A stretch of DNA of 64,000 nucleotides from Lepisosteus oculatus (lineage: Eukaryota; Chordata; Actinopteri; Semionotiformes; Lepisosteidae). Positions 1 through 64,000 of this stretch are shown in pieces; the stretch's first letter is position 1; every line of letters begins with the position of its first letter. The translations under genes were made by a program, and so were the position numbers. The stretch is taken from NCBI RefSeq assembly GCF_040954835.1, contig NC_090704.1, positions 13,537,501 to 13,601,500 of the forward strand, written 5' to 3'. The notes beneath the pieces were generated by a model that saw nothing but the letters and a program-made list of their open reading frames with translations, made no database searches and was not told the origin of the DNA.

Positions 1-446
1 GCTCACAAAGTATGTCTTTGTTAGTTACTTTTTGTATATTATATGGAAGATGTAGTCTGTAACTTTAATGACTACATAGCTGTTTAAATCTATCTAGTAG
101 AAGTATATTTGTTTATTTCTGTGGTTTTGTCTATAAAATAGTTTTAGCACTGTGGCTTATGTCTTGGTGTTTTCCTGAATCTCATTTCATTACTCAGTTT
201 AATCTTTTAATGTACCCTTCATAGATATGAAGCTGTGTAGAATAAAAATATTTCAAACAGAAAGCTGTCTTGACTGAAGACGGTCAAGGTAATGTTTTGG
301 TATAATGTTTTGCTTAAATCTTTCAAGAAAAAACGCATCGGCTTTTCAGATGCTAGATACTTACAACAACATACTGTATTTGCTTTCTAATTCTAAATGT
401 AGAATCTATCACCTGAGGAAAGGTTACATGACTGTTTCTCTTTCAG
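1..446 (+). other. DNAI4 intron (5' part outside window)
   Basis: No exon with good splice sites is visible before 447. The open frames here cross the acceptor and are not supported. Confidence 0.6.
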
Positions 447-673
447 GGGCCTATTTACAAAATTGCCTGGTCCCCCTTTTGCCCTGATGTGTTTCTGAGT
501 TCTTCAGCTGACTGGACTATTCATCTCTGGAGGCAAGATCTGTTTAAACCAGTTCTTGGCTTTGCCTCCACGTACAGAGCTGTGTTTGACATAATGTGGT
601 CCCCTAAATTGGCCACTGTGTTTGGAGCAGTGAATGAAGGAAGAGTAGAGATCTGGAATCTTGGTTCTAGCAT
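447..673 (+). CDS. dnai4: DNAI4 exon with two WD40 blades
   Basis: The acceptor is a pyrimidine-rich tttctctttcag ending at 446, and the donor is GTAAGT at 674. It encodes about 75 residues starting GPIYKIAWSPFCPD. Longer open frames that begin at 305 read through the intron and are not real protein. Confidence 0.88.
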
Positions 674-2224
674 GTAAGTGTTCCCACCTAAAAAAACATT
701 TTTCTTTCAGGACGGCAGTGTCACTTTGTGCGTGACTGTGTTGCGTCTGTATCTGAACATTTTATTTTTTTCATTACAGTTTTTTCACTAAGATCTTTAA
801 AACCTATATGTAAATTATAATAAAATGGAAATTGGACACTGTGAAAATAGACACCATTACTACTACTGAAATGTATATTCTAGTATAAATATATATTCCA
901 ACAAATTGATTAGATTAAGTTTTGTTTGCTTGTCTTTGGTACTTTCAATAGATATCAGAAACAAGCAGGCTGTGAAGAGACTGTGAGACTTAAGAATGTA
1001 GAATGTAACCCCTAAAATAACCAATAACTGAATTTTTTAAGTTTAGTCTTTTGCCATAGTGGAATTTTCAGTTGTTTGGAAGAGACACTGCAAGGTTTGG
1101 GGTGTACATATGCCTGAGAGATGGTGACTGAATCCTGTTTGGGGATATGCTGCACATACCAGTTGAAACCTGTGTATCCTTGCCCTAAATGCACAGTCGT
1201 TACCAAATGAGCTAGTTTACTTAGTAAGACTATAGACATACTGTATTAGGCTGTAAGTAAGTAATTTTTTTGTATCCTTTTCCATCTGCAGTTTTATCTG
1301 CTGTTTAACTTTAGTAAAAGAAAATTAAATAATTTATTACTGTGTAAAGGACTATAGACACTATTCATCAATACAGTAACATTAGAAATAACACTTACAT
1401 CATGTATTTCAGTCTGGACCCTATTGCTGTGAGCTCCGCCAGCCCTGGGATAAAACTGACCTCATTACTGTTTGCCAATGAAACGGACTGTATTCTCGTT
1501 GGAGATAGTGACGGACAAGTCAGTGTTTATGAAATGAAGAACTTGCCTACTGGAAACAATACTCAGGTAAATCTAAATTAAAAAAGGAACAGACAAACAT
1601 AAGAATAGCTTTTTATAATTCCAAAAGATGAATGAATACATTTTTACACATTTGATGTAATTCACATTATACAGTATTTCCATCCCATTATAGTGGGATG
1701 GGATTGTATTTTTGGCTTTTTTCACTTATTTTCAGTTTACAGTAGTTTACTAATTTTGTGACCTTATGTTTAACTGTAATAAGAATGATCTCAGTACCAT
1801 ATAAGAGTCACTTTATGATATGTCATTTTCAGAAAATTAGAGTGCCATTTAGCAATTAGCATTTATTACAATTGTCTGCACTCTCTTAAGTTGTTTGTCT
1901 GGTTCTTGAAAACAGAGAAACCTTATCTTGTCCATCTGAGCTCTTGTCAGTGATCCCTGAAAGATTTGTTTTTTTCACCCTGCTGAAATCTGCCAAGCTA
2001 ATGTTTCACATACTAATGTAGCCATTTTGTTAAATTCATTGTTAGTTACCCATTTAAACACCAAGGTATGGCAATTAAAGTAGTGCATGGAAGTAAGTAT
2101 ACATCCTACTCATAGCTTGGGTAAATAACTAAGAAAGGTAATTTTACTTGTTTTAAATATTCTTTGTTCACAGGTGAATGCATTATACGACATAATCGGG
2201 TCAACCCTGGCAAGTCAGCTGTAA
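447..2224 (+). CDS. dnai4: DNAI4 (WDR78), axonemal dynein intermediate chain 4, C-terminal part
   Basis: The last three coding exons of a WD40-repeat dynein intermediate chain: 447-673, 1413-1566 and 2174-2224 (stop TAA at 2222). The gene continues upstream of the window. Exon phases join cleanly: the first exon ends with AT, the second begins with T, and the third starts in phase 0. The translation shows WD40 blades typical of dynein intermediate chains, with WSPFCPDVFLSSSADWTIHLW followed by IMWSPKLATVFG, EGRVEIWNL and a final ILVGDSDGQVSVYEM blade. This family assembles in the cytoplasm and anchors axonemal dynein to ciliary doublet microtubules; DNAI4 is associated with inner-arm dynein f in motile cilia. 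The assignment to DNAI4 rather than another intermediate chain rests on these motifs plus the neighbours INSL5, DYNLT5 and SGIP1. The remaining family members are less likely because of that synteny. Confidence 0.88.
1413..1566 (+). CDS. dnai4: DNAI4 penultimate exon
   Basis: The acceptor tatttcag ends at 1412 and the donor GTAAAT starts at 1567. It encodes a WD40 blade beginning LDPIAVSSASPGIKLTSLLF and ending EMKNLPTGNNTQ. The first base completes the codon split from the previous exon. Confidence 0.87.
2174..2224 (+). CDS. dnai4: DNAI4 terminal coding exon
   Basis: A 17-codon final exon after the acceptor ttgttcacag, encoding VNALYDIIGSTLASQL and stop. The short C-terminal tail after the last WD40 blade is what I expect for this protein. 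Confidence 0.84.
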   Translation: MNALYDIIGSTLASQL

Positions 2225-2312
2225 TAAACATCAATACTGAAGACGCAAGAGACAAGTATACTGTATTTTGGGGCACATGTTGTTTGTGTAATACATTTAT
2301 AATAGGAATCTA

Positions 2313-2318
2313 AATAAA
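2313..2318 (+). terminator. DNAI4 polyadenylation signal
   Basis: A canonical AATAAA lies 89 nt after the DNAI4 stop codon, followed by a T-rich stretch near 2331. This would give a very short 3' UTR. Confidence 0.6.
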
Positions 2319-4980
2319 ATTAACATTTCCATTTTTTGTCATTCTGTTTACATCATGGATATTTAGATAAGTACAATGGTAGACAGAAAGTCGCATGTGA
2401 AGAAGATCAATCCGATTAAAGCATTTAAACTGTCTTATTCAGTTGACATTACCCAGAAATATACATCTTATTATTTAAGCTTTATATCCAGAGTAATAGC
2501 ATAATACACTGTTCACAAAAATTAGACAATATCTGATTTTGAAACAGAATTATAAAATGTCATATGAATAAGCTTGGACTGTAATGTGGGATTGACATGC
2601 ACAAGTAGTGAGGGTCATTCACGTATTAGGTGGACAGTTAAACGTGAAATAATACTTGAGGTTTTCACATAGTGGTTTGTGCAACCACAAGGCATGAAAT
2701 ACAAATCAGAGGTGATGGAGAATTTATACAACACTTGCATTCATTCCTTTCTACTGTTTAACCAAACAACATCTAACACAAAATGGAAGGACACCTGACA
2801 GAATACTCCAGAGCACAAGGATCCAAAGCTTTGCCAGCCTCTTGTGTTCTTTTTCCCAGTAAGCCAGAAATATCACTGATGTACTGTACATTAAATGTCC
2901 CAGATGTACCCCCAGCAACAATGCTGGGCACTAGTGCGCTGTGTTACTGTGTTCAAAGTGTGACAGATCAGTAGAAACTACCATAGTAATCCACAAATGT
3001 GCAGGTTTCAGTGGAAACCATGATGGATAGCCCTATTTCTATGCAACCTATGAAGTCAAGATGCAGACAGGCAGGGTAAGTCCATAGTGTCTTATCTAAT
3101 ATACCAGCCTGCGATATGTGATATGTTTTTAGAATAGCAAAGGTTCGGTTTAGTATTCCAACATGTAGAAAATTAGTTACTAACTTCTAAATGGGCTAGA
3201 CTAACTATTTAGTTTCTTATTTCTGGATGAACCATTGTGTTTGATCTTACAGGGAAACATGGCTTGCCAAGATGAATGAAAGTGGATTTCTCAGGATCCA
3301 AGTAGTAGAATCATTTTACACAGAATATATATATATATATTTCATTTTAGAGAATATTTTTAAATAATTGGATTTGAACATTTCAACAAGAAACCAAAAT
3401 AAATGTATTAACCAAACTACAGTACAATGCTTCTAGTTTAAAAGTAGTTCCCTGATTCATTAACATATATAGAACAATATTAACTAATCTGAGTTTAAGA
3501 CTTTCATAAATTAGGACTTTTTGATTATACAGTATGTTCTGTCCTGCTTGTGTTTAAAACGATTAAAGTCAACATTTGAATAAGATATACATTAAAAGCT
3601 AGTTAAACAAAACCTGAAGTGCAATCATTTATCTGTACATAACTAGAATGTTTAATTTTCAATTATCACAATTAAGTGTCTGTATTTTGTAAATTTCAGG
3701 TAGTTTTAGTGGAAATGTATCATTAAAAGATTATGGATCTGCAAAATGTGATTTCTTATTCCTTGTGACATATTAAATAAAAGTATATTTCTTGCTGGTT
3801 AATATGCAACTATAACAAAAAACCTTAGTTAAAAATATGCAAGCATACGTGAAGGTAGAGGTTGTACTGATATTCCCTCATTCACACGTTCATTTAATAC
3901 TGTATATATTGTATATTAGAAACCCTGAATGTATATAAGAAGAAGTGATGAGCATTTAGGGTTTCAAACCTGATAGCACTATAATAAAAATAAATAAAAA
4001 GAACAAACACTTAATAATTGAAGAGCGTGTCATAAAAAAATGTTTATCCAGACCGTGTTTAATACAGTGTATTATTCGAATTTAGTTAAGTGTGGAGCTG
4101 CAAGTTCAAATACAAATGATTATTTATTCAAGTAAAAATGCATTACATACTGAAAAATAAAAGGAAAGATGAATTAAAACTTCATTTTGGCTGTGCATGA
4201 GGGGATAAGGAAGAGAACAAGAATATGAGGCAAAGGGTGAGTAAGGAGAACTAGTGACATAGGATGTGGGCAGAGAGGGCTAAATCAGGTTAATTAAAAA
4301 TCTGTGAGAGGGATTTCAAAATTGTGGAAGACTTTTCCATAGAATTTGTATCCCAGTTTTGGTACATTTTGCCTTTCACACCTGACACAGCAAGAACCAC
4401 ATTTCACTTATCTTCCCTTTCCACCCTAACACCCTTTCTTTCATCAAGCTCATCAAAAAATGTACAGAAAGATCCTTTTCTGGAACGTTTATTCTAGGCT
4501 ACAGAATCACCTAAGCCACCAGCCACTGTAGCTGAAGTGCACATACAACACTGCAAACTATTTTCTGGGGGGATCAGAAGGTTTCCTGACTCTATTTTAG
4601 ATTTTTTAAACACAAAAACAGACAGTAACAAGACCAGAGTCCTTCCCAACACAGTGAAATAAAACAAGCCACTTCTCAATAATACAGCAAAATGATTTCT
4701 TCAACATAATAATAATCAATTCAGGCTACAGAGAAGTTGGCTACCACCTCTTCCCCAATAAAACTATACTACAAGCATCATCTAGTACTTAAATCCTGGA
4801 TTTCCTAAAAAGATGCATTCTATAAAGAGTGCAATTTCAGTCCTTGCTAAGGTTGTAAAATGATGATTGCATGAGAGGACTTTTGCGAGTCACAGATGGC
4901 GTCATTAAACATTATGGAAAACATAAAATGATTTAGTTGAATGGGCAAGCAATACGACACAGAAAGAATTAGAGGTGGAC
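2319..4980. other. Intergenic, DNAI4 to INSL5
   Basis: AT-rich sequence with a short (AT)n run near 3327-3341. Open frames here (for example 2783-2974) show no family motif, splice context or biased composition. I see no gene. Confidence 0.6.
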
Positions 4981-4984
4981 TTAG

Positions 4985-5014
4985 CCAATAGTAACAAGAC
5001 AGCAGGGTATAAAT
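4985..5014 (+). promoter_or_regulatory. INSL5 core promoter: CCAAT box and TATA box
   Basis: CCAAT at 4985-4989 and TATAAAT at 5008-5014 lie 117-146 nt before the INSL5 start codon. The spacing predicts transcription starting near 5040. A TATA box suits a gene expressed in few cell types, as INSL5 is in gut endocrine cells of mammals (family knowledge). Confidence 0.6.
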
Positions 5015-5130
5015 TGAAAAGAAACTGCGGAGTTTAAAGACAGCAGCGCAGACCAGCTTCAAGTTGGAACACGAGTGACAGACGAGTTCACCATTTTCTT
5101 TGCAGTTGTTAAAGAGTTCCTCAAGACACA

Positions 5131-5302
5131 ATGCGATCTGTGATCTTGCCTGCACTCCTGCTTGTTATGCTAGCTTCAGCAGCTGAAGTCCAGGGTGAGG
5201 TTAAGGTTGTCAAGTTGTGTGGCAGAGAATTTATCAGAGCTGTAATCTATACCTGTGGCAGCTCAAGGTGGAGAAGAATTCTGAATGAAAAAGAATTGAT
5301 GG
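5131..5302 (+). CDS. insl5: INSL5 exon 1: signal peptide and B chain
   Basis: Runs from the ATG to the donor GTAAGT at 5303. The open frame continues to 5544, but that part is intron. B-chain cysteines are both present, followed by SRWRR. Confidence 0.92.
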
Positions 5303-6472
5303 GTAAGTCCATTGAACTATTTAATATGGACAAATGGTATTTAAATGTAAAGCACAATTGCAAGGCTGAATATTTTCACTTATTCGTGTATAATGTACAG
5401 GCTATTATCAGAAAATACTTAAACAATAAAATGTATATTAATAACTATGAAACTGCTTCCCGTAAAACTATTAAAATGTCTAAAAATCACTGGCAAAAGT
5501 TTCCAGATACACCAGAGTTCAAATGTTTTTCCTTTGATCTTTGAATGTGCTTCATTATACAGCTCTCTTCTTTATACATTTTTTGAAATTCAGATCTGCA
5601 TTTAAAAAACAAAATGTACTGCATTTGTTTTGTGCCATTGAGAACAGGTTTAGTATATTGCATGTTTTCTTTTGCTGACCACTAAATGTATACGTTATCA
5701 ATACCATATATTTCCATTGTCGATGAAGGACTTAATTAAAAGTTGTTTTGAGTAGCAGTCAGATTCTGCTCTTACCATGTAAACTACTTTATTACTAGTG
5801 CCAAATTCAGTTTTCAAGCAGCTGAACATCATTAACCTTTTTCCTGACATTATTAAAATTAATTAACATTAGACTGCTGAAAAACAACAAAAACAGAAGA
5901 TGAAATGAGCTACAGAAGAGCACCTATTACTTTCAGACTAATGAAATGCCATCTGTTTACAGAATGGAAATGGATGCTGGGCTATTATTTACTGTAGTCT
6001 TGTGTAGTGTCTGGTGTGATTTGTTTAAACTGTTCCTGTCAATGTGCTTTTTTGTTTGTGAAAACCTTACAAAATATGTTTTAAGCCCTCACAAGTATAC
6101 TTGTGTAATACAAGTATAAACATGAATTATGATTTAACCAATGAACAGCAAATAAAAAATAAAAAGGCACAAACATTCAAAATGGCTGCTATACTGCTAT
6201 ACTGATAGATATCTTCATCATTTATAAAATAAAGGATTTACTACAGTATATTCATCTGCACGTTGCACTTTGAAACAATGCACTTCTTTCCACTGTACTG
6301 TAATTGTCCAGGTTTGGCCAGCGACAACACTGATAACCTGGAGACCCTGGGGTACAGAGAACTGGCGGAGCCAGATATGGGACTCCGAACCAGACGAGAC
6401 CTCAACCAGCTTCTCACCACAGCCTGCTGCCAGTGGGGATGTAACAAGAAAGACCTGAGCTCTCTGTGCTGA
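5131..6472 (+). CDS. insl5: INSL5, relaxin-family prohormone (insulin-like peptide 5)
   Basis: Two coding exons, 5131-5302 and 6312-6472, joined in phase 1 inside the C-peptide, the classical intron position of insulin/relaxin genes. The product is 110 aa. Order: signal peptide (about residues 1-22, hydrophobic LPALLLVMLASAA), B chain with CGREFIRAVIYTCGSSRW, a dibasic RR, a short C-peptide, the processing site RTRR, then the A chain with cysteine pattern CCQWGC and a final SSLC. The RxxxRxxI motif (REFIRAVI) is the receptor-contact signature of relaxin-family peptides; INSL5 acts through RXFP4 in mammals. The B chain looks close to relaxin-3, but the position between DNAI4 and DYNLT5 is that of INSL5. 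The C-peptide, about 35 residues, is shorter than the mammalian one. Start codon choice is supported by the signal peptide and by CACAATGC context. Confidence 0.93.
6312..6472 (+). CDS. insl5: INSL5 exon 2: C-peptide remainder and A chain
   Basis: The acceptor taattgtccag ends at 6311. The exon contains RTRR before the A chain, whose spacing is CC-3-C-8-C, and ends at TGA 6470-6472. All six hormone cysteines are accounted for across both exons. Confidence 0.92.
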
Positions 6473-7119
6473 AGGAAGGATTATTTCCACAGCAGCACAG
6501 AGCAACAGCATGGAGGAAAGGACTTTTTCTGACCTGATTAACACCTGACAAAGACAAAAGTTAAAATTAAAACTGCCACTAGCGTTGCTTAAAACATTTT
6601 TCTTGATATGATTTTCATATCAGTTTTTGTTGAAAATCCTGTTGAATCTGTAGGAAACACATGTTTAAACAAAATTTGTAGTCATAAAAAAGCATTAATA
6701 AGAAATACACATCTAATGGTTAATCTGTCTTTGCCATTTTATCTAAATGGATTATATTGTGCATTATGATGCAGGTCTGTGTGCTTCATTTAGATTTTTT
6801 TGGTTTACAATTATGGGACATTTACCCAGGCAAAAGCATTTTAGAGATTCACTGCTAAAAAGTGTTATTTCCATCTTTTTACATTTTAAATCGCTCAGGT
6901 GGATGTTTAAAATGAGAAAGAAGAATGAGTGTTCATGTATAGTACATATAGTCATCATTGACTGAGATCCTAATTTCTTGGAGTTATACTTGGTGGTAAA
7001 AATCAGGGAATTACCGAAAACTTGCCTTAAAATGTGAATGTTTTAAATGTCCTGTATTTTTGCTATGAATAGCTAACAAATAATACTGCATATCCCTTAA
7101 AGCTGTCCAAGAAAATCTG

Positions 7120-7202
7120 AATAAAAACATAAGCCTGCACTGTACATTTTATTATCTCTAAATGTGTCAATGACTGAAGACTCACAATCTCAAATCAATA
7201 AA
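7120..7202 (+). terminator. Candidate INSL5 polyadenylation signals
   Basis: Two AATAAA hexamers, at 7120-7125 and 7197-7202, lie 0.65-0.73 kb after the stop. Which one is used cannot be told from sequence alone. Confidence 0.4.
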
Positions 7203-8235
7203 GCTTGAATACAAACCAACCATCTCAACACTAAATTGAAATTTTGTTTTAAATGCCATCGCCAACAAAAATGCAGCACCTACACATCACTGAACAGAAT
7301 ATGAAAAGGTTCTGCGCTTTTAGAACACTTCTGAATTGAAACACATCTTCAGGACTCTGTGACTTTAAGAGCTCATTCTGGCTCTAGATGTTGGTTTTGA
7401 AAAATTAAATTAAAATAAGGTGACAATGATATTGTATGTATTCAGAATGGTAATACAGACATTGAGAGTGCCTGCTCTACAGTACTTCAAAAAAGATAGC
7501 TAAAAATCAAGTGCAAATGCATATAGGAATTCAAGTGAGACACACCTCTTAGAGAAAAGTACAGAATTTGGAACAAACTGCACAGTGGTGTCATTGCAGC
7601 CTAAAAAGATCTTTCCAAAGATGGTTTTATGAAAAAACTACTGCAAATCAAATGCACAAGATGAGCGGCCTCCTCTTGTTCAACCCATTCTAGTCGGACA
7701 TGACTCCAGTAAAGTAAAAGCAAATCTAAACCAAACTCTACTTAAGAGAAAGGTAAAGTACATATAATTTTTAATCATGATATCACACCAAAACAGAACA
7801 GAAATGAAAAAACACCTTTCTCTTACTCTGTGTTCAGCAAAACCGAGAACGAGTCAAGTGGCATAAAACACAAACATTTGTTGGTTTCCTAACAATCAAG
7901 AGATTATTCTTTCATATTATATTTGCTGTAACAAATTTAAAATAGGATCATCTTTTGTAACTTTAACAATCCTTTACCGTAGGACCAAGAGATTGTTAAT
8001 TTCAATATGACAAAATTTGGGGCTGCTTTATGTAACATTTACTTTTATTGGGAGGCAATAACTTAAGACATAAGCCAATTTACCTGTTTATTTCTTAAAC
8101 GTAACAAGCTCATGATTAATCCACATACCACGTATTCACTTCATACCACATATTCTTATAACATAATTTAAATCATGTACAAAATACACAACCACATTAT
8201 TACTTACAAAATACTAACAATGAAAAATTGTTAAT
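7203..8235. other. Convergent intergenic region and DYNLT5 3' UTR
   Basis: INSL5 and DYNLT5 converge here. On the - strand an AATAAA (plus-strand TTTATT at 8044-8049) lies about 190 nt past the DYNLT5 stop and is the nearest candidate poly(A) signal. No coding sequence recognised. Confidence 0.45.
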
Positions 8236-8439
8236 CTACTCAAAGTAAACAGCATAGACATTTGCAACAGCAAACAAGGAGTTGTTTTTGAAAGCATAAG
8301 ATGAAAATGTGTCATTTGTAGGGTCCCAAAGACACCTGCTTCCAATACGCATGTTCTGGTCATTCAGTTGGCCAATGGTGATGAGAACAATTATCTTGTA
8401 TCGGGGAATCATTAAATCTTTCACTCTGGCTTTTATCAC
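8236..8439 (-). CDS. dynlt5: DYNLT5 last coding exon
   Basis: The acceptor gctttttag precedes [15 protein letters not shown]. The exon ends VYAVYFE and stop at 8236. It carries the second half of the Tctex fold. Confidence 0.92.
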
Positions 8440-11400
8440 CTAAAAAGCATTAATTATAAAATGTTAAACAGTGGGTTGATGTTTAATATTAATCCAGGTC
8501 AAGATAAAATAAACATAAATAAAGTTGTTGTTTTGCAAATCATTTTCAGGAGGATATTATACAGCAAGCCCATCCATTATTGACATTGTGAAGCAAATCT
8601 GAAATAGGACTACTTGAAATCAAAGCAGCATGGTTTTTTTAGGATTTGTTTTAGGATTTAATATTTCACTATTATAAGTATTATAGCATTCAAAGGTACA
8701 TTCATCCTCTGAATGATCCCCAACAATTATTGAACTTTTAATGCTAAACTTCACCCTTGCAGAACGATATTACAAAAAGTACAACAGTCAACATAATATA
8801 CTGTAGCATAATCAATTCTAAAGCAAGCAATAAATCATAAGCAATTGAAGGAGTAATGAGAACTAAATGTTAACCACTCTTTATTCCTCCTTATACTAAT
8901 TTCCTTATTAGTAGTAATATCCTGTGCTATTTGCTTGCTTTATTGCATTCTAGAGCCCTGTTTTAACACTACATATAAACACCCACCAGAAAGTGGATGA
9001 GGCAAGAAGAATGTCTATCCATCCATTTTCTACCCACTTCTTCCAAGTTAGGGTCACCTGGAAGCCGGAGCCTATCCCGGCAAGCAGTGGATACAAGGCA
9101 GGATACACCCTGGACAAGACACCTGTCCATCGCAGGGCAGACAGACACAAACACATTCATACCAGGGCCGATTTTCCCAGAAGCCAATTAACCTATCAGT
9201 ATGTTCTTGGACTGCTGGAGCACACTGAAAATGGGGAGATCATGCAAACTCCACACAGATAGCACCCCAGGGCTGGAAGTGAACCCAGAGCTCCAGCACC
9301 GTGAGGACGCAATGCTAACCACTGCACCACCATGCTGCAAGCAAAAAGAATCTGCTTAGCATACTGTAAAAAACTGAAGCACACAATGGGCTAAACTAGA
9401 CATGTGATTTAGGATATTAATATTGGTATTGACATTGTGGTAAGTGCTAATATTTATAGGTTTGTGATAAACCCCTTCAACACTAGTATAGCAGTTACAG
9501 TATTTTGAGGTCAGTTCCGCAAAAGGGGAATTCCATGCAAGAGGAACCAAAACAGGTTGCACAGAGATCGTATTCATCTGAATTGAAAGGAATGAACGTC
9601 TTTTAAAAACAACATATTTGAAAAATTATTTTTTCACTTTCATTGTGGAATGCAACCAGGAATCCTTCTCTCTAAAGCCATATATCAAAGGCAAATACTA
9701 GAGAAAGAGCACTGGTATGTACAGTAAATAGTGTTTGAGGAAAACTCCAAAACAAGCTTTAAATCTGGTCAACAAAGCAGTTTTCCATGCAATACAAACA
9801 AAAAAAATCTTACCTCAGATATTGTTTTTGTCATCTGTCTACAAAGTTCTGCTTCATACTTCTCCTCTTGTAGATAACTAGTCAGCACATCTTTTAAAAT
9901 GTTGTTTACAGTGGCAACTGGAAATCTCTTTATAGGTCCTATTGGGACATTATAAACAAGGATACAATATTATAGAGTTCCACAGCTATCCAGCTGTATT
10001 CTCCCACACCATTTATAAAATAAGCACCAATAAAAAAAAAAAATCTGTTTTAATGATGTCTCAGAAGAAACAGCTGCAATTTGCCCTGCATGCAGCAGAT
10101 GGCAACTTGGGTTTTCAGATCATGTTTACCTGGTGTGATTGAACAATTTCCTAATTCAAAAGCCCCGTGTTCTGAGGAAAATCTAACATTGGTTGCATGT
10201 GTTATAAGAAATTTGTCTACAGTTTACTGCAAAAACAATTTAGTGATCAGACATGTACTGTATTACAAATACTCATGCAATGGCCTCTACAATGTCACTG
10301 ACAGTTTGAAATAAAGTGTCCATCCAAAACATATATAAAAAGGCCTCAGAGAATCCCTGGTTTATTTCTAATTCTTATTTGTATAACTCTCTATAACAAA
10401 AACAGAACTGTGTGCAATAGCTAATTTCTAATGCTGCCAATGAGATGGAAATCCAAAGTACTATGGTAAGCGATTCTAGGGTTTGATGTGCAAGTTCATT
10501 TATATCCTAACGTAAAATAACGTATCCTTTAGACTACTTACTACTACTACATTGACATTTAGTGAATATGCTCCTCACCTATTTGATAGGTGTTTTCCAT
10601 CTGCACAGCAGGTCTGGGAATGTCATCATGATGGCCAGGCTCGTCTATATAAGACACTGTACTCACTGAGCTAGAAAATACGGGCAAACAATTGGGAATT
10701 TAATAGTCACAGCATGGAAGCCCAGAATAATGACATGTTGTGCATTAGAAAGCTGTTTTGTTGTGGTTCTGCAGAGCTGGCTGCCACTCCCTGTTATTAA
10801 ACCAATTGGAATTGTCCTGTACTTTCCCCTCCCCTCCTATTAAGATAAAATGCAGTTGTTTGGGGTCTGTGAGGACAGCACAGTAATTAATGGTATTGTA
10901 CTTAGGCTTCTTTAATTCTATATAGTTCTGCAGTAAATCTGACTTCAATATGAACTTCAATTTCTGTTTTGTTTTGTTCTATACAGGTGTATAAACACAA
11001 AACCACCAAAACTCATAAAGTAAATTGAGTGAATAAATAATAAAATAAACTTTATTTTATATAGCACCTTTAAAGGTGGCTTCTCAAAGCACTTTACAGG
11101 ATGACAACAACAATAAATAAGAAGAATACACAAGATAAAACATAATTAGAATATATAGAGGAGACCGTGGATGATGGTACTAAGAAGAGCAGAGGGGTGA
11201 AGAATGGAACCAGTATGACCAGTCCACTCATCAATCCATTGGCATTTTGTTACAGGAGAGTACAGTACAGTAGGTATTAAATAGAAGAGTGGCACAGGCC
11301 TTACTGGTGTCACAAGGCTGCAAGGAGTCTCCAGCCAACTAATTTGAACCCTGGCCTCTCTAGCGTTCTGCCAATGGCACACCACTGTTTGAGGTCATTG

Positions 11401-11697
11401 AGTGACAGGACCTAGACTCGATAAGATGTTTAGATCGTAGAACTCAACATGTTCTCACAGCAAGCACCTTCTCTGGTTGCAAACCACAGGAGCAACTGAC
11501 TGCTACGTTTGATTTCAACTTTCTATTTTTATTACAGGTAAAAAGAAGTGTCTCTCAAAAATGTCATACATAAATTATGCATACTCTTTGGTTTTCCCAG
11601 TTGTTTCCTTCGCTTTTACTTCATGGCTGCTGAGTGAAGAGATACTGCCTCTCTTCTTCAGCAGGCGAGCTGCTTTGTCTTTGGCCACATCTGACAT
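8236..11697 (-). CDS. dynlt5: DYNLT5 (TCTEX1D1), Tctex-type dynein light chain
   Basis: Four coding exons on the - strand: 11697-11585 (ATG), 10670-10579, 9938-9814 and 8439-8236 (stop TAG). The sum is 534 nt, 177 aa, close to my memory of 179 aa for the human protein. Splice phases agree at all three joins. The N-terminal tail ([20 protein letters not shown]) is basic and serine-rich; the Tctex domain fills the C-terminal two thirds, with [59 protein letters not shown] and a final [14 protein letters not shown], the dimer-forming beta strands of this family. Such chains bridge dynein intermediate chains to cargo or to ciliary complexes; the precise role of DYNLT5 is less known. It neighbours an axonemal dynein gene, but that may be coincidence. 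Confidence 0.92.
9013..9340 (-). mobile_element. tRNA-derived SINE, family A, with target duplication
   Basis: Read on the - strand it starts near 9340 with an A-box-like GGTGCAGTGGTTAGC and a B-box-like GGGTTCACTTCC, and ends with a tail of GGAT repeats. It is flanked by imperfect 11-bp direct repeats (9002-9012 and 9341-9351, one mismatch), which supports retroposition. It sits in DYNLT5 intron DNA. Related copies are near 19611, 23300 and 23952. Confidence 0.7.
9814..9938 (-). CDS. dynlt5: DYNLT5 coding exon 3
   Basis: It encodes [18 protein letters not shown] to RQMTKTISE. Acceptor is cccaatag, donor GTAAGA. The 5' GA completes a glycine codon from the previous exon. Confidence 0.9.
10579..10670 (-). 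CDS. dynlt5: DYNLT5 coding exon 2
   Basis: It encodes [16 protein letters not shown] followed by [14 protein letters not shown]. Acceptor tattttctag, donor GTGAGG. This exon is too short to show as a clear open frame but matches the family linker (STVSY...MENTYQ). Confidence 0.88.
11038..11215 (-). mobile_element. 3' tail of an L2/Rex1-like LINE
   Basis: It matches the tail at 55800-55950 closely (shared AAAGGTGGCTTCTCAAA and GAGACCGTGGATG segments), in the same orientation. It lies in DYNLT5 intron 1-2 DNA. The LINE clade is not certain. Confidence 0.65.
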
Positions 11698-11742
11698 TGT
11701 TGAGCCTGTCTCTACTGAATGGAAACCTTTTAGCATCCACAC
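11585..11742 (-). CDS. dynlt5: DYNLT5 first coding exon with 5' UTR segment
   Basis: The acceptor tctgtcttgcag at 11743 starts the exon; ATG is at 11697-11695, so 45 nt is 5' UTR. An in-frame upstream ATG at 11760 lies beyond the acceptor and is not used. The donor is GTATGC after 11585. Confidence 0.82.
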
Positions 11743-12626
11743 CTGCAAGACAGAGATCACATTGAAAAGGCAGGGACAGACAAGCTTTTGAAAATGATCT
11801 AGCTGTTCTGCACTGTGATACTGTTGTTAGAGAGGCCAAGGACACAAAGTACATCTGTCCGGTGACATGATAGCATACTGGACTGACTAATAGAAGGCAT
11901 ACAGTTTATCAAGGGTTTCACTTGGTTGCTGCTTTCACAAAAGGTGAAATTACTGGTAATCTTGGGTTAACACACCGTGTAGTGGAAAATATAATCTTTG
12001 AGGAGTTGTTGTCAACTACACTGCAAGCCTGAAGTCCTGTTTTTTATTCTACCTAAGTGCTTAATTAACCAAATGCACAAATCATTAGTTTAAATGGAAC
12101 AATTTTAACAGCTAATGGCTGAGAGAAGTTTATAAACCCTGGCAGAGTGTAGCCCTTGAGGAATGGAGCATGGCACTTATGGATTCACATACAACCTGGC
12201 AGAAGACCATATCTTCAGCATTATATATATGATACCTTGAATTTTACCCCCCCAAAACACCATTGGAACAAAAAACTAAAATACATTTTAACTGTATATT
12301 TTAAGTGGCACTGGAAAAAAAGGACTATATACGCTCACAAATTAAGCTGTTTTAAGTGTAATACATTTGAAGGTTTATCTTGTGGTTTCACAGACCCTAA
12401 TTATCACTAATTATGGAAACTTTAGTGTTACGTTAAATAAACAATCCACGGACTATTGGCAATCAGAGACTGAAATCTCAAGCTTCCATTTCATAGGGAA
12501 ATAGCACCAGGACGCCTTGTGTTTTACAGCCCAATTATAGTATACGATTTTTTTTATTGTTTTGCAAATTGTACCGGACGATATTACTTCTGTAGGGATC
12601 CTTCTGTGCTACTTCTTTACTTAAAA

Positions 12627-12734
12627 ATGATTGAGGCGGAATATAATAAACTTGCTTCATTCATTGGATTACCAACTCTGCTACTAAGTGTGACTTTGTC
12701 CGCTGTTTGTCTGCTTGTGAAATTAAGCAAGTAA
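12627..12734 (+). CDS. Unrecognised 35-codon open frame with a possible membrane helix
   Basis: An ATG-initiated frame (part of a longer frame from 12519) encodes a charged head MIEAEYNK, a hydrophobic stretch GLPTLLLSVTLSAVCLLV and a basic end KLSK. That layout resembles single-pass micropeptides. It lies antisense to DYNLT5 intron 1, 128 nt from the probable first exon. I do not recognise the protein and a random frame is at least as likely. Confidence 0.15.
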   Translation: MIEAEYNKLASFIGLPTLLLSVTLSAVCLLVKLSK

Positions 12735-12861
12735 CAATAGAACGCTGCAGTTTCCACGAACAGAAACCGAGCGTTTGCAGTTTTGTACCCAGATGTTAGC
12801 AAGCTACCTCTATACTTTTGAAAAGCTTAATGCATATCAATTCTGGTTTAGGTTCTCTTAC

Positions 12862-12930
12862 CACTTCAAGACGAAGACAGGAACTGTACACCACACTAAA
12901 CAGCAGGAGCGTTAGGTTGTCCTGACAACA
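12862..12930 (-). other. dynlt5: Probable DYNLT5 non-coding first exon
   Basis: On the - strand CTTGAAGTG is followed by a strong donor GTAAGAG at 12861. It fits a 5' UTR exon spliced to 11742. Its 5' end is uncertain; 12930 is an approximate limit. An inverted CCAAT box at 12987-12991 lies just upstream and would suit a promoter. Confidence 0.45.
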
Positions 12931-13986
12931 CTGGGGTTACCTATGATTAAGGCTGTCCAAACAGGAGGAGCTTCAGCTTCGTCTCACCAATGAAAGCCTC
13001 AGTTTAGGCCCTTGTAGAAAATTGTTTAAGGTTTTCCTCAATGCTTCGTTGTTGCAATTTCTTACAGCTTTGTATCCCAGATAACATTCGCTGTTTGCAC
13101 ATAGAATACAATCCTAAATGCGAAAGGTTATCTAGTACTGGAGATTTGCGTATAGTACTGAAGAGAAGCTCATAGGTGCATCTTTGAAAACGTTACAGAT
13201 TTTCGTGAACTTAAAATTAACTGCAACAATGAATTGAGTGTTTCATAATTGTTTCAAACCAATCTAAATAAATAATGACGTAAAACCTACTTTTAGGATT
13301 CCCTAGATTAACCATTGCATGCTAAATTATATATACAAATAAGTCATTCACCTAAAAGAATTCTAAAGAATACTATTAATAATGATTATGTCTGTTACCA
13401 TTTAAGGGTTGCAATAAAAGCGAAGTTACTTTAGACATGTTTTATAGAGATTTGATAGACAACTTCAACTGGGAACCAAAAAAAAACATTCAATTTCCTG
13501 TTTACACACAAACATTTTGATCATCATCTTTTGCAAGTCAACGTTCCAAAGCAAAAATATTAAAGAGCTGGAACAATTAAAAACATTATAAAGCAAGCTT
13601 TTATAAGTATTATACAAATTAAATGGTATTTTACCTTATATTTCTGTTCATACTGTAGACGTCTTTCCCTTCTCTTTCTGAATGAACATTGTCACCAGTC
13701 TATGTCATGAGATGTATTCCTTTTTCACCCTAAAGTAATGATTGCATGAGATTTTTGATCGTTCTTCCTCGATCGAACCCCAAGATGAAGGACCTTCTAA
13801 TTGTAACATGAAGATCATGAGGTACGCAGCTCTTTGGAATCCCTTTATACTGTATAATGAAAAGGTGTTTTACAGATGTGTAATTAGCTTTTTCTAAAAA
13901 CATTTTAAACAAAGAACTGTGTAGCAAGTACACATAACATATGTACACATATGATCTGTCCAAAATAATGGACACTTACCATAGCA

Positions 13987-14045
13987 ACTTACCAAAATCA
14001 TACATTGCCAGGACCTCCAATATCCAGTTACTCTTGAAGCATTAT
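13987..14045. repeat. Diverged direct repeat, copy 1 (partner 14878-14936)
   Basis: About 57 nt is shared with 14878-14936 at roughly 85 percent identity by eye (both contain AAATCATACATTG and CTCTTGAAGCATT). On the - strand this copy ends at a good donor, GTAAGT, and has an open frame. Confidence 0.55.
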
Positions 14046-14877
14046 TGAAGTCTGTATCTGAAACACTGTGGTGGTGCATAACATTTTGAAATTTAGATAA
14101 TGAGCGCAAAATACACCTCATTAACCTTTAATATTTGTCACTTTATTTCCAAGAAAACTGACAATGATTGACATCTTAAACAGGTATTACATTATGGTTA
14201 TTCTGTTTTTATATTTTTAAAACTTATTTTTTAGATGGGAAAATTCAGGTTTTTTAAAAGTACATTTACATTAAACAATTGCATATTCAGTATTCTGTGC
14301 AATCGATAGGATGTAGACACAGCTAAATTAACATTTATAAAAAAGTAAATATTTACAGAGAGGGTATGATATTCATACATTTTATAGTAATCTATGAGGA
14401 GAATAACATTTACACAGATGACAGATTTTGTTTTCAAAGATCCTTATCACACATTCAGCAGCCAGTGAACAGACATGGTGCTATACTTCTTCTCTTCTTA
14501 GAATAGTATTCCAACCAGTAAGGCTTTTAAAAAGAAGCGAAAGCAAAAACATCATATTACTTTATTGCGACCAATAAGAGAATTCACCAGTAGGAGATAA
14601 ATATATATTGCAAATGTAAAGAAGTACAAACCTTCATGTTTTATTGTTTAGTAGAGTAAGATTTAGAAATGGAGAGGAAACTATTTTAAATTTTAAATAC
14701 AATTTGTTGAATTTTCCTGGGTCTAGAAAATCTAGAAATGCTCTGATGCTTGGTCTGTCGTGGATGTTAAAAAATCATTACACATATTGGAATTTTAAGG
14801 TAATACTTTAATTATGAGTGTCAATGTGGCCAATTCATACCAAAAGAAATTATTTTACACAAGAATAAGTAGAATTG

Positions 14878-14936
14878 TAATTACTCAAATCATACATTGG
14901 CAGGCCATCCAATATTCAATTGCTCTTGAAGCATTT
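14878..14936. repeat. Diverged direct repeat, copy 2
   Basis: Partner of 13987-14045. On the - strand the matching frame has a stop and the donor is weaker (GTAATT). Confidence 0.55.
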
Positions 14937-17900
14937 ATTATTTTAATATGTTGAAAACAAAATCGAAAGGTTTATACAAAAATATAATGAGCATACTTTT
15001 GTTTTTATGGAATTCATAGTACCATTCTAAGATTTTTTGTATTGCAAATGCTCTGTATTTTGCCAACCCTATGAGACAGTTCTAAACTGTATTTTTTCTG
15101 AGATTTTGAATAGGACCAAGAATACAATCTTGGCATGTTTTCCAGGTTTAGAATCCATGGAACACTGGAGGCTACTCACAATGTTTCTTTTTTTCTAAAA
15201 TAAGAAAGGACACAGGACAGATGCACAACAGATGTTTTCAATACAGATAGCCCCTGCTGATGTTTTTTTTTTCTTCTCAGAAAACTGGTATATAAGCTTT
15301 TGCAACATGTCCTGTAATTTCTTACAGGATTTTCTGAAACATAAGTTAACAATTTTCCATAAGAACTCTGTACAGCACAGTTTTTGAACTGAAGATATGT
15401 AAGTTGTAACATTATAAAAACATATAAGGTGAAACTCACATGTAAAATTCCAGGATAAACAGTTTATGTATCAGGAATATTATACTGAATATTGCTATTA
15501 GTAATTATTCTTTGCCATTCACTAAATGGGCAAAAAAGTGACCTTTAAGAAACTAAACATCTACTGGAACTATAAATGCCTAAAGATTAAAAAAAATGTT
15601 TTCATACATTTTAGTACTAATCATCTAGATAATTTTATAATTAAGTAAATAATAAGTATAATGATGAGTAGCAGTGGAATAAAAGTTCCAAAGGGGTTTC
15701 CTTTTTTCTTTAAATAAATTTCTCTTCATTAAAGTAAAAGTACCATAGATTTCCCCCAGACACAGAGAAAGGGCAAACATGTAGATTTTACCAGAGATGT
15801 TGGAATTCCAAGAGCAAATCTTTAGTAAAAACATCAGAATATGCTAGGGTCTTTGTAAAATTGTCATAATAGTTTTTTCTTGCTGTTGATTAGAAATGAA
15901 GTCATGGAATGCTTAATAAAACAACAAAACGGGATCATATGATTCATTGCATTAGGGAGACCAATCTGTCACTTTTGAAATTAGCTGAAATTTCAAGCAT
16001 TCTGCAGAAAATGGTACTGCTGTCTCCCAGAGTTGTGCAATTTATACAATTTGTATAAGTCTGAAAGCAAATCAACTCAGCAGACGAGTAAATCTATTCA
16101 TTTCAACCTTCATGTTCCATACTAACATTCGATTAATTGTTATGCCACTGTGGTGCAAATATGAAAACTTGTGGGTTAAAGTCACACAGTATTTTTAAAC
16201 AATTACTTGTGTATTTAAAAATATTTTTTTTCTCTAGCTCCGGAGAACATCTGGAGTAAGCTCACAACTATATATTTTTTTACTGTATACTTTCTTCTTT
16301 CTCCTTACTAAATCCTTCTTTTATCTCACAGAGACCATTATGGATTGCAAAGTAAAAACAATGGATACAAGCACTGATTTTATTCTGATTTCATGCCCTA
16401 AGTGTTGAATAATACGCAGTGATAGAATCTGGTACAAACACGTTGATGGTCATGGATAGTGTTCACAATGTTCAAAGCTGACAGTCCAGATTATTACTAA
16501 TTTTCAGTACAGATCTGAATAACACTGCTTTATTAAACACAATGCATCCAGTTACATATTTATTCTTTTTCCCCACCCCATTAATAGCTAAAATCTTTTG
16601 TTGCACTTCAGTTAAAAAATTATATCTGAAATAAATAAAAAAAAATTATACCTTATCATTATACTGTACACAGTTTACCCATCTACACATAGAACAAAAA
16701 GAATTAAAATATTTATAATTCTAGGGATTCTAAAATGAGAAACCATTCAAATTCTAATCATATACAGAATCACATTTTTACAACAAATCCATATTATCAT
16801 AAATAAAAATATAGTGTTGTAATGTACTTTGAATGCTAACACTGCTGTCTGTATAACAACAACAGAAAGCTATCTGACAATACAAGGAAACACTTTAGGA
16901 TATATAGTACCAATTGAAAATTACACTTTTTACATTTTCAGGGAAAACATTTTTAAACATTGCAACTTGAAAATAATAATGAATCACTGAAGCTGCCGTT
17001 TAACTGTAAAGTTCACATCATATAATAAATATATTAAAAAGAATGTAAAGAGACCATTGATTTTTTTTTCAGTTTCAGAGACTCAGCCTCCTTCTGGTAG
17101 TCTTCCTTCTTTACAAAAATGATTCATAAATGAAGCATTGAAACTCACCTAAATCAATACTGCTAAAATATAACCTGTTTAATTGGAGCACATTTCTTAA
17201 AATACTGACTAAAAAAAACGTTGCATGATGTGATACTAAACTTACCAGATATGTAGGGACAAAAGTGTTAGTTACATTGGTTTATTTAGTCTTAAGGTCT
17301 CTGTAATCTTGGTTTTATACACATGTTTTTCTGTTACTCAAATTCCACTGGTTATTTTCAGGGGGTGGTAAACCGATTTTGGATTAGTTTAAATTAATCC
17401 CACTGCAGCACTTCCAAGAGATTAAATTTGTGAACAAAGGCAACTATTTGTTCCAGACAATCTTGGGCGATTGTCTACAATTACTATATACGGTAGAGCG
17501 ATCTATTTCAATACATTTAAGACCGTCTTGGGTATCAAAGAAGGGTAATCTGAAAAAAAAGTTATTTTCTGATAAACCTAGGCTTGTATGTAAAAAAAGA
17601 AAATTTGGTTATTGTTCAAAACCCTTGAAACATTCTGATTACATAAATATCAGTGACATTCTAATTTATAGGCTCAGTATTCCCTATATATCTTGAAACA
17701 GTGAAAGAAATGACTCTCAACTGACACTGTTTAACAAAAATAATACATTCACACAATTTTACACCAGATTGTTTTACAGCGTACACGGTATGTTATTTTT
17801 TCATACACCTGAAAGAAGAAGCTGTTAAAGCCTTCTCTTTTGGGGTGGGTGCCAGTTCATTCACCCCTATTTGGGAATTCATCTCAAATAATTGTGGACC

Positions 17901-18113
17901 TTCTTTGTACACAAGGGCACATAATATCTAGCAATGTACAACAGGCATCTAATTCTCTGATCTTGGATTTTATTTTTTTAACAAAATGCCATGTGCTGCA
18001 CAAAACATGCTGTCCAGCTTATCCGTGTCTGAAAACCACCAGTGGATATCTTCTGTGGCTGTGCATCAGGAGCAATTAGGCAGCTGCAATGAGAGAGTTT
18101 CAAGTCTCTATAC

Positions 18114-18280
18114 CAGGGTTCCTCACTCCAAGTCCTGGAGAGCCTGGAGTGTTTTATTCATTCCACCTTGAGCTCCTTGTGACTTAATTTAATCACTTAC
18201 TGACTTTATTGATTGTTATCACAACAAGGTCTTTAATCATTGAGACGCATGAGTTCCCTCAAAGGGAGTGAGGAGCACTG
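18114..18280. mobile_element. hAT-type MITE with 8-bp target duplication
   Basis: A 167-bp element begins CAGGGTTCCTCACTCC and ends with its near inverse GGAGTGAGGAGCACTG (14 of 16 match). It is flanked by a perfect 8-bp direct repeat CTCTATAC at 18106-18113 and 18281-18288, the hallmark of hAT transposition. It has no coding capacity. It lies about 300 nt beyond the SGIP1 stop, so it may be transcribed in the 3' UTR. Confidence 0.82.
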
Positions 18281-18575
18281 CTCTATACAGTGTGTTTAAA
18301 GGAAACAGTTGCTAACTTTCAAGAAACCTAAATGTCTAATTGCCGCAATACAGATGTTCTGAAATGAATGCATATTACAAATACAATGATTACACCTTAA
18401 AACGGTCAACAATTCTATATGTAAGTAGTCTAATACTGTTGGATTGGCCTCCTTATGTTCCTTGTGGAATATAAAGGATTTAAACTTTAAAGTTTTCACG
18501 ACTGTCCTCGGTTTTAATCTCTCACCCAATCCAATGAGATAATTTGCAGTGTATTGTTGGGTGGCGTTGAATATT

Positions 18576-18598
18576 TTAATTATCAGCCAGATATTTTC
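18576..18598 (-). CDS. sgip1: SGIP1 terminal coding exon (GKYLADN, stop)
   Basis: After acceptor tcttttccag the frame reads KYLADN and TAA, the conserved C-terminus of SGIP1. Its first two bases complete a glycine codon. The acceptor's upstream pyrimidine-rich part is a (TTTG)n repeat on this strand. Confidence 0.88.
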
Positions 18599-21500
18599 CT
18601 GGAAAAGAACAAACAAACAAACAAACAAACAAACAAACAAACAAACAAAGAAATATTTTTATTTATTATTTGCATTAACTGAAGTTCAAATTCTTTTAAC
18701 ACCAATGAAGCTCATAACAGTTAGTCACCTTGGCTCTAATATAATGCACCTGCCAATTTGAAATTATAATTGGGAATGTATTTATCTGATTTTTTAATGC
18801 AAAGCCACTTGTACCTATTTTTACATTTGAACAATCTGAGTGAGGTACCTTGCTGAAGGTTACAATGGGTGAGACCCACCCAGGATTGGAATCCACAACC
18901 AGAGCCCTAACAACTTTTCCATACTGCTACCAAATAAACTAACCATTTTATAACCACCAAAAATACATATCGTATTATAATGTAACAAATATAATACTTT
19001 ATTAAATTATACTGCATTATTAATCAGTATGAATATTTCAGGCCATTTTGCAGTAGATTTAAAATGATAGAATTTTAAAATCTATAGGTGTGCAGATATT
19101 TGCAATGGGTAACATTTTTATCTGTAGTTATTTTTTAGCTTGTAGTTAGCCTTAGATGAATTCAGAAGGCCTATGTCTGAAAATATTTCACAGTGGCCTC
19201 TAGAATCTCAAAGGCCTGCTCAGCAATTTATCATTTTTCTAAATCTTTGACTAATGGCAAGAAGCTTAGTTTAGCTTTACTTGGCGTGTAACTACGAAAC
19301 CGAGCACCTACCTGCGGCAAATCTCTTCTTGATGAGAGAGAATCTGTAGCCAGCACCAAGCAGTTCGATATCACACCCTGACAAAGTGCTGCCTTCACTT
19401 GTGAACTGCACAGCTAAGGGAGACGGTTTACTGGGACCTTCAGTTAACTGAAACCTTGCAAGCAGTGAACCCACACCTAGGCAGAGCAAACAGAATATTT
19501 TTGGCAAAGGTTCTCCAAATATTTAAAGTCCCCACCTTTCTGGTGCCATTTATTCCTCTAATTTGTACACTGTATTTGTTATGTAATTAAATATTTTTTT
19601 ATCCAATACAGGGCCACAGAAGAGCCTATCCCAGCAAGCAATGGGCACATTGATGTAATTAAATCATATCATGTACTGTTGGAATGTTTTCTCATTGTCG
19701 TCATTTCATATAAAAGGTAAAGGACAGTGTAACTTGGCTGTAGACAGACACTAGAGAGGTTCCTATTTATACAGGGACATTTCTGAATTTCCTGTTCTTC
19801 TGTTTGTGACTTGTGGACCAATATCCATTATTGGACCATTATTGCATTCCAAACATCTAATTTCAGTTGGAATGTTACAATAAATTATACGAAACAAAAA
19901 TAAATCTGTTTTTATATTTCACTTATCATCCTCAAAAACAAAAAAAGGTGATTTTTTAACTTTACAGATAGTTGAGGTTTCTGATCCTTTCATCAAATGT
20001 TCTTCATAAGGGAGGAATCTTGAATGTCGTCTTACCTCCATTTTCAGACTTCTGTGAGATATCTGGGATCTTCCACAGGATTCTCTGCTGTTCTGTGTTC
20101 CTGGAGATTGTATACAATTATTTTAGGACTTAAATTAAACTTGACCGACAACCATATTCACAGAACACTCTTCCGATCAAAACTGATGAATGTTCCATCC
20201 TTGAATAAGTTTCGATAAGCATCCGTTCTGGAACAAAACACATGTTTTTTAGGCATCCGTATCCAAACCATCACAATGAATCTCTTACCAAGCAGCTGGA
20301 GGAAGTACTGCCTGAAGTTTGGTCACTCCTCCATCCACAGGAACTAGAAACTGAACATTGTTGAGAGCCACAGGTGTGGTCATTGCTTCCCCATTGTATT
20401 TGTAGTCTATTCTTAGGTCCGTGCTGTTGGGCTCACACCGCCAGCTCACCGCCAGGTTCAAGGGTGTGGACTGAATACCCTGTGCAGATACCTGAGGATT
20501 TGACATCTCAGTTTCAGTACACCATAAAATTAACAGCTAGCAATCTTGCTCCTGTAGTTTCATATTTTTAGAAATTAAAGATGTTAAAACACTATGAATA
20601 AAACTTAAAACGTAGCACAAACAAAAGATCTTCAACCTATGGAACTCAATAAACTCACTAAATAATTCTATAAGTCTAACTGTATTTTGAAATACAGTGC
20701 CTTGCGAAAGTATTCGGCCCCCTTGAACTTTTCAACCTTTTGCCACATTTCAGGCTTCAAACATAAAGATATAAATTTTTTATTTTATGTGAAGAATCAC
20801 CAACAAGTGGGACACAATTGTGAAGTGGAACGAAATCTATTGGATTTTTTAAACTTTTTTAACTAATAAAAAAATGAAAAGTGGGGCGTGCAAAATTATT
20901 CGGCCCCCTTGCGTTAATACTTTGTAGAGCCACCTTTTGCTGCGATTACAGCTGCAAGTCGCTTGGGGTATGTCTCTATCAGTTTTGCACATCGAGAGAC
21001 TGAAATTCTTGCCCATTCTTCCTTGCAAAACAGCTCGAGCTCAGTGAGGTTGGATGGAGAGCGTTTGTGAACAGCAGTTTTCAGCTCTTTCCACAGATTC
21101 TCGATTGGATTCAGGTCTGGACTTTGACTTGGCCATTCAAACACCTGGATACGTTTATTTGTGAACCATTCCTTTGTAGATTTTGCTGTATGTTTGGGAT
21201 CATTGTCTTGTTGGAAGATAAATCTCCGTCCCAGTTTCAGGTCTTTTGCAGACTCCAACAGGTTTTCATCCAGAATGGTCCTGTATTTGGCTGCATCCAT
21301 CTTCCCCTCAATTTTAACCATCTTCCCTGTCCCTGCTGAAGAAAAGCAGGCCCAAACCATGATGCTGCCACCACCATGTTTGACAGTGGGGATGGTGTGT
21401 TGAGGGTGATGAGCTGTGTTGCTTTTACGCCAAACATATCGTTTTGCATTGTGGCCAAAAAGTTCGATTTTGGTTTCATCTGACCAGAGCACCTTCTTCC

Positions 21501-24500
21501 ACATGTTTGGGGTGTCTCCCAGGTGGCTTGTGGCAAACTTTAGACGAGACTTTTTGTGGATATCTTTGAGAAATGGCTTTCTTCTTGCCACTCTTCCATA
21601 AAGGCCAGATTTGTGCAGTGTAAGACTGATTGTTGTCCTATGGACAGACTCTCCAACCTCAGCTGTAGTTCTCTGCAGTTCATCCAGAGTGATCATGGGC
21701 CTCTTGGCTGCATCTCTGATCAGTCTTCTCCTTGTCTGAGCTGAAAGTTTAGAGGGACGTCCAGGTCTTGGTAGATTTGCAGTGGTCTGATACTCCTTCC
21801 TATCAAGATGATCGCTTGCACAGTGCTCCTTGGGATGTTTGAAGCTTGGGAAATCTTTTTGTATCCAAATCCGGCTTTAAACTTCTCCACGACAGTATTA
21901 CGGACCTGCCTGGTGTGTTCCTTGGTCTTCATGATGCTCTCTGCGCTTTCAACAGAACCTTGAGACTATCACAGAGCAGGTGCATTTATACAGAGACTTG
22001 ATTACACACAGGTGGATTCTATTTATCACCATCAGTCATTTAGGACAACATTGGATCATTCAGAGATCCTCGCTGAACTTCTGGAGTGAGTTTGCTGCAC
22101 TGAAAGTAAAGGGGCCGAATAATTTTGCACGCCCCACTTTTCATTTTTTTATTAGTTAAAAAAGTTTCAAAAATCCAATAGATTTCGTTCCACTTCACAA
22201 TTGTGTCCCACTTGTTGGTGATTCTTCACATAAAATAAAAAATTTATATCTTTATGTTTGAAGCCTGAAATGTGGCAAAAGGTTGAAAAGTTCAAGGGGG
22301 CCGAATACTTTCGCAAGGCACTGTATATGGACTTGCTTATGAAATTCTGAACCATAAACTACTACAAAGCCTTAATTACTGTGCAATAGTTAATTAAATG
22401 TTCTTACCTGATACTTTAACATGTCTACATTGTAGTATGTTGCTTGTGGTTTCTGCTCTGCCACTTTCTTTAAATGTGTCATCAAGTTTGGCATATTCAC
22501 CCAAAACTCCTTTGAGTTGGCAGGAGTGTGCGTGACATCACTGTAAAATAACAGATAACAGATTAATACAATCTGCTTCAATTTGTATTCTATTAATTAA
22601 ACTGAATTGGCTACCAAGGCTGAATTGCACATGCAACAGCAAATAGAGCACAAATTTCGGGACAAAAATGAATGATGTTGATTGATTTCATTAACTAGAT
22701 AAAGATCTGTCATCAAAATACTACATGACGCATGTTCAAAATCTGTTAACTGAAAAAAATGTTACTTGTCCATAATACAATTACAAAATTTAAATGCAAA
22801 TCATCATGTCTTAGAATCAGCTACCATTTTGGACATAAGAAAACAGACATGCTTATGAAAATGAGCTTCAAGAGCTTTGAGATAACTCTAGCAGTTCAGT
22901 GTGTGAGCACTATGAGACACAGATGTGGCTTTAACCCAGATGTCTGAGGGAACAACAGCCTGTCCATAAGGATAAGGACATCAGCAACCTCCCTATAGCA
23001 AGAATGAGCCAAGGATCTGTTATAAATAATGGGATGGGGGAAGGAAATCAAAACAATGCAGGCTGGAAAAGGGATGTTTGCTTCCCATAGGTACAGTATA
23101 CTGATTTGGGCATTGTAGAGGATAAGCCCTTGATCTCAGACTTATTTTATGAATTCCATTAATTTTCTTACAGAGTTAAGCTATGAGGCACTGTTCAGAA
23201 GAGAAGGAGAATTGTTTTACAATGGTACGGATAACATTTTTGCAAGACTATTTTCTACATAGTTGATTTGTAAAACAGTATAGCTGGAAACGTGCTGCAT
23301 GTTGGCTTGGTAATGTTCCGAATTTGATTCTGGAATCAGAATCTTCTGTGGGGAGTTTCTTTGTGTTGTTTTGTGTGGGTATTATGATGGACTGGAAACC
23401 CATCCAGAGTGTAGTCATGCCTTGCACTTCATCTCGTATAAGAACTGCGATTGCCATTAACACTATCAAACAATGGATGAATGGTTGAGAATTACAGATT
23501 ATATGTATGCCCTAGTCATTAATTAGCAGGCACGGCTACGATATATACCATATGCTAACCGCAAACTGATTGCTGCAGTTGCCTGTCTCGATACACAAAA
23601 CAAAAGATCAGACACACCTTTAATGATCTTATGTTTGAAGGGCAGATAGCGTACTTATTTTATTATCTGTCTTTAACTTACCTGGCAGAGGAGGTGACAG
23701 CATTGGTCATAAGATCAAGGCTAACAAAAGGACTGAAGGATGCACAGCTCTTCAATGATGGAGCTACTGATACAGTATGTGAGCTTTGCTTAACTGAATC
23801 AGTTTGGATAAGCAAGGTTTTGGAGGCACACCAACCAGAGAATGTGCTCCGTAGTGAGTGCTAAATGAAAACTGTGTATGATACAAGCAAGGGCACAAAT
23901 TCAGCTAACAGCTGGAAGCAGTGCTTAAAAACACTAGATCAGTTTGGATCGGGATTCCATCCATCCATTCATCCACCTTGTTCTAACTGCTAGTTTAGGG
24001 TCCAATTTAGAGTCATGGGGGAGCCAGAGTTTATCCTGGCAAGCAACAAGTGCAAGGTGGGATACACTCGGGATGAAATGCCAGACCATCGCAGAACAGA
24101 GAGACACAAACACAGACTTGCACACGCTCAAGCTAGTGCCAATTTTCCCAGAAGCCAGTTAGCCCGTGTGGCGTTAGACGGAGCATGTTCAGTGTGGTGG
24201 TGGAGCCCTGGATTAAGGGTAACGCATTGCCTTAGCAAGCACAGCTGTCCTGGCTAATTAAAGATGAGCCGCAGCTGGGGAGGCCTTTTAAGAACCGACT
24301 GAGCACCTCCCCAGAGGGACAAGCAAAGCAGGACTCTGGTCCTGATACCCCATAAGGGGAGAACATTCCAGAAACAATCCCCGGCGGGGGGATTGTGAAG
24401 AGAGCGTTGAGGCCATGTTTTTCCTTCTTTTAATTTTCCTTTTCTTTTCTCCTGTCCCGCTGTGATGGGGCAGGTTGGGTTTTCTTTTGTTTTGGCCTCG

Positions 24501-27500
24501 CTCCTTTTCTTCCAGCCTAGACCCCGCTAAATAGAGATAGTCCAGACTGGATACCGCTGTTCCAAGTGGTCTTTCTTTTTCCCCCAGACTGGACCCCGTT
24601 AGTTAGGGAGAGTCTAGTCTGGACGCCGTTGTACAAAGTGGTGTGCCTTTTTCTTTTTCCTTTTTGTTTGTTTTTTTGCTGATCTCACACTAGTGCCTCC
24701 GCCTCTTCAAACAAGGCGTCGACTTTTACCAGCATTCTCCATGGCTCCTTACACTCCCACATTGTTATGCATGCCAGTATGTTTTTGCACTGTGGGAGTA
24801 AACCACAGTACCCATGCAAACATGGAAAAAACATACTCCAGGTCCGGAATTGAACCAAGGAACTCCAGCACTGCAAGACAGCAATGCTAATCAAAGCACC
24901 GCTGTGCCACACAAATGGATTTTTTTTCCTAAATATAGGAATAGTAGTAATATTTTCTTTAGTAATTAGATTAATTAAACTAAATACCTAATTTCTTGTC
25001 ATTTTTCTTTTACTTGTACTGTCTGAGTTGTTTTTTAAGGCAACAACAATAGTCGTGTTTCCTTCGGGGCTGTAAACGGACCATATAAACTCAGATTACA
25101 GTAGTTCTTAAAATCCAACATTAGACACACTAACAATGGGGAGATGCAGGTAAATTATCTTTCTAGGGAACCAAACAGGTTTACCAGTCTTACATTAATA
25201 AGGAATGAAAGGGTAATAGTGAGGAACATGAAGTATTTTCACAAGAAAAAATGTAAATTGTAAAAAACATAACCAGAAATTAAAGTTTATACAGTCCCAA
25301 AACACTTTGTAAATATATTCAAAAAAGGTATGACATTTTCCAGCATCCTTTACAGTATGTATCTGGATCGATTTTTATAATCCAGTTTATGAAAAAATTC
25401 CATACTGTTTAAAAAAATCAATGAATAATTTATTGCGCTTTACCGTATAGTCAAAATGATGATAGAGCATAGCATACAATTTACATTATATAGTATATTT
25501 GTTTAGGATTTATCCACAGAGGCTTTGTAATAATGGAATAATGAAACATGCATGTCAGAATTATTTTGCTATTAATAAGAAACAGTTTAATCCCTCTTAA
25601 TGTGTGTTAAGGCAAGATTATAATTGGCATGTTATTTACCAGCAAAGAAGCTGAGGGTTAGGAAGGACATGCTCCAGCTGACTGTAGTTTGTTATGCTGA
25701 ATGTTAGAACTGCCGGGGAAGGATTATTGGCAAAGTGCCTTGTGATTCCAGCTGGAAATGAGAGCACCATTTCTCCAGTAATCTTCACCACACACCTTGA
25801 AAGGTAAAGGCAAACAAAGGAGCAATAACACAAGAAGTCAGCTTCCTGCATGTCATCACAAAATGGTAAAACAATTAAATTGACTGCAACAGAAATTCAT
25901 CAGCACCTTTAACTAAACAAAAGCAAGCTTATTTTGTGCTCTGCGGTTCAAGTAGTACAGTATGATTTCTCTTTTGCCTCATGTTGGGGAAATGTATTGT
26001 AATTTTAAAAGACGTGCCAGTGAAATAAAAATCAGTCCAAAAATAAAAGAACTCCAATAAAAACAATTGAGAAAAATAGGGGGTCATATATATATATTTT
26101 TAATTTGTGTTTATCAGTTTATAATGCAACATAATTGCATATTTGCACTGTTTTGAGTGTTAACTTCATAACCACTACTGGAAGAAACTGAAGCTCTTAG
26201 CAACAAACATTTACAACCACGCCACATGGCTATTGCATAATGTCCAGTATGGATGACAAATAAATAAGTGTTTTTGCTTTGCAAATGCCTTTCTAAAAGA
26301 ATAAGATTTTGCCTCAGGGTAGTCAAAAGTGGCTATTCTGTGTAAATCTTGGGGACAGGTATTTGATTGACTTATACAGTACATTTTTTCAGCTCTTGGC
26401 TTTTGTCTATATTCGTTTGACAGTATCTTAGCTGGTTCCCATAGAACAATGTATGTTAAATTAATGAGTAAAAAGCTTTATATGTATTTCTCTAATTTCT
26501 GTTATCAAATAAAATTAAATTCTATTCAAAATACGTTATTCATTAATTTATTCATCCTGAAGGGGGCAATTTAAGATTGAAAAAATGATTTGGTGAGGGG
26601 CACAACAAGCTGCCTCCATGTTTTGATATAACATAAGAACAAAACTACTGGCTTACTTGCTTGGATCTGCTCCTTTAAAGTATGCATTCACAGTCTCTGT
26701 GAAAGCAGCAGCCACTGGGAGAGTGTCCTGTGCACCCATGGTTAATGGGCTTGGGCCTCTGGATGATCCTGCAACACAGCACGCAACAGCTACTCATTGG
26801 TGCTGTCGCAACGTAGAACAAAGCAGAGCACACAATGCTAGCACTTTCAAGAGACAATAAAACACCACACTTAATAGCCATAATCTCAGAGCCCTCACAG
26901 CTAACATCTAATGTACACGACACCTTCTCTTTCCATACTGATGTTTTAGTCATATTTTGCTTCATAATGGTCCTGTGTCCTTCATTACATTACTTATTCT
27001 TAAATGTATTTTTACATTTTATTTGCTTTATTCAATAAAGAGGGTAGTTTTGCCCCTTCAGTACATGAAAGATGGAAATGGAGAAATAAAAATACAGTAA
27101 ACCAAGTATTTGCCAAGTAACTGATATTTTATGACTCATGCTTTGTTCCCTGTGTATCCCTTCTAATTCATTAACTGTGTTGTATGTCTCTGTTTGGACA
27201 CACAGCTGTTTTGACAGTTAAGAACAGCCTTCTTGCTTATAAATTTTAAGACAAATGTATTGTTAATTAGTACATAGAAAAATAACATAACCCTTATAAA
27301 GGGTTATGTTAGTTTTTTGTTTTGTAGTAGTGTTTTTTGTTAAGTTTATTTTTTTAGTTTAGATTGTGTTCTTTTAATATATGGTGTCTGGTTTTATTTG
27401 TATAATTATTGTTATGTATGCATTATACTTATTATATGTATCGTATAATAAAGAATTAATTAGCAGCCACTTTAAGATTGTAGTACTTGAGAGTTTGTTA

Positions 27501-30500
27501 CTGAAGCAATCAGTCTTAATAATGCAATTTCTGTTGCATTTTATATTACTGTAATTTAAATTCTGATACATAAACTTACATACAGTATACACTTTCCTTT
27601 AAACTGTGTACAGATAGATTTCTGAGATTTTATATTACAATATGATTCTAATTTATAATAGCAGTGAGACCTACAGTACATACTGTACTTGTGGAAATAA
27701 ATAATAATGTTTTCTTTTTTAATGACCATTGGCAATCCACAACTTTCTGATTAATTTAAAATACTGAGAATGAGAAAGAAAGCACAGAAGTCCTACATAA
27801 CAAGAGGATACTTATAGTTCTAGGAGTCTGGAACCACAGGCAAGATGGCACTGTGTAGTTTTCTCTCCTCGGTCAAATTGAATCACTCTATATTCCCCTC
27901 TCAGTTTTATCCAGGAAGGACTCAGCTCCCATAAGGACTAACTTTGCCTGGCAAAAAAATAGCCTCAGACTGCCTGTCAGAAAATACATTTAATAGGTTT
28001 ATTCCATGCTGAAAAAAAGAAGAAAGAGAACACAACGTTTCGGCCGTGGAGCCTTCTTCAGGTGTCAAACTGACACCTGAAGAAGGCTCCACGGCCGAAA
28101 CGTTGTGTTCTCTTTCTTCTTTTTTTCAGCATGGAATAAACCTATTACTTGTTCCTTTGCAGCCTACGCATGCTGACGCAGCTACCCACCTGAAAATACA
28201 TTTTCCTTAAATGTTCTATTATACACATCCAGAAGTCTATCTCATGGTGGTTTCTACTGATTTAAACAAGATCATATTTTGGTAACTAATGAAAACAAGA
28301 ACAAATGCCTGTTAGTGTTATGTTTCTTTTCACAAATTAGCACAGGCTTTACCACGGTTCTAGCTCAGGTTTACAAGCACCTTTTGAATCACCTCTGAAA
28401 TGTTTTCTATGACTCATACTGTCACTTTAACCCCACAGCTTGATGGGATAGCAGAGCTAACTACACCATGATCTACCACTATTATGTATGGAAAGGAAAT
28501 AAAAGTGATGTTTTTTCTAAAGCACCCTGACGTAACTAGTAAATATGCTGAATTTATTTCTCCAAAGTCTACAAAGTCCTTGAATAACAGTTAAAAGGCC
28601 TGATAATCTGTCTGTGAGACATTTTCATTTTACTGCGTCTTTTGCATCAAGAGCAAAAATGACTAACGTCAATGTTATGTACAGATAAATATAAAAATAT
28701 AAATCCCGATATTTGCAATACTCATCAACCATAAAACCAGGCTACATTGCACATTCAAAAACCAAACATTCCTGTGTGAATACACCAAGTATTCAGAATA
28801 AAACAATTGAGTACACTCTTATAAGGGTTACATTTTGGTTAAGGGTCAGGATTCTACAATACCAAGATCAGCCAGTCACAAGACCTGTTGTTAGAGTACT
28901 ATTATCATATACTGGAACTGAACAGCATCTGAAATAGGAAAAACGAGACTCGTGCAGGACCTAAACATGCAGTTAGTGGTAAGAATCATTCTGAAAACTG
29001 CTTTAGCCAAAGGAAGAATAGAACCAAACTGAAAGGGGAAAAAATCAAGAAGTGAAAAACTTGTGAAGTGTAATGAACAAAGAGATGAAAGGCCGCCACT
29101 GCATGAGGAAAAAAAGCTGTAGGGCAGGGATGGAGGTGGAGGTATCAGGGAGAGGCAGGATGTTAGGAGGGCTGGGAAGGAAAGCTGGAAGAGATGAAAG
29201 TCAAGTGTGCTACATTGCTGTACACAACTTACCTTCGAAGGTTAAATAAAACTTTCCTCTGTCAAACCATACCAGGGAAGGCTGGTCATTCTCTGTGTGG
29301 ACGGGATTTGAAGTGGGGTGGGCAGGGCAGGGAGAGAGAAGGACAATAGTGTGAGTCACATGGCAGGTCTACCACACGTCACTGTGGGTGGGAACACAAG
29401 GCACTGCAAGCCATTATTTTCAGAGGGGATAGGGCTCCTCCTTTTTCTGCTCACTGGCTTGGTATCCATGATGGTTCATTGGAATGCAGAGGTTGCAGTT
29501 TTAGAAATGAAGCAAGCCATGACAGCATAAGGAGAAGAAATTTGGTGCCAACATTTATGGCCACAGCTGTCGCATGTATGCCGACATTTTGAACATGTAG
29601 ACACGTGCAAATAGTTCACACTGTTTTGTATTGTGTGCAGTAAGGGCACTTCCTTCGCAGGAAACATAATTTTAATTTGTATTATTAACAATAACTAGGT
29701 AACTAGGGGTATAATGTCAAACTGTTTGGTGCGGTGCTCCATTTGGGAATATGCAGTAGCTTCAGTCATCACAGGCCAAAATGAAGGAAGCTTTTCTGCC
29801 ACTTAAGTTAAAATTATGTTCAAATAAAGGTTTTGATTTTGTTTATATTCACATGTACTTTGCTAACGTTTATGGTTTCTGTAATGAAGCAAATAAAACT
29901 AATTACATAACTGGCAAGTACCTGAATGTTAACTGTGCCATAAAGATATTTCTTAGGTAAATTGAATCCTTATGCAAAATACTGTTTCATTGAGCAGCAT
30001 TGTTTTCCTTCTGACCGATCGCTCCCTTTGCTGTATTGCACTGGGAGCTGTATTCCAAAAGGTCTTTGAGAATGGCCAGATGTGAGTCAGCAAGTGAAGT
30101 TGCTTACAGAGAGAGCAGGGGGTAGACTGGAGGGCAGCACAAGGTAAGACAGACTTTTTTTGAAGAGGCGAGACGTAGGAGAGGGGAATGGAAGATGGAG
30201 AAGCTCAAGAGGCAAAACAAAAGTTTGGAGAGGAAAGGAAAATAAGGTATCGTAGCAGGCTAAAAAAAGGAGAGCTGATGGAGAAAAAAGTCAAAAGGGA
30301 CTCTTTGAAAGAGGGTCTGGAACTCAGTTTTAATAGCTTGGAGAAAGAAAGTCTGAACAATAGTTGAAGTGATTTGAACAGCTTTCACAACTTTAATTAG
30401 CCTGCAGTTATTCAAAGGTAAGCATGCAGTGGTGTCTCATTTGAAACTGTCCTTTTTTTCGGAACCTACAGTAGTGCTCAGATGAAAAAGAAGGTGCAAA

Positions 30501-33500
30501 ACCTTAAATCAAATCATCCATAGTGCATTCAGCATCAGATATAATTCAGGTAAATTCTAACTTACTATATAATTATAGAATATCTGACCAGCAATAAAAA
30601 TGTGTCTGTGAATCTGTGATGTTCTGTACTATACTGGCTGATACAAACTGCAGACAATACCATATTAAATTGTTTGAATCATCACTTGAAATCAAACTAA
30701 TCAAACTATAGGAAAAGTAAAAATTAAACTGGCTTGCATATTTTTAATTCTAGAAAATGGAAGATAGAAATGATACATGAGCACAATGTGCCTCATATAT
30801 GATTGCCATTTAAACAACTACATCCTGACAAAGTTTACCTTTTCATAGGAATGGTATTAAAGACATGTAACTTTGGCTGTCATTGCATGTGTAAGAAGTA
30901 AAACAGCAAGAAACAAAATTTACCATGCTCGATATGGTCCTACTTTGTATAAGTGATGTTGGGAATGCAAATCTGCTGTCCATAGTCTTTAATCTATGCT
31001 CTTCATTACACCCATCAGCACGAAAGTGATGCCTGCCATTCTAAACACTAATAAGTTTTCACTACTATGATCTTTTGTTCATCAAATGGCATCATTAATG
31101 CTATACGCACCTATGCAGAAAGTACACGCATTAGAAATATACTGTCTAATTCTGCTGGCATAATGGCTTGTTTTGTGATATTTCAATGTCCCTGGTTCCT
31201 GTAGGCTGATACAATACCTGCAGGTGTATCACTGCGCCTTTCAAACGTGGGTAGTTTGTCAACAAATGCGTCATCTTCTGACATTGACAAAAAAGATAAG
31301 CCAAAGAAAAGGAAACAAATGTAAAAGCAGAAATCAAGAATGAAATGACAGTGACTTTTATGTATGCCTTCTGAGATTCAGATTTCTAAAACATTAAAAA
31401 AGAAAAAGTCATGCTTAAAAAATGGAAAAATGCAAAACAAATATGAAACTGAACATAAAATGAACTGAAACCATCAACCCATCTGTTTCAACACCTGACC
31501 AATTTCTTAGTCCTCCAGAACAACGCAATACATGAAGTAATACAGCATACAACACTTGGTTATGTTATCATTAGAATTTTCTTTTCAACTGTTGTAAGGA
31601 ACTGTATACAGTACATCAACTGAATGTTTAAGGGACCATCACAGTTTAAATTCTATAGTAACATCCAGTGTGAATTATTATGATACTTATTGCTAAATAA
31701 TAAAATATAGACAGGAAAATACATTAATAAAATATGTAATTACACATGCACTTTCTAGATACCTTCTCAGCCAAGTAAAAAGACAAATGTTATCATAGCT
31801 GCTCAAAGTTTCCTTTAGAACATCCACCATATTGCTCTTCACAAGAAAAAAATGTATGGTGCTGTTACACGATACGTCTGCTTAGATTGTGTGCTATAAA
31901 AGTGGTAAAACTAAGGCTTCAGGCCAAAACAGAAAATGTCAGGTCATTACAAAAATCATCCAGTCACCCCTAAAAAGATTCATAACATTAGTTGACGCTT
32001 AGCAGAAAATCAAACATTGTAAAAATGTCAAATATAAGGCTGAGAAAACATCAGGCATTTGAAGATGATGGTAAGGAATTCGGACCTGAGACAGAAATGG
32101 AGAGGTCTTTACCGACTGTGGGTGTGGTAGCAGCACTGAGGGAGTTGGTCGATGATATGGAGGAGGTACTTTCAGCACGAGCCAAGGGGGCAATAGGTGG
32201 GGGGCTGGAGGAGTGGATTGGAGGGCTGAAGGGCCGGGCCTAAAATAATAAAGAAAACAAGGATTTAGCATCATGGCACCTGAGGCAACAATGAGATCTC
32301 TTTTGTTAGAGTAAGTCAATATAATTAAAATAATAAATATCAAATTACATGATAAAAATGATAAAAAACAAAAGGAAAAGCTAAAAAAATTGTTCAGCAA
32401 ATAGACTTCTGAAAAGTATGTTAAAGTTGCCACATCAAGGTTAGTATCTTCAGTTTTAGAAAATTACAGGAGAACTAAAACTTGAACTTGAACTTTATTG
32501 CCATATGTAACCGGTACTGGCACAATGGAATTCTTACTTACAGAAAGTCTCTCGATTGTAAAACAAGTGTAAAAAACAAGACAAAGTGCAAACAGTGCAT
32601 CAAGACAATGTACAAACAAACAATAGACAATGTGCAAGTTAACATGTAGACAGTTTGAATGTAAACAATACAGACGTGTAAACAATGACTGGAGATGTGC
32701 AATAGATAAGAAATCATAAAGAGGTAGATGGTGATGGTGTAGGTGTGGACCGAGGGGGATGGCTGAATGTGTTCGCCAGTCTCACTGCTTGTGGATAGAA
32801 GCTATTGAAGAATCTAGTGGTAAGTGTCCGTATGCTCTTATATCTCTTGCCTGAGGGCAGTGGGGTGAAGAGCTTATGCCCGGGGTGGTGACTGTCCTCT
32901 GTGATGGCCAGAATTCTACCACGGCAGCGGTCCTCATAGAGCTGTTTAATCTCAGTGAGACCGCAGCCGATGATCTTCTGGGCCATATTGACTATTCTCT
33001 GCAGTGCCTTTCTTTCTCGTGAAGAGGTGTTGCCATACCACACGGTGATCCCGTTGGTGAGGACGTTCTCGATGGTGCAGCGGTAGAAGTTCACCAACAC
33101 ATGTATTGGCATCCCCCATCGCTTGAGGCACCGCAAGAATTAAAGGCGCTGCTGAGCCTTCTTCATGATAGAGTCAGTGTTTACAGTCCAGGTTAGGTCT
33201 TTAGAGATGTGAATTCCCAAAAACCTAAAGCTGGTGACTGTTTCCACTTCCGTTCAATCAATACTGAGTGGGCTGTGAGTGTGTGGCCTGTGTCTCTGAA
33301 AGTCCACTATTAGCTCTTTCATTTTCTTACAGATACCATAACAGGTAATGTGTTCACAGCAAAAGAAATGAAAACTTGACAACATAATTGGCTTTAACCA
33401 TCTAGGTTTGAGGAATAACACCCAGGTCAGGTTGACAAGGCAGTTGAAACCAACCTACAGTATAAAAATAACCCAAGGGGTGTCAAGCTGAGGTACTGTC

Positions 33501-36500
33501 TTTAAAACGTTTGTCATGAACTCAATTTAGCATAAATATACTCAAAATGCACTGCCTACACAGTTCTTTTAAAGCTCAAAGAGATGAAATGTTTATTTTT
33601 TAGCATTGCTAAAGACACCTGTGTATACGACACATACCACATCCCCAACTGCAGGCTTCCCAGGGGGCAGTCTGGGACGAGAAGGTGGCCTTGGAGGTGG
33701 AGGAGGCGGAGTGGGGCTGCTGCCCAATGGCGTCGCAGGACGAGCTGGGGAAGACGAGCCTGCGATCCAACAGTTTCAGAGTAGCCAGTCAAAACCTGAA
33801 TAATATTTACTACAAAACTTTTGGTGGTGTCTGTTCTTTGAAAACTCCAGTAGCTCTAAAAACTCCTTCTTATTGATCTTTCACTGGTGCTTTCAAATCA
33901 GTCACTCACTATCTAGTTTATCTTGAACCTAGATGGTTACATTGATTCTTACATTGACAAGCTGTTATTTATCAGCTTTCATCTCAGTCTGAAAGTGTCA
34001 TTTGTGATTTCTGATGTTTTTGTAAAAAAATTCTACTGCACTTTCAACTTTGTTACAAAAACTAAGTCTGTCTTACTCAAGAGCTTTAAAGCCTTCTTAT
34101 TCTCTTTGAACACAATTTTATATCTAATTTATAGTACATTAATTTCTTTTTGGTTGGTTTATAATCTTATAAAAAAACGTATACAAAGGGTTTTTGTCTT
34201 CCTTTGCAAGATACAGTAGGAATAGTTCTCTCATATTCTTTCACGTAAATAGTGGACCTGAAACTACATTTCAGTTCAAATGGAACATTGGTTACTTTTC
34301 ACACAAGTACAGTATTTAATCACTCTTCTACAAAATGCCTTATAATCCAGTACTTAATACTGTCTGTTTATTTGGTAGTTCAAATTGACATTGAATCTTA
34401 ACTCTTTGATAACCACTGATATCAAGAGTCTGAGATTATGATTTCAATTTGCTTTTTAACTAGTATACTACAGGAAATGTACTCATAAGATCAGTAAATC
34501 TTTACGAGATAAAGCACTCTGAAGTTTGTCATCTGCAATGTAAAACCACGTTCAAAGAGAAATGTTTTAAGTAAATGAGTGGACAGCTGGAACAGCTACT
34601 ATCACTGAAGTCCTACACATCTATTAGAAGGATAAGCCTGAGAATTAAAAGTCTAAGCCTCCAAGGCAACACAGACAAGCAGTGTCTGGCGTTTTCAAGT
34701 ACACAGCATAGAGGACTAAGAAAAGGAATACAAAAACCTGTCTATGTAGCCAAAGCTATTTTGTTGATTTTTTACTGTTTCACAATTATAGAAAAATAAT
34801 CTTTGTGTTATAGGTCAGTTCAACAATAAAACTAGATCATAAATAATTCAGATTTGTACTGCATATGTTTCTCTCATGAACTGACCAATGAGTTCAAATG
34901 TCTGAATCAATTAACTAAATAAATGGTGCACGATTTGTGACCCAAAAATGTGTCGCTCAACGTGTAAAACTCACCGTAAAAGAAAATACTCAGAAATACG
35001 ACTTGCACGACTTAACTACTCCCCTATTGTCTCCCCACAATAATATTTAATTGGTGGCCACTCTACAATGATTCGTTAAATCCATTGCTTAAATTGTGCA
35101 GTTTTTAATTTTTTGTGAAAATTTAAGTGGTGGCTGAAGTAGATTTGAGTTACAAATGTGTTAATCCTATGGGAATCGTCATGTAAGGGCATATTGCCCC
35201 AAAGTCTGGAATTTACACAGTTCTGCAGTTGAGTAGACAACCTACAGTAGTTCACATTACCACTTCCTGATCCTGCTCCCGAACAAGGGCCTGGTGAGGA
35301 CACAACAGCTCTGTAGGTAGGAGGTGGAGGAGGAGGAGGTGTAGCTCGTGGGCCCTGTCCAAACTCTTTTGGGGATGCTGTTGACTCCATAGCATCCTCT
35401 TTTACTGAGGTCAGATCAGGAATCTTCTTGTCTTCCTCACTCAGATTCAGGGGCGGGGGGATGTTGCGTGTGGACTCCGCCGGAGGCGAGACAGTTGCGT
35501 TTGCAGCTGGCACGGGTGGGACAGGAAGGACAGGCAAAGCAGAGGAGGTGGACTCCGGCTTTTGTTTCAGAGGCACCACTGGAAGAGGAGGAGCAGGGGC
35601 CACAGGGGCATCTCTCCCAGGGGACTCATCGGAGAAGCTGACCCATTTGCTGTCTGAGGTCTCTGCTGCAGGTTTTGGAGCTTCAATGGGCCCAAAGATG
35701 TTGTCCAAGTCACTGATTGAGGGCAGTTTTCCACCTCTACCTTCTTTCCCCAATGTGTGGGCTGGTGCATCAAGGGAATTTGAAGATGGTTGCTTAGTTG
35801 CAAGGTCAGTGTCAGTTTTAGAAATTCCAGTATCTTTAATGGAAAACATAGGATCATTATAATAGGGGTGCAGATATTGAGGAATGGTATTTGAAAAAAA
35901 ATCAATTATCACTACATACCAAAGATATTTAAAATAAGTGCAAATTACCTGCTGAATCTGATGAAGGGGAGCCACACAGGGGAGGTGTTGCTGGGACATT
36001 CTTAGGTGGAAGTGGAGGAGGAGCTAAAATTGAATCAATAGAATTGTTCATGATAAAGGCTGGAGAAAAAGATATTTGTCAGGTACCAGATCTGGCAGAA
36101 ATTGGAATATAGTTCATATACAGTATACTGCATTTGCACCCTGTAGAATATGGAGACATACACTATTTCACATTTCTCAGAGAGCAGATTTGATGCAAAG
36201 ATGGGATTCAGGTGGCATAGGTCTTAAAACTCCAGCAATTTCCACTTGGCAAATAGTACATAGCCTTTAAATGATGCATTTGAAAGAAAAAAAATATCAA
36301 AAGTGTTTTTAAGAATTTGCTATAAAGCAGCATTCAAAAATATTTATTCTAATTAAAGTAGGAAGAATACAATTAAGAGCACAACAAAGAGGTTTGTGCA
36401 TAGATGGTTACTGTATAAAAACACGTTTTATCTTCAGTCCATAAAAAATATATATTTGTCCAATTCTCTTTATCCACATCCCCTTTGTATCCAATTAAAT

Positions 36501-39500
36501 TGCAGCCCATTCTGCTAAAGCACTCTGAGTGAAGTGCCCAGATCAAGGGTGCGACAGTAGTGACCATCTGTCAAGCTACAACCTTAAATGGCTAGGACCC
36601 AGGCACTACTCCACACTGCTATGTATAAAACACCACACTGCAGCTTGTGAGGTTACCCTAAACCTCTGAAGCACTATTATAATAAAGAGCATTCCTGGTC
36701 AGTTTCAGGAATAAAAAAATTCTTACAGCAAAAATATTTGAAAATTAGGCAATGTCAATGGTCATGCAAAGTGACTAAAATGGCATGTATTTGCGATTAC
36801 AGGTACAAGATTTCATTTTGGGAACATTTTGTCTGACTTTGGTAAGATTCAGCACTTGTTTTCAAATGTTTGCTTCTTTCCTGACATTAGGCAAATGTTA
36901 ATGGGTTGAAGCTTCATGCTGTGCTGTTTTTGAAGGTATCCAATGTGATGAATCTCGCTGATTCCCATTTTTGGGGGGGTAAATTCCTTTTGAGTAAGAC
37001 TTACTTCCAGTAGGAAATGGTCTTGGCAATGGGGAGTCTGGATTTGACTCAGTTTTAGGTACACCCCACACTTCAGGCTCATCTATTACCACTACATTGA
37101 AAAGGAGAATAATACATTGTAATATGAACAGACCCCTCAGCAGAAGTAAGAGCGTACTGCATAAACTGCTTTAGCTGAAAGTAAAAAAAGAATCAAAATA
37201 ATTTTGCTACATTACTACAGGGTAATCACTCATGTTCATTAATGCATTGAGCTTTTTTACATTGGCAACACTTTGACCAGCAGCAGACCGTATCTCACTA
37301 TGATTATACTAATCGTGGAGACTGTCTGCCCCGAAGACCAATAGAATTATCGTTGTGGGATTTTTTCCAGTTCTTAAAATGAGCTTTGGCAAGATCTAAC
37401 CACCTTCTGCACGTTTTAGTTAAGGGTGGGTTAACTCTAGCACCTGCCAAGCTAATTATGTTGTACAACACATTTCTAGGCTAGGCTTCAGTTAATCCCA
37501 CCTTAAATGACCTCCCTTCCTCCCGGCACCCACCTCCATTCAACTTCAATCAGACAGTCAGACTAGTTGATTCGAGAGCAATACCTTCTGTCTTCTGTGC
37601 TTCAAAGGCTGTTTCCAGTGGGGGCCCAAACAAGACTGTCGGATCCTCTGGTACTGCCGTACTGGTAGAACAGTAAGAGCAAGGAGAGTAAGCCGGCTTG
37701 CCCATGCACAAGTACACAAGAACATAAGCATAAACAGTTCATTGTAAAAATCAAGAATACTTGGCAGAAAACACGGAGATCAGGACAGGGTTTGGAATTT
37801 GTTCTCCAACCTGTCCACCTTCATCTATTAACACATTGCTACCACTTCAACTGTAACTCTTCACCTTTTATATTCAATTACCCCAGTAGTTCTACCAACT
37901 GTAAAACTTACACAGTGTAATTTCTACACCTGTGCAATTGTATGCAATTTGAGACATAAATCACAGATCACAGCACACTGCTACTTCCTTACAAAACGAA
38001 TAATACTAACTTTGTAGGCTCTGGAGCGGGAGTAGGAGTGGATCGCCTTGGCCTTGCTATTTCTTCACCTATTAGGGAGATATTAATATAATCTTTATAT
38101 TCATATATTATTTAATACCAGATGTAATATATATACTGTATATTACTTCATAATGTTAATGTAATGTTGATATCTAAAAATATCAATTAAAATATTGGAA
38201 TTTCAGCTTCATAAAGAAATATAATACTAAATGTGTCTTAACTACAGTGATTCTATAAACTTAATTAAAATTAAATCTTGAATGCTCTCCCCCTCCTTGG
38301 AGGAATTCTCAAATTGTCACTCGTGTAACCTCCAAACATGTAGATCTTTTAAGTTTACAGAATGCAATACTTACTAGATAGGTTTCTTTTTATCAGACCC
38401 TGCAAATAAAATAATAAAAAAAAAATTAATGGACAATGTAAGACAATGTAATAAAATCTATTAGACACACCAAGCCTGTTCAGGTACTGCACTTAACCTC
38501 TGGGCTAGTAAAGTCAAGAAAGGCATTTTTACACAGAAATATCAAAAGTCTCCATTTGCGTAACATAAAAGGAATCCACAGAACTTTAAAGGTCAAATGT
38601 TGACGTCGCTAATATTCGACTATAAAGTTGTGATTAGCGTTTCCACCAGCGATGACTGATCTATGAACAAAACCAAGAGTATGACTAATTTATTTTTGTT
38701 CACAGAGGAATTTGTTTCCTGTTTTTTTCCATTAAAAAAAAAATCTGAAGAAATACTGATGCAAAATTTTCATGCGCTTAAGTGATATGAAACAAAATCA
38801 TATGAAAACAAACCCCCAAAATAATTTTGAGTGCTGTGTATTGTTTACAGCTATAATAATCTACCAAATCGCAGAGTATTTCAGGTTGCGGAAGTTGTAT
38901 AAATAATTGTATTAATTTCTAATACAACATTGTAATTGCTGGCATGCTATGCCTTTCAGGAAAATTATGTCCATATAATTTGAACAAATTGAACAAATAT
39001 ATCCAATAAATATCCAAGTTAATTTAAAATCTAATCAGTTACTGCAGTCTGGGGTGACAAATCTGGCCAATGAAGCACAAAAAAGTTCTGACACACCAGT
39101 TCCATATTACACACCAGCCAGTACAATAAAAAGTGTTGTCAGGCTGAGGAGGGTACTGTCCTTGACGACAACTGAAAAAAGTGAGCCTGTCTAATTGAGG
39201 GACTGCAGATAAATGGTTTGTCAATGGGCACATGCAGTCTTGAGCAGCCAGCCTCTCTAATACTGACAACTAGGGTAGGGTGGTCCCTGATGTGGTTTGT
39301 CTTTTGGAAAAACTTATATAGTCCCACACATATTGTATGATAGGATAGGATTACTGCAGTATGACTGTTAATCTGAATTTTGAACCACCAAATGGTTGGT
39401 TGTTAATAGACCTTTATACCCTGAAGTACATGTAACAAATGAGCTTATAATGATGCCCACATTTAAACAACAGAGCTTTGCACTGAAAATGAGACATGTA

Positions 39501-42500
39501 CATGTGAGAACATTATACTTTCAATATAATGTAATATATATATTATTTTTTGTGTTTGAGTGATACATATTTCAAGCTACAAAGACTTCTCCAGTAATGT
39601 GTAAAATAAAGTTTACATAAAGTAAAATTATGTAAATAACATGTACAGTATCTAACAGGGTGTAAGATTTTGATAAGTAACAAAACCATGCTATAGCTTC
39701 AGCATTTAGCTGTGTTGAGGGTGAAATGAAATGATCACACTCTGTAGCCTCACTATAAAATAACTGACAAGTTGAGAAACACCTTTAAATATTTTATTTA
39801 CACATTTGATTATTGTTTGTTCCATTTAAGACTACTTACCGGACTACGTCTCTGTGACCAGCAAAAAGGAAGAGAGAAGAGACACCTGGTCAGAAAGTGA
39901 CAAATCAGTAAACAGAAAATTCACCACTTCTACTGTATGTGTCACAGATTTTCCCTCCATAATACTACAAGAACAAAATATTTCTATGGACAAAAGCAAC
40001 TAATGATGATTATCTTACAAGATGAATGCCAGTCACATGAAAATTCCAGATCCTCATGAAAATGTGCCTTTAATTAAACAAATGTTGAACATTCCATTCC
40101 TCTTACTGTGCATGTATAACAAACATTACAAAACAGGTTTTATTTTATAATGATACTATATATATATAAATCTTACAGATTTACTAAGAAGCCTCTATGT
40201 TTTTTTTTCTAGAAAATTAACACATTAGCAAAACTTGAAAATAAATAATGATAAAAAATACAATTTTTTCTTGAATTTAGGCTATAACTATCTGAACCCA
40301 TGTTCTTCCTAATTCATATCAGTGAGCTAGATTCTGGTGAAGTTAGTAAACTTGGTCAATTTTGCAGACAGGAATAGCAAAAAAAGTAGAAGTTCAAAAA
40401 TATTTAACAAAATTCAAGACGGAGCAAACACCTTACAGATGATATTAAATGATGTATTTAACATTTAATATTAACACGTGCAGAATATTACCACTCAGGC
40501 AGCAAAAACATTAAGTACAGATACAAGATGATAATATGCATAGCTAGAATGTGAAATGTTTGAGGTGACATAGAAAAAGAACTTAGGTGCTTATGTTGAA
40601 TATCATTTATATCTTCTAGACCAAGTAGGGAAGCAGTTAAATGCAAACAATGTTAGAATATATAGCAATAAGCCTAGAATTAAATCAAGGGATGTTATGT
40701 TAAAATTGTACAACTCTGTAGTAAGACTTTAATTTTGAATTTTATGTACAATTTGGTCACCATATTACAAAAAAAATAGCTGCTTAAAATTAATTAGTTT
40801 CTCAATCACAATTGCTGCTCTGGAACCAGTCTAGAGAAAAGCTTCCAGATACAACCCAGGGCTTCAGTGAATGTCCTACACATGCATTGGAGCTTTTTTA
40901 GTCTTGAACACAGAAGACTATATGGACCTGATAGATGAACCATAAAACAGAGTACCCTGTGGAAGAGCATTTAGAACTGAGATCAGGCAGCATTTCTACA
41001 CAGAGGATTGTCAATTATGTTGAAGCAGACAGCCTGGTGTTTTTCAAGAAACAGGTGCAGGCCATCTTTAAATCTAACCAAATAGGCTAGATTGGCTGTT
41101 GTAAAACAGTTCTTATGCTTTGAAAAAGATTATGACAATGTAATGTAATAGGTTGACCTTATGTCTTATGCCAAGTCTGTATTATGGGTCTGTCCCAGGT
41201 GTTCTGACTTTTTAAAGGGGAGCTGTTTATCTTATTCTTCTAAAGAGAAAATTTAGCATTCCAGGCCAGAAATCGAAAAGGTGTAATGAGAAGGCAAAAC
41301 CTTCACTTGGTATATAGTTCTTGTATTAACTAGAAGACAAGTGTTGACATTAACTAGATTAACTAGAAGACAAGTGTTGACAGCTTTGCAATTTTAAAAT
41401 ACTTTGTGTTTTTAGCCCCATTAAATGCAATAAAAAGAACCAGAAAGAAAATGATGCTGTTATTTAACTAAATGGTTTTATTGTTTAAATAAAGCTTAAA
41501 TCCAGTTATTCGGATTATTGGTCATTAAAAGCGTCATGCAATTGAAGTGAATTAGACATCAAAGTACTCTCTTCTTAATTTCGATTTTATACTTTGTAAA
41601 TGGTAATGCAGTCTAGTAGATGTTCTAAGAAATGTCTGTTCTGGTGTTTGTAAAGCAAGATAAGACTTGTCAGGGAATCAATAAGATACTACTTTAATTT
41701 AAAACTAGACAGATTAAAATTAACAGGTCCAAAACATAAATGTAATTAAAACTGAGTCTGTTCAGCCCACATAGGAACAACAATCTGTCCAGTAAACATC
41801 AGTGTAAAGTCCAGAAGTCTTAGTAAATGATCAAGCAAGACTATAGATTTCAAGAAGAACGTTTACATAGAGAAATTAAACTCAAGATGTAAGAAAAATA
41901 AATAATTAAAATATTTTTGTTCTATGACACTATATACCAAGGACATGCAATCATGGTTATGGAAAGCTACAGTATGTGCAAGTATTCAGCTCTGGGCTTT
42001 TAACAATTTCAATTGGCTAAATATGAGCTAAATTGCAGCAGTTAAACAGCTTCTATAAGATCTTCAGTTGCTGGTGCTTTAAAGTGAGCTTTAATGTGAG
42101 CTAAAAAACCTTCTGACACACATGCTTTCCAGAACCAGGATTGGGGACCTCTGCTATAGACAGAGTTACCGTAAATAAGATTCAAGATCAATAGTTGCTT
42201 TGAGGATTTCATTAACAGTCTAATAGCAAGTGTCTATAGTAATTAAAGTACAAGTTGTAAGCAATGTTTTTGGATTCTGTTACACCACACAAGATTTTAT
42301 GTATTATGTATCCATCACAACCACACAGCTTGCAGTTTTCATACTGTATCAACCCAAACACTGTTTTGTGGCAGTCATAGTTTTTTAATCCTTTGAATAA
42401 AAAGGTTTGTTCTAAGGCAAGTTTGAAAACTCATTTTATTTGTTTTTAATTGTGTAAGTGACTGAAATCTACATATTTCTATTATTTTTTTGCTACCTAT

Positions 42501-45500
42501 TATTCTATTATTTTTTTAATTCGTAGGGCTTGAGCCTGTAATATCATCATAAACTGTTTTCAAAAACGTTTCAGAAAAAAGATAATGGATTTCATTGTTT
42601 TACAATGGTTAAACACAGATCATCAGGGGCTGACTAGGATGAGATGCAAAAAAAATACAGTGGTACTGTGGATTTTATTTTTCTGTAGGCACCAGTGGGA
42701 AGAGGTTACATGCACACATGCAGTCATCTTACATGCATGGAAACCGTTCAGATCATTTAATTTGAACAGTGGAAGATTAAATACAAGCTTACCGGACTTC
42801 TCCTCTATAGAAGCCAAAGTTGAGAGAGAGAGTAAATAGCAAATCCTATGTTAGGTTAAATTACAAGACTACAATATTAACATTGTATGAAAAAATGGAA
42901 ACCATGCTGGCATAGATTTTTTAAAAGGCTCATGAGCTTTGCAGAGCACCTCAAGATATATAATATGGGCCCTCAATTCTGGAACCTCAATTCTGTGTGT
43001 CTGCTTGATCTGATTAATTACAGGTCTTTCTTTTCTTAATTTAAAAATTAAATGTTGCCTGGATCTGAAGCACCTGAAAATTTAAACCGGCCATTGCAGA
43101 CCCCCAATGTGAAACAGAAATGTCTAAAAACAGAGTTTAGATCAGAGATTAAAAATAATTTCAAAATGATCAGAATAGATGAAGAGTAAATGAAGCAATG
43201 CATGATAATCAAGTATGGATGTATTGTAGATGAACAGTATACATTATATTCAATAAGGCATAAACAATGAAGAAGAGGACATTTAAATATATTTTTTTAT
43301 TCCCATCTCTGCACATACCTAAACATAACCTACATATGCATTTTTATTTTGAGTCAAAATACAAAAAAGTTTCAACTTTTATTTACAGTACATTTCTCCA
43401 TTACTGGAGACCAACAGCACTTGTTATAAATCAATACTTTACAATGTATGGCAATTTCTTTAGAAACAGACACCAACACAGCTAAAATATTGAATGAATT
43501 TTTCTACATTTCGGTTTTGTATTTTCTGAAGTAATTTAACAAACTATTCAACTCCAAGTGAAGCAGAGATGGAGTGTGGGAAGCCCTATTGTTCTGTAGT
43601 TTAGAACCCTGTTAACCTTTGCTCCAGCTTCCATTCTTCCAAATACATTTCATGGTCAATCTGTAGCTATGGTTACCACTTGGCAAAGACATGTTGCTGT
43701 GGCAACATTTGCCATGGAGAAGAAAGAAATGCTACTAATGTATAATTCATACAGAAATGTCATAGGTTACAAATGACAGTTAGACATTTCTTTATTTAAT
43801 GCAAACAACAATTGGAAAAAATCTCTGGACACAAATATTTGTTTTCATTGATGTTTTCTGGAGTTATTTATGCCAGTGCTTCAAAACCCTTTGTGTTTTG
43901 TTCCTTAGTGTTTTCATTTCTTTGAACTAGCTCAGAACACATTGTATTTATTTAATTTTAATTACCCGAACAGCAATGAAAGCACACCCCCTTATTCTTC
44001 AACACCACATATTTGCTTTCAACAACACTGAGGATTTGGGAAATTAATCAGTCCAGGGGGAAGGACACTATCTGAATCTAAATAAATTTTAAAAGCTTCC
44101 TGTTTTAGATTACTTAAATCATTAATGCATCTTATTGCCTACTTACTAAGGTAACAGCTGGACATTCATATGGAAACACTTTCTAAATCTGTCCATGCAT
44201 TTCAGAGCAAACGTCTGAAAAGAAAATGGTTTCCTTGTTAGGCCACAAAATTACATTTTGAAATAGAGGTGATCCGTTTCAATCTTCAACAGCTACTGTA
44301 TATGGAGGACTCCTATCATGCGGACACATAAATGAACCAGATGGTTGCTTAATTGCATGGGATTTCCTTTGTTAATAAATTAACCGTTAACAAGAGCCTG
44401 CTTAAACCAGTGCATTATAGAATTTGATTATTTCCTTACAACATGCCATTATGGCATTGTCAGAAAACTGAAACAGAATTTATGTCTACACCAATAGTAG
44501 GCTAATTATACTACTATCACACAGAAAATGTTATACAAAATCCTGCCAAAAATCAAGGATTAATTCTATCAGTGCTACTTCGCATTTGTCTATGCATTGA
44601 GCAGAAAGTACCTGCACTGTGATTCCAGCTGAAATGTCAACATCTTACACTTATACTTGCATGACTGCTGTGTCATGTATTGACATTCACAACGACAGTG
44701 CATGTATTTGACAATGCTTACGCTGATGTGTGTTTTCTTGTAAGAATCTAGTGTGCCGCAGGCATGATGCTCTGTACAGTAAAGCTTTTCTTGATAAAAG
44801 CAAGTGACATATGGATGAGTTTTCATCTGTGCACGTGGGAGGAAGTCTAGCTTTTTCTTAATTGATTTAAGAGTAACAGTGACCATGTCTACAAAAAGTG
44901 TGGCTTCTGCTGCATTTCATTTTCTTTTTCATTTGTGGATGATCTTATAAAATCAGCACACAAACAAAGCAACATGAATCACTCAGAACCACATGAACAG
45001 ATGCATCAAGTCAATTATTATATATATAATTATTATTATAATAAATATAATGGATGTTTCAGTTTTTTGTCAGTTTTGACTTTAAGTAATAAATCAAAGG
45101 CAATCAAAATAAAACTGAAAGCCTGTGTGTCACTTTAATGAAGGAGCATGATATGAGTCTGTCTCTGCTCATTTGAAAGTCTCAAAATGTGTTTGTCAAG
45201 AATGAAGTAAAAAACTCGTAGTTACAAGCAAAAAGAAACTATCTGCCAGATGGGATGACTGTTTATAATACCATGAATATACAATACATGAAGTGACAGT
45301 ACCAACATTATTAAAACATCTAAAATTAACCTTGTCTGTGGTTTTCAATATCATTTGTGTTTATATGTGTTGTTTTATATCACATTTTCAATGTGTTAAT
45401 TTAAGTCTGACCAGTTTGAGATGTCTGTGTTTTCTGTACCCAAAAGGCTGTAAATCTGCAGCTGTAGTTCACAGAGCTTTACTGTGAATTGCTTAGTTTC

Positions 45501-46815
45501 CAGATTTCTCAAATTTCAGACCTCTGCAAGGGAATAATATTTAACACTCTTCTTCCATTCCTTTGTGCCTAATAGCAGATTCCAAAACTCCTGCTTCAAT
45601 GGATTCTGTTAACAAAACCCATTAATTAAGAGAAGACCACAATGAATGGCAAGAGACGAAACTCAGACTTAAAATTACCTGAATGTTGCCCATAGCTTTC
45701 AGGTAAATTGTGACAAAAGTTGAATTAAAAATATGAAATGATTGTATATTTATAGAAAATGAAGAAACTCACCACCGGAGAGGGAGACAGGGCTATGTTG
45801 CCTATGGATGCTTTTAGTTCATCTACTGAAGCTGCGGTATTGTTTAAGGTGTCTTTAGCTTGCAAAGGTTTGATCTTAATCTTAAACTTTTTCCTGTGAT
45901 CTTCCTCCTCTTCTGACTCACTGGAGGAGAAGAAGTGTTTCCCTTTGGTGGTGGGTGAATCTTAGTTAAGGAAATAGCAAAACAAAATCCAAAAATAAAT
46001 ATAGAGTCTAGTCCTATAAAATACAGACTGAATTGGAAAGCTAGAGTTTCTGCAGCAGAGTTCTCCTCTATATACTATATACCAAATCCACTACTTTATA
46101 TTCCCTATAAAACGAACCTACTGTATATATAACATTTTTTACCATATTTATAGATAACCGTATGTAACTATGACATCTTCTGTGACAAATTTGCAAACCA
46201 TAACTTAAGCAATAACCTAGTACTGAATATTCAAGTAGGCTAGTTCTGGTGAAAGCATTTGCACAGCTTGTATTCAGACTCAAGTATTTGTTTTTTTGAA
46301 GAATCAAGTCTGATCTTATCCAGATCTTACCCTCCTACTGCAGCCCACACTACTCTTTGGGACACTGTAATAAATTGGCACCTCCAAATGCCATCAACCT
46401 GCCAACTGGCTTCACCCACGGAATTTGACCAGTAGTGCTTCTCTTCTGTATGTCCTCCATGGATAAGAGGCACTGAGAAGTATAACTTCTACCTCCAACC
46501 TACCTCCCCCTAGTCCCCACATTTTAAGTTACTGCCTCTCAGAGTCCTTCACAGTCTTGTAAAAGATAAAATGATAAACTAAAAACAAAACACATCTTTT
46601 CCAGATAATGCACTCTAGTGATCTTTGAAGGTGGCAACATTAAGGATATTTCCTGCATCCTCCTCTGGTCTAATACTGTATCCCTCATCATCAACTTCAG
46701 GGGAATTCTGAAATGAAATAACATTTAAGGAATAGAGAGAGTAAACCGCTACATCTTTTCAGAAAGAACAGGTTTGTATAGCCTGCAAAATATAACAACA
46801 ACAAGAACAACAACA

Positions 46816-46854
<39 letters not shown>

Positions 46855-49341
46855 GGTGATGAGTACTTACATATCGCTCCCAGTCAATCTCTGCATAAAA
46901 TCCATTGGGAGCTCCATTCGTCTTTTTCTGCATTTGACAGGGAATGATTGGTTTAGAAACTTATCATACTAAGTGGTCCCTGATTGCATAAGGAATGGTA
47001 CCCGTTTATTGTTCATTTCAAAAAGTGCATGTAGAATATTTATTTTGCTTGCTCATTGAGATTCAGATAATATTTATTCCCCAGGTCCCCCCCAGTCACA
47101 CTGATTTACACCAGAAATTATGCTAGTTTGTTATTATAATTCATCACATTAATAAAGGACCTCAAAGCAGTTTACATATATAGGGAGCCACTTCCTTCCG
47201 CTTAGGTGCAGTACCAACCTGGGAGACACGTGGCAGCCATCACGCACCAGCAAGCCCATGGCACAAAAGCAGTGAACATGTGCAGAACTAAGAAATTACT
47301 CACCAACTGACTTACAGGTAAGTCAGAATGTGCAAGTCCAGTGGGGAATTCAGCTAGGACATTGGGGTTAACTAACCTTGCTTGGACATACATTGCCGTG
47401 TGATCTTCCTGACCAAATAGTCAGGAACTTGAATGAAAATCTCATCTGAAGTTCTCCTACAGCACGCTTTCAGTATTCACAACGGAGAATTCTGTTCTGG
47501 GGTAAGTTCTGGTCCAGAGAAAAGTGCGTCACCTATTAGCGCACCAACACTTACTACTGCATTCTGATTTTCCCTGGAGGTCTCCTAACTCAGTACTGAG
47601 ACCGAGAGTACTGAATACTGACGAGGCCCAGTGTTGCTCAGTCTCTCTGATGAGATTAGGCTTAAAGGGGGTAATGCTACTCTCATGTTATACTTGACAA
47701 CTTTCAGTCCGTATTTTTTTCCTGAAAACTGTGCACATTATAATCAGCAATAAAACTCACAAAGAATGTTTAAATGCCTAATTAACATTAAAATATAATA
47801 CTTACACTTCCATCTCTGTCTGGTGATCCTCTATAAAAGAAAAAAAAACATTAATATTATGAAAAGATAGGATATGAGTTATGTGGGCTTTTAGTGGTCT
47901 GAATAGATTTAAACACAAATGTGCTGTTTTAACTGATAAGTCTTAATACTACATACAGTATAGTGCATAATAGCTCATATGCAATGTAGAGGCATGATTA
48001 ACCAAAATTCTAACTGAAATAACTTGCAAAGCTCAAACAAACCAAAAAAAACAAAAGAACAACACTCAATACAAACCCACAAACTGACCGGATTGATAAC
48101 ATACTGTAAACAATGTAGTTTTTCATTCATGTTTTAGTGAAAGTCTACTGTTGATGGTTGACTTCATAGTTTTCTGCTGTTGAGTTCCCATGCTATAGCT
48201 CTAGGGACAGGGTCTGATTCAGAAAACTGACTTACTGTATATTTTACTTAAAATGTAATGTGTAAATATCAATATCCACAAATTCTGGTTGATTATCATT
48301 GTTGATAAGCATTCAGAAAACGTTAAGAAATACTCTCCCTAGAATAGTTATAATTGCTTGAATTTGTATTAATCAGCACTGATAGTGAATTAGTAGCACT
48401 GTTATCTGGGACAGTGTCCTTTATCCTTAGAATTCACTTCAAGTTTGAGTTCACTTCAATAATGATGTACTTAATGTTAGCAGCCTGATAGAAAGGAATT
48501 CCATCACTATTCATTATTATACAGCATATGCTATATCATTTTTTCACTGACAATAAATAGCTACTAAATAGCTTGATAAAGTTGATGAAAAGGGAATAAT
48601 AGCTCATCCCACAAGACAACTTTTACTTGTTTTGATCTGAGCAACTTCAAAATGAAATGTCTAGTTCTGTAACAAAAGAAACAAAACAGACAAATAACAT
48701 ACAGAGCAAGTATAAAATATGTGGTGTATCAGCCATGCAAACCATGTCTTTCTTGTGCATACTGTATTCATGTTCTGTATACATACAGTGAGAGAATAGG
48801 TTTAAAACAGATGCACAAAGTGTTACAAATAAAATGAGTCCACTTGGCAATAGTTAATAGCTAATTGATGTGAGGACCTCATCCAGCTGTTTCTTGAAAG
48901 AAGCAAGGATATTGCCTTCAGCAACATGGCTGGGTACCTTGTTCTACACTCCCACTACTTTGTAGGGGGAAAGAAGAACTTCCTGTTCTTCCACACTTCC
49001 ATGTTATTTCCACGTGTTCAGATTTCACTGTCCCTCCTAAATCTGAAAAAGTCTGTCGGGTTAACTTTGTCAGTGCCCTTAAGGATTTTGAATACACGCA
49101 TCAAGTCCATTCGTAATCTTCTCTGCCCAAGACCGAAAATGTTCAATTAAATATCTTTGTCACATGGCCACTATTTCCTTTCAGAAATCTATTTTAAATA
49201 CTGTAGGTGCAGGCACGGTTTTTCTATGTGACATTTCAAAAGGAGCCAAAGTGGGCAGATCCACCCAATTTACTTACGTAGAATCAGTGTCCTTTTCTTT
49301 CTTCCGTATGCCAAAGGCCTTTCTTGTACGCTTTTTCAATC
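18576..49341 (-). CDS. sgip1: SGIP1, endophilin-interacting endocytic adaptor with mu-homology domain
   Basis: Twenty-three coding exons on the - strand, all joining in phase, total 2471 nt from 49341 to the stop at 18576. The first exon (expected to give ATGATGGAAG) lies outside the window or was not found; with it the protein is about 826 aa, against 828 aa as I recall for human. N-terminus: lysine-rich [15 protein letters not shown], the phospholipid-binding region; then [16 protein letters not shown], an acidic [10 protein letters not shown] segment, RRSP repeats, a long proline-rich middle with [10 protein letters not shown] and [12 protein letters not shown] that binds SH3 proteins such as endophilin and intersectin, and from about residue 540 a C-terminal mu-homology domain ending GKYLADN. 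The family acts at the plasma membrane in clathrin-mediated endocytosis, mostly in neurons, and modulates CB1 receptor internalisation. FCHO1/2 share the domain but lack this N-terminus. Confidence 0.95.
18608..18649. repeat. (CAAA)n microsatellite
   Basis: About ten tandem CAAA/ACAA units. On the - strand it is (TTTG)n, 8 nt before the terminal SGIP1 acceptor. Confidence 0.95.
18780..18931 (-). mobile_element. tRNA-derived SINE, family B, 5' part
   Basis: On the - strand it starts GGTAGCAGTATGG, has a B-box-like GTGGATTCCAATCC, and continues with a GCAAGGTACCTCACTCAGATTG segment also found near 36500. In an SGIP1 intron. Confidence 0.55.
19312..19476 (-). CDS. sgip1: SGIP1 mu-homology exon: VGSLLARF to FAAG
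   Basis: Acceptor ctctgcctag, donor GTAGGT. It encodes [40 protein letters not shown] and [11 protein letters not shown]. Confidence 0.94.
19611..19652 (-). mobile_element. Fragment of SINE family A
   Basis: Shares GAGCCTATCCCAGCAAGCAATGGGC-like sequence with the copies at 9060 and 24015 (short stretches only). Confidence 0.45.
20036..20100 (-). CDS. sgip1: SGIP1 mu-homology exon: [19 protein letters not shown]
   Basis: Acceptor caatctccag, donor GTAAGA. It encodes [20 protein letters not shown]. Confidence 0.93.
20289..20491 (-). CDS. sgip1: SGIP1 mu-homology exon: [15 protein letters not shown]
   Basis: Acceptor caaatcctcag, donor GTAAGA. It encodes [40 protein letters not shown] and ends LQAVLPPAA plus a split tryptophan. 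Confidence 0.94.
20695..22323 (-). mobile_element. Nearly full-length Tc1/mariner transposon
   Basis: A 1629-bp element flanked by TA dinucleotides (20693-20694, 22324-22325). Its inverted repeats, about 213 bp each (20695-20907 and 22111-22323), begin CAGTGCCTTGCGAAAG and are almost identical by eye, so insertion is recent. It sits in an SGIP1 intron with its transposase in the same orientation as the gene. Confidence 0.95.
20914..21932 (-). pseudogene. Tc1 transposase, frameshifted
   Basis: Two overlapping frames cover the whole Tc1 transposase: 21932-21720 (start [12 protein letters not shown]-terminal helix-turn-helix with [17 protein letters not shown]) and 21696-20914 ([11 protein letters not shown] to AAKGGSTKY). 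The catalytic triad is visible in the second frame: D in [10 protein letters not shown] in [10 protein letters not shown] and E in LNPIENLW, spaced as in DD34E enzymes. The frames are separated by what looks like a single-base loss near 21800, where the normal IILKW-type junction is disturbed. The protein would normally cut and paste its own element; this copy cannot make a full-length one. Confidence 0.9.
22408..22540 (-). CDS. sgip1: SGIP1 mu-homology exon: [16 protein letters not shown]
   Basis: Acceptor gttattttacag, donor GTAAGA. It encodes [20 protein letters not shown] and ends NVDMLKYQ. A Tc1 transposon lies in the next intron. Confidence 0.94.
23300..23482 (+). mobile_element. SINE family A copy, 5'-truncated
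   Basis: Contains GTGGGGAGTTTCTTTGTG, ATGGACTGGAAACCCATCC and ends AATGGATGAATGG, matching the family A body and tail in + orientation. Confidence 0.5.
23952..24912 (-). mobile_element. SINE family A copy split by a later insertion
   Basis: The 3' half (23952 to about 24180) and the 5' half (about 24765-24912, with head GCACAGCGGTGCTTTG and B-box-like TTGGTTCAATTCC) belong to one element on the - strand. About 585 bp of unrelated sequence lies between. Confidence 0.6.
24181..24764. mobile_element. Unidentified insertion inside a SINE, with internal tandem repeat
   Basis: GC-richer than its surroundings, with long T/C-rich tracts. Two units of about 72 bp are repeated (24514 onward and 24586 onward, both containing GACCCCG and AAGTGGT). 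It could be a solo LTR or nonautonomous element. I could not find clear target duplications or ends. Confidence 0.4.
25640..25795 (-). CDS. sgip1: SGIP1 mu-homology exon: [15 protein letters not shown]
   Basis: Acceptor cctttcaag, donor GTAAAT. It encodes [20 protein letters not shown], then [20 protein letters not shown] and [11 protein letters not shown]. Confidence 0.94.
26657..26768 (-). CDS. sgip1: SGIP1 exon: start of mu-homology domain
   Basis: Acceptor gctgtgttgcag, donor GTAAGC. It encodes [20 protein letters not shown], then [16 protein letters not shown]. Confidence 0.93.
27283..27311. repeat. Short perfect inverted repeat (13-bp arms)
   Basis: Arms TAACATAACCCTT and AAGGGTTATGTTA with a 3-nt loop, in an SGIP1 intron. 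Confidence 0.8.
27992..28191. mobile_element. Snapback retroelement insertion with 12-bp target duplication
   Basis: A 200-bp insert flanked by an exact 12-bp direct repeat GAAAATACATTT (27980-27991 and 28192-28203). Its first 155 bp form a perfect palindrome: arms 27992-28067 and 28071-28146 with loop AAC. The remainder (28147-28191) is single copy and ends GCAGCTACCCACCT. The 12-bp duplication fits reverse-transcription-based insertion. No coding capacity. Confidence 0.85.
29233..29292 (-). CDS. sgip1: SGIP1 exon: [16 protein letters not shown]
   Basis: Acceptor cgtccacacag, donor GTAAGT. It encodes [19 protein letters not shown], just before the mu-homology domain. Confidence 0.92.
32113..32239 (-). 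CDS. sgip1: SGIP1 exon: [14 protein letters not shown] to AATTPTV
   Basis: Acceptor attattttag, donor GTAAAG. It encodes [20 protein letters not shown] then [20 protein letters not shown], a serine-rich linker before the mu-homology domain. The opposite-frame open reading here is a shadow. Confidence 0.93.
32480..33330 (-). mobile_element. 3' end of a non-LTR retrotransposon (LINE), decayed
   Basis: On the - strand the frame 33136-32714 encodes the reverse transcriptase C-terminal segment ([61 protein letters not shown]). Further upstream (33140-33330) the preceding segment is readable in another frame, so the coding part is broken. The 3' tail ends in a TTTATTGCCATATG motif. Clade likely CR1/L2-like, not certain. 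Confidence 0.8.
33638..33759 (-). CDS. sgip1: SGIP1 proline-rich exon: SSSPARP to PGKPAVGDV
   Basis: Acceptor tggatcgcag, donor GTATGT. It encodes [20 protein letters not shown] then [20 protein letters not shown]. Confidence 0.92.
35261..35833 (-). CDS. sgip1: SGIP1 large proline-rich exon
   Basis: A 573-nt exon (about residues 248-438). Acceptor ttttccattaaag, donor GTAATG. It contains [24 protein letters not shown], repeated proline/alanine stretches, [20 protein letters not shown] and VVSSPGP. This region contacts endocytic SH3 and EH-domain proteins in mammals. The start carries an extra segment ([11 protein letters not shown] onward) relative to the human main form as I remember it. 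Confidence 0.92.
35949..36023 (-). CDS. sgip1: SGIP1 exon: [14 protein letters not shown]
   Basis: Acceptor attttag, donor GTAATT. It encodes [20 protein letters not shown] then SDSA, a proline-rich block with likely SH3-binding motifs. The open frame merging this exon with the next reads through the intron. Confidence 0.9.
36440..36628 (-). mobile_element. tRNA-derived SINE, family B
   Basis: Resembles 18780-18931: starts AGCAGTGTGGAGTAGTGCCT on the - strand, then GGGCACTTCACTCAGAGTG and AGAATGGGCTGCAAT. In an SGIP1 intron. Confidence 0.5.
37005..37091 (-). CDS. sgip1: SGIP1 exon: DEPEVWG to RPFPTG
   Basis: Acceptor caatgtag, donor GTAAGT. It encodes [18 protein letters not shown] then [10 protein letters not shown], as in the mammalian protein. 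Confidence 0.9.
37585..37661 (-). CDS. sgip1: SGIP1 exon: [17 protein letters not shown]
   Basis: Acceptor gttctaccag, donor GTATTG. It encodes [20 protein letters not shown] followed by AQKTE. Confidence 0.88.
38011..38068 (-). CDS. sgip1: SGIP1 exon: [13 protein letters not shown]
   Basis: Acceptor cctaatag; donor GTTAGT, which is weaker than usual. It encodes [18 protein letters not shown]. Confidence 0.85.
38375..38399 (-). CDS. sgip1: SGIP1 25-nt microexon (GLIKRNLS)
   Basis: Acceptor tttatttgcag, donor GTAAGT. It encodes GLIKRNLS and leaves one base to make serine with the next exon, matching GAIKRNLSS of mammals. Confidence 0.85.
39840..39851 (-). CDS. sgip1: SGIP1 12-nt microexon b (RRSP)
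   Basis: AGACGTAGTCCG between acceptor ggtcacag and donor GTAAGT, phase 0. Also encodes RRSP, using different codons from microexon a. Confidence 0.78.
40830..41115 (+). mobile_element. Interspersed repeat, family D
   Basis: Contains TTGAACACAGAAGACTAT, GGCAGCATTTCTACACAGAG and TTTTTCAAGAAACAGGTGCA. The reverse complement of 48855-49150 has the same layout, so they are one family. I recall similar sequences from non-teleost fish. Confidence 0.5.
41325..41382. repeat. Direct duplication of a 25-bp segment
   Basis: ATTAACTAGAAGACAAGTG and TTGACA occur twice at a 33-bp period. Confidence 0.8.
42118..42155. mobile_element. hAT-like MITE fragment
   Basis: CCAGAACCAGGATTGGGGAC is the typical end of nonautonomous hAT elements in fish. 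Only one end is present. Confidence 0.3.
42793..42804 (-). CDS. sgip1: SGIP1 12-nt microexon a (RRSP)
   Basis: AGGAGAAGTCCG between acceptor ttctatag and donor GTAAGC, phase 0 on both sides. Encodes RRSP, in place of human RKSP. Confidence 0.75.
45773..45954 (-). CDS. sgip1: SGIP1 exon: acidic cluster to SPSPV
   Basis: It starts after the AC acceptor and encodes [35 protein letters not shown] and [18 protein letters not shown]. The donor GTGAGT leaves phase 0, ready for the 12-nt microexons. Confidence 0.9.
45955..46649 (-). other. sgip1: U12-type AT-AC intron in SGIP1
   Basis: The intron (695 nt) begins ATATCCTTAA and ends TTCAC. A perfect U12 branch-point motif TTCCTTAAC lies at 45965-45973, with the branch A 12 nt before the exon, the spacing expected of minor introns. 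Splicing AT to AC gives G-T-T-T-K-G-K-H, matching the conserved GSTKGKH of mammalian SGIP1. A major-spliceosome alternative (AG at 45961-45962) has no GT donor to pair with. Confidence 0.85.
46650..46707 (-). CDS. sgip1: SGIP1 exon ending at a U12-type AT donor
   Basis: It encodes [19 protein letters not shown] plus one base. Acceptor tatttcatttcag. No usable GT donor follows in phase; instead the intron begins ATATCCTT, the minor-spliceosome consensus. Confidence 0.85.
46815..46852. repeat. (TAA)n microsatellite
   Basis: About twelve AAT units in an SGIP1 intron, 19 nt from an exon donor. Confidence 0.95.
46871..46927 (-). CDS. sgip1: SGIP1 exon: [19 protein letters not shown]
   Basis: A 57-nt in-phase exon with acceptor caaatgcag and donor GTAAGT. 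The encoded block is one of the most conserved in the N-terminal half. An (TAA)n microsatellite starts about 20 nt into the following intron. Confidence 0.92.
47165..47640. mobile_element. Interspersed repeat, family C
   Basis: Contains TTCAGCTAGGACATTGGGGT, TCTCATCTGAAGTTCTCC and GTCACCTATTAGCGCACCAA, segments shared in diverged form with 57170-57480. Lies between two SGIP1 exons. Confidence 0.45.
47806..47830 (-). CDS. sgip1: SGIP1 25-nt microexon (GSPDRDGS)
   Basis: Acceptor ttcttttatag, donor GTAAGT. The first base completes a threonine codon; the rest encodes GSPDRDGS in phase with the next exon. In mammals this is followed by a longer segment that I do not find here. Confidence 0.85.
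48855..49150 (-). mobile_element. Interspersed repeat, family D
   Basis: Contains CATCCAGCTGTTTCTTGAAA, AACATGGCTGGGTACCTTGT and AAGGATTTTGAATACACGC. It ends only about 130 nt from an SGIP1 exon donor. Confidence 0.55.
49278..49341 (-). CDS. sgip1: SGIP1 exon 2 of the mRNA (first in window): basic N-terminus
   Basis: It encodes [20 protein letters not shown]. Acceptor ttgctccccag, donor GTAAGT. It begins with two bases of a split glycine codon, so a preceding coding exon must exist. Confidence 0.93.
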
Positions 49342-50654
49342 CTGGGGAGCAAATAAAAAAATACCATTCAACTTCATAACTGCACACATCAAAAAGCCAG
49401 ACATCAAAGGGTTACTGTGTGTATACTGTATGTACCGCTACACCATTGTTTTCAGCTTTTCTGTACACAAGAATAAAGGTAATGTAAGCATGCAAACCTG
49501 TGTCAGAAACTAAGATCTATTGGCATTGCATCAAAGGAAAATGTTTGATTTATTATTTACTGAAATGCGAGGCTATAAATAAAAACATATTTTAGATTTC
49601 AAGCAACTGAAGCAATCAATAGAAAAGAATCCTACTGGTTAGACTGAAGTGCATCTGATTTATTTTTCTCTGTTCTAAAATCTCATTTTTACCCATATTA
49701 AAAACAAACTAAAATCTATACATATGTATGCATGTTTCCATAAATAATGTCCTTTGAAGGAAAGATTTAAGAACTGTGTTTTAAATTTATTATAGCTTCT
49801 GGTATAAAAAGCAATGACAATTTAGAACTTTGGCCACTTAGACATTATGAGTTTCCACTCAGATCTGTATTCTTAATACCTCATTATCTTCACCTAAACT
49901 ACATTTAGTGCCAGACTGAAAATCCTAACCCTCATGACCTGACTTTCCTGAGTAATGAGTGTTGTGCAGGCCCTTGACACCTGACAGAACGCTTTATAGT
50001 ACTATCTGCAAAGCATGGCATATCATATTACTCTCCCAGAAAGTGCAAAAAGGCCAATCTTTCCTTTCCTTTTTTCCTTCGTAGTAGCTGGGTGGTATTT
50101 GAATACAGCCAAAGAGGACTCAAACCATACATTCCACAGTTACTCCATATGAAAGTAAACTATATACCCTTTTACATCTCTTGTCAGGATAAAATTGCTA
50201 CGTACTGTATGCATAGCCTATATATCAAAATTAATATTTAAGTTACCACCACCTCATCATTGTATTTTGAATTGCTTTCTAATTCATTGTGTTTCATTTA
50301 CTTCTTCAATAAATATATACTGTACAATACATATAAGATTCCCAAACCTCCATATTCCTGGTTCATAGCCTACTGTTGGAGCACTTAAACATTAAGATAC
50401 TATTTTCCACATAATGCTAGCAGGTCTGTTTGAAATTGTGATCTGGGCAGGCATAGCAAGTATTATTTTCTTTGCCCAGAGGGCTTTGGCTAGATACAGT
50501 ATAGGGGTCTGCTGCATTTATAACTTATAAATAAAGCATAAACTGGAAACAGCTGAACCACATCTATAAAATTGTAATAAACTGTCCCTGATATTTCTGA
50601 GCTACAGTCAATGAAATCAAACAGTAAATACTAAAACAGTGTTGAAATCAGCAT

Positions 50655-50830
50655 GGACCTGCAAGAACATAAGACTATACTGTACATGAGAGGAAGCCAT
50701 TTGGATCCTTTAGCCAATTTGATAGTTAATTGATCCAAGTATCTCATCCAGTCTTTTCTTGAAAGAAGCCAGAGTATTGGCTTCAATGCATGACTGGGGA
50801 GTTTTTTTGCCATACCCCCACAACCCACAA
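50655..50830 (-). mobile_element. Interspersed repeat, family D
   Basis: Contains AGGAAGCCATTTGGATCC, TCTCATCCAGTCTTTTCTTG and GCCAGAGTATTGGCTTCAAT, parallel to 48855-49150. Confidence 0.5.
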
Positions 50831-52724
50831 GTATTACATGCGTTTTTAGACAAGAGAAGGAATACAGACAAAGAAAAACAAGACATTGTACAAAAAGCTA
50901 ATCCTCTGGATACGTTTTGTCTCCTAAACCTGCATTAATTTGGAGCCACAAATTTTGCAAATTTGTAAAAGGCGTGACAAATTTACCCTCAACTTTTTTT
51001 AGCATAATGGTCATTCAGTTCATTACTCTGTAAAACTATTTCTTTTGTTTTAATCAGAAATCCTTGCTTTTTATCCTTGTCATATTGCAGAGCACCATCC
51101 CAACCCACACCCTGTAGGTCAAACATGCAAACAACATTCCAAATTTACAAGACAATTTATTTTTGGCAAATTTGTCTCTGCACATACAGTACAGTATATA
51201 TTATTACTGAAAACACAAAAAAAGGCTACATAGACATGTAGTGGTCTGAATAGTGGCTTATGTTTAAGGCAGAAAGAGTTATGCCAACAGTGTCAAAGAA
51301 CATAAAAAGGGTGGAGGACAAATGCATACACCAAGGTCTTCATAATTCAAAATGTTATTAAGTTAATATCCAGTCTTTAATTTACTCTTGAAAAGTCCTA
51401 GGCTTTCTGAAATTTAAGTAAAACGGACATGAATTATTATTTGATTATATAGTGTGCATGTTTCCTTTTTATTGACATTGAACTAAACAAACCTATAAAT
51501 AACACAATGATGGTACTACACAGTGTACAGTCATTCCTAATGCAATTTGCAAACAAATAAGGAGAAAATATTTTTCATCCTTTAATGCAGGATTAATTTG
51601 TGGAGATGAAAAATAACGAGCTACCAACATTGTCGGAGCAAACTGTTTCAAATTTGATTTGTTTTAGTACAACTGCGGAAATGGTTAACATAATCAGGAA
51701 GTAATCTTAAGGACAACATAATTACATTAGTAACCAGCAACAGGACCTTCAGAAAACCAGTATTCACAACAATTATCATATAAGAGCAATGTAGTAAACC
51801 AGAAAAACAGCAAGAAAAATGGTCAGAAAAGAGAGCCCAGGAGGCTTAATTGCATACTATGATATTTTAAGTCAATTAGTAAGAGCCTTTTTAATTACTA
51901 ATTTTGTAATTAATAACTATCAATACAAAATGCGTATGTGAACAGAATTACCATAATAAATATTTGATTAGCACAATATATCAGATTACATTTTGTCCCA
52001 TTGCTATATACATTCTGTACACTTTGCAGTGACTGAAGATATCGTGACAATTGTATTATTGATATTAAACACTATCCACATAACATATACATTAAAATAT
52101 GCCTATTTATTAGTTATCTTTCCACAGCTTAGCAAAATAAGGTATTATAGTTTCCTTAAAGAAAATTCCAAGGTGAAACTAAGAATAATAGTGCATAAAC
52201 CCAAATAAATTATATTAATAAATACCATGCAATACATCAAAAATGGAGTGTAATGAGTGTTACCCAGTGAGGTCTTAACATTATCGCAGGCATAAAAATG
52301 AAATCTTAGGCCTGAGCATATGACATAATGAGAGCAGAAGGCTAACACTTTGCTACAAAGGAATTCAGCTCTACAGTGATTGACAGTCAAGATATTCAAA
52401 GACTCAGTGAAGCTTCACATGTGGTATGATTCATCCATATTCTGTTCTTCTGAGAAGGCTGAAGGAGCTCCTTTGAATCTCTGTCATCAAAGATTTCATA
52501 TCTGGAATGAAGCAGAACCATGAAGGGAGTCCTGTGTCACACAGACAACTGTGTCACAGGAATTTGTGCAGTTTCTATGATGTTATACATCCAGTAACCC
52601 TTTTTGTTCATCTGTGTAAGCTACACTTCATGACAAAAAAAGTACTTTAGCAAATTAAAAACCACATTAAAAACCATAGCAATATTTGAGTTGTGCTTTT
52701 TTCCTGATAACAAGCAACAGCAGT

Positions 52725-53335
52725 TTAAGAGTTATCCAGAATTCGGCAGTCAGAATCCTGTCCATGTCTTGTGCAAGTGATTAAATCACTCCTATCTTGG
52801 AGTCCTTGCACTGGCTTCCTATTAGACTTTATTAGGTTCTATTAGGCTTTGTGGCCTTCAATACCCTCTTGCTCACTTATGAGGCTCTACATGGCTTCAT
52901 GGCTCTACATGGCACTCCAGTATCTGTCTAACTTACTATTGTCCTACTCCTCACCTCACAACCATTGCTCATCTAATTCTTGTCTCCTGTCCGTCCCAAG
53001 ACTGTCTACATTCTCTGGATGACAGGGCCATCTCTTGCTATGCCTCAAAGCTCTGGAATTCTATCCAGCTCTAGAATTCTATCCTTAAGGATATTAAAAA
53101 GTCAATTTTCCTGAGCACTTTAAAATCAAGATTCAAAACCTTCCTCTTTTGGGCTTTTATTTAATTACTTTTGAATCTGCACTTTGCTTTCCTACTGTAT
53201 TCCAAACTCTTTTTAAATCTGCGTTATTCTGCTGTCTCCTCTCATTGTGTGATTTGTTTCTTATTATAAGGTGCTTTGAGAAGCCACTTTTAAAGGTGTT
53301 ATAAAAATAAAGTTAAGTATTACATTACTATTATT
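52725..53335 (+). mobile_element. Old L2/Rex1-like LINE 3' end
   Basis: On the + strand it parallels the element at 55800-56530 (GAATTCGGCAGTCAGAATCC, GGAGTCCTTGCACTGGCTTC, tail GTGCTTTGAGAAGCCACTTT) but is broken by stops and short internal duplications near 52830-52920 and 53050-53090. Confidence 0.65.
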
Positions 53336-55432
53336 AAAAGTAGCAATATTTATTAATGGTAATAAACTAGTGATTGTTCAGAGTGCTTAACTAAAATGGG
53401 AAAGTTTATAACTAATGTTTTAGGTTATACATGTATGCTTTCCTTGTAGGCTTATATTTGTTATGTGTAATGTTTGATTAATAAATGAATGCCTATGCTG
53501 ATATACAAAATGTCCATTCAGCTACTAACTAAAAAATTAAAAGTGGATCAATGAAAAAGATGTGCTTTGTGTATTGAAAATAATAAAGCATGTTGTTAAA
53601 GCCAGAAAACAGACTTCAGACATGGAGAATGTTGATCTCATCTTCAAATGATCATGGAGTGAATAGTTAGATTTAACAGGGATTAAATATAATTAAAACT
53701 GCAAACTTCTCTTTGAGGATGAAACCAGCATCAAACAAGTGTCATTGGTGTACTGCTCTTTATTTAATGTGGTATTTTATTATATATTTTATATATCATA
53801 TAATATATATTTATTATATAGATATAGTTAATCCAAGAACTATTAAAGCTGCATTACAGATAAATTACAAAACAATACATAGAAACTCTGAGCAGGGGAA
53901 CAAGAAAGGGGTATGGATTTTACTTGAAGAAACCCCTTAATTAACAGCAGAACTGCAATGAAGTACAGTATGATAATCAGTTTCTGAAAACAGCAACTAC
54001 AGTATTTGATTTTTTCAGTTGAACACTTAACTGATTGTCCCCAGTAGTTTAAATTTGTAAATTAACTATACCTGCTTAGCTACCACTTGCAAGCATTAAT
54101 AACTTCTCAATATACAGAGAAAGATTTATAAATAGTTTAAGAACAATTTATTTGCCAATTAATAATAAACTAGTAAATAATCTCGTTTCAGGTGCAGTGC
54201 CTCTAACTGAATATTCAAGTGTACTGTAATGCATTATTGTTATAGTACGATTAGAGGTATGGCAGCATTTCAAATGAAACTATTAGCCTGAGCCAGTGAT
54301 CCGACTGTTTAATTATGACATTTATCACAGTAATTAATATTTTCATTACAGCTGTGGATTTACTGAGAAAAACACAATGCTCTGATCTGATCTGATCACC
54401 TTATATCTCAAAACAATCCAAAAAAATATAATTTTCTTGTTAGGGGAATGCTTATCATGGGTAATATTACACTCATTGGCATAATTTTCTAAAGATTATG
54501 TTCACTGTGTTGTATTAAGTCAATGCATTTCCTCAAGCTATGCTGTAATCACTACAGTGATTTCTGTCTTTAAACACTTAAATAAGAATTCCAGCAGATC
54601 ATCCTTTTAAGAAAAGGCACAATTTAGCTTTTAAAAAAACAGCATCATGCAAGTTATATTTTAATTTGTATGAACATTTAATTATGCATCGCTGAAATAT
54701 TTTATCAGCATCTAATGTACACATAAAATGGTGTGGAAAAGTTTGCAAGACTTGTTTTCCTTCTTATAAATGTTAATTTCTTTAGCTTGAACTCAGCCAT
54801 TTTAGTAGTGGAGTAAGATTTCAGCCATTTGAGCTTTTTTTTTCAGATTAATTTCATTTATCCCTGTAGTGCTCACGTCAGGCAGGCTCACAGAGTCACT
54901 CCTAGTAAGGAGCCCAATATCATGTGACACAAAGAGATCTTCCTATTGGACACAGTTCATTTCTAAAGGGATTTGTGTTATAGTCAGAGTGGAATGCAAA
55001 CTCATTCTGCAGTAAAGAACCCATTTATAAAAGACCATAAAAGCAGGCAATGTTTACTCATACAGTTAGTTACTGTATGTCATAAAACATTTATCATAGT
55101 TCACGTGATATGCTTTATTACAGATAAGACTGAATATACCATTTTTCATGCAAGAAACCAAAACATTTCATATCAATGCAGTATTACAGATAAAAACATT
55201 AGAAGACTAACAATACTGTACAACAATCCTAATGGCCTATCTTTAGGTAAACATTTGAACATATAGACATCTTAAAACCAACTTACTAGAATAATACAGA
55301 AGCTCTGGACCACTGTGTTTGATTGACTGTTGTGAAATAAATAAAACCACTGCAATAACCTGTAGAAAAAGCTGTACTATAAGAGGATTTGTAAGGTACA
55401 AATTCTACTTCTGAAAGGTACAAAAGGCTTTC

Positions 55433-55675
55433 AGAAAAGCCTTTACTTAACTGGTTCCATTCTTCACCCCTCTGCTCTTCTTAATACCATCTTCCACGGT
55501 CTCCTCTATTTTTATTGTTGTATTGTTGTAATTATAATTGTGTCCTGTCTTGTGAAATTTTCTTATTTATTGTTGTAGTCTTCTTATTTATTGTTATTGT
55601 CATCCTGTAAAGCGCTTTGAGAAGCCACCTTTAAAGGCGCTATATAAAATAAAGTTTATTATTATTATTATTATT
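55433..55675 (+). mobile_element. L2/Rex1-like LINE 3' tail, + orientation
   Basis: Contains AGCCTTTACTTAACTGGTTC, CCACGGTCTCCTCTA and AAAGCGCTTTGAGAAGCC, the reverse of the neighbouring copy at 55800, and ends in a (TTA)n run. Confidence 0.7.
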
Positions 55676-55676
55676 A
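55657..55676. repeat. (TTA)n microsatellite at LINE tail
   Basis: Six or so TTA units end the + strand LINE tail. Confidence 0.85.
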
Positions 55677-55799
55677 CTTGCTGTAGTTGGAATCAAGTCC
55701 AATCTGTGAAACAGCGGCATGGGAAAGGGTGAATATGGGGTTGCAGTAAATTGATCAAGACAAAAAGATTAGTAAGTTTCATGGAGAATAGTTTTTCAT

Positions 55800-56530
55800 A
55801 ATAATAATAATAAAAAGGTGGCTTCTCAAAACGCTTTACAGGATGACAACAACAATAAATAAGAAGAAGACACAAGATAAAACACAATTACAATATAAAG
55901 AGACCGTGGATGGTGGTACTAAGAAAAGCAGAAGGGTGAAGAACGAAACCAGTTAAGTAAAGGCTTTTCTGAAGAAGAGGGTTTTGAGTCTGGATTTGAA
56001 GGAGTTTAGAGAAGGTGACTCCCTGATTTCCTTGGGGAGAGAGTTCCAGAGCTTGGGGGCATAACAGGAGAAGGCCCGGTCATCCATACAATGTAGACGG
56101 GCTTGGGGGACAGTAAGGAGAGCAGAATTAGAAGAGCGAAGGTTGCAAGGTGGGGAGTATGGTGATAATAGTTCAGACAGGTACTGAGGTGCCAAGCCAT
56201 GCAGAGCCTTATAGGTGAGCATGAGGATTTTAAAGTCTACACGGAACTTGACCGGAATCCAGTGCAAGGACTCCAGGATAGGAGTAATGTGAACACTTGC
56301 ACTAGACCTGGTCAGGATTCTGGCTGCTGAATTTTGAACATACTTAAGTTTGTTTAGAGTAGATTTAGATACCCGAGCGAGTAGAGCATTACAGTAGTAA
56401 ATTCGAGAGAATACAAATGTGTTGATCAGCTTTGCAGCCACAGTTAGTGATAGCATAGGGCGTAGTCTAGCGGTATTTCTGAGGTGAAAAAAAGATGTTT
56501 TGACAGTATGCTGCACATGTGGATCGAATG
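55800..56530 (-). mobile_element. L2/Rex1-like LINE 3' end with reverse transcriptase C-terminus
   Basis: The frame 56516-55953 (187 aa) encodes the C-terminal part of a LINE reverse transcriptase: KLINTFVFSRIYYCNALLA, LNKLKYVQNSAARILTRSS, ITPILESLHWIPVKFRVDFK, LTYKALHGLAPQYLSELL, and APKLWNSLPKEIRESPSLNS. The 3' tail follows. It is 5'-truncated, the usual outcome for LINEs, and its frame is uninterrupted, so it is fairly young. Confidence 0.85.
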
Positions 56531-56699
56531 TTAAGCCATTTTGGCTACATTCAATTCAGCTTAACTTTTCTCAATGAACAAAATGATTTTCAAACATTTT
56601 CAAATGTATGATTACCAGCAGGCATGAGAAAATAAACTCTTTAATTTAATTTAACTATTTAATTTAACTCTTCAGATGCTGGTTTAACATAAAAACCTT

Positions 56700-56745
56700 C
56701 CAGATACATCAAACCTCCAGTTCCAGGACTGGACACCCTTGATGA
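56700..56745. mobile_element. hAT-like MITE fragment
   Basis: CCAGTTCCAGGACTGGACAC is a sequence type common in nonautonomous hAT ends. Weak evidence. Confidence 0.25.
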
Positions 56746-57169
56746 ATCTTTAAAAGTCTTTGCACCCAATGTTAAGAGTCCATCAGCTCTAGCTCAACAT
56801 TAAATAACATAGTTAACAGCTAGGATTTAAATGTAGGGTAATTTGCAGGAGGGGAAAGGCAGATACCAAATGTCATCCTCAAAGCTGTACTTGTGTTCAT
56901 GTCACAGGAAGTTGCATTTAATGAAAAACAAATTCACTTCCCCTATATAGAAGCCAATATATTTGTATTGTCAACTAATAAAAGTGAGTTCTCACATTTA
57001 TGCAGTGCTTTCTAATCCAAATTATTGAAATGTCTTTACATATAAAAGGAAACACACTTCATTATCCACTGAAGAGCAATATCCACCTCAAAGGTTCCAC
57101 AGATCTAATATGCCAGATGCCAAACTACACCACAAGTCAAATAGAGAAATAAAAAATTACTTCACCAAT

Positions 57170-57480
57170 TGAATTAGGGGCCAATGTTTGAAAGACCAGA
57201 ATGATCTAGTCCAGAGTAGGATTTAGCCAGGACACCAGGCTTGAGGCACCTTCTTGCACATACGAAATCTTTAATGACACAGATTTCAGAACTTTGTTTT
57301 AATTTTTCATCTGAAAAATAGTCCGTTCTACACAGTCTTCTCAGTTACCCTAATGGAATTATTATTCAGAGGAGAGTGTCACCTACTGGTCCACCAACAT
57401 GATTTACAACTGGTCCACCAACATGATTTACAACAGCAACTTTTAACTTATAACTTATAGGGATCCGATCTCAATCCCGA
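57170..57480. mobile_element. Interspersed repeat, family C
   Basis: Contains GGATTTAGCCAGGACACCAG, TTTTTCATCTGAAAAATAG and GTGTCACCTACTGGTCCACC, parallel to 47340-47590. Confidence 0.45.
57387..57434. repeat. 24-bp tandem duplication
   Basis: TGGTCCACCAACATGATTTA plus CAAC occurs twice in direct succession within the family C repeat. Confidence 0.85.
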
Positions 57481-60400
57481 CCTCAACCAGTTCTACTTAA
57501 CTTCTAAAATCCTTTGAGAGCAAGCTATAAGATTGTGTGTTGTTTTCAGAATCAGAATGTACTTTATTGTCCACATACAGAGGAACATTTCCTTTGTCCT
57601 CACTTAGACACCAAAAAAAGAGGACATAGAACATTCAGTGGATTTTAAAGATGTAAAATATTGACATAATGTGAGCTGTATGCATAAATATCTCATCAAT
57701 GCAATGCTGGGCAGGAGTTTAAAAGAGTAATGGTACTTGGAATTAATTACTTCTTAAAAATGTTTTCTGTGACCTTTGGTACTCTTTGAAACATTGTCCA
57801 GTTTTTATTTTCTCAAAGTGGGATTGTAGTGGATGTGAAGCATCATTTACTATTAACAGCTTTCCTATATACATTACACTCCTAGCATTGATTTGGTTAA
57901 TCTGATTCCGTTTCTGACCAATAACTTTTCTGCCTATGTTTACAATCCTATTTTTCACAATGTACAGTAAACTCTGCTTTATTAATGTGTTTATCTGGAG
58001 ACAATTTAAAACTGTTTTTAGTCTTCCTGATGCTTCTTGGCATGTGGCAGGTAAAGTATGAGATATAATTCTCATAAGCTGAATAGAGCAGAGAATGTCT
58101 GTTCAACTCTTTAGTTTCAAAGAGGCACTTAAAGGAAAATGTGTGTTGGATAATTAATATTTAAGCAACTTTTAAAAGTCACAGCAGGTTAGAAAGAGAT
58201 CAACATGAAGTTGTTAAATTGAGTATTAAAGAGATCACAGTTAATGATCATGGCAGCTGATCACATATTAGTGTCTTACAAAATCACATTTTACAAAGTA
58301 ATTTTTAATTGCCTGCCTAATAGTAAAACGTGCTTTAGTACTTCATAGTGCATGACAATTCAAGTTTAGCTGCATAAACCATTTACATGTAAAATGAAAT
58401 GCAAATACAAACTTATATTTTAATTTTTTTCCATTAAAAGTTCAATATTATTTGTATATCCAGTGGAGGTTTGGACTATAGAATAAGAGGCTTAGTAACC
58501 TGTTAAGTTTTATTACATATATAAAATGGTAAATGATTATATGAATCAATAGATACTGTACAGTATATAAGCAGAAAATATATACATCTGTCTTTCAGAA
58601 AGGTATTATGGAAGATTTAAAATCATACGGTATGTGTTTAATTTTATTAAACTATATTTAGCTCCAGGAACTACATGCATTGTTCCAGATTACTTGGGAG
58701 AATAACCTAGGGAAAGTAGAATAGAAAACAATGAAAGTAACAATAGTCATACACAAAGTAGTAATGAACACACACAAACCTATAAAAATATACTTGTGAT
58801 CAACAATGGAAAAAAAAAGGCTGCTTTTACCTGCAGAATTTTTGTCCCATATCCCAGAGAACACCAGATTAGAAGCTCAAAAAAATAATCATCTTCTAAA
58901 AAAGTTCTAGCTACTAAGTTTTATCTAGAAAAAAAAAACTCTAGTTAAATTCTTTAGTACATATTTGAATTGTTATATACTGTATCATTCTTATCCTCCA
59001 AACTCTTTTCATTTCTCATACAGATACTGTAAATAATTAGAGCATGTATTTCAGTTAGTCACTATGTATATGTAAGAAGAGAAGTTAACATGTTTACAAG
59101 GTCTTCACATGATACAACGTTCATCAAATTTCACTACAAATTTACTTAACCTTTCCAGTATTATTACATAAAAAAAATATTCTCTAACATCACCAATTCA
59201 AAAAATAATACTTTACTGTAATTCAGCCTTTATAATATTCTATTTAATTGGAGTTGCCCGTTTGGGTATTTAAGCATCTGGAAGTTCTGATTTGTACAGC
59301 ATATAATGACTGAGTGAGCAACACCTAATTTAATAATGGGTGACAAAAGATGAGACTAAAAAGGACATGATAATGGCTCATTCTTCAAGATCTGAAACCA
59401 AGTTTCTTCATGCATGTAAGGATTGTGTGCACATGCTTTTCTGAAGCTCAGCTATTAAAGTGTCCATGCCCATGTTGAATTATTTTCATTAGCAACTTTT
59501 GCATTTGGTAACCAAAACACAAAATGTTCTCTCTCAGTGCACGGTTATCATAAACACTTCCATTTTTGTCATGAACACAAGTCTGGATGTCTTCAAGACT
59601 GATTACAGGTTCCAGCAACAAAAGCATGATTATTAAACACTGCCTTAAGGTTGTTAAACCTTTAAATAGAGTTAGAAGGTTTTTGCCATTATTGTTGTTC
59701 TTTTTCAGAAGCAATAAAATCTATTTTTGAATGTCTGTCACAGAGGAAAAGAAAACAGTCATAATTCAGTTTCACTTTTATTTTAATTACATTTCAAGAA
59801 ATTAACACACTAAAGGGAAACCAGCAGAAGGTATCTTTATGTTTCCTGTCTGTCTGTACAGTGCAGAATTCCGTTTCTCGGGCAAAAAGCTGAGTAGGAC
59901 AGCAATTATCATTACAAAGGCAACAACCTCAGTCTCAATGATACTGTAGTCTAGCACTCTTCAGAGCAGCATTCTGGCCACTGAGTGACACCTTCATGCT
60001 AATTATTCTTACTTTCATATAATTACAGACCCTTCAATGTTTAAATTGCCTGGGATACATTTTCCAAAAGAATTCAAAATTAGGGTTTTGTTCATGTATG
60101 GCTTATGGAAAAAGATTAGAATAAAGGCACAAGGAAGAATAAAACAACTTTTAAGAGTGCCCTAGGTAGAGCAATAGAAAATATAATATTTTTAAAATCA
60201 AGGTTTGTATACAGCATGAGTAGGGCGAAGCTGTTACCTCTTTCTCCGAGGTGGAGTGGGTTTTCTAAATGCCTTGCCTCCCACCCAGTCATCCTACACT
60301 TCTGCACTCTGTCCTGCTTTAAGGCTATCTCATCACAAATTATTGGCAGAAAGAGGGCTTTCGTCCAGTTATATTAGATATCACAAATGTTACCAGAGAA

Positions 60401-63400
60401 AGCAAAATAAAAGTATGCATGAGTGGGCTTAAGAATGATTAAACTCATATTTAGTAGCTGAATCATAGCTTCTTCTGAACCTTTGATAGAATGATTAGAA
60501 CAACAAACTCCAGTAGTTTCAAAAATTATACTCTATGCAAAAGAAAGGTAAGCTTTAAATTGTAGAAATTTAAAATATTAGAACTGACACAACACAAGAA
60601 ACCGACATGTCCATTGAAACATTTTCACAAGCAAGAGAATTAGAAATTTTATTTTCTTAAAGATATTTTTTATTTTACCAGCAAAGATGTCCGAACTTTC
60701 CCGATGAAACACATTGGCATCTAAGTTAATTCTTTAAAAGTGCTGTCTGTTGGAGCATTTGCACTTTTTATGGAAGCTTTGTCTTTCATTTAATTTAAAT
60801 TGTAGTTGAATAAATGTAATGTCAATGAATAAATCAATGTTCTATCTTTGCAGTTGTTTGATATAAATTAAATGGTGCAGTATGGGTAGCCAATAGGACC
60901 TAATGAAAACCAAATAATAATGGTATTTATCAGTCTAGCAATTTGGTCTCTTCTGCATACTCATAATTTTTCAGGATATTGTTTCTGTTGCACTTGACCA
61001 TATTCCCACACTACCTTGTGCTAACTTTTTAAGTAAGAACAATTTATTTCCAAATCCAATCCATCAGACGTATCTCAGATTTCTACAAAGACATTCACTA
61101 TCAGCAATTCAGTAGAAAAGTACAAATCTAAACAAAACTCAATATGTAGTTTTGTTTAAAATGATATCAGCTTTCAAAATACATTGTGATGGCTGGATAT
61201 TTTAATTTGTTTTATGGAAAAACAATGTTTATTAATGTCCTTTGACAAAAATTTCACAAACAAGATTTTCATAGCACATCAAAGAAGTGCAAACATCTGG
61301 AAGACAAATCTGATAAATGACATCGGAAGATGATGGTCCATTAGCATTGCTTATACTCTCTTCCAACTTGCATAAAAAAATGAATCAATTTACCAACAAA
61401 GCAAGTTAAAAGTACAATGCTTATGAAACATAGTAGTACATTAAAAAGTAGATTTCAGTCGCAAATAGCCAAATTCACATATAACCAAGTCCAGAAATAT
61501 ACCATTGTATAATGTTATGTATATACAGTATATACTATATATGTATGATTAAAAGACATTAGTAATCCTCACTTATTTGATAGTTAAACTATTAATGCAT
61601 TGTCTTTAAGTTCATCTAAATACTATTGATCAACTGAAAGAAACAACTAATCACAAAAGGGATTGCTATCAGTTAAAATAAAGAGCATGAATCCCTCCTC
61701 CGCAGCCAAGAGATGCCTACACATTCTCTCTAGGCACATCCCACTGTAATGAAACTGTCAGTGTGTTACACTTGGGCAAGCCACAGCTCACAGCCTTTGG
61801 TCTCCTCAGAAACATGGTACATTCAAATGAGGAGTCGAACACCTCCCAGGGCTGTATTGTCCCAACCACCTGCCGCTAATTAACAGAAGACTGTTCTATC
61901 AGCGGAGGAAATTTAATTCCTGATGTGCCAGTGACCCTGTCCTCTATCAGTTAGGTGCTTCTGACCAAAGAAGTGCTTACAGCACAACTAGTCCAATTCC
62001 CAGCAGGACACATAGTCTGAATCCTGCCCAACTATATCTCTTTCCATCTTGAACCTGCTCTGCTGTCAGCACCCCACCTGTCCTCTACCAAGCACCAGAC
62101 CAGTGGCACAGAACTAAAACCCCCTGTCTGATAACCCAGCATGGCAGCGCATCCACCCTGCCCAGATCAGCCCTGACAGCTGTGCTCATCTAAAGTCCAG
62201 ATCAGCCTTTCTGTTAACACCTGTTCTTACGTCAATCTCTTGCCAGCCTGCTCTCCGACCTCCTTCGGCAATCTCCGTCTGCTCTCGTCTCTCGCCTGCA
62301 CTGGGCTCAGGCTTCTGGATTTTTCAGCCTGTCAGCAAGACGCGGCTTTCTCCATCTGCTCGCTGCGTCATAACACAGTGAGCCTGTAAAGACTGTAAAG
62401 TCTGTAAAGTCATCTCCAGCCTGTCATTTCCCTTGCCCCAGATACATAACTGGAAACATTGTTTGTTAGAATGTAAAAATGACCCAACATTGAGATAAAG
62501 GTTGCCGGGTAGTGGGCACTTGGGCAAGCATAGGGAAAGACTCCCTCACTCACAGGCTCACAGGATTGCTAGATTCATCTTACAGTCCCGGACTGTAGCC
62601 CCATTAATTTGAAAGTTGCACTTAATGACCTTCGGCTCAGTTTCATCCCACTCTGCTCTTCTTCCACATAAGACCTCATTGGTCAGACTGAATCACAAAT
62701 AAGCAAATTCTCAAAAATTAATTTTCTGATGTCAAGACCCTGCTGTACTTCAAGTATCTTGATATATTCTCTGAGTTACAATGCTGATGCTGAAGGTTTA
62801 ATTATCATCTTGTACTAATGTTGGCAGTAATTGCCATTTTTTGCTTTTTATAAATTTCTGAGCAAACTGAAGTCCAGCTTAGGCTGTGATCACATGTGCA
62901 GTTCAAGTTTGTCTCAATTTCTTTCCTGTCATGTACATCTACTAAAAACCTAATAATGAAACAACTTTAATTAATTTCTCACATTACTGTGAGTATAATA
63001 CAGTATTAACTCTCTTTTAACCCATTAAAATCTCTCCTGTAAGAAACTGGTAGCCTTTACTTACATTCCCCACTGAGGCCACACAACAGTGCTTCAGAAA
63101 AAGGAGACTCAAGGTAATATCCCATTGAATAGGACCTGTCTGATATCCTTAATGTTTCCTTATCCTTGCCAGGAGTAGCAATTCACTTCAGCTGAAGGAA
63201 AGCTTCAGGAAGGAGTGTTTTTTGTGAAGGAGATGGGAAAGAAATGAATAAACTATGCTAACCAATAATGCTGTAAGACTGTCATATACAGGTACTGTAA
63301 GTGAAAGGAACTCATTAATCTCCATGAGACAATGTATTTGTGCATCTTCAGCTAAGAAGCAGATCACCTACATTCTATAAGGGCAAACAAAACACTGAGA

Positions 63401-64000
63401 GTGTTTCTGCTCAAGGTAATTTGCCCAATATAAAGAGACCACCTAAAATTGTTCTTCCATGATGACCCTGTCTCATCGCATAGTGCTAGAAAATGAGTTG
63501 CAGTTCAATTTTGTTTTCATAGAAAAGGAATTAGGTTCTGCTTTACATTTTTAAATTAATATTCGATATCTACAGTTTTTGCAGGGAGGAAATGATAGGG
63601 AGCTCTTTTACACTTTCAAAAAAGCAGAGACAAATTTATCTTGCAGTTTGTGATCTAGATGTACTGTCATCATTTATGGAACCACTGATACTCTTTTAGT
63701 ATGTAGCTGCGTTCTGTCACTATGTGAGATCTAAAAATGGGAAACTCTGAGATCTTTTTCATGTTCATTACTTTCATAGTGACTGCTTGCGTTTGCTAAT
63801 ATCCTTAATACCATAAATGTGTTCCTTATTGGTTATAGGGAGATGGGGCTTTACAGCCTTAAAAAATCACTATCTCATACACATGCTTTGGATTTTCTGT
63901 GCCAATCCTATTTAGTCACAGTTATTATCACAGGTCAAAGTTCTAAATATTCTAAATGAGATTTCATTTTGGTCCTGTAATTGGTGTCAGGATATTTAAT

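Follow-up and report, generated by a model that had tools for sequence, protein, structure and literature searches.

In U12-type introns, a rare type, U11 and U12 recognise the donor and the branch site jointly, and U6atac then takes the donor. The optimal branch distance is 11-13 nt (PMC6717393), and in the 13 vertebrates listed by PMC7367187 (Table 2), 8-26% of the U12-type introns are AT-AC. Minor introns abound in several gene families (voltage-gated sodium and calcium channels, E2F and MAPK; PMC6865273). In these families, as in the muniscins studied here, paralogues carry minor introns, which is expected from the duplication of an ancestral gene endowed with such an intron (PMC6865273).

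The SGIP1 intron described here was found in a window of 64 kb, i.e., the whole stretch of DNA that was analysed. It is similar to the vertebrate U12-type AT-AC introns (IAOD, MIDB, U12DB) in its donor ATATCCTT, its branch site TTCCTTAAC and its AC end, as well as in its 11-nt branch distance, its phase 1 and its position as the one minor intron among major introns (eight scored), and it presents no difference in kind from them. SGIP1 is a nerve-cell endocytosis adaptor, and the three genes SGIP1, FCHO1 and FCHO2 probably date from an early stage in the history of vertebrates or chordates. From the sequence, we infer both minor-spliceosome use and age, with a probability of about 0.95 for the following reading: SGIP1 harbours a U12-type AT-AC intron, which was most likely already present in the common ancestor of SGIP1, FCHO1 and FCHO2.

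The SGIP1 gene and its surroundings

With human SGIP1 as the tblastn query, we found that the best matches are ordered along the minus strand between about 49342 and 19307, amid weaker chance matches. Furthermore, the muniscin mu-homology domain of Pfam (PF10291) matched all four downstream exons that were scanned singly, three of them above the curated cut-off and one below. By these ordered matches and this domain, the gene is SGIP1, a member of the muniscin family, and the name given to it in the preliminary description is thus borne out. We modelled and scored eight SGIP1 introns, located between 49277 and 38069. Seven of them are GT-AG introns with 5-6 matches to the six positions of the U2 donor, and only the intron 46649-45955 is U12-like. 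The GT-AG intron that precedes it (46708-46870 (-)) is U2-type by its donor GTAAGT. This intron carries TTCCTTAAA, which matches the U12 branch consensus at 8/9 positions, perhaps by chance, with its A 17 nt before the intron end.

The preliminary description had placed the U12-type intron upstream of a series of microexons, and two microexons of 12 nt, AGGAGAAGTCCG and AGACGTAGTCCG, do occur downstream of it, at 42793-42804 (-) and 39840-39851 (-), respectively. Both encode RRSP, each is flanked by AG and GTAAG, and by their sequences they look like a duplicated pair. At this position human SGIP1 presumably reads RKSP-RRSP. Mouse Sgip1 is among the genes with alternative microexons (PMC7821500). 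Two exons of 25 nt were also observed, one before (47806-47830 (-)) and one after (38375-38399 (-)) the U12-type intron.

Other open frames were noticed in the window. A frame of 320 amino acids (20914-21876 (-)), situated within an SGIP1 intron, has the Tc1-type transposase domains PF01498 and PF13358. Another (5113-5544 (+)) resembles a relaxin/insulin-like peptide precursor, which we take, by eye, to be INSL5-like, and has no Pfam match at 0.01. Two frames look by eye like LINE-type remnants: 32714-33139 (-), with a sub-threshold match to PF09004 (20.1 bits for a cut-off of 21), and 55953-56555 (-), with no Pfam match. LINE-type elements of this kind are common in fish, and together with the Tc1 frame these remnants would hint at a ray-finned fish. 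Scans of the window with Rfam (gathering threshold) and for tRNAs gave no matches.

Motifs of the U12-type AT-AC intron

The intron (45955-46649 (-); 695 nt; phase 1), which we recognised by its motifs, its reading frame and its paralogues, opens with ATATCCTTAATG and closes with CTATTTCCTTAACTAAGATTCAC. Its 5' splice site ATATCCTTAA (46640-46649 (-)) is predicted to pair with U6atac, and the donor ATATCCTT at 46649 agrees with RTATCCTT in full and with RTATCCTTT at 8/9 positions. The branch site TTCCTTAAC (45965-45973 (-)), which is predicted to pair with U12, matches TTCCTTRAC at 9/9 positions and has its presumed branch A at 45966, for a distance of 11 nt to the intron end. The 3' terminal AC lies at 45955-45956 (-), so that the intron, with AT as its first two bases and AC as its last two, is of the AT-AC subtype. 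The donor, the perfect branch motif and the AC end had all been reported in the preliminary description and are all in place. Its distance of 12 nt from the branch motif to the exon is correct if measured between the presumed branch A (45966) and the base with which the exon starts (45954), whereas 10 nt separate the motif end from the exon.

Taken alone, neither motif is rare in the window. On both strands (128 kb in total), RTATCCTT is present in nine copies and TTCCTTRAC in one, which is the SGIP1 branch site; the numbers predicted by a first-order Markov model are 5.9 and 1.4, respectively. The chance that the two motifs would together border a single coding junction, one on each side, is about 3e-7, given windows of 20 and 30 positions, the limits of which were chosen post hoc. 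A chance motif match is ruled out by the joint placement of the motifs at the junction, the continuity of the protein and the introns of the paralogues.

Reading frame and protein continuity

Removal of the intron joins an upstream exon of 58 nt (46650-46707 (-); 19 residues and the first base of a codon) to a downstream exon of 182 nt (45773-45954 (-)) in phase 1, the split codon being A|CC (Thr). The downstream exon is the counterpart of the FCHO2 linker (the AP2-activator region, as named in PMC4215536). In PDB entry 7og1, the FCHO2 linker aligns with residues 1-78 of the 80-residue joined peptide (E 4.1e-20), and this alignment spans the junction with a one-residue gap there. Both the peptide match and the enumeration of in-frame pairs given below indicate a coding junction that keeps the frame. 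As the preliminary description had claimed, splicing would regain a conserved protein block, but its G-x-T-K-G-K-H is short by one residue, the block being G-T-T-T-K-G-K-H. A Pfam scan of the joined-peptide stretch retrieved no family, and no relatives of the downstream exon were found in viral contigs (112 pattern matches) or genome contigs (353).

The AP2-activator region of the linker binds AP2 and is sufficient for its activation in worms; the mouse SGIP1 segment used was residues 97-184, in the numbering of an 854-residue form (PMC4215536). The matching junction of FCHO2 is contained in stretches, corresponding to residues 2-38 of the joined peptide, of the chains 7oi5_B and 7ohz_B, from PDB entries named as AP-2 mu together with FCHO2. 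Because these FCHO2 counterparts occur there, we propose that the SGIP1 junction probably falls either within the AP2-binding linker or on its N-terminal border.

A matching intron in the FCHO2-like and FCHO1-like genes

The joined SGIP1 peptide was searched against the genome of the window (1.2 Gb, 813 contigs). It gave four hits, of which two are the SGIP1 exons and the others lie on contigs C3 and C32 (one each). Both of these further genes (2/2) have a U12-type AT-AC intron. The intron of the FCHO2-like gene on C3 (24489979-24490281; 303 nt; ATATCCTGCAAT ... CAATCCTTAACTAATTAAATAC) displays the donor ATATCCTG, with one mismatch, the branch site TCCTTAAC and an AC end. That of the FCHO1-like gene on C32 (1778008-1779597; 1590 nt; ATATCCTTTCCT ... 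CCTCCTTGACTCCCCCCCCCAC) displays the donor ATATCCTT, the branch site TCCTTGAC and an AC end. The distance from the branch A to the intron end is 11 nt in SGIP1, 12 nt in the FCHO2-like gene and 13 nt in the FCHO1-like gene. The joined peptides of the C3 and C32 genes match 7og1 with E values of 1.1e-28 and 2.2e-16. The Pfam search of the genome for the mu-homology domain gave three places on C9, three on C3 and none on C32, and the name FCHO1-like given to the C32 gene rests on exclusion.

In each of the three genes, the exon before the intron measures 58 nt, the intron is in phase 1 and the junction interrupts codon 20 when numbering begins with that exon. Because the matching codon, the phase, the 58-nt exon and the intron class are common to all of them, we propose that the AT-AC intron is most likely older than the SGIP1/FCHO1/FCHO2 split, its AT-AC form having been kept in all three genes. 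The best blastn match among the three introns (695, 303 and 1590 nt) has an E value of 0.092, which argues against recent copying. One ancestral minor intron is the simplest reading of the three muniscin introns.

Alternative junctions and alternative splicing machinery

To consider other junctions, we enumerated the GT-AG, GC-AG, AT-AC, AT-AG and GT-AC pairs that keep both flanking frames, with the first intron base between 46667 and 46598 and the last between 46008 and 45859. There are 48 such in-frame pairs (24 AT-AG, 10 AT-AC, 8 GC-AG, 4 GT-AG and 2 GT-AC). The 10-residue stretch that has a counterpart in FCHO2 is kept by nine pairs, all AT-AC or AT-AG, and by none of the four GT-AG or eight GC-AG pairs in the range enumerated. 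GT-AG and GC-AG junctions in this range are ruled out by their failure to preserve the stretch, and the preference of the preliminary description for AT-AC over GT-AG at this junction stands, none of the in-frame GT-AG pairs (0/4) keeping the stretch in this enumeration of the sequence. The donor ATATCCTT is used by only two of the nine stretch-keeping pairs, those ending with the AC at 45955 or with an AG at 45961; the remaining ones employ the donors ATGCAGGA, ATGTTGCC or ATCACTAG.

The pair ending at 45961 deserves attention, as the same U12-type intron could end, always or alternatively, with this AG (AT-AG), in frame and with the 10-residue stretch kept, thereby adding two residues to DAGTTTKGKH. 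We regard this as very improbable, however, as this AG ends 5 nt past the branch A (45966), versus 11 nt for the AC and an optimum of 11-13 nt (PMC6717393), and no AG occurs between the branch site and the AC in the FCHO2-like and FCHO1-like introns. Even less credible, to the point of being nearly negligible, is the removal of this intron by the major spliceosome as a member of a divergent AT-AC subclass. Several AT-AC introns are indeed spliced in that manner (PMC6717393), but the SGIP1 donor matches the U2 consensus at 2/6 positions versus 8/9 for U12, and the branch site is a 9/9 match to U12. In addition, AT-AC introns represent at most 0.07% of the U2-type introns, versus 8-26% of the U12-type ones, in the same 13 vertebrates, for totals that are very different (PMC7367187, Table 2). 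The assignment of 46649-45955 (-) to the U12-type AT-AC introns is supported by the donor, the branch site, the branch distance, the phase and the conservation in the paralogues, and its removal would most likely be carried out by the minor spliceosome.

Minor-spliceosome snRNAs and predicted pairing

The same genome was searched with the Rfam cut-off for U6atac, U12 and U11, three of the four minor snRNAs (the fourth being U4atac), only the best candidates being scored. Among these, at least six matches exceed the cut-off for U6atac (best 129.9 bits), at least three for U12 (best 125.3 bits) and at least one for U11 (107.9 bits). Two U12 copies with equal scores (C12:39128951-39129104 and 39145103-39145256) lie in opposite orientation, 16 kb apart.

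When U12 is paired with the branch site of SGIP1, the second A of that site is predicted to have no partner. The predicted energies of U12 pairing are -9.1 (SGIP1), -7.3 (FCHO2-like) and -10.2 kcal/mol (FCHO1-like). The control TTCCTTAAA of the upstream U2-type intron, with -7.4 kcal/mol, comes level with the FCHO2-like branch site, and because this control does as well, the U12 pairing energy is not discriminating. Regarding U6atac, the predicted energies of pairing with the donors are -5.4 (SGIP1), -4.6 (FCHO2-like) and -8.2 kcal/mol (FCHO1-like), as compared with -2.0 and -3.5 kcal/mol for two U2-type donors, so that the gap to the AT-AC donors is modest. Hence, such predicted energies separate the U12-type from the U2-type sites poorly.

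Discussion

By analogy with other U12-type introns, we propose that U11 and U12 would recognise ATATCCTT and TTCCTTAAC together in SGIP1, U6atac would then replace them at the donor, and the exons would be joined between the first and second bases of the Thr codon, thereby restoring the linker. If the intron were retained, translation would meet a first in-frame stop (TAG) at 46615-46617 (-). This stop lies 11 residues past the exon in SGIP1, and the corresponding distances are 7 and 60 residues in the FCHO2-like and FCHO1-like genes. The retained SGIP1 form would thus lack the mu-homology domain and the greater part of the activator region.

The early stop makes it possible that minor splicing limits SGIP1, and one may ask whether the intron is a putative control point, the slow removal or the retention of which sets the SGIP1 level. 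The occurrence of an early stop upon retention in all three genes and the preservation of the AT-AC class across them would agree with such a role. Nevertheless, many retained introns of any class yield an early stop, retention was observed for 150 minor introns out of 617, and these were the shorter ones (PMC6717393), and, as the title of PMC10639083 puts it, neutral processes may explain much of minor intron evolution. Altogether, we consider a control point unlikely. Somewhat more doubtful still is the wider proposal that, through the ancestral AT-AC intron in the AP2-activator linker, the supply of all three AP2 activators putatively depends on the minor spliceosome and shifts with U6atac.

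In the open-licence PMC literature, we found no article combining "minor intron" with SGIP1, FCHO1 or FCHO2 (this search covering the articles themselves). Among the matches listed for SGIP1 with "U12" or "spliceosome", none is on minor introns by its title, and those for FCHO2 with "U12" are off topic by title. The terms FCHO and SGIP have no occurrence in the main texts of PMC6865273 and PMC6717393. The SGIP1 intron may well already figure in lists of minor introns, and the finding added here is its conservation across three muniscin genes of one genome. As to its kind, the intron is nothing unusual among minor introns, and its history is most likely deeper than the preliminary description had seen.

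Together, these data add the muniscins, which are activators of the clathrin adaptor AP2, to the families whose members share a minor intron, and they do so at least for this genome. Should the dependence on the minor spliceosome be true, defects of this machinery would presumably extend to endocytosis, via SGIP1 at synapses and via FCHO1 and FCHO2 elsewhere.
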